Shown piece by piece: positions 1 to 37,648 of a DNA stretch of 37,648 nt. Made by a program: the position numbers and the translations under genes. The stretch comes from a virus, in IMG/VR virus record IMGVR_UViG_3300034103_000721, positions 1 to 37,648 of that record; one strand, given 5' to 3'. The notes beneath the pieces are model-generated. The model saw only the letters and a list, made by a program, of their open reading frames with translations, did no database searches and had not been told where the DNA came from. Numbering within the stretch: position 1 is the stretch's first letter; each line of letters opens with the position of its first letter.

Positions 1-198
1 TGGATTCCAGTGACGGAGCGGCTGCCGGCCATGGGGCAGCAAGTGCTGGTGGTGGCGCTCGGTCGCGTCATCACGGCGACGAGACGGGATGGATGGTGGC
101 GACATGAAATCGACACAGGGACGCAGACTTTCTCTCTCGGCGTATGCACACCGACTTACTGGATGCCGCCCCCGGCACCGCCCGAGACGAGCAAGTAG
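1..198 (+). CDS. DUF551-like protein, 5'-truncated
   Basis: The frame is open from the first base of the window and reads W-I-P-V-T-E-R-L-P before the first ATG at 10. It then continues with G-Q-x-V-L-V and ends in Y-W-M-P-P-P-A-P-P. This start/end signature (W-x-P-V-x-E-R-L-P ... W-M-P-P-P) is that of the short DUF551 family found in phages and prophages, whose function is unknown. The true start lies upstream of the window, so the 65 residues seen are the C-terminal part or nearly all of the protein. The next gene follows after about 45 bases that carry the recurrent intergenic 20-mer. The family call rests on motif memory. Confidence 0.7.
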   Translation, partial: WIPVTERLPAMGQQVLVVALGRVITATRRDGWWRHEIDTGTQTFSLGVCTPTYWMPPPAPPETSK

Positions 199-204
199 CC
201 CACA

Positions 205-224
205 GAACGCTTGCGATCAGCGGC
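205..224 (+). repeat. Recurrent intergenic 20-mer, copy 1
   Basis: The sequence GAACGCTTGCGATCAGCGGC lies 7 bases after the stop of the DUF551-like gene and 19 bases before the next start. An identical copy lies at 1350-1369, just after the methyltransferase gene. Degenerate relatives follow two other genes, near 548-575 and 1705-1727. Its function is unknown; see findings. Confidence 0.7.
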
Positions 225-243
225 ATCGAACACAGGAGCGACC

Positions 244-564
244 ATGACGAAAGAGGTAAATGAGATGTCCGCTGGATCGCGTGGTTATGCCATGAACTGG
301 ATGATGCCTGAACTTCCGACAGCAGCGACTGCCCGGGACTGGGCTTTGGCTGAGAGGTACACACGGGTGACGAAGGCCATCGACGAAGATTGGCCCGACG
401 CTCATTCCGCGTGGCTGACCATCGGGCCGCAGCATTTCAAGGTGGCGGATTGCGAGACGAAGGAAGAGGCCGGGTGGCACTGCTGGATGCTGGCAAAGGC
501 GATGCGGGCAGTAATCGACTCGGCCGTAACTGGAACGACGATAGCCGGGCCAACTGTGGCATAA
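244..564 (+). CDS. Small protein of unknown function
   Basis: 106 residues, not recognised. The start at 244 has AGGAG five bases upstream; an in-frame ATG at 265 also has a purine-rich leader and is the alternative. The product is Trp-rich (W in WMMP, DWALAE, DEDWPDAHSAW, GWHCW) and predicted mostly helical, with no membrane segment or signal peptide. The text around DEDWPDAHSAWLTIG resembles a small globular domain rather than low complexity, which supports it being real. It is one of several independent accessory cassettes in this part of the phage and has no contextual partner. Confidence 0.6.
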   Translation: MTKEVNEMSAGSRGYAMNWMMPELPTAATARDWALAERYTRVTKAIDEDWPDAHSAWLTIGPQHFKVADCETKEEAGWHCWMLAKAMRAVIDSAVTGTTIAGPTVA

Positions 565-600
565 CACGCAGGATCAGCGGCAGCGATGAAAGGACTCACC

Positions 601-1344
601 ATGCCTAAAGACGATGCAACGCTGTCCGCTGCATCCGCTGGTTCGCCGACGTTTCAGTTGAGGGTGCTCGATCTTTACTGCGGGGCTGGCATGGCTGCGG
701 ATGGATACGCTGCGGCTGGCTTTGCACCTACCGGCGTGGATATTTTCTTGCGGGCCTCATACCCATACGAGTTCGTGTGGGGCAGCGCATTGGCGATCTT
801 GAAGAACAGGGATTTCGTGCAACAGTTCGACCTCATCCACGCTAGCCCGCCATGCCAAGCACACACACGGGCAAAGCACTTGCGATCCGCACAAGGAGGC
901 AAGAGCCGCCACGGCGATTTCCTGACGCCGACGCTGGCCCTGCTCCGCACCTACGACATCCCCTGGATCGTGGAGAACGTGCCTGGCTCGCCTGGGATGG
1001 ACGGTGCCGTAACGGAATGTGGCTCGGCCTACGGGCTGAAGGTGCGAAGGCATCGGCTATTCCTCGCGTCGTTTCCGATTCGAGGATCGGAGTGCCGCCA
1101 CGCGGAGCAGGGAAAGCCAGTTGGCGTGTACCACGTCATGGGCGACACCTGTAAGGGCGTGTGCAAAAAGACGGGCAAGCTGGTGGTAGGCGGCAGCACG
1201 GCAAGAACGGAGGGCGAGGCCCGCGAGGCTATGGGCGTGGACCGCGACCTGTCGTGGGACGAGCTCAAGGAAGGGTTTCCGCCGGCCTACACGGAACACC
1301 TCGGGAGACAAGCGGCTGCCTACATCGGAGCAGGCCGCAAGTAG
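601..1344 (+). CDS. C5-cytosine DNA methyltransferase (phage type)
   Basis: 247 residues; the product should transfer a methyl group from SAM to C5 of cytosine in DNA. Visible motifs, in order: motif I VLDLYCGAGM (22-31, SAM binding); motif IV ASPPCQ (81-86, catalytic Cys85); motif VI ENVPG (125-129, Glu125); motif VIII-like RRHRLF (149-154); and a motif IX/X-like F-P-P-A-Y-T-E-H-L-G near residue 226. It is shorter than typical restriction-modification enzymes (300-450 aa) and the target-recognition region is small, as in other phage orphan methylases. No restriction endonuclease is adjacent. The start at 601 was chosen because AAAGGA sits 7 bases upstream; an upstream in-frame ATG at 586 overlaps that ribosome site. 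The likely role is self-protection against host restriction. Confidence 0.9.
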   Translation: MPKDDATLSAASAGSPTFQLRVLDLYCGAGMAADGYAAAGFAPTGVDIFLRASYPYEFVWGSALAILKNRDFVQQFDLIHASPPCQAHTRAKHLRSAQGGKSRHGDFLTPTLALLRTYDIPWIVENVPGSPGMDGAVTECGSAYGLKVRRHRLFLASFPIRGSECRHAEQGKPVGVYHVMGDTCKGVCKKTGKLVVGGSTARTEGEAREAMGVDRDLSWDELKEGFPPAYTEHLGRQAAAYIGAGRK

Positions 1345-1349
1345 TCGGC

Positions 1350-1369
1350 GAACGCTTGCGATCAGCGGC
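1350..1369 (+). repeat. Recurrent intergenic 20-mer, copy 2
   Basis: Exact second copy of the 20-mer at 205-224, starting 5 bases after the methyltransferase stop and about 42 bases before the next start. A weaker relative (GAACGCCAGCGATCAG then GAGCGGC) lies at 1705-1727. Confidence 0.7.
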
Positions 1370-1411
1370 TCGTCCGCTGCATCGCGTGGTTCTCAACGTA
1401 AAGGAGTTTGC

Positions 1412-1705
1412 ATGACATCGTTTGGATTTGTCCTGTCGGTTGTCACGCTGGTCGTTGGGCTGCTGCTTGGATACTTCGCATCTTGGGCGACACCGAAGCC
1501 TGCACCAGATGACTACGCTGATTGCCTGATTCACCCCGAGACAACGCCGCAGGTGAAGTGGGTGAAAATGACGCGGCCGACGAGGGACGCGATCATCGAC
1601 ATCTACGCGGCCAACATGGACGAGTGCAAGAAGTTCATGGAGGCAAACGACCGCGTTACGACTGGCGAGGCGGCGATACTGTGGCTGATGGAAAAGGCGA
1701 AGTGA
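1412..1705 (+). CDS. Small membrane-anchored protein
   Basis: 97 residues, unrecognised. Residues 4-27 form one hydrophobic helix (FGFVLSVVTLVVGLLLGYFA) followed by a soluble tail of about 70 residues with DDYADC and several charged segments, so it is probably inserted N-out/C-in or the reverse with a single span. The start has a strong AAAGGAG seven bases upstream. The neighbouring cassettes do not suggest a partner. Possible roles include superinfection exclusion, but nothing in the sequence shows this. Confidence 0.65.
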   Translation: MTSFGFVLSVVTLVVGLLLGYFASWATPKPAPDDYADCLIHPETTPQVKWVKMTRPTRDAIIDIYAANMDECKKFMEANDRVTTGEAAILWLMEKAK

Positions 1706-1739
1706 GAACGCCAGCGATCAGGAGCGGCGAGGAGAACCG

Positions 1740-2177
1740 ATGCCCAAGCAAGTCCCCCAGCGCGCTGTGTTGCACAAGGTCAAGAGCGGCGAGATCGCCA
1801 TCGAGACAGGTGGAGACGGCGTGTTCCTGCGATTCGACTGCGACTGCCTTGATGCACTGCCGTATTGCAAGGCTGCTTGTTGTGGCCTGCATGGCATCGA
1901 CGTAACGGACGAAGAACTCAAGCAGAAGGTCACCTATCGTGACGAGGCTGGGAAAAAGAAGGTGTTGCCCATGCTCTCGATAGTCACGAAGGATGATGAA
2001 GACGGCCCTGAGATGATCCGCAATAGCGATTCATTCTGCACCTGCCTGCACCGTGGTACTCGCATGTGTGGTATCTACAACGACCGTCCAGCAACGTGCA
2101 GGGATTTCCACTGCACCAAGGGGCCGTCCATGAGGGGCTGGAGGCTCGATCTCGCGAGGCATATCTCGCACGAATAG
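1740..2177 (+). CDS. YkgJ-like Cys-cluster protein (CxxCxxCC family)
   Basis: 145 residues. Cysteines are arranged as FDCDC...YCKAACC near residues 38-53 and C-x-C...MCGIYNDRPATCRDFHC near 101-125. The pairing of an N-terminal C-rich patch with a later C-x-I-Y-x-x-R-P-x-x-C-R-x-F motif is characteristic of the YkgJ-type zinc- or iron-chelating family. Members are thought to bind a metal or Fe-S cluster; the biochemical role is poorly known. The start has GGCGAGGAG upstream. The gene stands alone, and its presence in a phage is unusual. The metal ligand and function are inference. Confidence 0.75.
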   Translation: MPKQVPQRAVLHKVKSGEIAIETGGDGVFLRFDCDCLDALPYCKAACCGLHGIDVTDEELKQKVTYRDEAGKKKVLPMLSIVTKDDEDGPEMIRNSDSFCTCLHRGTRMCGIYNDRPATCRDFHCTKGPSMRGWRLDLARHISHE

Positions 2178-2236
2178 TCGGTGGTTTGTGTGGCGTCACT
2201 GCGTAGTGCCGCATCGTGTTCCCTAGGAGATTTCCC

Positions 2237-2560
2237 ATGCGTGGTTTTCTGTCGGTTCTTGCCCTGCTCGTCCTGTCCAATGTGTGCTGCGGCCAAGAGG
2301 TCGTGGTGACGAACAGGATCACCATCGTCCCCGCCCAACAGGAGGCAGAGGAGATGGCTCGTCATGGCAGGCTTCGTCACTGCGGCCGTGCTGGTGGTCG
2401 CATGGAAGGCATTGGGTTCAGTACCCAAGGGCCGGACGCTGCGTGTCGTGCGTGTTGCTTCTATAAAGAGGCCATGCGTGGCCGGTATCGCATCGTCGAG
2501 CGCGGTGTGGCATGGTCGCCGGTCAAGCGTGGATGGTTCGCCGTCATTCGCTACGAGTGA
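2237..2560 (+). CDS. Exported Cys-containing small protein
   Basis: 107 residues. The start at 2237 is preceded by AGGAGA six bases upstream. Residues 1-19 make a signal peptide (MRGFL, a Leu/Val core, then NVCCGQ), so export is likely; the C-C at the cleavage region could also allow lipidation, but the lipobox is poor. The remainder contains G-P-D-A-A-C-R-A-C-C-F-Y and ends in W-S-P-V-K-R-G-W-F-A-V-I-R-Y-E. I associate this type of sequence with planctomycete hypothetical proteins, but no function is known. It closes the rightward cassette series; a long non-coding stretch follows. Confidence 0.65.
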   Translation: MRGFLSVLALLVLSNVCCGQEVVVTNRITIVPAQQEAEEMARHGRLRHCGRAGGRMEGIGFSTQGPDAACRACCFYKEAMRGRYRIVERGVAWSPVKRGWFAVIRYE

Positions 2561-3051
2561 CGAGCGCGTGGCCCGGCTGCTGCACGGAGGCAGTCGCTGG
2601 GTCGCTTGGGTCCTTCCTGGTCGTTTTCTGCGGCGACTCCCCAGCGAGCAAGCCCCATTCACGACAGACTTTCTTTTCAGCGGGCGTTCGTGGCGTTGGC
2701 ACCGTGCAGGCGACTAGGTCGCGTTCTGGAATCTGGAATGGGATGGCCCGCGTGGGCGTCTGGGCGCATGCTCTAAGCAATGCTCCAAGCATGGGGGCTT
2801 GCCACTCCACAAAAATAGGGAGGCAGGAGGGCCGCTTTCCGCCCGTCTGGCGTTCGCGAGACTCTCGCCCACAATGCCACGCTCGCCACGCCCCCTAGGA
2901 TGCGATTAGAGGGGCGATTGGCCTAGGGGGCGAGTCTCCATACCCCTAGGCCCGCTTTCGCCTCTGAGGGCCTGCTAGAGGCCCCTATACCTTAGACCCT
3001 CAAAATCGCGAGAGGGTAGGGAGGGGCCTGGATTCCCTCCGTAGGCGCATG
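2561..3051. other. Non-coding convergent intergenic region
   Basis: About 490 bases with no convincing gene. Contents: an isolated pair of iteron-like units at 2767-2793 resembling the repeats inside the replication gene (13347-13524); a series of CTAG-centred inverted repeats (2889-2932, 2968-2984); a single CCCCTAGG at 2943-2950; and a composite G-rich block at 3012-3049 whose parts recur inverted near 10742-10776. Open frames here have unbalanced composition, poor codon use and no ribosome sites. Confidence 0.6.
2889..2932 (+). terminator. CTAG-centred hairpin, possible terminator
   Basis: An 11-base perfect inverted repeat, CGCCCCCTAGG (2889-2899) and CCTAGGGGGCG (2922-2932), encloses a 22-base loop. 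There is no T-run, so intrinsic termination is uncertain. It lies downstream of the last rightward cassette and upstream of the leftward terminator. Each arm carries CCTAGG, which is itself palindromic, so cruciforms or protein binding are alternatives. Confidence 0.45.
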
Positions 3052-3084
3052 AAAAAACCCCCTAGGCCACGAAGACCTAGGGGG
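3052..3084 (-). terminator. Intrinsic terminator of leftward operon
   Basis: Read on the minus strand, a 9-base stem CCCCCTAGG (complementary arms at 3076-3084 and 3058-3066) with a 9-base loop is followed directly by six T residues (A-run at 3052-3057 on the plus strand). It lies about 40 bases beyond the stop of the last leftward gene, exactly where an intrinsic terminator is expected. This is the clearest terminator in the window. Confidence 0.85.
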
Positions 3085-3125
3085 CTCGCCCGCGCTTGGG
3101 CAACGGGGCGACCTCGCGACTCCGT

Positions 3126-3386
3126 TCACACCGACTTCTTCTTCCGTGGCTTACGGTCAGGCACGATGAACTTCTCGTACACCTCCGCCGCAGAGCGCGG
3201 GCGACGAGCCTCGATCATCGCGTCAGCCACCTTGTAGGCGAACGCCGCGATGTCTCCCACGTTCGGGCTGTGAGCCATCGGTGACGCCAGGGCTGCCGCA
3301 GCGAAGTAGTCTCGCAGCGACATTCCCGGCGACACATCTATCCTCTTCTCGTTGTAGTAGATGTCCGTTGGAAAGGCGTGCGCCAT
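3126..3386 (-). CDS. Small phage protein of unknown function
   Basis: 86 residues, last gene of the leftward operon. The core S-L-R-D-Y-F-A-A-A-A-L followed by A-Y-K-V-A-D-A-M-I-E-A-R is a pattern I recognise from many phage and prophage small orphan proteins; no function is assigned. The C-terminus is basic (RKPRKKKSV). The ATG at 3386 overlaps the stop of the upstream gene as TGATG and has GGGAGG eight bases before it; a GTG one codon upstream is possible. Translational coupling is likely. Confidence 0.75.
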   Translation of the reverse strand: MAHAFPTDIYYNEKRIDVSPGMSLRDYFAAAALASPMAHSPNVGDIAAFAYKVADAMIEARRPRSAAEVYEKFIVPDRKPRKKKSV

Positions 3387-3595
3387 CACTCACCTCCCTT
3401 CGGGCCGTACAACTCTTTGACGCGAGCCAACTCGTCCTGGCTCAGCCCGGCGTGAATCCTGCGCTGCGTGTCCAGCGGCAACGCAAAGATTTCCGTCAGG
3501 TCAACCATTCCGGCAAACGGCGATCTCACATCAGTCGCGATGCGAATCACGCGCAGCCAATCCTCTACCAACTTCGTATCGTCTACGGTCTTCAC
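3386..3595 (-). CDS. Small protein of unknown function
   Basis: 69 residues, unrecognised, probably helical (K-L-V-E-D-W-L-R-V-I-R-I; L-S-Q-D-E-L-A-R-V-K-E-L-Y). The GTG start overlaps the upstream stop as GTGA, and its own stop overlaps the next start. The close overlaps on both sides are the main support that it is real. Confidence 0.65.
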   Translation of the reverse strand: MKTVDDTKLVEDWLRVIRIATDVRSPFAGMVDLTEIFALPLDTQRRIHAGLSQDELARVKELYGPKGGE

Positions 3596-3909
3596 TTGGA
3601 GCCTCCTTTCTTGGCGACCTTCTTGGCCGCCTTCTTGACTGCCTTCGTACCCTTCGACGCCTGCGGATCAGCCTTGGCCTTGACCCATCTGCTGCTGCAA
3701 GCGGTGGCCTCGCACTCGCCGCCTACCTTCTTCTTCTGCGCGAGGCAGTATCGCAACTGCTCCGCGAGGGTGCTGCCACCCTTCCAGCGATCCACCATGA
3801 CACCGTTGCCGATGTCGATGAGGCCCCATCCAGGGCCAGTGATCGTCGCTGGCACGACCGCCTTGCATCCATGCTCTGCCAGTTTCTCGTTGAACTCAGC
3901 CTCGGTCAT
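3592..3909 (-). CDS. Small protein with Lys/Ala-rich tail
   Basis: 105 residues. An N-terminal globular part (residues 1-78, with G-C-K-A-V-V-P-A-T-I-T-G-P-G-W-G and R-Y-C-L-A-Q-K-K-K-V-G-G-E-C) is followed by a tail of repeated Lys-Lys-Ala units at about 82-105. Such tails bind nucleic acid non-specifically in histone-H1-like proteins. A similar tail composition recurs in the 66-residue protein at 17340-17540. Unrecognised family. The ATG overlaps the end of the short upstream gene. Confidence 0.7.
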   Translation of the reverse strand: MTEAEFNEKLAEHGCKAVVPATITGPGWGLIDIGNGVMVDRWKGGSTLAEQLRYCLAQKKKVGGECEATACSSRWVKAKADPQASKGTKAVKKAAKKVAKKGGSK

Positions 3910-4033
3910 CGTCGTCTCCCTTCTTGGGTTTCTTGGGACTCTTCTCTCGCTTGCGGCGAATCTCTTCTGCCTGTCGCTCCCACCGTCGCCGCATCCACTT
4001 GTGGTAGCGATCAGCGTGAATCTTCCGGTACAC
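3896..4033 (-). CDS. Short basic ORF (45 aa)
   Basis: 45 residues from a GTG at 4033, preceded by GGAGG about eight bases upstream and only 3 bases from the previous stop. It ends inside the next gene (14-base overlap). The product is strongly basic and helical (Y-H-K-W-M-R-R-R-W-E-R-Q-A-E-E-I-R-R-K-R), then K-K-P-K-K and a final acidic D-D-D-D-R-G. It fills what would otherwise be the only sizeable gap in this part of the operon. Function unknown; nucleic-acid binding is a guess from charge alone. Confidence 0.6.
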   Translation of the reverse strand: MYRKIHADRYHKWMRRRWERQAEEIRRKREKSPKKPKKGDDDDRG

Positions 4034-4036
4034 CGC

Positions 4037-4342
4037 TCACGCCTCCCCTAACTCGGAGAGAACACGCTGGGCGGCTGCGGAGTAGTCGCCAGATCGCAGC
4101 AAAAACTGCGATGCGATCCATTCCCTCGCCGCCTTCTCTTCGTGAAACAGACGCATGAAACTGTGAACGATCACCGCTTTGCCGTATCGCAGGTCACGCA
4201 CGACGGAGTCGCTCGGAGCCACGACAGTCACCTCGTAGAGATGGTGCCGCGGCTCGTTGCTCACAGTCCACGCGCACCACAGCCTGTCATTTTGGGCCGT
4301 GTCGCTCACATGAACCTCACCGACTACCAAGTCTCCTCGCAT
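4037..4342 (-). CDS. Small protein of unknown function
   Basis: 101 residues, unrecognised. A predicted beta-rich first half (G-D-L-V-V-G-E-V-H-V-S-D; Y-E-V-T-V-V-A-P) is followed by a helical second half (A-A-R-E-W-I-A-S-Q-F-L-L). The ATG at 4342 shares its A with the ligase stop (TGATG) and has AAAGGAG at 4355-4349, seven bases ahead. An extended start within the ligase gene is possible but unnecessary. Co-translation with the ligase is likely. Confidence 0.65.
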   Translation of the reverse strand: MRGDLVVGEVHVSDTAQNDRLWCAWTVSNEPRHHLYEVTVVAPSDSVVRDLRYGKAVIVHSFMRLFHEEKAAREWIASQFLLRSGDYSAAAQRVLSELGEA

Positions 4343-5166
4343 CACCGAACTCCTTTCGCGGAAACGAACACACACTCCTTCGCCTTCTTGTCATCGCGGA
4401 ACCCAACAGCGTTGGGGTGACGCAATGCACCGGAGGCAAACAACTGCCACCCTCGCACCTCAAGCACGCGCCCGATAAAGTGCCGTGGCCTCTTCCAAAT
4501 CGCCTCGCGTTCAACGTCGGTCCAGCCGCCGCCGACACGCACCTTCTCGATCAACTTGCCGCCCTCGTAGAGGCCACACACGACGGCACCCATGCGCCCC
4601 TTGTGCTTGCCCTCGCCGGGGAGAACGTCCATCACGACGTAGTCCATCGTGACTGTTTTCTTGACGCGACCGATGACGCCACGCTCGTAGGTGTGGAGCG
4701 TATTTCGGAAGACGAGTCCCTCGGCCCCGCCTTGCTCGACGAGCGATGCCCACGCCAACTTGTGCCGAGCCACTGGGATGGACCCTACGGCGGCGAGCCA
4801 CGGGGCCTTGCCCTCGACCTTGCGCTGGAATTGCTTCATGCGGTAGCGATAGGACATATTCCACAACTCGCCGTGGATCTCGATGGCATCGAACACGGAA
4901 AGCATCCCCTCCTCTGCGGAGTTCACTGACCGCTGCGTTCCGACGATGTATTCGCCAATCAAGATGCTCGGCGGCACGCCATCAGCGTCGAGCGTTGCCT
5001 TGAGCGCTCCCTGGCGAGAGTAGATCGAGGCGGTGCCTTGCTTGATGACGGCGCACGCCCACCATCCGTCGAGTTTGGCCTGCACGATGTCGAATAGACC
5101 CGACTCCGCAGCGTCTGCGGTCGTGTCGAAGTTGACGTATTTCTGAACTCGCTTTGCCCATTTCAT
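4342..5166 (-). CDS. ATP-dependent DNA ligase (phage type)
   Basis: 274 residues; seals nicks by an adenylated-lysine mechanism. Visible motifs: I K-L-D-G (31-34, nucleotidyl Lys31), Ia Y-S-R-Q-G (49-53), III I-G-E-Y-I (70-74), IIIa S-V-F-D-A-I (90-95), IV E-G-L-V-F-R-N (149-155) and V V-K-K-T-V-T-M-D (168-175). Residues from about 190 to 262 resemble an OB-fold ending in L-R-H-P-N-A-V-G-F-R. It lacks the large N-terminal domain of cellular ligases, as small phage ligases do. The start at 5166 is preferred over a TTG at 5238 that would add 24 non-conserved residues. It is the one clear DNA-metabolism enzyme of the leftward operon. Confidence 0.88.
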   Translation of the reverse strand: MKWAKRVQKYVNFDTTADAAESGLFDIVQAKLDGWWACAVIKQGTASIYSRQGALKATLDADGVPPSILIGEYIVGTQRSVNSAEEGMLSVFDAIEIHGELWNMSYRYRMKQFQRKVEGKAPWLAAVGSIPVARHKLAWASLVEQGGAEGLVFRNTLHTYERGVIGRVKKTVTMDYVVMDVLPGEGKHKGRMGAVVCGLYEGGKLIEKVRVGGGWTDVEREAIWKRPRHFIGRVLEVRGWQLFASGALRHPNAVGFRDDKKAKECVFVSAKGVR

Positions 5167-5234
5167 CGGTGATTCTTTCGTAGTGGGGCCAGCCACCCCG
5201 GCAGCAACGAGCCACCGGGGTGACTGACCTAGTG

Positions 5235-5585
5235 TCAAGACGCAGGGTGGACGCGGACGGCCTCACCCTTGGGACTGATCGCGAACAGCACGCCAGGCCC
5301 GTTGCCCTCGTCATCGGACGAGGCGAACAGGATGCCGCCGTCGTTGAAGTCGATGGCAACGCCGCCACCGCGGCCCTCCCAGCCCTCGCGCTTCAACTCT
5401 GCCTTGGTCATCCATCGCACGTTGATGACGGTGCGTCCGAAAGGCCACGCCACCTTGCGGTTCACGCGACGAGCCTTGCTCGATGCGTGAGCCTTCTTGG
5501 AGTAGCGGCCCATCTGAAACGCACGATCCATGATGTCCTGCAAGGCAGGGACGCCGCCCTTGACCTCGCGCACGTTACTAGCCAT
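5235..5585 (-). CDS. Protein of unknown function
   Basis: 116 residues. The start at 5585 has AGGAGG seven bases ahead and overlaps the upstream gene by eight bases (ATGGCTAG). The middle is basic (K-K-A-H-A-S-S-K-A-R-R-V-N-R-K) and the C-terminal half is beta-like with G-G-G-V-A-I-D-F-N-D-G-G-I-L-F-A-S-S-D. Not recognised. The much longer frame that extends further upstream is out of register with real coding sequence and was discarded. Confidence 0.65.
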   Translation of the reverse strand: MASNVREVKGGVPALQDIMDRAFQMGRYSKKAHASSKARRVNRKVAWPFGRTVINVRWMTKAELKREGWEGRGGGVAIDFNDGGILFASSDDEGNGPGVLFAISPKGEAVRVHPAS

Positions 5586-5967
5586 TCGCCACCTCCTCTG
5601 CACCGAGGTGCTTGCGAATGTTCTCGTAGCACTGGCGGGCACGAAACCCGCGTCCGGTCTGCCACGGCGACGGCAGGCCCAGGTCATCGTTGATCTGCTC
5701 GATGACATCGAGGCCGTACACGCCAACGCATTGAGTGACAGGCTTGCCGCCCACAAAGATTGTGGCCTTGTGGTCCGACAGGTCGCTCTCATAGGCAACG
5801 GTGTGCTTCGCCACAAGGGCGGGTGGCGCACCGAAGTTGCTGAACGCTTCTGGCTTGAAGATCGTGTGACCGTCACACAACTCGATGACCTTGAGGATGA
5901 CCTCGCGGTCGACGCTTGCCCAACTCAACTCTTCGGGCTTTCGATACCCACTCTGTCTCTTCGCCAT
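5578..5967 (-). CDS. Protein of unknown function
   Basis: 129 residues from the ATG at 5967, with CAGGAG nine bases ahead. It begins with a basic segment (MAKRQSGYRKPEE), then I-L-K-V-I-E-L-C-D-G-H-T-I-F-K. A central stretch reads G-G-K-P-V-T-Q-C-V-G-V-Y-G-L-D-V-I-E-Q, and the C-terminus is G-F-R-A-R-Q-C-Y-E-N-I-R-K-H-L. Three cysteines are scattered and form no metal motif. Unrecognised; translationally coupled to the next gene. Confidence 0.65.
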   Translation of the reverse strand: MAKRQSGYRKPEELSWASVDREVILKVIELCDGHTIFKPEAFSNFGAPPALVAKHTVAYESDLSDHKATIFVGGKPVTQCVGVYGLDVIEQINDDLGLPSPWQTGRGFRARQCYENIRKHLGAEEVANG

Positions 5968-6034
5968 GATGGCACTCCTGGAAATGCTCGCCGCCCCGCC
6001 GACAACGCATCGACAGGGCGACGAGCAACGAGAA

Positions 6035-6904
6035 TCACTGAACGGTCGGGATGGACTCGCTGATCTTGTCCACTCCCTCACTGAACTTGTCGCGGATGGT
6101 GATGATGCGCTGGCGCATGGCTGCCAGTGTGTTCGCATCGGTCACAACAACTCGCGTGGCGTTGAGGCCCTTGCTCGCTTTCTGCACGGCTTGCAGGATG
6201 TCATCGACGAGCCACATCAACGCCAGAGCGCTCTGGTCTGTCGGTCGCAGCAGCGTTCCAGTGCTGTGCCGATAGACAGCAAACTCCGTGGCAAGGTCGA
6301 GGAGTTTGGCGGTCAACTCCTCCTTCTTGGCGACCAGAAGGTCACCGTCCGTGCAGGCGATGCCAGCAGATCGCGTGGCGACCTGCTCCACCGCTGTGAT
6401 CCAGTGATGCACCTCGCCGCTCATCGGCACCTGACGCGGCACTTCGTGAGCCTCGCCCGGACGAACGAGCGCCGGCTTGGCGGCAGCATCTCCCTGCATC
6501 GAGTAGTTGCTGTTATCCCGCCGAGACGGAAGCATCATTCCCAGGCCAACGCCGTCCATGCCCCTCTGAGCGCTCTGCATTAGGTCGAGCAGTTCATCGG
6601 ACCAAGCGTCGAACTCAGATTCCTCCGACTCCAGACTGTCGAGATCGTCCGCGATCCCGTCTGGCGTTGCGTCGAGGTTGTCGCAGCCATCCGGCACACT
6701 GATGTCACGCAGCGTGGAGATGACCTTCTGCAACTCCTCGGTCGTTTCCGCGTCCTCCAGATCGGACTTCGCGGACGCGATCTCGTCCTTGTAAGAGTCC
6801 AGTTCGTCGCGAAACGTCTCGACCGAAGAGGCGAGATCATCGAGCGATGAAACGTACTCGGACACCTTGTCACTGTCGATCTTGCTCTTGTCAAAGAAAC
6901 TCAT
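6035..6904 (-). CDS. Coiled-coil protein of unknown function
   Basis: 289 residues. Residues 10-110 are very acidic with heptad-like Leu/Val spacing (S-S-L-D-D-L-A-S-S-V-E-T-F; L-E-D-A-E-T-T-E-E-L-Q), a predicted coiled coil. Residues 110-150 are Gly/Met/Ser-rich linker, and residues 165-289 are again helical with a regular amphipathic pattern ending in I-R-D-K-F-S-E-G-V-D-K-I-S-E-S-I. No catalytic motif is visible. The start is preceded by GAAAGG, the ribosome site common in this operon. The net charge and shape suggest a scaffold- or inhibitor-like protein, but this is only inference. Confidence 0.7.
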   Translation of the reverse strand: MSFFDKSKIDSDKVSEYVSSLDDLASSVETFRDELDSYKDEIASAKSDLEDAETTEELQKVISTLRDISVPDGCDNLDATPDGIADDLDSLESEESEFDAWSDELLDLMQSAQRGMDGVGLGMMLPSRRDNSNYSMQGDAAAKPALVRPGEAHEVPRQVPMSGEVHHWITAVEQVATRSAGIACTDGDLLVAKKEELTAKLLDLATEFAVYRHSTGTLLRPTDQSALALMWLVDDILQAVQKASKGLNATRVVVTDANTLAAMRQRIITIRDKFSEGVDKISESIPTVQ

Positions 6905-6930
6905 CGGATCAACCTTTCATGGCTATGGGG

Positions 6931-6968
6931 CCGCGTGGCGAGATACACAGCGCATCTCGCTCACGCGG
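6931..6968 (-). promoter_or_regulatory. Long intergenic hairpin
   Basis: A 14-base-pair stem with one bulged base: CCGCGTG (6931-6937) pairs with CACGCGG (6962-6968), and GCGAGAT (6938-6944) with ATCTCGC (6954-6960), around a 9-base loop. It lies between the DUF932-type gene and the coiled-coil gene. No T-run follows, so an attenuator, RNA-stability element or processing site is more likely than a simple terminator. Confidence 0.6.
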
Positions 6969-6991
6969 CACCCGATGGGAACCAACCTTGC

Positions 6992-7738
6992 TCACACCGC
7001 GATCTGCTTGGTGTTGAGCAATCCACAGTGCGCGTCGAGGAGGCCGTGCAGCCTCTTCGTGCGGTCAGGGAGCAGCAGCGGCGAGGCGTCCTTGAGTGCC
7101 TCAGTGACCGCGTTGAACATCCGCCACGCAGACCACGACTCGGCGAACTCGTCGTGCGTGGGATGCTCCCACCGCTCGATGAGCGTGTCGATCAGTCGCG
7201 TCGGGATCACATCGGTGCGAAGCGCTTGCAGCATGATGTACGCCGCCTCCTTCTTCGCCTCGATCTCCGTAGCCTTGTAGGCTGCGATCCTCTTGTCCTG
7301 CAATCCACGGGACTCCAGCAGTTGGGTCGCTGCGCCGCAGACGATGCGGGGCAGTCGATCCATCACATACTTCGTGTGCTTCGTCTGCACCTTGACCTCG
7401 CCGCTGAAGGAGAGGTTGGAGCAAACGAACACGCGAGCGCCGAGCAGCAAGGCCACGGGGAAAGACTGATCGTGGGAGTTGCGAATCCCTACGGCCAGCC
7501 CGTAGTCCTTGTCGGCCTTGGACCGGAGGTCGAGAACGCCGAACATCCTCTTGCCATCGCGGGCAATCAGATACTGCTCGGCGGCGACTTCCAGCGAGTG
7601 ACCGGCGATGGTCTGCTCGACCATCTGAACGACAAAGTCGTGTGGAATCGGCGTCCAAGTCGAAGTGCCTTTCGGCGTTTCGATCTTGCGAAGTTGACTC
7701 CGAGACACGGTGTAACCATCACCACAAATGCGAGCCAT
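6992..7738 (-). CDS. DUF932-type phage/plasmid protein
   Basis: 248 residues. The central stretch G-I-R-N-S-H-D-Q-S-F then L-L-L-G-A-R-V-F-V-C-S-N-L-S-F-S-G-E (about 84-114) is the hallmark of the DUF932 family carried by phages and plasmids. The family is widespread, its role is not established, and host-takeover or DNA-interaction roles have been proposed. The second half is helical (K-A-T-E-I-E-A-K-K-E-A-A-Y). The start at 7738 has GGAGGG ahead. A good promoter ends just upstream, so this gene leads its own transcription unit within the operon with a leader of about 64 bases. Confidence 0.8.
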   Translation of the reverse strand: MARICGDGYTVSRSQLRKIETPKGTSTWTPIPHDFVVQMVEQTIAGHSLEVAAEQYLIARDGKRMFGVLDLRSKADKDYGLAVGIRNSHDQSFPVALLLGARVFVCSNLSFSGEVKVQTKHTKYVMDRLPRIVCGAATQLLESRGLQDKRIAAYKATEIEAKKEAAYIMLQALRTDVIPTRLIDTLIERWEHPTHDEFAESWSAWRMFNAVTEALKDASPLLLPDRTKRLHGLLDAHCGLLNTKQIAV

Positions 7739-7808
7739 TTCTTTGGCCCTCCTGTTGCCGCTGGGGGAACATGGAAGCGAGTCGCGGCACCTCGATCCCA
7801 TGACAATG

Positions 7809-7837
7809 AGTATACCCTAAAACGGCCTATTCTTCAA
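7809..7837 (-). promoter_or_regulatory. Sigma70-like promoter within leftward operon
   Basis: On the minus strand, TTGAAG (7837-7832) and TATACT (7814-7809) are separated by 17 bases, a near-consensus housekeeping promoter. Expected initiation is near 7802. It overlaps the 3' end of the upstream gene and drives the DUF932-type gene and downstream genes. Confidence 0.7.
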
Positions 7838-8630
7838 AGCGAACACGGCCCTCGCGAATCGCCTTGTTGAGGATCAACTTTTCGACCGCATTGGGGTGCC
7901 ATTGGGTCACAACGCTCGCGCGTTGCGTCGTTCCCACTGGCCTGTCCGCACCATCGCATGCGTGACAGTCGATGCACTGGAGCCGCTCGCCTGCCTCATA
8001 CGATGCAGGGCAGACGAACTCGCGAGCCACCGCAGGCTCTAGGGCTAGGTCGCGCGTCATGCGGAACGTGCGCCACCCCATGCCCTGCGCGACCTCTGCC
8101 TGCGGCACGGATCGCACGGATGCCATGAAGTACGCTCGATACGCCTGATACTGACGGTGCTTCCACTGCTGCGTGTAGCCCGTCCATCCGCCCGACAGCA
8201 CCGTAGACCAGCGGCGCACGATCTCGATGTCGATCAGCACCGGCTCGCCGTAGCCGCCCCAGCGAACGCTGCGACCGGAGATGATCCTGTCGTGTTCCTC
8301 TGGAACGTACTCTGGATACCGTCCTGCCTTGTAGGCATTCCAGATCGCGGTCGGTGCGTTCTGGACTACTACATAGCAGCCTCCGATCATGCCGAGGATG
8401 CAGTCGAGGCACGTTGCGTGCACCTCGCCGCGAACCTTGGCATCTGTTGGCTTCACATCGTCACGGACGATCCACACCGTGACCATGTTTCCGGTCTTCC
8501 CGTTCTCACTGTAGAACGTCGCGATGACAACGTATGGATCGCCGGTCCCGGGCGATATGCCTCGCTGCATAACGACGCCGAGCAGCGGACACTTCTGCTT
8601 CCTGCGACTTCTCTTGCTTCGGTACTTCAT
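7827..8630 (-). CDS. Phage protein with CxxC...CY motif, function unknown
   Basis: 267 residues. After a basic N-terminus come N-G-K-T-G-N-M-V-T-V-W-I-V-R-D-D-V, then C-L-D-C-x7-G-C-Y-V, then A-I-W-N-A-Y-K-A-G-R-Y-P. This combination (N-x-K-T-G, W-I-x-R-D-D, CxxC, C-Y-V, V/I-W-x-A-x-K-x-G) marks a family I have seen in many unrelated phages; no activity is known. Cys residues also occur near the C-terminus (C-I-D-C-H-A-C-D), so metal binding is plausible. The ribosome site is weak (AGAGAA), suggesting modest expression or coupling. Confidence 0.7.
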   Translation of the reverse strand: MKYRSKRSRRKQKCPLLGVVMQRGISPGTGDPYVVIATFYSENGKTGNMVTVWIVRDDVKPTDAKVRGEVHATCLDCILGMIGGCYVVVQNAPTAIWNAYKAGRYPEYVPEEHDRIISGRSVRWGGYGEPVLIDIEIVRRWSTVLSGGWTGYTQQWKHRQYQAYRAYFMASVRSVPQAEVAQGMGWRTFRMTRDLALEPAVAREFVCPASYEAGERLQCIDCHACDGADRPVGTTQRASVVTQWHPNAVEKLILNKAIREGRVRFEE

Positions 8631-8659
8631 GGGGTTCTCTTTCTTGAGAGTGGGTAAGG

Positions 8660-9022
8660 TCAGTTCAAGTCACGCCGCCGCATCGCCTCGTTCAGCGTCA
8701 AGGTGTCTTCGGCACCCTCGACGAGCGAAACGAGATCATCGAACAGAGGCTTCGGGACGCCGCCGCTGCGGATGGCGTCGATGAGCATGCGTCCCATAAG
8801 GGCGGGCAGGATCATCATGCGAAGGCTTCCGGCGGCAGCGGCCATGAGCATCATTCGCTCACGCTTGTCCACCGGGAGATCAACGACGCCGATGTCGGTG
8901 ATCTGCGGATACCATCCTGGCTTCGTCTTTGGGGCCTTCGGCTTTTTGCTGTCCATGTGCTTCCTTTCATCGTCGGGGTAGTAAGTCCAACCGTCACCGA
9001 GCCAGTCAATGTTGATGGGCAT
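8660..9022 (-). CDS. Protein of unknown function
   Basis: 120 residues from the ATG at 9022 (GGAG eight bases ahead). An in-frame ATG at 8956 with GAAAGGAAG ahead matches the operon's usual ribosome site and could be the true or a second start, giving 98 residues. The 22 extra residues (M-P-I-N-I-D-W-L-G-D-G-W-T-Y-Y-P-D-D-E) look coding. The core is a Met/Ala/Leu-rich helical stretch (M-M-L-M-A-A-A-A-G-S-L-R-M-M-I-L-P-A-L-M-G) that might touch a membrane but is short of a clean span. Unrecognised. Confidence 0.6.
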   Translation of the reverse strand: MPINIDWLGDGWTYYPDDERKHMDSKKPKAPKTKPGWYPQITDIGVVDLPVDKRERMMLMAAAAGSLRMMILPALMGRMLIDAIRSGGVPKPLFDDLVSLVEGAEDTLTLNEAMRRRDLN

Positions 9023-9092
9023 CGTCAGCACTCCGTTGCTTGGAGTCCAGCCCACGACCACAACGAGTGGCCGGGGCTGAACTCCGACTCGA

Positions 9093-9620
9093 TCAGACTT
9101 GCACCAGCGCCGCATACTGCGGCGACGGCAGGACTTGCAGGGCGTCCACGATCTCCTGCGGAACCTCTTCTCGCAGCCATGCTGTGCCGTAGCGATAACC
9201 GCCATCGACCAGAAGGCCCTCGATCACAAGCCATGCGCAGTGCAGCGCGTAGGCATCCTCGTAGCCGTGCGTCTTCGCATAGGAATGCGGAGCCTCGCGG
9301 TACGCATTGCCTCCATGCACTGCATAGCGACGAATGACCTCCTCCTGTCGCGGTGTGCCAGCCCTCATGTCGTTGAGGTGCCACCGCTCCCACATATCGA
9401 ACAACCACTGGATCGCCTCGGTTGTCCATCCGTCCGCAGGAACGATGTCATAGGCGCGAAGCCCCATGACGATCTGCCCGGCGGCGATTCCGGCAACGCT
9501 GCCATCGAAGGCCAGTTTGCCGCACTCGTAGCGTATGTTCACAGTCACATCACGCGGCTTCTGGTCGCAGTAACCAGCAACGGTGCCAATCGTCATTTTC
9601 TTCTGGAAATACTCGGTCAT
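9093..9620 (-). CDS. Phage protein of unknown function
   Basis: 175 residues, start preceded by GAAAGGG. The segment W-E-R-W-H-L-N-D-M-R-A-G-T-P-R-Q-E near residues 77-93 and the C-terminal Y-G-T-A-W-L-R-E-E-V-P-Q-E-I resemble a small orphan family found in phages. The function of that family is not known to me. No catalytic, membrane or export signature is seen. Gaps to its neighbours are 30 and 70 bases, in the same transcription unit. Confidence 0.7.
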   Translation of the reverse strand: MTEYFQKKMTIGTVAGYCDQKPRDVTVNIRYECGKLAFDGSVAGIAAGQIVMGLRAYDIVPADGWTTEAIQWLFDMWERWHLNDMRAGTPRQEEVIRRYAVHGGNAYREAPHSYAKTHGYEDAYALHCAWLVIEGLLVDGGYRYGTAWLREEVPQEIVDALQVLPSPQYAALVQV

Positions 9621-9650
9621 GTGAACCCTTTCTATAGGTTGAAGGAACGG

Positions 9651-10040
9651 TCAGGCATTCTCGATCAGGGACTCGATTGCACCAACGACGCGAGCCACGG
9701 TCGGCTCGGAGTCGAGGTCGATGTACACGGTCTTGCTGCGGGGAACGTAGAAGTGCGATGCCGCTACGCTGTCTGCGTCGATGAGCGTTGCGGCACGCTT
9801 CTCGCCCCAGATCAACTCGACGGTCATCTCTCCTGCCTCCATGCTGATGATGACCTCGCTATCGGGGCCAGCCACCTCTGGAATCGAGAGCATCACGGCA
9901 CTATCGTCGCTGTCGAACTCGACGGCAGTTTCGCCTGTCAGGTCGAACGCGCCGGAATCGCGTAGCCATTCGGCAAGCGTTTCGTAGGCGACGTTCTCAT
10001 GGACGGCACGGCTCATCACGCTGCTGGAAATCGCGGACAT
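9651..10040 (-). CDS. Acidic protein of unknown function
   Basis: 129 residues from the ATG at 10040, with GAAAGGG ahead. The sequence is acidic and predicted beta-strand-rich (T-A-V-E-F-D-S-D-D-S-A-V-M-L-S-I-P; E-V-I-I-S-M-E-A-G-E-M-T-V-E-L-I-W-G), ending in an amphipathic helix. Unrecognised. Upstream in-frame codons are outside the ribosome site and were excluded. Confidence 0.65.
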   Translation of the reverse strand: MSAISSSVMSRAVHENVAYETLAEWLRDSGAFDLTGETAVEFDSDDSAVMLSIPEVAGPDSEVIISMEAGEMTVELIWGEKRAATLIDADSVAASHFYVPRSKTVYIDLDSEPTVARVVGAIESLIENA

Positions 10041-10089
10041 AGCAAACCCTTTCTGTAGGTAGAGAACACGGATCAAACAGGCAACACGA

Positions 10090-10659
10090 TCACTCGACGT
10101 TGTCGGCCAACTCGATGAACTCCATCGCACCCGGCACCTTCCAGTAGCCAGGAATCTCGTCGCCCGTGCGGAGACGCTTGAGGCTGTCGTTGGCCTTCCA
10201 GCGGGTCAGGCGGAACAGCCCATAGCAGGGCTTCCAGCGGCGGGACTCGTCGCGATACTCGATGGAGTAGTTCGCGGAGTCGAGTTGCACGATGCGATAC
10301 TCGACCTCGACCTTCTTGGGCCTCGGCTCGTTGTAGACGTATACAGCGTTGCTGAACGGTAGCGGTCGCATGTGCAGCGCCGAGCATTTGGCAACAGCGT
10401 GCCGCATCGCTGACTCGCGATCATCGTGCAAGTCATCGGGCGATAGGTAGAGTTGGCGACCCCCGGTGTTGGCCTGCACCACCACATCTCCGGTCGGGCC
10501 ATCCTGCGTGACGCGAAGATGTAAGAAAGTCACCTTGTAGGCCTTCGGGCGGACGATTCGATTTCCGCCCTTGGTGTCCTCGGTCGCGTAGGTCGCCATC
10601 CAGCACTCAGCGCCGGAGGCACGGTAGGGATTGCTGCGGATCAGTTCGACGGTCTTCAT
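10090..10659 (-). CDS. First gene of leftward operon, unknown function
   Basis: 189 residues, start preceded by GAAAGGGCAG. A mixed alpha/beta sequence with no recognised motif; visible segments include C-W-M-A-T-Y-A-T-E-D-T-K-G-G and R-R-W-K-P-C-Y-G-L-F-R-L-T-R-W-K. As the first gene it should be transcribed from the 10660-11026 control region and be early and well expressed. It could be a host-takeover protein by position, but the sequence shows nothing specific. Confidence 0.65.
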   Translation of the reverse strand: MKTVELIRSNPYRASGAECWMATYATEDTKGGNRIVRPKAYKVTFLHLRVTQDGPTGDVVVQANTGGRQLYLSPDDLHDDRESAMRHAVAKCSALHMRPLPFSNAVYVYNEPRPKKVEVEYRIVQLDSANYSIEYRDESRRWKPCYGLFRLTRWKANDSLKRLRTGDEIPGYWKVPGAMEFIELADNVE

Positions 10660-10695
10660 GGTTCTGCCCTTTCTCTAGGCGTCAATCGGCTGTGC

Positions 10696-10710
10696 CAGGA
10701 ACCATTCCTG
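10696..10710. promoter_or_regulatory. Inverted repeat, possible operator
   Basis: CAGGAA-CCA-TTCCTG is a perfect 6-3-6 inverted repeat, 37 bases upstream of the first leftward start. Its size suits a dimeric regulator, but it is short and single, so chance is possible. Confidence 0.35.
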
Positions 10711-10906
10711 ACACCCCCCTATTAGACCCGAAACGGCCCCCTGCGCCTACCCCTACCCTCCCAAGGATTCCAGGCCTAAACCCCCCTAGTGGGGGTCCAG
10801 GCATCGGAATCGCCTTTGCCAGCATCGGCTGCAGATTTTGCCGACGCACGATTTCGATGGGCCGCTTTCATGTTTGCGCGTCAGTAAAAAGTGCCGCGTT
10901 CCCCAC

Positions 10907-10935
10907 TTGTTCACGATCTGCGCGCGTGCTACGTT
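10907..10935 (+). promoter_or_regulatory. Candidate csrA promoter
   Basis: TTGTTC (10907-10912) and TACGTT (10930-10935) are 17 bases apart. Each hexamer is an imperfect match. Initiation would fall near 10942, just before the structured leader at 10949. Confidence 0.4.
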
Positions 10936-10948
10936 GTCGCCCCCAATG

Positions 10949-11020
10949 ACGCCCACTCGACGAAACGAGTGGAGCCGAAGCCCGCTACGAACGTGGGCGT
11001 CTATAGGGATGGCATGGAGG
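10949..11020 (+). promoter_or_regulatory. Structured csrA leader with GGA motifs
   Basis: Inner hairpin CCACTCG-ACGAAA-CGAGTGG (10953-10972) and outer pairing ACGCCCAC (10949-10956) with GTGGGCGT (10993-11000) share the bases 10953-10956, so they exclude one another. GGA triplets, the core of CsrA sites, occur at 10971-10973, 11007-11009 and in the ribosome site at 11017-11019. The arrangement suggests autoregulation by CsrA, as known for csrA in other bacteria. Confidence 0.5.
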
Positions 11021-11026
11021 TGGCCG

Positions 11027-11251
11027 ATGCTTGTGCTGACTCGTAAGGAAGGCGAAGCGGTAGTGATCCCGCGAGCCTTGGTTCGTGTCACTGTGACGCG
11101 GATCGACGGTAACCGTGTGAAGTTGGGTTTTGAGGCCCCATACGGATTCGATGTGTTTCGCGAAGAGTTGTTGGATGACCTGACCAGCCGGGAGTACCGG
11201 CGGGAGCCCAATCACCATCAAGTGAGGAGCAATGCCGATGAGCAGCGTTGA
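11027..11251 (+). CDS. csrA: CsrA-family RNA-binding regulator
   Basis: 74 residues. The N-terminus M-L-V-L-T-R-K-E-G-E-A-V-V-I and later V-K-L-G-F-E-A-P, then V-F-R-E-E-L, are diagnostic of CsrA. It contains the Arg6 and, in the region equivalent to Arg44, the run around Y-G-F-D-V-F-R-E that builds the RNA-binding surface of the dimer. CsrA binds GGA in leaders and blocks or stimulates translation. The start at 11027 has GGAGG six bases ahead; the frame is open further upstream but lacks conservation. Its last 14 bases overlap the exonuclease gene, so the two are co-translated. A phage copy may redirect host metabolism or time its own genes. Confidence 0.93.
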   Translation: MLVLTRKEGEAVVIPRALVRVTVTRIDGNRVKLGFEAPYGFDVFREELLDDLTSREYRREPNHHQVRSNADEQR

Positions 11252-12131
11252 GCAAGACGCACGCGCAGCATGGTTGGAAGAGAGAAAGAAGGGAATCGGC
11301 GGCAGCGATGCCCCCGCAGTGTGCAACGTAGACCCGTGGCGAGATGCTCTCGCCATTTGGTCGCAGAAGGTTGGCCTTGTCGAGGCTGAAGACCTTTCCG
11401 GCAATGAAGCCGTCGAGGCTGGCCTCGCCCTGGAAACGACCATCGGGACTTGGTACGGCCAGAAGTTTGGCAGGAAGGTGACGCTCGCGAAGCCGTATAC
11501 GATTCGACGGCATCCGGTTCACACCTTCATGTGTGCCACGCTGGACGCGACCGAAGATCGTGACGGTGAACTGGTAGTGGTGCAGATCAAGAACACCTCC
11601 TATCCCGCCGAAGCGTGGGAGGAGCAACTTCCGATGCACTACGAAATCCAGTTGCAGCACGAAATGATCGTGGCCGGTGCAAAGCGTGGGGTGCTTGTCG
11701 CTCTGCATCGCGGTCAGAACCTCCGTGCCTATGAGCGTGAACTCACGCAAGAGGCAGCGGACAGACTGATCGAGATAGAGCGCGAGTTCTGGGCGCTTGT
11801 CGAGTCGGAAACGCCGCCGCCTGCTGGGCCGCACAGTGCCGACACCGTCAAGGCCCTGTTTCCACGCAATGAGATTGACGATGTCACTGCTCTCTGCCCA
11901 GAGGCCGATGACCTCGACGCGGAGTTGCAGGAGGTCAAGGAGAAGATCGCGGCACTGTCTGACCGTCAGGTTCAGATCGAGTCGCAGATCAAGTTGTGGA
12001 TCGGAAATCACGCTGGCGGTTTGACCCCCCAAGGCGTGAGGTTTTCGTGGAAGGGGTCGGAAGTTCACTACAAGCCGCAGGAGGCCAGAACGGCCTATGT
12101 GCGGCGATTCACAAGGAGCGTCAAGAAATGA
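11238..12131 (+). CDS. YqaJ-type viral recombinase (5'-3' exonuclease)
   Basis: 297 residues. R-K-K-G-I-G-G-S-D-A near the N-terminus, G-L-A-L-E (about 64-68), then A-T-L-D-A...V-V-Q-I-K-N-T (about 101-121) and Q-L-Q-H-E-M form the lambda-exonuclease/YqaJ fold with the acidic and Lys catalytic residues of the PD-(D/E)xK nuclease. The C-terminus includes a coiled coil (about 218-255). It digests one strand at double-strand ends to give RecT a 3' overhang. The ATG at 11238 is chosen because GAGGAG is 8 bases ahead; an ATG at 11232 is only 2 bases from it. It pairs with recT by an ATGA overlap. Confidence 0.9.
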   Translation: MSSVEQDARAAWLEERKKGIGGSDAPAVCNVDPWRDALAIWSQKVGLVEAEDLSGNEAVEAGLALETTIGTWYGQKFGRKVTLAKPYTIRRHPVHTFMCATLDATEDRDGELVVVQIKNTSYPAEAWEEQLPMHYEIQLQHEMIVAGAKRGVLVALHRGQNLRAYERELTQEAADRLIEIEREFWALVESETPPPAGPHSADTVKALFPRNEIDDVTALCPEADDLDAELQEVKEKIAALSDRQVQIESQIKLWIGNHAGGLTPQGVRFSWKGSEVHYKPQEARTAYVRRFTRSVKK

Positions 12132-12946
12132 GTACCGCGATTTCCATCAAGGAGAAGGCGGCGACGGTGCGGTCGTTGATCGAGCGTAGCAGGACGCAGA
12201 TTCACGCCGCCCTTCCACGCCACATGACGGCAGAGCGGATGATCCGCGTCTGCAACACTGCTGTGCAGAAGACCCCTCAACTGCTCGACTGCGAGCCGAG
12301 GAGTCTGATCGGTGCCATCGTGCAGGCGAGCCAGTTGGGGCTGGAGCCTGACGGCACTCTGGGCCATGCCTACCTCATCCCGTTCAACAACAGGAAGAGC
12401 GGCAAGGTCGAGTGTCAGTTCATCCCCGGCTACAAGGGGCTGATCGAGTTGGCGAGGAGGTCGAGTCAGATCAGCACGATCTACGCTCAGACCGTCCATG
12501 CCAACGACGAGTGGGAGTTCTGCTTCGGCCTCGATCCGAAGTTGAGCCACACCCCTACGGACGGCGAGCCCGGCGATCTGATCGCTGTGTACGCTGTCGC
12601 TCGTCTGCGTGATGGCGGTGCGCAGTTTGAGTGGATGTGGAAGCGTCAGGTCGATGCCATTCGTTCCTCGTCCCGTGCTGGCAACAGCGGCCCGTGGGTG
12701 ACGCACTACGAGGAGATGGCAAAGAAGACGGCGTTGCGGCGGCTGTGCAAGTTGCTGCCAACGTCGCCGGAACTGACGCGAGCCGTTGCTCTCGACGAGC
12801 AGGCTGAAGCCAGTGTTCCGCAGCAGTTGGACGTTCTTGCGGACGATGATGTCTCAGTCGAGGAGGAGGCCGACACCAGCGTGGACGGTGCGACTCACGT
12901 TGGCGAGATCGTCAAGAAGATGACCGCTGCTGCCGGTGACAGGTGA
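12128..12946 (+). CDS. recT: RecT-family single-strand annealing protein
   Basis: 272 residues. Recognisable RecT features: P-R-H-M-T-A-E-R-M-I-R-V (about 28-39), S-L-I-G-A-I-V-Q-A-S-Q-L-G-L-E-P-D (59-76), L-G-H-A-Y-L-I-P-F, and C-Q-F-I-P-G-Y-K-G-L-I-E-L-A. It also has W-V-T-H-Y-E-E-M-A-K-K-T-A-L-R-R and an acidic C-terminal tail. It binds ssDNA and anneals complementary strands with the upstream exonuclease. The ATG overlaps the exonuclease stop as ATGA, and AAGGAG lies about 10 bases ahead. A longer in-frame extension is unsupported. Confidence 0.93.
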   Translation: MSTAISIKEKAATVRSLIERSRTQIHAALPRHMTAERMIRVCNTAVQKTPQLLDCEPRSLIGAIVQASQLGLEPDGTLGHAYLIPFNNRKSGKVECQFIPGYKGLIELARRSSQISTIYAQTVHANDEWEFCFGLDPKLSHTPTDGEPGDLIAVYAVARLRDGGAQFEWMWKRQVDAIRSSSRAGNSGPWVTHYEEMAKKTALRRLCKLLPTSPELTRAVALDEQAEASVPQQLDVLADDDVSVEEEADTSVDGATHVGEIVKKMTAAAGDR

Positions 12947-12957
12947 GTAACGCCGCT

Positions 12958-12989
12958 GCTGGGAGGGTGTCGCGTGATGCCCTCCCAGC
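12958..12989 (+). promoter_or_regulatory. Intergenic hairpin after recT
   Basis: Perfect 10-base stem GCTGGGAGGG (12958-12967) with CCCTCCCAGC (12980-12989) and a 12-base loop, between recT and the replication gene. No T-run follows, so partial termination or mRNA processing is possible rather than strong termination. Confidence 0.5.
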
Positions 12990-13013
12990 GCGGCAACGCA
13001 CGGAGGCTATAGC

Positions 13014-13844
13014 ATGGCAAACGTCGATTCATACATTCCGCTCTTTGGCCGCGATTTCCTGACCGCCACGATGGGTTGGACTGCGGAGGAACGCGGGCAT
13101 TACATCGTCCTGCTCATCACGCAGTGGGAGCAAGGCTCGATTCCGGCTGATCCTGGCAGGCTGGAAATGGCTTCGCCGGGTATTTCTGGGTGCTGGGAAT
13201 TGCTCTCCCAGAAGTTCCCTCCCAGCGAAGACGGCTTGAGGCGTAACAGGCGATTGGAGGAGCATCGAGCCAAGGCATCCTCCCTCTCCCAGGCCCGCGC
13301 AGAGAAAGCGGCAAGGGCTGCCAGAGCCAGATGGGGGAAGGATGCTCCAAGCATTGCTCAAGCATCTCCCCAAGCAATGCTCAAGCATGAGAACGCGGCA
13401 AGTGGCGTGAAGGGGGCGAAACAGGGCGAAGGCGCGAAACGCGAGGGAAACGCGGTTTCCGATGCTCCAAGCAATGCTCATGCAATGCGTGGAGCAATGC
13501 TTGGAGCAATGCTTGAGCAATGCCCTCCATCTCCATCTCCAATAGATAAGAAAGAAGAACTGCGTTCTTCTTCTTGCGAGAGTGGGCCGATTCCAGAGTT
13601 CGCCTGCGAGTCTGGCACTTGGAAACCCACCCGTGAGATGATCGAGGAGTGGAAAGCAACCTACCCTGACCTCGACCTCATGGCTCAACTGCGGCGAGCG
13701 AGGCAGTGGTGCATCGACAACGTGGATCGACGCAAGACCCAGAGAGGCATGCGGCGATTCATTGGTAGTTGGTTGGCGAACGTAAAGGTCTTGCCGAAGC
13801 AGACCTCGCCTAGCAAGAAGGTTTTGGCTTCATTGGAGGATTGA
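13014..13844 (+). CDS. DUF1376-type replication protein (initiator-like)
   Basis: 276 residues. Residues 5-60 (Y-I-P-L-F-G-R-D-F-L, then M-G-W-T-A-E-E-R-G-H-Y-I-V-L-L) match the DUF1376 winged-helix domain common in phage replication genes in the position of lambda O. A basic helical segment follows (A-R-A-E-K-A-A-R-A-A-R-A-R-W-G). A low-complexity linker at about 110-172 is encoded by iteron-like repeats. The C-terminal domain starts near 200 (W-K-P-T-R-E-M-I-E-E-W) and ends with R-F-I-G-S-W-L-A-N. The start is preceded by GGAGG. Role as initiator is inference from domain and context. Confidence 0.8.
   Translation: MANVDSYIPLFGRDFLTATMGWTAEERGHYIVLLITQWEQGSIPADPGRLEMASPGISGCWELLSQKFPPSEDGLRRNRRLEEHRAKASSLSQARAEKAARAARARWGKDAPSIAQASPQAMLKHENAASGVKGAKQGEGAKREGNAVSDAPSNAHAMRGAMLGAMLEQCPPSPSPIDKKEELRSSSCESGPIPEFACESGTWKPTREMIEEWKATYPDLDLMAQLRRARQWCIDNVDRRKTQRGMRRFIGSWLANVKVLPKQTSPSKKVLASLED
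13347..13524. repeat. Iteron-like repeats, candidate replication origin
   Basis: Inside the replication gene lie CCAAGCATTGCTCAAGCAT (13347-13365) and CCAAGCAATGCTCAAGCAT (13370-13388), one mismatch apart. A second cluster has AAGCAATGCTC (13469-13479), two exact tandem copies of GGAGCAATGCTT (13491-13502, 13503-13514) and a partial GAGCAATGCC. The units are near-palindromic versions of one core on both strands. Lambda carries its origin as iterons within gene O, so this is a candidate origin. Confidence 0.6.
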
Positions 13845-13846
13845 CC

Positions 13847-14476
13847 GTGGACAAGAATGAGTTCAATGCTTGGCTCCAGACGCACCAGAAGGCGTATCCG
13901 GCACTGGCCGATTGGTTCGCATCGCTCCCAGACCAGCGAGGAACACTCGCCCTGTGGTTCGACGTTCTGCGGAAGGTGGACAAGGATCATGGTCGCGAGG
14001 CCACGATCCGCATGATGAAAGGCGTTGAGCCATTGGTGAAGTATACCAACTGGCACGATACGCCACGGTTTGTGGTCGAACACGCAGACGCCATCAGGCG
14101 AGAGAGCAAGTCGAGCCGCGAGTTCCTCTCGCATCTCGTCGATGGGGAACTGACATACGCATGCCGAGAGTGCTTCGACACTGGCATCGTTGACGTTTAC
14201 CACTCTCGCCATGTGAAGGAGATCCGCAAGGGCAAGTTCCGTGGTAGGTGCGTCCACAGGGCCGCACGGGCCTGCAACTGCGATGGAGGCAGGGCGAGGT
14301 ATCGAGGGATCATCGAGAAGAAGATTCTGCCGATCTATAACGCAGTCGAGGACGTTCGCGTGCCTCACGATAGGTCTGCCTGCTCGGCTGCGTCACTGGA
14401 CACAGACATCAACACCATCATGGACTTCGTGGTCGGCGGCGCGGTGTCGCTCGATGCGTGGGCCGACAAGCAATAG
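13847..14476 (+). CDS. Zn-binding-like protein, possible helicase-loader analogue
   Basis: 209 residues from a GTG at 13847 with GGAGG eight bases ahead; a TTG at 13841 is an unlikely alternative. The N-terminal 80 residues are helical and resemble the partner protein that follows initiators in phages (P-A-L-A-D-W-F-A-S-L...L-A-L-W-F-D-V-L). A middle motif C-R-E-C-F-D-T-G...R-C-V-H-R-A-A-R-A-C-N-C-D-G-G (about 104-145) looks like a zinc site of the type seen in DnaJ-like or loader proteins. No ATPase motif. By position it could act as lambda P-type loader; this is inference. Confidence 0.55.
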   Translation: MDKNEFNAWLQTHQKAYPALADWFASLPDQRGTLALWFDVLRKVDKDHGREATIRMMKGVEPLVKYTNWHDTPRFVVEHADAIRRESKSSREFLSHLVDGELTYACRECFDTGIVDVYHSRHVKEIRKGKFRGRCVHRAARACNCDGGRARYRGIIEKKILPIYNAVEDVRVPHDRSACSAASLDTDINTIMDFVVGGAVSLDAWADKQ

Positions 14477-14484
14477 GAGCAGGC

Positions 14485-14730
14485 ATGTTCCCGAAGATGA
14501 CAAGGCAGGGCGCTCATGCACCTCTGCCGAATGACGTAGTCAACCATCCAGCGCACTACACCTCGCATCCAAGCGGCGTGGAATGCGTGCAGATCGCCGA
14601 GGCTTTCTGCTTCAATCTGGGCAACGCCATCAAATACATCTGGCGGGCAGGGCTGAAGGGGGACGGCATCGAAGACCTGCGCAAGGCAGCGTGGTACATC
14701 AACCGAGAGATCGAAAGGAGAACGAAGTGA
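14485..14730 (+). CDS. DUF3310 protein
   Basis: 81 residues. V-N-H-P-A-H-Y-T-S-H-P-S-G-V-E-C followed by A-F-C-F-N-L-G-N-A-I-K-Y-I-W-R-A-G-L-K-G and D-L-R-K-A-A-W-Y-I-N-R-E is the DUF3310 signature, a small phage family of unknown role related to the nucleotide-kinase-associated SaV proteins. Length is typical. The start has TAGGAG ahead. The stop overlaps the next gene as GTGA. Confidence 0.9.
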   Translation: MFPKMTRQGAHAPLPNDVVNHPAHYTSHPSGVECVQIAEAFCFNLGNAIKYIWRAGLKGDGIEDLRKAAWYINREIERRTK

Positions 14731-15362
14731 ACTGCAACATCCCGAAGTTCGATTGCTGGGTCAGGCCAGAGTTTCTGTATGCCGAAGTTGGCGTTCATCA
14801 GCCGGAGAAGGCGATAGCGTTCGCAGTCTGCGGACTCTACGGTCAGGCCCTGTTGTTCCACGTTCTCCTGGAGAGCGGAGCGCAGCGAGGCAGGCTTCCG
14901 ATCCATGCGCTGATGCAGAGCAAGTGTACGAACCCAACGCTCAGCCTCACCGACCTTGAGTTGTGGGATGCAATGTCCTACAACCCGTGCGTGATCGAGT
15001 ACGACTGCTTGGCGCAGATGCGAGTGCGAGCGATCCTTCGCGACGGCAAGTGGTACGGCGGGGAGTATATGTTCACTGTGGATTGGCACGGCTCGAGCGA
15101 GGCTGAGAGCGCGGGCGAGAACGGATGGAAGTGCCATCACATCATCGCCCTCGATAATGGTCAGTTCGCAGCGCAGCCGAACAACAGGCTGCTCTGGTTC
15201 GACCCCGCATTCACATCGACAGGCGAACCTCCCAAGTACGCAACCGCAGACAAGACCTACAAGTGCGAGAACGAAGGCAAGTGGCGCACGGTAGGCGATG
15301 GCGTCATGTTCTACGGAATCGAAAACACGCCGCACGGCCCGTTCGCCGCGCAGCCAGACTAG
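14727..15362 (+). CDS. Protein of unknown function
   Basis: 211 residues from a GTG at 14727 overlapping the DUF3310 stop, with AAAGGAG ahead. The N-terminal region includes C-N-I-P-K-F-D-C-W-V-R-P-E-F-L-Y, and the centre W-Y-G-G-E-Y-M-F-T-V-D-W-H-G is beta-like. The frame upstream of 14727 is not supported. No family recognised. Context (replication and recombination genes on either side) suggests DNA metabolism or packaging preparation, without direct evidence. Confidence 0.6.
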   Translation: MNCNIPKFDCWVRPEFLYAEVGVHQPEKAIAFAVCGLYGQALLFHVLLESGAQRGRLPIHALMQSKCTNPTLSLTDLELWDAMSYNPCVIEYDCLAQMRVRAILRDGKWYGGEYMFTVDWHGSSEAESAGENGWKCHHIIALDNGQFAAQPNNRLLWFDPAFTSTGEPPKYATADKTYKCENEGKWRTVGDGVMFYGIENTPHGPFAAQPD

Positions 15363-15370
15363 GAGCAGTC

Positions 15371-15532
15371 ATGCCGTTCCGAGAGTTCATCCCAAGGGTG
15401 CAAGCGTGGCAAAGAAACATGGCGGGCATCCCGCAGGACACGAAGGAAGATCGAGACGCGGAGGAGGTGGCTCGCGTTCGACGCGAGGAGAGGATGACCC
15501 AGAAGCCGCAGGCCAACTCCGAGCAGCCCTAG
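15371..15532 (+). CDS. Small basic protein of unknown function
   Basis: 53 residues with AGGAG five bases ahead. Begins M-P-F-R-E-F-I-P-R-V-Q-A-W and continues as a charged helix (E-D-R-D-A-E-E-V-A-R-V-R-R-E-E-R). It is short but carries a good ribosome site and sits in a gap between two real genes. A different frame over the same bases is open as an N-terminal extension of the downstream resolvase, so one of the two readings is not real; the natural composition favours this one. Confidence 0.5.
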   Translation: MPFREFIPRVQAWQRNMAGIPQDTKEDRDAEEVARVRREERMTQKPQANSEQP

Positions 15533-15558
15533 GGCTTCGCTCCGAATACCGGCCGTGG

Positions 15559-15987
15559 GTGGAGTTTGTGGCGCATGGGCCTCCAGCACCGCAGCCCCGC
15601 CCGCGCATCTCGATGAGGGGAGGGTTCGCGCGGGCCTACACGCCCGCCGACCATCCCGTCGTTGCCTTCCGGCGAGCCGTGGGTGCTGCCGCAATGCGCA
15701 AGATGACCAAGGCCGAGTGGCAGCGAAGGCTGGGAGGGCTTCGTGTCAGGATTCAAGTCTGGTGCTGTTTCGTCAGGCCGCCATCGCACCTCCTGGCGAG
15801 CGGATTGCCCAGAAAAGACGCACCGCTAATGCCTCGACCCGACACGGACAACCTTGTGAAAGCCGTGATGGATGCGCTCACGGACGCTGGCGTCTGGGAT
15901 GACGATACGGTGGTGGTCAATGAGGGTTGTCGCAAGCGATACGTCAGCGCGCGTGTCGGCGCGCACACGGTGGTGCGCGTCCGCTAG
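15559..15987 (+). CDS. rusA: RusA-family Holliday junction resolvase
   Basis: 142 residues from the GTG at 15559. The opening F-V-A-H-G-P-P-A-P-Q-P-R-P-R matches RusA's start, and the acidic catalytic set P-D-T-D-N-L-V-K (Asp95, Asp97) with D-D-D near 114-116 is intact. It cleaves four-way junctions from recombination or replication before packaging. No ribosome site precedes 15559; a GTG at 15406 would add 51 Gly/Arg-rich residues and overlap the previous gene, so coupled initiation is probable. It completes the YqaJ-RecT set. Confidence 0.85.
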   Translation: MEFVAHGPPAPQPRPRISMRGGFARAYTPADHPVVAFRRAVGAAAMRKMTKAEWQRRLGGLRVRIQVWCCFVRPPSHLLASGLPRKDAPLMPRPDTDNLVKAVMDALTDAGVWDDDTVVVNEGCRKRYVSARVGAHTVVRVR

Positions 15988-16017
15988 TTGGCGCACAGGC
16001 GCTGCGCGCGCTACACT
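15988..16017 (+). promoter_or_regulatory. Promoter of a probably leaderless mRNA
   Basis: TTGGCG (15988-15993) and TACACT (16012-16017) are 18 bases apart, directly after the resolvase stop. The -10 box ends 7 bases before the ATG at 16025, which has no ribosome site, so transcription would start at or next to the codon. Confidence 0.5.
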
Positions 16018-16024
16018 CTTCGTT

Positions 16025-17275
16025 ATGAAAGTCGAGATGCTGCCGGTCGCGGAAGTCTCTCCATACGAGAAGAATCCGCGCCGCAACGAGAAAGCCGTTG
16101 ACGCAGTCGCTGCGTCCATTCGCCAATTCGGTTGGCGTCAGCCGATTGTTGTTGACGCCAAGAAGGTCATCATCGTCGGCCACACTCGATACCTTGCCGC
16201 GCTCAAGTTGGGCGAGGAGAAGGTGCCGGTGCTGGTCGCGAAAGACCTCAAGGCAGATCAGGTCAAGGCTTACCGCATCGCAGACAACAAGACCAACGAG
16301 ATCGCAGAGTGGGACGTTGGCCTGCTGTCCGCTGAACTCAAGGCCCTCTCTGACCTAGGCTGGAATGACTTCAGCGGCCTCGCGTTCGACACTCGCGAGA
16401 TCGACGCCCTGCTGTCGCCGCTGGCCGAGAAGGTGTTTGAGGCTGATAGGCCAACGCTGGCAACCGCCACTGAGGAGCAGGCTCCAGAACTTGCTCCGGC
16501 GGTGCGAGGCGAGGAGCCAAGGAACTACCTAGAGGAAGAGGTTGAGGAGGACGATGAGCCGCAGGAGCCAGACACCTCGCAGAGCATCACGACGTACCGT
16601 GACGATGCGAAGTTCTCGTCGAGCAACTGGCTAGGCTTTCCAGACCTCCTGCCGCACATGCTGTGGGACGGAGACATTCGTCGCGTCTACATCAAGGACG
16701 AAGACACGGCACCAACGCAACTGATCGTCTGGAGCGCTGTCGGAGTTGACGAGCGCATGCGGGGCCACGTTGTCACGTTCTACGCGAGCGACGAGCGATT
16801 CGAGCATGCGATCTGGGACAAGGCCGTAGACTTCCTCGACAAGATGGCGATCATCAAACCGGGCGCTCTGGTGATGCCAGACTTCTCAACGTGGACAGAC
16901 GAGCCGACCGCGTTCAACATCTGGAACACGTTCCGCGCTCGCTGGTGCGCACGGTACTGGCAGGAGGCCGGACATAAGATCATCCCGAACGTCAACCTCT
17001 GCGACGAAGCCAGTTGGGAGTGGATCTTCCTCGGCTATCCGAAAGAGGTTCCCTGTGCGATGTTCCAGTGCCGCCAGGGCTACAACGACAACGAGAAGTC
17101 AAAGCAGACGCTCATTCGCGGACTGCACGAATGGTGCAAGCGAGTCACGACGCGAAAGATGTTTCTCTACGGAGGCGAGCATCGCGAGTGGCTTGAGCCG
17201 CATCTGCCGAAGGGGCCACAGTATGTGTGGTTCCCGTCGTACCACAAAGCAAGGAAGGACGCTGGTCTTTTCTGA
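16025..17275 (+). CDS. ParB-like nuclease domain fused to DUF4417
   Basis: 416 residues. Residues 1-95 form a ParB/sulfiredoxin-like N-terminal domain: N-P-R-R-N near 17-21, I-V-V-D, V-G-H-T-R-Y-L-A-A (51-59) containing the G-H-x-R motif, and I-A-D-N-K-T-N-E. A Glu-rich linker follows at about 150-185. Residues from about 200 to 410 match DUF4417: V-T-F-Y-A-S-D-E-R-F, P-D-F-S-T-W, I-I-P-N-V-N-L-C-D, W-I-F-L-G-Y-P, and L-Y-G-G-E-H. ParB domains in phages bind or nick DNA and often join methyltransferases; DUF4417 is uncharacterised. No ribosome site lies before the ATG. Confidence 0.85.
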   Translation: MKVEMLPVAEVSPYEKNPRRNEKAVDAVAASIRQFGWRQPIVVDAKKVIIVGHTRYLAALKLGEEKVPVLVAKDLKADQVKAYRIADNKTNEIAEWDVGLLSAELKALSDLGWNDFSGLAFDTREIDALLSPLAEKVFEADRPTLATATEEQAPELAPAVRGEEPRNYLEEEVEEDDEPQEPDTSQSITTYRDDAKFSSSNWLGFPDLLPHMLWDGDIRRVYIKDEDTAPTQLIVWSAVGVDERMRGHVVTFYASDERFEHAIWDKAVDFLDKMAIIKPGALVMPDFSTWTDEPTAFNIWNTFRARWCARYWQEAGHKIIPNVNLCDEASWEWIFLGYPKEVPCAMFQCRQGYNDNEKSKQTLIRGLHEWCKRVTTRKMFLYGGEHREWLEPHLPKGPQYVWFPSYHKARKDAGLF

Positions 17276-17339
17276 ACTGCATGGCTGCTGTCTCGGGCAG
17301 CAGTAGTCGTGCAACACCATTGCCCGAACGAGGTGAACG

Positions 17340-17540
17340 ATGTTGGTTTCTTTCGAGGGTGACGATGTCATCGGCTGCAAGCCGACGACCAAGCGCGGCA
17401 GCGGCGGCAAGAAGCGTGGCGGTGGCGCCCGCACCGGCAAGGCCGCGAAGAAGAAGGCCAAGTCGAGGGCCGGAACCAAGAAGAAGGCCGCGAAGAAGAA
17501 GGCCCCCAAGAAGGCCGCGAAGAAGGGCAAGAAGCGCTAG
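17340..17540 (+). CDS. Histone-H1-like Lys/Ala-rich protein
   Basis: 66 residues. After a short N-terminal segment (M-L-V-S-F-E-G-D-D-V-I-G-C-K-P) the rest is almost wholly Lys, Ala, Gly and Arg, with repeated A-A-K-K-K and K-K-A-P-K-K-A-A units. It resembles bacterial histone-H1-like tails that bind DNA electrostatically. A possible role is coating phage or host DNA. The ribosome site is GAGGTG, close to the ATG. The gene closes the central rightward block. Confidence 0.7.
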   Translation: MLVSFEGDDVIGCKPTTKRGSGGKKRGGGARTGKAAKKKAKSRAGTKKKAAKKKAPKKAAKKGKKR

Positions 17541-17570
17541 TCTCTATCGCTGACCGGCCGGCAGCAGAGT

Positions 17571-17601
17571 CCCGGCCGCCTGCTCAACGCGGGCGGCCGG
17601 G
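17571..17601. terminator. GC-rich hairpin between convergent genes
   Basis: Perfect 10-base arms CCCGGCCGCC (17571-17580) and GGCGGCCGGG (17592-17601) around an 11-base loop. It overlaps the last codons of the leftward peptidase gene and lies just after the Lys-rich gene. No T-run on either strand, so it is a possible but unproven bidirectional terminator. Confidence 0.45.
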
Positions 17602-18012
17602 CTCGCTGCCGCACAGAACGAACCAGCGAACGATCTTCCATCGTCGCTTGCGATAGGCGCTCCACGACACCGGCCTTTTAGCGCCTGGGTCGTAGACTCT
17701 CTTGCCATCAAAGGCAACGTAGTGTCCGACCGGTGGAGTCTTGCTGCCCTTGCGTGGGAATCTGCGAACCAGCATGGCACAGCATTTCTCGGGTGGCTCT
17801 GCATTTCGGAGGTGCAGTTTGCCGCTAGCCTTTATCATGCCAACCCTCAAGCCGAGGCGAGAGAAGATCATGAGCAGTTCCTTTGTCGTGAGGCCCTTCG
17901 ATGAGTGCGGCTTGGGGTCTGCCTCATTGACCAACTCGCGAGACTTCCTGCTCACCATCGCGGCAACGCAGTGTCCGCAGTCCACCTCATTCCATTGCTT
18001 CATGTGACGCAC
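17584..18012 (-). CDS. C39-like papain-fold cysteine peptidase
   Basis: 142 residues. The pattern Q6-x-x-x-x-D11-C12-G13 with A-A-M at 17-19, then G-L-T-T-K-E-L-L near 40-47, G96-H97-Y-V-A-F-D-G and Y-D108-P-G is that of the C39 peptidase domain: oxyanion Gln, nucleophile Cys12, His97 and Asp108 are all present. C39 domains cut after double-Gly leaders in peptide exporters; no transporter is attached here. Start is GTG at 18012 with AGGAGG five bases ahead. It is a lone leftward gene amid rightward genes with its own promoter, as phage cargo genes often are. The substrate is unknown. Confidence 0.75.
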   Translation of the reverse strand: MRHMKQWNEVDCGHCVAAMVSRKSRELVNEADPKPHSSKGLTTKELLMIFSRLGLRVGMIKASGKLHLRNAEPPEKCCAMLVRRFPRKGSKTPPVGHYVAFDGKRVYDPGAKRPVSWSAYRKRRWKIVRWFVLCGSEPGRPR

Positions 18013-18045
18013 GGCATCCTCCTTGATGAAAAACCCAAAAGGGCC

Positions 18046-18054
18046 ATTCTAGCA
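18046..18054 (-). promoter_or_regulatory. Extended -10 promoter of the peptidase gene
   Basis: On the minus strand, TGC-TAGAAT (18054-18046) is an extended -10 with five of six consensus bases. Initiation near 18039 gives a 5' leader of about 27 bases carrying AGGAGG. No good -35 is seen, which extended -10 promoters tolerate. Confidence 0.5.
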
Positions 18055-18058
18055 CATC

Positions 18059-18286
18059 ATGCAAGATCCAACCTTGCCAAACGAAAAAAATGAGTCGATA
18101 AATCTGGCCTCCCTTACGCCGCAGCAAATGGCGACGATTCTTGCGAAGGCGAGCGGCGTGACGATTGACGTATGTCAAATCGAGGAAGACATCAAGGCAG
18201 GCGCTCCGGTTGACCAAGACGGGAACCTCAACATCCTTTCATACGCGGCGTGGCTTGCCAAAGACGCACAGGCGATGGGGCATTGA
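18059..18286 (+). CDS. Small HTH-like protein, small-terminase position
   Basis: 75 residues. Residues 19-67 (L-T-P-Q-Q-M-A-T-I-L-A, I-E-E-D-I-K-A-G-A-P-V, D-G-N-L-N-I-L-S-Y-A-A-W-L) form a helical, DNA-binding-like domain. A similar domain recurs at residues 8-58 of the adjacent large terminase. Its place immediately upstream of the large subunit suggests a small terminase, which recognises the packaging site. The ribosome site is weak. The stop overlaps the terminase start as TTGA. The small-terminase role is inference. Confidence 0.7.
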   Translation: MQDPTLPNEKNESINLASLTPQQMATILAKASGVTIDVCQIEEDIKAGAPVDQDGNLNILSYAAWLAKDAQAMGH

Positions 18287-20619
18287 GACTCGATCTGCAA
18301 CAACTGTCGGTGCCGGAAGCAGCGAGAGTGCTGAACAGCACGCCCGTTGGCGAGGTCATCGCGCCTCGCGTAGTGTATCGCCACCTCAACCGTGCTGGGC
18401 TAAAGATTGGCGATGGCAGGACGCTGCATCTGGTTCGCTATGCCGCCTGGCTATTTCGCGTTCGCAGCGAAGCCAAGCCAGAGCCAGGGAGCGAGCGGAG
18501 CGACTACGAGAAGGTCAAGGCCAGCGCAGCCCAACGCGCTCGCAACATATCCGAGGCTGGCCGCGATATAGCGGGCGACGATTGGGTGCGACCGGCCAAG
18601 GATCAGGCCAGAAAAGACGCGGCGACTATGGGGTTTCGTGCCTTCTGCGACTCATACTTTCCGCAGTTGTTCCATCTGCCGTGGTCAGAGGATCACCTTC
18701 GCGTCATCGCAAAGATCGAGCGAGCCGTGCTGGAAGGCGAGTTGTTTGCGATGGCAATGCCTCGCGGAAGCGGCAAGACAACGCTGTGCGAGATGGGATG
18801 CCTGTGGGCGATGATGATCGGTGCGCATGAGTTCGTCGTGCTGATTGGATCTGACGAGAGCCATGCCGCTGATATGCTCGACTCGATCAAGAGCGAACTA
18901 GAGAACAACGATCTTCTTGATGAGGATTGGTCCGAGATCACAGGCCCCATCAGAGCATTGGAGGGCATTCACCAGCGGGCCAAGGGTCAGTTGTTCAATG
19001 GTGATCGAACGCACATCGGCTGGACATCCGGCGAGGTGGTGCTGCCTACAGTCCCAGGCTCGATGGCGTCTGGCGGAATCATTCGCGTAGGCGGCATCAC
19101 TGGTCGAATCCGTGGCATGAAGTTCAAGAGGCCAGACGGTCGCAGCGTCAGGCCGTCGCTCGTGCTTGTGGACGATCCACAGACGGACGAATCGGCCAAG
19201 TCTCCGAGCCAGTGCGCGACGCGAGAGTCGATCCTCTCCGGTGCGATCCTCGGCCTCGCAGGCCCAGGCAAAAAGATCGCAGGGCTGATGACCGTCACTG
19301 TTGTGCAGCAGGACGATATGGCTGATCGCATGCTCGACCGCACCAAGCATCCAGCATGGCAGGGCGAGCGTACCAAGATGGTGTATTCGTTCCCGAAGAA
19401 CGAGGTTCTTTGGGCGAAGTATTTCGACCTCCGCAGATCCGGGCAGGCGGAAGGCACAGGGACGATGGCTGCAACGCAGTTCTATGTCGAGAACCGCGAT
19501 GCGATGGACGAAGGATCGGCAGTGTCCTGGCCCGAGCGTCACGATCCAGGCGAACTATCTGCCATCCAGCACGCGATGAACATTCGCTGCGACCGTGGAG
19601 ACAACGCCTTCTACGCGGAGTATCAGAACGAGCCTCTGCCGTCGCTCACGGATCACATGGAGGTGCTGAGCGCCGAGGTCATCAACAAGAAGCGAAACGG
19701 CTACAAGCGAGGAGTCATTCCAGCCAAGGCCACGCGACTCACGGCATTTATCGACGTTCAGCAGACGATTTTGTATTGGATGGTCTGCGCCTGGGAAGAC
19801 GATTTCAGCGGTGCGATCATCGACTACGGGACGCATCCAGAGCAGGGCCGTGCGTACTTCACGATGCGTGACGCCCAGAGAACGATCCAAGTCGAGCACC
19901 GAGAGTCTGCGTTTGAGGCCAACTTGTATGCTGCCCTGGAGCGGTGCGTCACGATGCTCTGCACTCGCGAGTACCGATTCGACGATGGTACGACGCAGCG
20001 GCTCGAGAGGATGTTTATTGACGCAAACTGGGGAGCATCGACCGACATCGTCTACCAGTTCTGCCGAGCCACGCCATTCGCCAACATCGTGCTACCCTCT
20101 CACGGCCGCTATGTCGGCGCATCGTCGCTACCCATGTCGGAATACGCGAAGCGTCTAGGCGACCGCATGGGGCCAAACTGGCGAATCCCAGGCACCGGAG
20201 GCAAGCGAGCCGTCAGGCATTGCCTGTTCGATACGAACTTCTGGAAGTCATTCGCCGTAGCACGATTCCAGACTGTGATCGGGGAGTCTGGGTGCTTGAC
20301 GCTGTTTAGCGACTACGATCACGGCCTGCTGTGCGATCACTTGCTGGCAGAGGCTCCCGTGAGAACAGAGGCTCGCGGAAGGGTTGTCGATGAGTGGAAA
20401 ACCAAGATAGTCGGCCAGGATAATCACTGGTTTGACTGCTTGGTGGGATGCTGCGTCGGAGCGTCTGTGTGCGGCGTGAGGACTGTCGGTGTCGAAGTGC
20501 AGTCAGGTCAGCGGAAGAAATACGCTGGAGGCTCTGCGGAAACAGCCAAGCCGCAAGTATCGCAGCGAAAAAGGTACGGCACGGCTGGCGTTGTGGATGA
20601 TGCGAACCTAGTCGGGTAA
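18283..20619 (+). CDS. terL: Large terminase subunit (packaging ATPase-nuclease)
   Basis: 778 residues from a TTG at 18283 (TTGA overlap); a GTG at 18250 would add 11 residues. Residues 8-58 are an HTH-like domain shared with the upstream small protein. The ATPase has Walker A M-P-R-G-S-G-K-T-T-L (159-168) and Walker B L-V-L-V-D-D-P (293-299). The nuclease half shows F-I-D-V-Q (Asp491) and M-F-I-D-A-N-W-G (Asp580), typical RNase-H-fold acidic residues. It drives DNA into proheads and cuts it. It is longer than most such subunits because of the N-terminal addition. Confidence 0.9.
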   Translation: MRLDLQQLSVPEAARVLNSTPVGEVIAPRVVYRHLNRAGLKIGDGRTLHLVRYAAWLFRVRSEAKPEPGSERSDYEKVKASAAQRARNISEAGRDIAGDDWVRPAKDQARKDAATMGFRAFCDSYFPQLFHLPWSEDHLRVIAKIERAVLEGELFAMAMPRGSGKTTLCEMGCLWAMMIGAHEFVVLIGSDESHAADMLDSIKSELENNDLLDEDWSEITGPIRALEGIHQRAKGQLFNGDRTHIGWTSGEVVLPTVPGSMASGGIIRVGGITGRIRGMKFKRPDGRSVRPSLVLVDDPQTDESAKSPSQCATRESILSGAILGLAGPGKKIAGLMTVTVVQQDDMADRMLDRTKHPAWQGERTKMVYSFPKNEVLWAKYFDLRRSGQAEGTGTMAATQFYVENRDAMDEGSAVSWPERHDPGELSAIQHAMNIRCDRGDNAFYAEYQNEPLPSLTDHMEVLSAEVINKKRNGYKRGVIPAKATRLTAFIDVQQTILYWMVCAWEDDFSGAIIDYGTHPEQGRAYFTMRDAQRTIQVEHRESAFEANLYAALERCVTMLCTREYRFDDGTTQRLERMFIDANWGASTDIVYQFCRATPFANIVLPSHGRYVGASSLPMSEYAKRLGDRMGPNWRIPGTGGKRAVRHCLFDTNFWKSFAVARFQTVIGESGCLTLFSDYDHGLLCDHLLAEAPVRTEARGRVVDEWKTKIVGQDNHWFDCLVGCCVGASVCGVRTVGVEVQSGQRKKYAGGSAETAKPQVSQRKRYGTAGVVDDANLVG

Positions 20620-20640
20620 CATGGCGGAGGAGGTGCCGCC

Positions 20641-20913
20641 ATGATTTCTCAAGAGCAGATCGACGCACTGGTGGCAACGCTGCTGGCGAATGCCGCAGGG
20701 CCTGCGAGCGCCAGCAACGATACCGGCAGCGTTACGCAGCGTAGCGTCACCGAACTGATCGAGGCCGTGAGGTTCATCGCATCCATGAAGGGCGCAAACA
20801 ACGCCACTCGCGGGCTGCGGATGAACGCACTGCGTCCAGCGGGCTCCGTCTTCGGCCACGGCGAAATCGCCGCCATTTCAGCCGACGAATACTTCTACCG
20901 TAGGTTTGTCTAG
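20641..20913 (+). CDS. Small protein in gpW position
   Basis: 90 residues between terminase and portal. Contains Q-R-S-V-T-E-L-I-E-A-V-R-F-I-A, then L-R-P-A-G-S-V-F. A similarly placed small gene in lambda-like phages is gpW, the head-tail joining protein, but similarity is positional and weak. The ribosome site is GGAGGTG. The stop overlaps the portal start as TAGTG. Confidence 0.65.
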   Translation: MISQEQIDALVATLLANAAGPASASNDTGSVTQRSVTELIEAVRFIASMKGANNATRGLRMNALRPAGSVFGHGEIAAISADEYFYRRFV

Positions 20914-22703
20914 TGAGCATCATCGGACGCATCTTGGGGCGTAAGCCCGCTGCACGACCGGCTGCGCATATCCCAATTCAGCGTCTGCGCAGTCGGTACG
21001 ATGCCGCGCAGACCACGAACGACAACTCGCTGCATTGGGTCATGGCCGATCCGCTGTCGGCGGATGCTGGAATGACTGCGGCCGTTCGCAGGACTTTGCG
21101 GAACCGCGCTCGCTACGAATCAGCCAACAACTCATACTGCCGCGGCATTGTGCTGACGCTTGCCAACGACACCGTGGGGACAGGGCCGCGTATCAAGGTA
21201 AACACCTCCAGCCCTTCCGCCGACCGCGTCATCGAGCAGAACTTTCACGATTGGATGGAGTCGATCTCGCTGCCGGATAAGTTGCGAACCATGCGTCAGG
21301 CCCAGTGCGTTGACGGCGAAGTGTTCGCAATGATGGTGACGAACCCGCTTCTGGAGGGAGTCCAACTCGATCTGAGGCTGATCGAGGCTGACATGGTGGC
21401 AACGCCCAGCCCGTGGCTCAGCCGTGAAGTTGACGGCATCGAGTACGACAAGGCCGGGAACCCCGTCATTTACCACCTCCTAACGTCCCACCCTGGCGCG
21501 CTCTATGCCCTGCCGAGCATGGAGTACAGTCGCATCGCTGCCGAGATGATGATGCACCTCTATCGCGCCGACAGGCCCGGCCAGAGTCGCGGCATCTCTG
21601 AACTGACATCGGCACTGCCGCTGTTTGCGATGTTGCGTCGATACACGCTCGCGACCCTGTCTGCTGCTGAAACGGCGGCTGACTTCGCGGCGGTGCTGTT
21701 CACCAACTCCCCGGCGAACGAACTGCCGGAAGTCGAGCCGTTTGTCCCACTGAACATCCAGCCTCGATCCATGATGGCTCTGCCGGAAGGCTGGCAACTG
21801 GGCCAGATGCAGAGCGAGCAGCCGACAACGACCTACGGCAATTTCAAGACGGAGATCCTCAACGAGATCGCCCGCTGCCTGAACATGCCTTTCAACATCG
21901 CTGCCTGCAACAGCAGCGCGTACAACTACTCCAGCGGCCGGCTCGATCACCAGACCTACTTCAAGTCGATCCGCATCGAGCGCGAGAGCATGAAGGCTCG
22001 CGTTCTGGACCGACTGTTTCGTGCATGGGTAGATGAGGCTTCCGCAGTCGCTGGATTCATTCCAGACGGTGCAGGCCCGTCCATGAACTGGAACTGGACT
22101 TGGGTCTGGGACGGCAGCGAACACATCGACCCGCAGGCAGAGGCGTCTGCGCAGCAGACAAGGCTCGACGCAAACACCACTACGCTTGCTGCCGAATACG
22201 CGAAACTCGGCAAGGATTGGGAAACCGAACTTGAGCAGCGTGGTCGCGAAATCAAGAAGATGCAGGAACTCGGCCTGATTCCATCGCAGGCTGCCGCGCC
22301 AACGCCTGCAGCCGAGCCTGTGGAGCAGGGGACGGAAGACTACGAAGAAGAGGAGGATGAGGAAGACGCCGATCTGGCGGAAATGGCCGACGATGGATTC
22401 GTGCCGCCGCGGGCCGCTCGCGAAGAAGCGGAGCGAGGCTTGGCGTGGAGGCGAGAGTACGGTAGGGGCGGGACTGCTGTCGGCATTGCCAGGGCCAGGG
22501 ACATTGCGGCCGGAAAGCCACTGTCTGCCAGCACGATCAAGCGAATGGTTTCGTTCTTCGCTCGGCACGAAGTAGACAAGCAGGGCAAGGGCTGGAGCCC
22601 CGGCTCCGAGGGATACCCTTCAAATGGCCGCATCGCATGGGCAATGTGGGGTGGGGACTCTGGCCGAGCGTTCGCAAACAAGGTCGCCAGGAAACTAGGG
22701 TGA
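20913..22703 (+). CDS. Lambda-type portal protein with C-terminal extension
   Basis: 596 residues. Residues 1-430 follow the lambda gpB portal family: N-N-S-Y-C-R-G-I-V (about 72-80), D-G-E-V-F-A-M-M (about 133-140), H-L-Y-R-A-D-R-P-G-Q-S-R-G-I-S (about 216-230) and A-Y-N-Y-S-S-G-R-L-D (about 342-351). A poly-acidic linker at about 475-495 is followed by an extra domain at about 505-596 (W-R-R-E-Y-G-R-G-G-T, A-R-D-I, F-F-A-R-H-E-V-D-K, A-M-W-G-G-D). This domain is seen in other phage head proteins and has no known activity. The portal forms the ring through which DNA passes. Start GTG overlaps the previous stop. Confidence 0.88.
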   Translation: MSIIGRILGRKPAARPAAHIPIQRLRSRYDAAQTTNDNSLHWVMADPLSADAGMTAAVRRTLRNRARYESANNSYCRGIVLTLANDTVGTGPRIKVNTSSPSADRVIEQNFHDWMESISLPDKLRTMRQAQCVDGEVFAMMVTNPLLEGVQLDLRLIEADMVATPSPWLSREVDGIEYDKAGNPVIYHLLTSHPGALYALPSMEYSRIAAEMMMHLYRADRPGQSRGISELTSALPLFAMLRRYTLATLSAAETAADFAAVLFTNSPANELPEVEPFVPLNIQPRSMMALPEGWQLGQMQSEQPTTTYGNFKTEILNEIARCLNMPFNIAACNSSAYNYSSGRLDHQTYFKSIRIERESMKARVLDRLFRAWVDEASAVAGFIPDGAGPSMNWNWTWVWDGSEHIDPQAEASAQQTRLDANTTTLAAEYAKLGKDWETELEQRGREIKKMQELGLIPSQAAAPTPAAEPVEQGTEDYEEEEDEEDADLAEMADDGFVPPRAAREEAERGLAWRREYGRGGTAVGIARARDIAAGKPLSASTIKRMVSFFARHEVDKQGKGWSPGSEGYPSNGRIAWAMWGGDSGRAFANKVARKLG

Positions 22704-22712
22704 GGTGATGAG

Positions 22713-22784
22713 ATGCCGCAGTTCATCGCCGCAGAAGAGTACGAAGACGATGACGAATGCGATCCGTTCATCGAGTTCCTATAG
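22713..22784 (+). CDS. Acidic micro-ORF (23 aa)
   Basis: MPQFIAAEEYEDDDECDPF then I-E-F-L: 23 residues with nine acidic residues, between portal and capsid genes. GAGGTGATG upstream could serve as ribosome site. Too short to be sure; the next gene's promoter begins 30 bases later. Confidence 0.35.
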   Translation: MPQFIAAEEYEDDDECDPFIEFL

Positions 22785-22813
22785 GCCGCACGCGGCTCCG
22801 CACATCTAAGGTG

Positions 22814-22842
22814 TTGTATTTTTTTCTTGGAGCGGTTACACA
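22814..22842 (+). promoter_or_regulatory. Capsid-gene promoter, probably leaderless
   Basis: TTGTAT (22814-22819), 17-base spacer, TACACA (22837-22842), ending 7 bases before the ATG at 22850. The nearest GGAG is 17 bases from the ATG, too far to be a ribosome site. Same geometry as the promoter at 15988-16017. Confidence 0.5.
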
Positions 22843-22849
22843 AGATCGT

Positions 22850-24730
22850 ATGAGCGACACGCTGAAAGTGACCGCCGACATCTGCTTTGAGGGCGAGGCC
22901 GTGCAGGCCGCCGCCAGCAATGCTGAAGGCTTGATGCAGCCGCAAGGGCCGCGTCGATTCAAGGTCAATGCGTACACTGGTGGTGCAATCAGCCAGCCCT
23001 GGTCGCGCGAGCCGGTCATCGTTGATTTGCAGGGCATGACTTGGACGAACAAGCGGCGTCCGATCCTGCTTCAGCACTCGTACGAACTCGATTCAATTCT
23101 CGGCCAGACCACCGACGTTCGCGTCGAGGGTCGCAATCTTGTCGTGGAAGCCGAGATGATTGGCGGCAACGCCAGTTCCGACAAGGTCATCGCGTTGGCC
23201 GAGCGCGGCTACCAGTGGCAGGCGTCGATTGGTGCGGATGTCCTCCGTGCCGAGAAACTGCCTGCTGGCGAAACCGCGATGGTCAACGGTCAAGCGATCA
23301 CTGGGCCAGCGCGAATCGTTCGTGCTTCCCGGCTGCGTGAAGTTTCTGTAGTCACCCTAGGCGCGGACGATAATACGTCCGCTTCTCTCGCCGCCACGGC
23401 GGCACAACCAGAGGAGAGTTCCATGTCGGACGAGAGCCGCGAAGCCGTTGAAGCCGTCACCGAGGTCGCCACGCCCGTCGCTGCCACGGCTGCGATCAAC
23501 GAAGACGCCATCGCGGAAAAGGTCGCCGCCAAGCTTCTCGCCGCGCAGTCGGCGCAGAAGGTGGAGTCGATCCGCGCCGCTCGTCCCTCCGCTCCCGCCG
23601 TGCATGTGGAGCAGAATCGCGAGGCGATCAGCGATGTGCTGAAGGCCGCGATCTGCCAGAGCGCTCGCCTCGCCAACGTCGAGAAGGAGTTCTCGCCGCA
23701 GGTGCTGGAGGCCGCCCAGAAGAAGTACAAGGGCGGCATCGGACTCGGCGAACTGCTCGTCGAGGCGGCCCGCGCCAACGGCTACGAAGGTCGCACCACG
23801 TTCCGCGACGAGTCGTACTCGCGTCCGATCCTGCGAGCGGCGTTCGCCACGCACGACATCTCCGACATCCTGTCGGCGACCGTCAACAAGTCGCTCCTCC
23901 AGGGCTTCACCACGGTCGACAACACTTGGTCGCGCGTCAGCACCACGCGATCCGTGGCCGACTTCAAGACCGTCACCTCCTACCGTCTGACGGGCGGCTT
24001 CAAGTTTGAAGAGATGAGCGGCAAGCACGAGTTCAAGCTGGCGGCTGCCGGGAACGTCAAGTACCAGAACTCCGCTCGCACCTACGGCATCTCGACGAAC
24101 GTGACCCGCGAGGACATCATCAACGACGATCTCGGTGCGATCACGGCGGTGCCTTCCCGTATCGGGCGAGGTGCGGCTCTGAAACTCAACGAGGTCTTCT
24201 GGACGGCCTTCCTCAACAACTCGACGTTCTTCACGAGCGGCAACAAGAACCTCGGCAGTGGCTCTGGCTCGGCGTTCGGGATCGACGGCCTCACTGCCGC
24301 CGAGATCCTGTTCCTCGACCAGACGGACGATGACGGCTACCCGCTCGCGGTGTCGCCTTCGATCCTGCTGGTGCCGACGGCGCTCAACGCCAAGGCCCTG
24401 CAACTGCGGACTGCCACGGAGATTCGCGACACGAACTCCAGCACGAAGTACCCGACCGCGAATCCGCACGCCGGGAAGTACGAGATCATCACGACGCCTT
24501 ACCTGTCGAACTCGTCGTTCACGGGCAACTCGACCGCTGCCTACTACCTCCTTGCCTCGCCGCAAGACCTGTCCACTATCGAGGTGGCGTTCCTCAACGG
24601 GGTGCAGCAGCCGACCGTCGAGCAGGCTGACCTCGACTTCTCGCTGCTCGGCATCCAGATGCGTGGTTACTTCGACTTCGGCGTGGCGATGGTCGAGCCG
24701 CGTGCCGGTGTCAAGATGGCCGGTTCGTGA
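22850..24730 (+). CDS. Prohead protease - scaffold - major capsid fusion
   Basis: 626 residues in one frame. Residues 1-175: prohead serine-protease domain with L-L-Q-H-S (His76), W-Q-A-S-I-G (Ser126) and E-V-S-V-V-T-L-G-A-D (164-173). Residues about 185-265: Ala/Glu-rich, scaffold-like. Residues about 300-626: major capsid domain resembling Mu gpT-type HK97-fold proteins (F-K-T-V-T-S-Y-R-L-T-G, E-I-L-F-L-D-Q-T-D-D-D-G-Y-P). An internal in-frame ATG at 23423 (residue 192) follows AGAGGAGAG, so a 435-residue scaffold-capsid product is likely made in excess. The 22850 start is likely leaderless. Protease would free mature capsid. Confidence 0.85.
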   Translation: MSDTLKVTADICFEGEAVQAAASNAEGLMQPQGPRRFKVNAYTGGAISQPWSREPVIVDLQGMTWTNKRRPILLQHSYELDSILGQTTDVRVEGRNLVVEAEMIGGNASSDKVIALAERGYQWQASIGADVLRAEKLPAGETAMVNGQAITGPARIVRASRLREVSVVTLGADDNTSASLAATAAQPEESSMSDESREAVEAVTEVATPVAATAAINEDAIAEKVAAKLLAAQSAQKVESIRAARPSAPAVHVEQNREAISDVLKAAICQSARLANVEKEFSPQVLEAAQKKYKGGIGLGELLVEAARANGYEGRTTFRDESYSRPILRAAFATHDISDILSATVNKSLLQGFTTVDNTWSRVSTTRSVADFKTVTSYRLTGGFKFEEMSGKHEFKLAAAGNVKYQNSARTYGISTNVTREDIINDDLGAITAVPSRIGRGAALKLNEVFWTAFLNNSTFFTSGNKNLGSGSGSAFGIDGLTAAEILFLDQTDDDGYPLAVSPSILLVPTALNAKALQLRTATEIRDTNSSTKYPTANPHAGKYEIITTPYLSNSSFTGNSTAAYYLLASPQDLSTIEVAFLNGVQQPTVEQADLDFSLLGIQMRGYFDFGVAMVEPRAGVKMAGS

Positions 24731-24775
24731 TCGACACCAATTCATCAGAAACCCTCACGGTAAGGAGAAAGTAAA

Positions 24776-25105
24776 GTGGCTTCCCCCATCGCTCCAGGCT
24801 TCCGCGTCGATTACACGCCCGGCTCCGACGTTGCGCTCGGTGCCGTGGTCGTGCAGGGCGACCTCGTCGGAATCGCGGATCGTCCGCTCCCGGCCAACAA
24901 ACTCGGCGCTCTCGCCATCGCTGGCATCTTCTCGATGCCCAAGGCGACCGGCACCGGCACTGCCCTGACCGTGGGCGCGAAGGTTTACTGGGACGCTTCG
25001 ACCAGCAAGGTGACTGGCACGGCCTCCACCAACGTCTACGTTGGCAAGGTCGTGGCCGCTGCTGGGACGAGCGACTCAGCCGTCCAAGTTCTGCTCACCC
25101 CGTGA
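24776..25105 (+). CDS. DUF2190 family, capsid decoration-like
   Basis: 109 residues from a GTG with AAGGAGA ahead. The sequence (P-G-F-R-V-D-Y-T-P-G-S-D-V, then V-Q-G-D-L-V-G-I-A-D, G-A-K-V-Y-W-D, V-G-K-V-V-A-A-A-G-T) matches DUF2190. Members lie directly after phage capsid genes and are beta-rich, probably stabilising or decorating the shell. Position and length agree. Confidence 0.85.
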   Translation: MASPIAPGFRVDYTPGSDVALGAVVVQGDLVGIADRPLPANKLGALAIAGIFSMPKATGTGTALTVGAKVYWDASTSKVTGTASTNVYVGKVVAAAGTSDSAVQVLLTP

Positions 25106-25120
25106 AGCAAAGAGTGAGCC

Positions 25121-25501
25121 ATGTCAGACATCCTTGCGGATGGTGCTGCATGGCTCGACGGGATGCGGCGGGCGCATCTGTCGCGCCATGTGTCCTACAA
25201 GCGTGATGGCGTAACCTCGCCGTGCCTCGCCACCATTTCGTCGAGCGTCTTTGAGACGCAGACAGAGATGGGCGTCGTTGAACGCTGGGAAAGCCGCGAC
25301 TTTATCGTGTCTGCTGGCGATATGCCAATGGACTATCCAGAGCGCGGCGACTACATTACCGACACAATCGGCGGCGTTGCGGTAACATATCAAGTGTCTG
25401 CTCCGCGAGGCGCCCCGGTGTGGAAGTGGGCTGACGCAAGCAGGACCGCAATGAGAATCCACACCACAGCAATCGTCGATCCAAGCCTGCCGCAGGAGTA
25501 A
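25121..25501 (+). CDS. Probable head-completion / head-tail joining protein
   Basis: 126 residues. Placed after the decoration protein, it has the usual mix of short strands in head-tail connectors (Y-K-R-D-G-V-T-S-P-C-L-A-T-I; D-F-I-V-S-A-G-D-M-P; E-R-G-D-Y-I-T-D). Similar to the lambda FII-type attachment proteins in size and context, but the motif match is weak. The ribosome site is weak. Confidence 0.6.
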   Translation: MSDILADGAAWLDGMRRAHLSRHVSYKRDGVTSPCLATISSSVFETQTEMGVVERWESRDFIVSAGDMPMDYPERGDYITDTIGGVAVTYQVSAPRGAPVWKWADASRTAMRIHTTAIVDPSLPQE

Positions 25502-25504
25502 GTC

Positions 25505-25780
25505 ATGGTCAATTCTATTGCGGTTGAGGAAGCTCAGGTGACAGTGCTTGCGCCTCGCTCTCCTGGCTATCGCTTCATAGCCATCTCAAACAACGGCAGC
25601 AGCGCAGCGTATCTCATGCTTTTCCAGGACGATAGCGCGCTGACGACCAGCAACGGCATCGTCTTGCAGCCCGGTTCCGCGATCCTGCTCGACCAGGATG
25701 ACTCGCCAATTCTGAACAACGGCATTTACGCGATCTGCGCGGAAACTCAGTCCACTACTCTCGCCGTCCAGGCGTACTGA
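25505..25780 (+). CDS. Small beta-rich structural protein
   Basis: 91 residues, three bases after the previous stop. Pattern N-N-G-S-S-A-A-Y-L-M-L-F...T-T-S-N-G-I-V-L-Q-P-G-S-A-I-L-L-D-Q-D-D...I-Y-A-I is one I associate with small beta-sandwich proteins in phage head/tail clusters. Function unknown; decoration or fibre-attachment is plausible. Confidence 0.6.
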   Translation: MVNSIAVEEAQVTVLAPRSPGYRFIAISNNGSSAAYLMLFQDDSALTTSNGIVLQPGSAILLDQDDSPILNNGIYAICAETQSTTLAVQAY

Positions 25781-25792
25781 TCGAAGAGACTC

Positions 25793-26413
25793 ATGAGCAT
25801 TACGATCATCGGCAGCGCGTCTTCTGGCGGCGGCTCGTCCTACGACCAGAGCCTCAACACGACCGACGATGTGACCTTTGCCAGCGTGACGCTGCCCAAT
25901 AGTACGCAGATCACGGTTGGCTCGTTCGACAATCTGACCGGCGGGGCGAGCGGCATCTCGCTTCACTGCGCCGTCGGCTACGAACTGAACTGGCAGGGGG
26001 GCAGGCTCCGTAGCGTCATGCTTGGCGATGAAACGGCCGCGCCGCAGACGATCACTTTCGACTCGCCTGTCCAGTTCGTCGGCGGCGTGCTGCCGCACGT
26101 CACCACCCTCACCTACGCCGCCACCGTCACCACCGACGCCAGTGCAGGCGACATCTTCGACCTCACGCTCACCGGCAACGTGACGCTCGCTGACCCGACG
26201 AATCCGGTGGACGGCAAGACGATCCGCTGGCGGATCAAGCAAGACGGCACTGGCTCGCGGACTGTGACGCTGGGCAACAAGTTCGTCATCCCGTCGTCTG
26301 CAACTTCGCCGCTGCCGTTCAGCACGGCGGCAAACAAGATGGACATCCTCGCCGCCACCTACCACGCTGGCCGCGACAAGTGGGACATCATCGCCTTTGT
26401 GATGGGGTACTGA
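25793..26413 (+). CDS. Tail fibre-like protein
   Basis: 206 residues. N-terminal Ser/Gly-rich part with Y-D-Q-S-L-N-T-T-D-D-V-T-F-A-S-V-T-L, a recurrent phage-fibre motif, and a C-terminal beta-sandwich-like domain (D-I-F-D-L-T-L-T-G-N-V-T-L, D-G-K-T-I-R-W-R-I-K-Q-D-G-T-G-S-R-T-V-T-L-G-N). Likely surface appendage or head fibre. Placed among head genes, so a head decoration fibre is possible. Confidence 0.7.
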   Translation: MSITIIGSASSGGGSSYDQSLNTTDDVTFASVTLPNSTQITVGSFDNLTGGASGISLHCAVGYELNWQGGRLRSVMLGDETAAPQTITFDSPVQFVGGVLPHVTTLTYAATVTTDASAGDIFDLTLTGNVTLADPTNPVDGKTIRWRIKQDGTGSRTVTLGNKFVIPSSATSPLPFSTAANKMDILAATYHAGRDKWDIIAFVMGY

Positions 26414-26415
26414 CT

Positions 26416-27135
26416 ATGGCAACATTTTACTTCAACGGCGCCGACGATATTGCGAACAGCGTAGACCCGCCGGAGTGGCCGAAGCTCGGCAACTGGTGGA
26501 TGAACAGTGGATTTACCGTGCCTGCCACAGCATTGCCGACGAGTTCAGACAGCGTGGTGGCGTCGGTCGGGCTTGCCACTGACGCGCCGAGAACGGTGGT
26601 AAACTTCATAACGAACGCGCGATTTAGCGGCGACCTGACCGTTACGGGCGTTGCGACGTTCAGCGGCTATGCCAACAACGGCGGCACCATCACTGGCGAC
26701 TGCATTTTCAACGACAACTCGTATCATCATGGAGCCATTTCGGGCAACTGCATTTTCAACGACAGTTCGTGGATATCCTTCTGGGCTTCGTTCAACGGCA
26801 CCATCACTGGCAACTGCACGTTCAACGACAATTCGTACAACGGCAGCACCATCACTGGCGGCGACTGCACGTTCAACGACAATTCGGTCAACGGCGGCAC
26901 CATCACTGGCGGCGACTGCACGTTCAACGGCAATTCGAGCAACGGCGGCACCATCACTGGCGACTGCACGTTCAACGACAGTTCCTACAACCAAGGAACC
27001 GTAGCTTATGATGCGACGTTCAACGACAGTTCCTACAACCAAGGAACCGTAGCTGGCACCCGCACATTCCAAAACCGCACGCCCTATCCGATTCCGCGTG
27101 GAATCAACGGCTCATCCATTCTAGGAGTCATTTAA
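26416..27135 (+). CDS. Repeat-bearing fibre protein (predicted solenoid)
   Basis: 239 residues. After an N-terminal segment of about 85 residues come eight imperfect repeats of roughly 15-24 residues with the core G-T-I-T-G-(D/N)-C-T-F-N-D-N-S, encoded by near-identical DNA. Regular turns of this kind fold as beta-solenoids. It ends in I-P-R-G-I-N-G-S-S-I-L-G. Probably a fibre or spike shaft. The ribosome site is GATGGGG, poor, three bases after the previous stop, so coupling is likely. Confidence 0.75.
   Translation: MATFYFNGADDIANSVDPPEWPKLGNWWMNSGFTVPATALPTSSDSVVASVGLATDAPRTVVNFITNARFSGDLTVTGVATFSGYANNGGTITGDCIFNDNSYHHGAISGNCIFNDSSWISFWASFNGTITGNCTFNDNSYNGSTITGGDCTFNDNSVNGGTITGGDCTFNGNSSNGGTITGDCTFNDSSYNQGTVAYDATFNDSSYNQGTVAGTRTFQNRTPYPIPRGINGSSILGVI
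26674..27081 (+). repeat. Tandem repeats in fibre gene
   Basis: Eight tandem units of about 45-70 bases carry recurrent blocks such as GGCACCATCACTGGCGACTG and TTCAACGACAATTCG. Unit identity is highest in the middle, between about 26796 and 26995, which suggests recent slippage or recombination. Confidence 0.8.
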
Positions 27136-27136
27136 C

Positions 27137-27439
27137 ATGAATCTTTTATCACCAGTTACTATTCAGCCTCCGGCGATCACCCGCGCCAGCGGCGAGGTTC
27201 GCACGCTTCAGCCAATCACGCTGACCGAACTAGATGTGACGATCCTCGACAACGCGAAGCGGAGGTCTTGCGTGGCGCGGATTGGGCCCTGCCCGCAGGC
27301 AATCGTCCTGTGGGAAGGCGCCGCCTACGACACGGCTGGCGACTACACGCAGGCGCAGGTTGAAGCCCGCGTGCTGGAGGTACTGGGCAGCGATGTGAAG
27401 GCGGGGCTGGAGGCTCTGTTCGTCAGGCTAACCAAGTAA
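27137..27439 (+). CDS. Small protein after fibre genes, unknown function
   Basis: 100 residues with AGGAG ahead. Begins M-N-L-L-S-P-V-T-I-Q-P-P-A-I-T-R-A-S-G-E-V and contains L-T-E-L-D-V-T-I-L-D, A-R-I-G-P-C-P, L-W-E-G-A-A-Y-D-T-A-G-D-Y-T-Q-A-Q-V-E-A-R-V-L. It resembles a small conserved companion of fibre genes in related phages. A fibre-assembly role is a guess. Confidence 0.6.
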   Translation: MNLLSPVTIQPPAITRASGEVRTLQPITLTELDVTILDNAKRRSCVARIGPCPQAIVLWEGAAYDTAGDYTQAQVEARVLEVLGSDVKAGLEALFVRLTK

Positions 27440-27454
27440 CGGTGATGCGTGGGA

Positions 27455-27883
27455 ATGCTGCGCACTGTAGTTGATGCGGTTGCCAGTGCCATTGCTGGCA
27501 TTGACTCATTGCCAGCGTACAGCGTGGCGGTTGGTCACATGCACGAATGGCACGCGCAGAAACTCCGCACTATCAAGGTTGCCGTGTCTCCTCGCGGCGC
27601 TGATACAGACAATGTCGGCCGCGGCGTGATCGGCGTTGACTACAGAATCGGCATCGTTGTCGGCAAGCACTGTGAGACGGAGGCAGAGGCCGATGCTGTG
27701 TTCTTGGTTTCGGAAGGCATTCTGGATGCCATACGCGGAACGCTGACGTTCGATCTCCCAGAGGCTGTTGGCCGCGTTGCATTGACGAGTGCCACAATGG
27801 ATTTGGCGACAGAAGAGTCGCTGAACGAGCAGAACATCTACCGTGCCAGCATCGAGGCAACGTATCGCCTGCTCAAGGGGTAG
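27455..27883 (+). CDS. Tail terminator / connector-like protein
   Basis: 142 residues from ATG 27455 (GTG 27449 would add two). The arrangement of an N-terminal helix (V-V-D-A-V-A-S-A-I-A-G-I), strands, Y-R-I-G-I-V-V-G-K-H, an amphipathic helix and a C-terminal strand fits tail-terminator proteins of the gpU/gp17 type. Position between head-joining and tail-tube genes agrees. No direct motif proof. Confidence 0.55.
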   Translation: MLRTVVDAVASAIAGIDSLPAYSVAVGHMHEWHAQKLRTIKVAVSPRGADTDNVGRGVIGVDYRIGIVVGKHCETEAEADAVFLVSEGILDAIRGTLTFDLPEAVGRVALTSATMDLATEESLNEQNIYRASIEATYRLLKG

Positions 27884-27886
27884 GCC

Positions 27887-28534
27887 GTGTTCACGATTGA
27901 CACCAGATACTTTCTCGACCGTGCGAATGTCCGCAAGAAAATAGGCGAGGGAAGGGCGAGGGCTCTAACCAAGGCCGGTGCGATGGTGTATCGCAGCGCA
28001 CAGAACCAACTTCTGCGCGGCAGGCCGTCTCCGCGAGGAAGCAACAGGACAATCGGAGAGTATCGCGGACTGCCGCTTGTCGAGAGGCGCAAGCGGAAGC
28101 CAAAGCCTGGGAGGGTTACGAGTTATAGGACGGCGAGGAACGCCAACGGATTCCTGCGATCCGCTATGGGATTCGCGTGGGACCCGCAGACAAATAGCGT
28201 CGTGATTGGGCCTCGACGCATGCAGAGCCGCTACTCTACGACGCTCAACATACTGCAAGAGAAGGGCGGCTCGCAGTCGCAGAGGATGTATCTCCGATAT
28301 AGCGGCAGGCCGATTCCGCGTCAGGTTGCTTTCGGGCTGCGAAGGACGGGAGCGAGAAGCAATCTCGTCTACGTCGGCACGTTCATGGCACCGCGTCCAA
28401 CGACCTCAAACTTCCGGCCGATCTCGCTAGGGAGAACAGTCAGGGTGCCAGCCGGTCAGTACCAGAAGAAGGGATTAGGCCGCGTCAGGAACAAGATTGC
28501 CCAAAAGTTCCGCAACCAGATATACGGGCCGTAG
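27887..28534 (+). CDS. HK97 gp10-like connector protein
   Basis: 215 residues from a GTG four bases after the previous stop. Rich in Arg (about 17%), with G-A-M-V-Y-R-S-A-Q-N-Q-L near 31-42, a feature of gp10/minor-tail connectors in which K-x-G-A-x-V-x-x-x-A recurs. The family binds between portal-attached ring and tail. Similarity is weak but position is right. Confidence 0.55.
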   Translation: MFTIDTRYFLDRANVRKKIGEGRARALTKAGAMVYRSAQNQLLRGRPSPRGSNRTIGEYRGLPLVERRKRKPKPGRVTSYRTARNANGFLRSAMGFAWDPQTNSVVIGPRRMQSRYSTTLNILQEKGGSQSQRMYLRYSGRPIPRQVAFGLRRTGARSNLVYVGTFMAPRPTTSNFRPISLGRTVRVPAGQYQKKGLGRVRNKIAQKFRNQIYGP

Positions 28535-28537
28535 GCA

Positions 28538-28567
28538 TTGGCTCATTTTTATTTCATCTGATAAACT
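28538..28567 (+). promoter_or_regulatory. Candidate tail-module promoter
   Basis: TTGGCT (28538-28543), 18-base AT-rich spacer, TAAACT (28562-28567). Initiation would lie near 28575, giving a leader of about 20 bases with AGGAG before the ATG at 28596. The AT-rich stretch is unusual for this genome. Confidence 0.5.
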
Positions 28568-28595
28568 GACGGCATCACCTGACTAGGAGACTACG

Positions 28596-28928
28596 ATGGC
28601 AGTCACTTACACGCTCGGCAAAGACGCGACGATCAGCGGCATCAGCGGCTGCGTTCGCGATGTGACCGCCAGCATCGAGGCCAGCCGCATCGACGTTACC
28701 TGTCGAGGCGATGACAAGCGCAAATTCAAGTCCGGCCTTCGCGAAGCCACCATCGAGGTCGAGGTTCTCGATGAACCTCCGGCTGCGGGCGACGAGATCA
28801 CAATCTCTCACGCGAACAGCGGCCTCGGCGGAATCTTCATCGTGACATCTGTGGCTCGCAGCGAGCCGCTCGACGATGTCGTTTCGTACAAGATTTCCTG
28901 CAAGTATAAAGAACCCGGTGGCCCGTAG
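28596..28928 (+). CDS. Tail-tube-like protein, paralogue 1
   Basis: 110 residues. N-terminal Y-T-L-G-K-D, then a beta-rich core with A-T-I-E-V-E-V-L and near the end S-E-P-L-D-D-V-V-S-Y-K-I. This scheme (L-G-K-D, I-E-V-E-x-L, E-P-L-D) is shared with the next two genes. Placed between connector and chaperone genes, it should be a tail-tube or tube-associated protein. Start preceded by AGGAG. Confidence 0.7.
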   Translation: MAVTYTLGKDATISGISGCVRDVTASIEASRIDVTCRGDDKRKFKSGLREATIEVEVLDEPPAAGDEITISHANSGLGGIFIVTSVARSEPLDDVVSYKISCKYKEPGGP

Positions 28929-28943
28929 TCAGGAGCGAAAAAC

Positions 28944-29255
28944 ATGGCGAAGGTTCTCGGCAAAGATGTTGTTTCCTCGATCACGGGAATCAACAACGAC
29001 AACATCATCAGCGTCACCGACACCAGCGAGTGCGAGACGATTGACATCAGCGCTCGCGGCAACGCTGGCGGCACGAACGGCTTCAAGTCGTATGCCGCAG
29101 GCTACGTTTCGCAGACCATTGAGGTCGAGTGCCTGTCGCACTCCTGCACGGTCGGCCAGCAGTTTGGCGATTTGGAGTGCATCTCCATCAGCGTCAACGA
29201 GCCGCTCGACGGCCCGGTAACGTATACCATCACGTTCGGGCCGGGCGCTGACTGA
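28944..29255 (+). CDS. Tail-tube-like protein, paralogue 2
   Basis: 103 residues. V-L-G-K-D near residues 4-8, T-I-E-V-E-C-L and N-E-P-L-D-G-P-V-T-Y-T-I. About the same length as its neighbours. An extra N-F-x-like insertion G-N-A-G-G-T-N-G-F-K-S distinguishes it. Ribosome site AGGAG ahead. Tail-tube role inferred from position and family resemblance. Confidence 0.7.
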   Translation: MAKVLGKDVVSSITGINNDNIISVTDTSECETIDISARGNAGGTNGFKSYAAGYVSQTIEVECLSHSCTVGQQFGDLECISISVNEPLDGPVTYTITFGPGAD

Positions 29256-29274
29256 CGCCCAATAGGAGCGTCAA

Positions 29275-29619
29275 GTGCCTGCTCTCAACATAGTTCTCGG
29301 CAAAGACTGCGTACTCACAGGCAGTCACATCGAGAACGACTACGTTCGCAATGTGTCTTATCAGCAGTCGGCAAAGACTGTTGAGTATCAGCCTTTCGGC
29401 CAGCGAGCGGTCTGCGTCCACAACGCCGGCTACGACTGCACCATCGAAGTCGAGATGCTCAAGGACACGGGAGCGCAGGCCAAGTTGCAGACCGGCGACG
29501 AAATCACGATCTCCGGTTCCGGCTATTCCGGTTCTTTCGTTATAGTCAACGTCAATCGCGATGAGCCGCTGGATGGAGCAGTCAGCGTGCGAATCACCGC
29601 GAAACTCACCTCTCTCTAG
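29275..29619 (+). CDS. Tail-tube-like protein, paralogue 3
   Basis: 114 residues from a GTG with AGGAGCG ahead. Contains I-V-L-G-K-D, T-I-E-V-E-M-L, L-Q-T-G-D-E-I-T-I-S and D-E-P-L-D-G-A-V-S-V-R-I. It shares the T/A-G-D-E-I-T-I-S string with paralogue 1, so those two may be closer relatives. Which of the three builds the tube cannot be told from sequence. Confidence 0.7.
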   Translation: MPALNIVLGKDCVLTGSHIENDYVRNVSYQQSAKTVEYQPFGQRAVCVHNAGYDCTIEVEMLKDTGAQAKLQTGDEITISGSGYSGSFVIVNVNRDEPLDGAVSVRITAKLTSL

Positions 29620-29627
29620 GAGCGTCG

Positions 29628-30110
29628 ATGAAGGAGTTCAAGGATGACATGGGGCGAACGTGGACGGTGCATCTGTCGTGCGCCAGCCTCAAGCGTGTCG
29701 CGGCCCATGCAGGGTTTGACATCGCAGACATCACCAACGGCAAGGCCCTAGATCTGTTTGGCGGAAACACTACGCACCTCCTCGACATCCTCTGGCCGCT
29801 CGTCAAGGCCGATGCCGAGAAGAGGGAGATCGACATCGACTCTTTTGGCGACGGCCTGCGTGGTGATTGCATGGCCGATGCCGCCGCAGTTCTCCAGGAG
29901 GAACTGCTAACTTTTTTCCCGAGCCAGCGGCGAGCGCTAATGCAAAAACTGCTGGCAAAGATGGAAAAGGTGGTGGCGGAAGCGTCAGTCGAACTGGAGA
30001 AGGAAATCGAAAGCGTCCAACTCCATACGGTTCGTGGTGGGAACTCGCCTACCAGTGTGCAGGAATCCTCGGAGTCAACCCAGACGAATGGACTCTCAGG
30101 GAACTCGTAG
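29628..30110 (+). CDS. Tail assembly chaperone, short form (gpG-like)
   Basis: 160 residues. Helical protein with R-T-W-T-V-H-L, L-K-R-V-A-A-H-A-G-F-D and D-S-F-G-D-G-L-R-G-D-C-M-A. It lies between the tail tube genes and the tape measure, the fixed place of tail chaperones. A shift of frame at 29912-29918 makes the long form. The normal frame after the slip site ends with a Ser/Thr-rich tail, a typical throw-away end. It assists tape-measure folding and tube assembly. Confidence 0.8.
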   Translation: MKEFKDDMGRTWTVHLSCASLKRVAAHAGFDIADITNGKALDLFGGNTTHLLDILWPLVKADAEKREIDIDSFGDGLRGDCMADAAAVLQEELLTFFPSQRRALMQKLLAKMEKVVAEASVELEKEIESVQLHTVRGGNSPTSVQESSESTQTNGLSGNS

Positions 30111-30316
30111 CGGCAAAGGACTCTAGGCTCGACAACGAATGGCTTCAGACCGCTTCGCTTGAGGCCCTGATAGCAAACGTCAATCGAGGCAAAGGCCAGC
30201 CGCCATACGATGTTTATCACTTCCATCCATACATGAAGAGGCCGGCGAAGACGTTGACAGCGGAAGAGTTCTTCCAGTTGTTAGGAGGTAACGGTGGCGG
30301 GCGCAGCGGCGATTAG
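29628..30316 (+). CDS. Tail assembly chaperone, frameshift product (gpGT-like)
   Basis: About 229 residues: 97 from the first frame to 29918, then 132 in the -1 frame from 29918. The -1 frame begins P-E-P-A-A, runs through a Gly/Lys linker, then S-W-W-E-L-A-Y-Q-C-A-G-I-L-G and N-P-D-E-W-T-L-R-E-L, a chaperone T-domain pattern. It ends 23 bases inside the tape-measure gene. The second frame has no start of its own with a ribosome site, which supports the frameshift. The ratio of products controls tail length in related phages. Confidence 0.8.
29896..29918 (+). other. Predicted -1 programmed frameshift site
   Basis: Heptamer T-TTT-TTC (29912-29918) reads ACT-TTT-TTC in frame 0, a canonical X-XXY-YYZ slip site. 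AGGAGG at 29896-29901 lies 10 bases upstream, the distance at which internal Shine-Dalgarno sequences stimulate -1 shifting, as in E. coli dnaX. Confidence 0.75.
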
Positions 30317-33275
30317 AGGTGGTGGAGTAGCGATTGAGATCGGCGCTGATACGCGCCGATTCTTCGCCGCCTTGAATGCCATGCAGGCGCGCATGAGGGC
30401 GCTGGGATCGACGATCAACTCAATCGGCGCTCGAATGACGGCAATGGGCGCTGCCGCTACTGCGCCGTTTGCTCTTGCCGCAAGGCAGTCTGCTGCGTTT
30501 CAGGACACGATGTCCGCTGTCGGTGCTGTCACTGATGCAACTGGGGCCGACTTCCAGGCTCTCAAAGACAAGGCGATGGCTCTCGGGGCATCGACAAGTT
30601 TCACGGCACAGCAAGTGGCAGAGGGCATGCAGGCTCTCGGCCAGGGTGGCTTCACTGTGCAGGAGACTCTTGGCGCAATTGACGGCACGCTTCTGCTCGC
30701 GCGTGCTGGAATGCTCGACCTTGGCGCGGCGACAGAAATCACGGTCGCCACGCTGCGATCATTCAAGATGCCAGCCCAAGAGGCCGGGAAGGTAGCCGAC
30801 ATCCTGGCTATGGCTGCGAACTCGTCGAACGCCACGGTGCAGGGCCTTGGCGAAGCCCTCTCGACCATTGGCGGAATCGCGTCCACCGCCGGTGCCAGCC
30901 TCACGGAGGTCACCGCAGCCATCGGCCTGCTGGCTGATCGCGGCATGCAGGGCAGCGAGGCAGGCACTGCACTTCGTCGAGTGCTTATCGGCCTTGCCCA
31001 AGAGCAGAAGGCTCTGCGAAATATGGGCGTCGAGGTCAAAGACCCGAAGACCGGCAAACTCAAGCCTCTCAAGGTGATCCTGGCCGAACTGAAGACGGCT
31101 ATGGCTGGCATGGACGATACGGACCGTATCGCCAAGTTGTCCAAGATCTTCGACGTATTCGGTGCGAATGCTGTTCTCCAGTTGATGAATGCCGGTGATT
31201 CTCTGGAGACGCTCGACCAGAAGTTGCAGAACAGCGGAGGATCTGCTGCTCGCGTTGCTACGCAGATGGATGACAATCTTGGCGGCAGCATGCGAATGCT
31301 CTCGTCAGCAATCGAGTCCGTTGCACTGGCAGTCGGAGAGGCTCTGACGCCCGCGCTGCGAAGCATCATGGACTATATGTCGCAACTGGCGGCAGGAATT
31401 GCTGAAGCAGTCGCCAGGAACCAGGGCTTCATTGTAGCCATTGCTGGCTCTGCCGCTGCCGTCACTGCTGCCGGAACTGCATTCCTCGGCCTTGGAACGA
31501 CGCTGCAAGTTGGAGCGTTCGCGCTAGGTGGATTCACCAAGACGCTCGGCCTAGTGATTGCCCCGGTGTCGATGCTCGTTGGAACTGCCAGCGGCATCAC
31601 GTCTTCGTTTGCTCGTGTCGTTGGTGCAGTCGCAAGCATCACGACGCCGCTCATTACTGCTTCTGGAGCGATGGTGGCATTCGCTGCGAGATCGGTAGCA
31701 GCCGCCGCAAACTACATCGCATCACTCGTCGCCATGACTGCCGCCACGTTGACGAACATGGCTATCGTTGGAGCGTCATGGATCGGAGCGGGCATTGCGG
31801 CCACGGGGGCCTTCCTGGCTCACATCAAGGCCCTCATCACCTATTACACGGGCCAACTGGCCTTTATGACCGCCATCACGATTACGCGGCTAGGCCAGAC
31901 GGCTGCTGCGTGGGCGTCTCAGGCAATCGCCGGAATGGCCGCTTGGCTTGGAGCCACCGTGGTGGCAGTGGCCGGATACCTTGGGCAACTCGCCCTGGCA
32001 GTAGGTGGCACAGTGGCTGCAGCCGCTTCTATGGCTGCTGCGTGGCTCGCCCCTGCTGCGCCCTTCCTGGCAGTGGCAGCAGCCGTATACGGGCTTGGGA
32101 AGGCCCTCCAGAGCGTCGGAGGAAGCGGTGGTTCCATAGCATCGTCGCTCACCTCGATGTTCCAGCCCATCAGTGCCGGGTTCCAGCAAGTGCTGGCAGA
32201 TGCCACCATCGTTTTTTCAGACCTGTGGAATACGGCCACAACGACGTTCGCAGGCATCTCCGACGCGATCATGGCCGGTGATATGTCCCTGGCATTTGAG
32301 GTGCTGTGGGCGGGATTGCAGGCCGCATGGCTGCGCGGGCAGCAGGCAGTGATGGGGTACATCGACGGCTTCGTTGAGTACCTCCAGAATCGCTGGGGCG
32401 ATATGTCAACGAGCCTAGCCGTCCTCATAACGCAGGCCCTAGGTGCAGTCGAGAGGGCCTGGATATACACGACCGGTGCCATGTTTTCCGCGTGGGACTC
32501 GGCGGTCAGCGGCATCCTCAACGTCTGGGACACGGCAATCGGCGCGATTCAGAAAGCAATCGCGTATATCCGCTCGTTCTTTGACGAGACAATCGACTAC
32601 GAAGCCATCGAGCGGCAGATCGACGAGGCCAACAAGGCTCGCAAGGAGGGCCGCGAATCTTCTGCGAGGCAACGCGCCGGGAAGCGTCAGGAGCAGATCG
32701 ACCAGAGCGTAAAGAAAGAGGAGGACACGGTCCGCATTCTCGTTGAGGACAACGCAAGCAATCAGAGAGACAGGGCGGAACGCACGGCACAGCGAGCAGG
32801 CGACAGGGAGTACGGTGTCCAGCAGGCAGATGCCAATCTTGGCAACGCCAGGGCAAGGGCCGAAGCAGCGCGCGAAGGGGCAGACCTCATCAAGCAGGCC
32901 GCTGAAGCCAGCAGCACAGAAGACCTTGCTGCCTACTATCAGCGGGCGAAGCAGTTGCTGGAGAAGGGCCTCATAACGCAGGAGCAATTCGACCGCATCG
33001 AGGCTGCCGTTGACGCCGGTGCGGAGAAACTCGATGACAAGCGAGTGCGCGACGCCAACACGGCAGAGCGAGAGGCAGAGGCCAAGGCAGCGAATGAGGC
33101 TGCTGCTGGCGTTGCTGCCGAGACATCCAAGGCAGAGGTGGCTGGCACGTTTAGTGCGATGGCGGTTGGCGGCCTTTCGTACGGCTCCAATCTCGCAGAG
33201 AGAACCGCCAAGGCATGCGAAAAGATCGCTGAAAACACAAAGCCTGGGCGCAACGGGGCAGAGGTGCAGGCATGA
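30294..33275 (+). CDS. Tail tape-measure protein
   Basis: 993 residues from a GTG with AGGAGG ahead. N-terminal coiled coil (about 20-70), then the TP901/PhageMin_Tail-type core (Q-D-T-M-S-A-V-G-A-V-T near 67-77, F-T-A-Q-Q-V-A-E-G-M-Q-A-L-G-Q-G-G-F, L-A-D-R-G-M-Q-G-S-E-A-G-T-A-L). A long hydrophobic stretch (about 370-610) carries several membrane-like segments, and a charged coiled coil (about 770-960) follows. It sets tail length and acts in DNA entry. By the rough rule of 1.5 angstrom per residue, the tail would be near 150 nm. Confidence 0.92.
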   Translation: MAGAAAIRGGGVAIEIGADTRRFFAALNAMQARMRALGSTINSIGARMTAMGAAATAPFALAARQSAAFQDTMSAVGAVTDATGADFQALKDKAMALGASTSFTAQQVAEGMQALGQGGFTVQETLGAIDGTLLLARAGMLDLGAATEITVATLRSFKMPAQEAGKVADILAMAANSSNATVQGLGEALSTIGGIASTAGASLTEVTAAIGLLADRGMQGSEAGTALRRVLIGLAQEQKALRNMGVEVKDPKTGKLKPLKVILAELKTAMAGMDDTDRIAKLSKIFDVFGANAVLQLMNAGDSLETLDQKLQNSGGSAARVATQMDDNLGGSMRMLSSAIESVALAVGEALTPALRSIMDYMSQLAAGIAEAVARNQGFIVAIAGSAAAVTAAGTAFLGLGTTLQVGAFALGGFTKTLGLVIAPVSMLVGTASGITSSFARVVGAVASITTPLITASGAMVAFAARSVAAAANYIASLVAMTAATLTNMAIVGASWIGAGIAATGAFLAHIKALITYYTGQLAFMTAITITRLGQTAAAWASQAIAGMAAWLGATVVAVAGYLGQLALAVGGTVAAAASMAAAWLAPAAPFLAVAAAVYGLGKALQSVGGSGGSIASSLTSMFQPISAGFQQVLADATIVFSDLWNTATTTFAGISDAIMAGDMSLAFEVLWAGLQAAWLRGQQAVMGYIDGFVEYLQNRWGDMSTSLAVLITQALGAVERAWIYTTGAMFSAWDSAVSGILNVWDTAIGAIQKAIAYIRSFFDETIDYEAIERQIDEANKARKEGRESSARQRAGKRQEQIDQSVKKEEDTVRILVEDNASNQRDRAERTAQRAGDREYGVQQADANLGNARARAEAAREGADLIKQAAEASSTEDLAAYYQRAKQLLEKGLITQEQFDRIEAAVDAGAEKLDDKRVRDANTAEREAEAKAANEAAAGVAAETSKAEVAGTFSAMAVGGLSYGSNLAERTAKACEKIAENTKPGRNGAEVQA

Positions 33276-34111
33276 GTCAGTTGCAGTGGTTGGAGGATGC
33301 CGGTTCGCGTAGCGCAAAGATCACGCGGCTAGGCACGAAGGACAAGGCCACGCTTCAGGTCAAGTTCAAGTGCTTCGGCACGTTCAGCGACACAGAGGTT
33401 CACGACCAAGCGGCCATCTTCTTCAATGCAAATCGACTCTACACTGCCGCCGGGCATATCTTTCTCGTACAGACATATGAAATCGAACATCTAGGCGGTG
33501 ACGCCTGGGAGGTGGTCGCACACTACGAGTCGATGGGGACTGACGGCGACGAGCCCGATCCGCTCAAGAGGTCGCGATCGTTCGACACAACTGGGCAAAC
33601 CACCCACATGAACGCCGCCTACGCAGAGCGACGTTATGGGGAGAACGCGCCCGATATGAAGGGCGCAATCGGAGTGGATGCCGACAGTGTCAAGGGCGTC
33701 GATGTCATAACGCCCGCGCTGCAATGGCAGGAGCAGTACGATGTGCCGTCGCAGTTTGTCGGCGACTCCTACATCCGTGCCGTCGCAGACCTGACAGGCA
33801 AAGTCAACAGTGGAGCGTTTCGCGGATTTGATGCCGGGGAGGTGCTGTTCGCCGGATGCAGCGGCTCGCAGCAGTGGGACTCCGAAAAGGGCGATGGTCC
33901 GTGGAGCCTCGCGTACAAGTTTATCGCCTCGCCAAACGCAACCAACCTGTCAGTCGGCGGCATCGGTGGCATCACCAAGAAGGGTCACGAGTACCTCTGG
34001 GTGCGGTACGAAGATGATGTGGCACAGAATACGCTGCTTCGCAAGCCCAAGGCCGTGTACGTCAACGAAGTGTATCGTTCCGGCGACTTTGGCTCTCTGG
34101 GGCTAGGGTGA
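33272..34111 (+). CDS. Tail protein of unknown function
   Basis: 279 residues starting ATGA on the tape-measure stop. Beta-rich with repeated aromatic/Gly segments; D-A-G-E-V-L-F-A-G-C-S-G-S-Q-Q-W-D and W-S-L-A-Y-K-F-I-A-S-P-N are distinctive. The position immediately after the tape measure is that of distal-tail/baseplate proteins. Not matched to a characterised family. Confidence 0.65.
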   Translation: MSQLQWLEDAGSRSAKITRLGTKDKATLQVKFKCFGTFSDTEVHDQAAIFFNANRLYTAAGHIFLVQTYEIEHLGGDAWEVVAHYESMGTDGDEPDPLKRSRSFDTTGQTTHMNAAYAERRYGENAPDMKGAIGVDADSVKGVDVITPALQWQEQYDVPSQFVGDSYIRAVADLTGKVNSGAFRGFDAGEVLFAGCSGSQQWDSEKGDGPWSLAYKFIASPNATNLSVGGIGGITKKGHEYLWVRYEDDVAQNTLLRKPKAVYVNEVYRSGDFGSLGLG

Positions 34112-34114
34112 GCA

Positions 34115-34858
34115 ATGCGCGCAGATGGCCGCATAGAGCAAGGCGACTTGCTCCGCAATGCAATCTCGGCCAGGGCGTGGAATCGCGCCCAGGAAGCGGC
34201 CGACATAGTGCTAGGGACTCACCAGAAAGGCAGCGGCGTCGATTTCTGGGGAGCGCCCTACATTCGCGTCTATGCTCGCAACTCAAGCGGCGTCGATGTT
34301 CCGCGATGGGGAGTGCTTGAGATAGGCGGCGTTGAGGTTGACCCCGGAACCGGGCCGGGGACTCCGGGGAAGGCGCAGTTTGAGGCCATGCCGGTGCTGG
34401 TTGGCAATAAGCCAACGTCGAGCGCCGATTCCAAAATCATGATTGCGGTTGAGCCAATCGCAAGCAACGCTGTTGGCCGCGTGGCCGTTGCAGGCGTCGT
34501 GCAGTGCAAGATTTCCGGCGGCGAAGGCTCCAACGTCAAGGCCAAGGCAGACGATGTCGAGGCGCTAGAGAAGTCGCCAGACGGCCCAGGTGTCATTCTC
34601 TGGAGCAATGACGAGTGGGCCTTGATCCGCTTTGGTGGAGGTGGAGGCGGTGGGCTGCGTGTTGGCACCGTTTCCTCATCTTGGATGAAGGGATCGACGC
34701 GCAGCATCGACGAATGCGACGAAGACTTTTCGCCGCTTGACGAGACTTTCGACGCGACCAACTACTTTGCGGACGTGATCTTCACAAGCGGAACCCGCAA
34801 GGTTGCTTGCGGCAAGGTTGGGCAGAAGTGGATTCTGATCGCAGCGGAGTGCGCGTGA
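34115..34858 (+). CDS. Tail-associated protein of unknown function
   Basis: 247 residues. The N-terminal half is helical then beta, the middle contains P-G-T-G-P-G-T-P-G-K-A-Q-F-E and a glycine run F-G-G-G-G-G-G-G-L-R, and the C-terminal part is acidic (D-E-C-D-E-D-F-S-P-L-D-E-T-F-D). The stop shares its A with the next start (TGATG). Likely part of the tail tip complex by position. Not recognised. Confidence 0.6.
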   Translation: MRADGRIEQGDLLRNAISARAWNRAQEAADIVLGTHQKGSGVDFWGAPYIRVYARNSSGVDVPRWGVLEIGGVEVDPGTGPGTPGKAQFEAMPVLVGNKPTSSADSKIMIAVEPIASNAVGRVAVAGVVQCKISGGEGSNVKAKADDVEALEKSPDGPGVILWSNDEWALIRFGGGGGGGLRVGTVSSSWMKGSTRSIDECDEDFSPLDETFDATNYFADVIFTSGTRKVACGKVGQKWILIAAECA

Positions 34859-37212
34859 TGCTTGAGTTGCTGGCGACAATCGCATCGGACCCGCTCGGCC
34901 TGGTCGTGGGCGGCGTCTTCCTGCTCGCGGCCGGCATGTTCCCGGTTGGCTTGATGCTCGGCGGCAGTTGTTCGCCGTGCTGCGGGTGCAGTGCCTGCAC
35001 GGAAGGCACGCTGCCGGAAACGCTGACCGTCACGTTTAACGGCTACAGCGACAAGACGCAAGGGCCGGATTTGATCACGCTCGGGTTTCAGTCGTGCTTC
35101 GGCAGTGGCGCGACTGCTCGCGTCACCGCGCCGGGCGGCGATCCAGAAACAGACAAGGGGCCGATCTCTGCGGTGTCGCTCACTGGAGGCGGCAGCGGCT
35201 ACGCGCAGCTCGGCCGCGTCGCCCCGACTCTGACAGCGAGCGGCGGAAGCGGAACGGGTGCCACGTTCACGGTTACGCTGGCGAACGCGAAGGATGTTTG
35301 CAACATCGACTACTGGAAGGTGGCGAAAGTCACACAAGCCGGCGGCTCTGGCTACGTCGAGGGGGATGAACTCACGATCACTGCTTCTGAAGGCGACACG
35401 GTGACGGCGAATGCAGTTGTCACACTGGTCGAGCAACGCGAGCCGCCGACGCTCGCGGCCACGGCCACTGGCGGTTCCGGCGCCAGCCTGACGGTCTCGA
35501 TCGCCGAAAACGCAGGCAGCCCGCAAACGTGGCGAGTATCCGGGATCACTGTGGGCAGCGGCGGCAGCGGCTACACGGATGGAGCGTCCGTCACGATCAC
35601 CGCCGCGTCAGGCGACACAACGCAAGCGGCGGCGACGGCGACGATCCAAACCAAGCGAGTCGCTCCAACGGTGTCGGTGGTGGAATATACCGTTGCCGGC
35701 AGCGGAGCCGTTGTCACAGTCACGCTCACGGAGACACCAAACTGGCAGGGCTCCGGCCGATCGGTCTGGCGGGTCACGGCGTTTACTGTCGTGGATGGCG
35801 GCTCTGGCTACGTCGAGGGCGACTCATTCGAGGCCATCGTAACCGACGGGGTGGTCATGCCAGGGCAGGATGCGATTTGCCTCGTCTCGTCCGTCGACGA
35901 GACCGGCGCTGTGCTGGCGGTGGAGCTGTTGGAACAAGGCGCGTACTACAAGCAAGGCAGTAGTATCGAGCGGGTAAACGTCAGCGATGGCGGCACATAC
36001 TGGCGGACTGACGGCGAGAACGCCTGGGACGTGCAAAACGGCGGAATCTATTACCGCGAGGACGAGAGCGTCTCGCCTTACGTCTCGCCTGTTACTGTCA
36101 CGATCTCACAACAATCCCCAAGCACCGGCACCGGCGCGGAACTCACAGCCACCGTTGACGATGACACGGCAAGCCCCACGTTCGGCCAGATTACTGGCGT
36201 CACAATCGACGACGGCGGGGATGGATACCTCGCGTGGAAGTGGCGGAATACGACGTGCTGCGGCGACTACTGGAACGGCCTCAGCGTTGTGGTGAAGCGA
36301 TCAAACTATGACAGCAGCAACGCCTGCCGCTACGCGCACCGCCTGTGCGGCGTCGGCAACACTGGCAGCAATTTTGGGCAAGTAGAGGTGTTCTACAACG
36401 GGCCGACAACGCCGCCGACGGTGGTGCTAGCCTCTGAACTGGCAGAACCATTCGGGGAACCATTCGCGGGGTATAGTAGCTCCATGTGCAATGCAACTTT
36501 CACGGCCAGCGGCAACCTGACAGACTGCTCCGATTGGTCGGGCGTCTCGTTCTCCGCGAGCGGCGGCAGGACGGCGACCGTCTCAGTGGGCGGGGTGTAC
36601 GACCCGCTGTTCCGCAACCCTGGCGGCTTGGCGTGTCATATCTGCTGCAAGGGGGATGTAGAGATGCCGGCAGAGATTGAAGCCAACATCCAGATTGAAG
36701 ACATTGGCCCTGCGCCTGGCGCGCACAACTCCGGGACTTATGTGCTGACGCCTTACTGGAACGGCTACCAAGGGTTTTACCCGTGGACGGCAAATAACAA
36801 TACGACAATGACGAACATTGTGATTGCCTACGAAGTGTGCGCTCATCAGGACCATGCGGGCTTTTCGGCAGATGGTTATGGGTGCGACGATTGCCACAAG
36901 AAGTGCCGCGTTGTCGCTAGCATAGGCACCGACTCGGCGCTTAATTTTCCTTTTTGGTGGTTTGACTCCCGCCGTTGTGTGAACAAGGACGGACAACTCA
37001 TTGAAGACCAGTGCGGCGGCATGTGCGAGGCAACGCCGATCTGTAATTTGTCCGGCAAGTCGTTTTCCCTGTGCCTCGAACAGCAATATCCGTGGGACTG
37101 GAAGAACCAATGCGGCAGCATTGAAGGAGGCATTAACTGGGCACTGGACGGAAGTCCAGATCCTAGCCTCTTCAACGACCGTTGCGGAGCAATCACAATC
37201 GACATTCAATGA
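34858..37212 (+). CDS. Large Cys-rich tail-tip protein with GGSGY repeats
   Basis: 784 residues. Residues 12-36 form a hydrophobic helix, followed at once by C-S-P-C-C-G-C-S-A-C (38-47). Then four or five repeats of about 70-110 residues with G-G-S-G-Y-x-x-G and beta-strand Thr/Ala stretches, as in receptor-binding or tail-tip proteins. The C-terminal third has many Cys (T-T-C-C-G-D-Y; H-I-C-C-K-G; C-D-D-C-H-K-K-C), perhaps disulfide or metal sites. Predicted distal tail/receptor-binding role. A hydrophobic N-terminus on a virion protein is unusual. Start chosen at the TGATG overlap. Confidence 0.65.
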   Translation: MLELLATIASDPLGLVVGGVFLLAAGMFPVGLMLGGSCSPCCGCSACTEGTLPETLTVTFNGYSDKTQGPDLITLGFQSCFGSGATARVTAPGGDPETDKGPISAVSLTGGGSGYAQLGRVAPTLTASGGSGTGATFTVTLANAKDVCNIDYWKVAKVTQAGGSGYVEGDELTITASEGDTVTANAVVTLVEQREPPTLAATATGGSGASLTVSIAENAGSPQTWRVSGITVGSGGSGYTDGASVTITAASGDTTQAAATATIQTKRVAPTVSVVEYTVAGSGAVVTVTLTETPNWQGSGRSVWRVTAFTVVDGGSGYVEGDSFEAIVTDGVVMPGQDAICLVSSVDETGAVLAVELLEQGAYYKQGSSIERVNVSDGGTYWRTDGENAWDVQNGGIYYREDESVSPYVSPVTVTISQQSPSTGTGAELTATVDDDTASPTFGQITGVTIDDGGDGYLAWKWRNTTCCGDYWNGLSVVVKRSNYDSSNACRYAHRLCGVGNTGSNFGQVEVFYNGPTTPPTVVLASELAEPFGEPFAGYSSSMCNATFTASGNLTDCSDWSGVSFSASGGRTATVSVGGVYDPLFRNPGGLACHICCKGDVEMPAEIEANIQIEDIGPAPGAHNSGTYVLTPYWNGYQGFYPWTANNNTTMTNIVIAYEVCAHQDHAGFSADGYGCDDCHKKCRVVASIGTDSALNFPFWWFDSRRCVNKDGQLIEDQCGGMCEATPICNLSGKSFSLCLEQQYPWDWKNQCGSIEGGINWALDGSPDPSLFNDRCGAITIDIQ

Positions 37213-37532
37213 CGTATTGCGACTTCAACAACCCGACGTTGACCTGCCCCACCTGCGGCTACGTTGCCAAGAGGCTGCCGACGTACCGCGAGTGCCGCCC
37301 AGTGCCGGAAAAGGTCTGGCGGCCCATCGCCATCGGCGACCTCGTCGAGCGTGGCCTGACGGCCATCGGCATCACGAAGGAGCGGGTCGAAAAAATCACC
37401 CGCACCGAGGGCAAGCCCGGCGGCTGCGGATGCGGGGCGCGGCAGAAGTGGCTGAACGACGTCGGATACAAGGCCCAGTACGCGATCCGCGACGGATACA
37501 AGGCGGTCGAGCGGTTTTACCTCGGCGAGTAA
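37209..37532 (+). CDS. Small protein with zinc-ribbon-like cysteines
   Basis: 107 residues, ATGA overlap with the previous stop. C-P-T-C (13-16) with Cys29 and C-x-C (73-75) could bind zinc. C-terminal half is helical and charged (C-G-A-R-Q-K-W-L-N-D-V-G-Y-K-A-Q-Y-A-I-R-D-G). Ends the tail operon. No family recognised. Confidence 0.65.
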   Translation: MTYCDFNNPTLTCPTCGYVAKRLPTYRECRPVPEKVWRPIAIGDLVERGLTAIGITKERVEKITRTEGKPGGCGCGARQKWLNDVGYKAQYAIRDGYKAVERFYLGE

Positions 37533-37577
37533 CGCCCCGCTTGACGCATCAGCCATGCTGCGGGCGAAAGGGATGCC

Positions 37578-37648
37578 GTGCCCGACGATCACGTCTTCAC
37601 GCTGAACGGTGACGAGCGGTGGCTCATTCGGTTCACCACGCTCAAGGG
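37578..37648 (+). CDS. Start of next gene, truncated by window end
   Basis: GTG at 37578 with AAAGGGATG ahead. 23 residues visible (M-P-D-D-H-V-F-T-L-N-G-D-E-R-W-L-I-R-F-T-T-L-K), then the window ends. Too short to identify. Confidence 0.45.
   Translation, partial: MPDDHVFTLNGDERWLIRFTTLK

Follow-up and report, generated by a model that had tools for sequence, protein, structure and literature searches.

CsrA proteins carried by phages and plasmids

Phage-encoded CsrA is already known. Thirty csrA-bearing phages were listed in 2020 (Sobrero and Valverde, PMC7366521) and further csrA/rsmA examples were described among the IMG/VR phages (Campa et al. 2021, PMC8450108). In the Pseudomonas phages phi297, D14P and F116, csrA lies upstream of exonuclease and recombination genes, as it does in the DNA analysed here. 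Published evidence on the role of these phage proteins goes little beyond a plaque-size result: knock-down of the phage csrA homologue PTXU04_00028 by CRISPRi-ART gave small plaques, in another phage and another host, and the mechanism was not studied there (PMC11879866). RsmQ, encoded by plasmid pQBR103, recognises ANGGA within hairpin loops, and the proteins it alters number in the hundreds for the host but only a few for the plasmid (PMC9928087). Like the protein described below, it is a CsrA of a mobile element, but it belongs to a Pseudomonas plasmid and has a VHRE motif with His; the sections of that report cited here do not mention a multi-hairpin leader. In E. coli, CsrA inhibits translation of its own mRNA via four leader sites, one of them over the Shine-Dalgarno sequence (PMC7652899).

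The stretch analysed (hereafter the window) is the 37,648 nucleotides of IMG/VR virus record IMGVR_UViG_3300034103_000721. What is new in it and its relatives is the very probable planctomycete setting and a leader of GGA hairpins upstream of csrA. In the part of the literature that was searched, no phage csrA leader of this kind was found and almost nothing was said on planctomycete csrA. Among the phage csrA leaders that were checked (Vibrio, Providencia, Xanthomonas), none was as GGA-rich as those of two relatives of the window.

The csrA gene, its operon and its origin

The csrA ORF runs from ATG to TGA and encodes a 74-amino-acid CsrA. The protein was matched by the PF02599 profile at 60.1 bits (2e-16; curated cut-off 27), by PHROG 9500 ('CsrA-like regulator') at 1.3e-11 and by solved CsrA/RsmE chains at 3e-7 to 5e-7 (e.g. 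2jpp, 5e-7). The same gene was found at the same place, with 81-85% identity, in three relative contigs from two distinct lineages: IMGVR_3300042946_000505 (G002), IMGVR_3300042541_001248 (G003) and IMGVR_3300042937_000976 (G004, of the same lineage as G003, the sequences matching over the regions compared). Another contig, G001, agrees with the window upstream of csrA and is 100% identical through csrA, exo and recT. Comparisons were made between three lineages, represented by the window, G002 and G003. The csrA ORF is a real gene and not a chance ORF, and the complete CsrA announced by an earlier sequence-only reading is upheld.

csrA is followed by exonuclease, recT and primosomal-like genes (Table 1), then by genes for a DUF3310 protein and RusA. 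The exonuclease start is conserved at ATG 11238, with 11232 also in frame, and in each of the three lineages the gene overlaps csrA by 14 bp; because this start lies inside the end of csrA, translational coupling of the two genes is likely. The gene order of the sequence-only reading, with csrA overlapping the exonuclease gene and ahead of recT and the replication genes, was therefore confirmed and its overlap refined. Terminase, portal and capsid genes lie on the same contig, in the same order in relatives; csrA is within a phage genome and is not host contamination. No sigma-70 consensus promoter was found by promoter scan, and the conserved TACGTT is not a consensus match.

Table 1. Features of the csrA leader and operon in the window.
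Feature	Position	Strand	Remark
TTGTTC	10907-10912	+	17 bp upstream of TACGTT
-10-like hexamer TACGTT	10930-10935	+	conserved across the three aligned lineages as TACG[TC]T
Outer inverted repeat GACGCCCAC/GUGGGCGUC	10948-11001	+	competes with hairpins 1 and 2
Leader hairpin 1 (CCACUCG-ACGAAA-CGAGUGG)	10953-10972	+	
Leader hairpin 2 (GCCCGC-UACGAAC-GUGGGC)	10980-10998	+	
Remaining ANGGA site AGGGA	11005-11009	+	
Remaining ANGGA site AUGGA	11014-11018	+	overlaps Shine-Dalgarno GGAGG 11016-11020
csrA	11027-11251	+	first gene of recombination/replication operon
YqaJ/RecE-like exonuclease gene	11238-12131	+	Pfam/PHROG matches
RecT-like annealing protein gene	12128-12946	+	Pfam/PHROG matches
Primosomal/replication-initiation-like protein gene	13014-13844	+	phrog_3992, 2e-10

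Of 294 Planctomycetota genomes, 39 contained relatives of the terminase (18250-20619), at up to 62% identity over ~740 amino acids. IMG/VR yielded at least 538 stretches with terminase relatives; identity to isolated phages was at most ~27% among those listed. The window phage belongs to a large planctomycete-linked phage family to which isolated phages are only distantly related. From this terminase kinship, the host is very probably a planctomycete. Several other genes of the window were recorded. A divergent cytosine DNA methyltransferase-like protein is encoded at 586-1344 (+), an ATP-dependent DNA ligase at 4342-5238 (-) and a ParB_N domain fused to DUF4417 at 15872-17275; for the latter, BLAST matched only a 130-170-amino-acid stretch in many csrA-less relatives. 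The protein at 26380-27135 is built of repeated GGTITGDCTFNGNS-like units. Three tandem proteins of ~110 amino acids (28596-28928, 28944-29255 and 29275-29619), apparent paralogues of one another, sit between the structural genes and a long tape-measure-like ORF (30294-33275).

csrA matches were present in all 77 sampled Pirellulales genomes, at 2-13 each and mostly several (6 in G005). In a tree of 52 CsrA rows and few columns, the window clade grouped with one Pirellulales paralogue and one alphaproteobacterial copy (95/93). The known phage CsrA/RsmA proteins, which like that of the window are encoded by a short CsrA-family gene in a tailed phage, fell with gammaproteobacterial CsrA in a separate group (97/97). 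The phylogeny advised by the sequence-only reading thus points to an acquisition separate from that of the gammaproteobacterial-type phage copies. The nearest planctomycete CsrA was only 42-44% identical (profile search, 392 genomes). RecT in planctomycete genomes reached at most 47% identity, and a search for prophages on the genome contigs with RecT found nothing.

The residues equivalent to L4, R6 and R44 (R45 in the phage protein) are invariant across the phage CsrA alignment and the V42-equivalent is also kept; L4 and R44 have been named as critical CsrA residues (PMC7652899). The sequence-only reading had been staked on the RNA-binding residues. These three are intact, and the H43-equivalent is F, the VHRE/D motif reading VFRE. 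His is also missing at this position in several Pirellulales paralogues and in many planctomycete family members, so H43 is usual, not universal, and does not define the CsrA family as a whole. Between the window, G002 and G003, the CsrA core (codons 1-50) had a dN/dS of 0.025-0.055. The corresponding values were 0.08-0.14 (exo), 0.10-0.12 (recT) and, where dS was computable, ~0.2 for the gene that follows. Among the proteins of the operon, constraint is strongest on the CsrA core. This low dN/dS is evidence that CsrA functions and says nothing on which function. The phage-borne CsrA appears to be a functional protein of planctomycete type, and its family and residues suggest that it binds RNA.

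The leader of csrA

Upstream of csrA, conservation was poor until TACG[TC]T, which is followed by a ~60-nt ungapped block common to the three lineages. The G002 leader contains 8 ANGGA sites in 125 nt, the maximum of its contig (next best place on that strand, 4), and the density never rose above 6 per 125 nt in 200 Markov genomes. The G003 and G004 leaders contain 6 sites each, likewise the maximum of their contigs. In minimum-energy folds, the G002 and G003 leaders form four hairpins with ANGGA in all four loops, including the Shine-Dalgarno one; none of 1000 dinucleotide shuffles of either leader gave this result. The loop of hairpin 1 contains AUGGA in the relatives and that of hairpin 2 contains AAGGAUG; loop 2 (AAGGAUGU) is identical to the final eight bases of RUACARGGAUGU, the SELEX consensus for CsrA. 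Paired changes were seen in hairpin 1 (A-U to C-G), in hairpin 3 (U-A to G-C, G002 vs G003, by hand from the alignment) and in the outer inverted repeat (one U-A to C-G, G002 vs window), the latter being broken in G003. Covariation in the leader is slight; it comes from three sequences with a single two-sided change, and the signal falls within the range of the shuffles.

The G002 and G003 leaders share the layout of the E. coli csrA leader, with four sites, one of them at the Shine-Dalgarno sequence, and GGA in loops. The phage leader belongs to a phage operon and has no sequence or Rfam relation to the E. coli leader or to CsrB/RsmZ-type RNAs. Covariance models of the CsrB/RsmX/RsmZ-type families gave no match at E<=1 in stretches L003, L004 and window 9800-13200. 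A sliding fold scan covered G002, G003 and the window, each on both strands. The maxima of G002 and G003 were at the csrA leader, nothing comparable was found in the window, and none of the three contigs showed a separate CsrB-like locus. Among the csrA-less relatives, the leader element had weak matches only (best 18.7 bits vs 77-86); the best, L130, was by eye an ordinary GC-rich hairpin. Outside the clade, a broader DNA-pattern search for hairpin 2 gave nothing but chance matches. Inheritance from host csrA genes was rejected, the leaders of 36 Pirellulales csrA genes holding at most 3 ANGGA. An N-terminal extension or leader peptide was also rejected: substitutions between the window and G002 are even over codon positions (5, 6, 7; hand count), and in G003 the reading frame differs and has stops.

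In the window, stems 1 and 2 are kept in register, but there is no hairpin 3. CGAA stands at each of the three NGGA positions of the block (loop 1, linker and loop 2; 10948-11007), so that, unlike the E. coli csrA leader, this lineage has no loop GGAs. The only two ANGGA sites of its leader are near the Shine-Dalgarno sequence and none is in the main hairpins, and the local minimum-energy fold contained no clear Shine-Dalgarno hairpin with ANGGA in its loop. The multi-site leader with one site over the Shine-Dalgarno sequence is present in G002, G003 and G004 (6-8 ANGGA); the window has two. As the RNA-binding residues are unchanged in the window, the protein does not suggest a change of specificity. 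The terminase tree does not resolve the branching order of the three lineages, and either GGA or CGAA may be the ancestral state.

Proposed regulation and targets of the phage CsrA

The sequence-only reading had proposed that a phage CsrA could time phage genes after transcription, by repressing or activating their mRNAs, or redirect the host. At 41 hand-curated phage starts (-30 to +10), ANGGA occurred 0.29 times per start vs 0.16 inside genes. With the Shine-Dalgarno sequences masked the excess was gone (0.07 vs 0.09 per 40 nt inside genes), and it was also absent from whole-contig counts, made with a crude gene finder and csrA itself left out (window, 0.53 vs 0.47; G002, 0.56 vs 0.56). Phage genes are therefore not evident targets, the exception being the leader of csrA itself in two relatives. 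Broad CsrA control of phage genes was rejected and general timing is unsupported; although csrA is first in the early operon and coupling could extend its effect to exo, we consider such timing improbable. Redirection of the host fared better: it is made plausible by the kept key residues and by the plaque-size and RsmQ precedents (PMC11879866, PMC9928087).

The E. coli-like layout, the lack of enrichment at phage starts and these two precedents favour an autoregulated phage CsrA aimed mainly at host transcripts, to which we assign a probability of about 0.5. The gene, its context, its constraint, its residues and the leader sites with their statistics form the basis of this reading; from them we infer binding, autoregulation, coupling and host targets. 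CsrA would be the first product of the recombination/replication operon. Its dimer would bind ANGGA in RNA hairpin loops and would act mainly on transcripts of the planctomycete host. CsrA would also limit its own synthesis by binding its own leader, the high-affinity upstream hairpins tethering the dimer, which would then cover the Shine-Dalgarno sequence according to the scheme of glgC and E. coli csrA. As the exonuclease start is inside csrA, this binding would damp exonuclease translation too, through coupling. In the window phage the upstream hairpins are without GGA, which would leave control, in a weaker form, to the two Shine-Dalgarno sites. Against this reading count the mere two ANGGA sites of the window leader, its local fold without a clear ANGGA-loop hairpin at the Shine-Dalgarno sequence, the thin covariation and the F at H43.

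The leader could instead be a decoy, a CsrB-like sponge which titrates host CsrAs under strong early transcription while the phage CsrA replaces or outcompetes them. An early operon that begins with four ANGGA-loop hairpins has a CsrB-like layout, Pirellulales genomes hold several csrA copies that could be titrated, and a separate CsrB-like locus was not found on these contigs. However, the leader is physically joined to csrA, a better fit to cis control, it is without GGA loops in the window and it has no CsrB/RsmX-type match in Rfam; we regard a decoy as unlikely. It is also improbable that CsrA and its leader form a compact Csr circuit, the leader being at once autoregulator and sponge for host CsrAs, and that its three NGGA/CGAA motifs changed together between the lineages because a different binder took over the circuit in that of the window. 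Repression of CRISPR-Cas by RsmA has been proposed for phage RsmA (Campa et al., PMC8450108). By analogy, a CsrA made from the early operon might lower host immunity, for instance through CRISPR-Cas mRNAs, but nothing in the window points to defence and we hold this to be quite improbable.

Attenuation or antitermination unrelated to CsrA, with csrA merely the first gene, would account for the stems kept in the window though GGA is absent, and for the competition between outer and inner helices. It is very unlikely given that all four loops are exact CsrA sites in two lineages, that the csrA-less relatives have no strong match to the element and that no terminator-like site was found. The gene might finally be a neutral passenger of the exo-recT module. 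In the window and all its csrA-bearing relatives, csrA is accompanied by exo-recT; both are missing from 27 terminase relatives that have 7.5 kb or more of upstream sequence and from 20 planctomycete prophage regions (several short). The dN/dS of the CsrA core, below that of exo and recT, makes a neutral passenger extremely improbable.

For the autoregulated CsrA favoured here, the leader is a built-in readout. Some relatives keep its CsrA sites whereas another has them altered, which makes autoregulation testable with simple reporters. The locus also extends the range of Csr elements to phages that very probably infect planctomycetes, whose genomes are rich in csrA paralogues.
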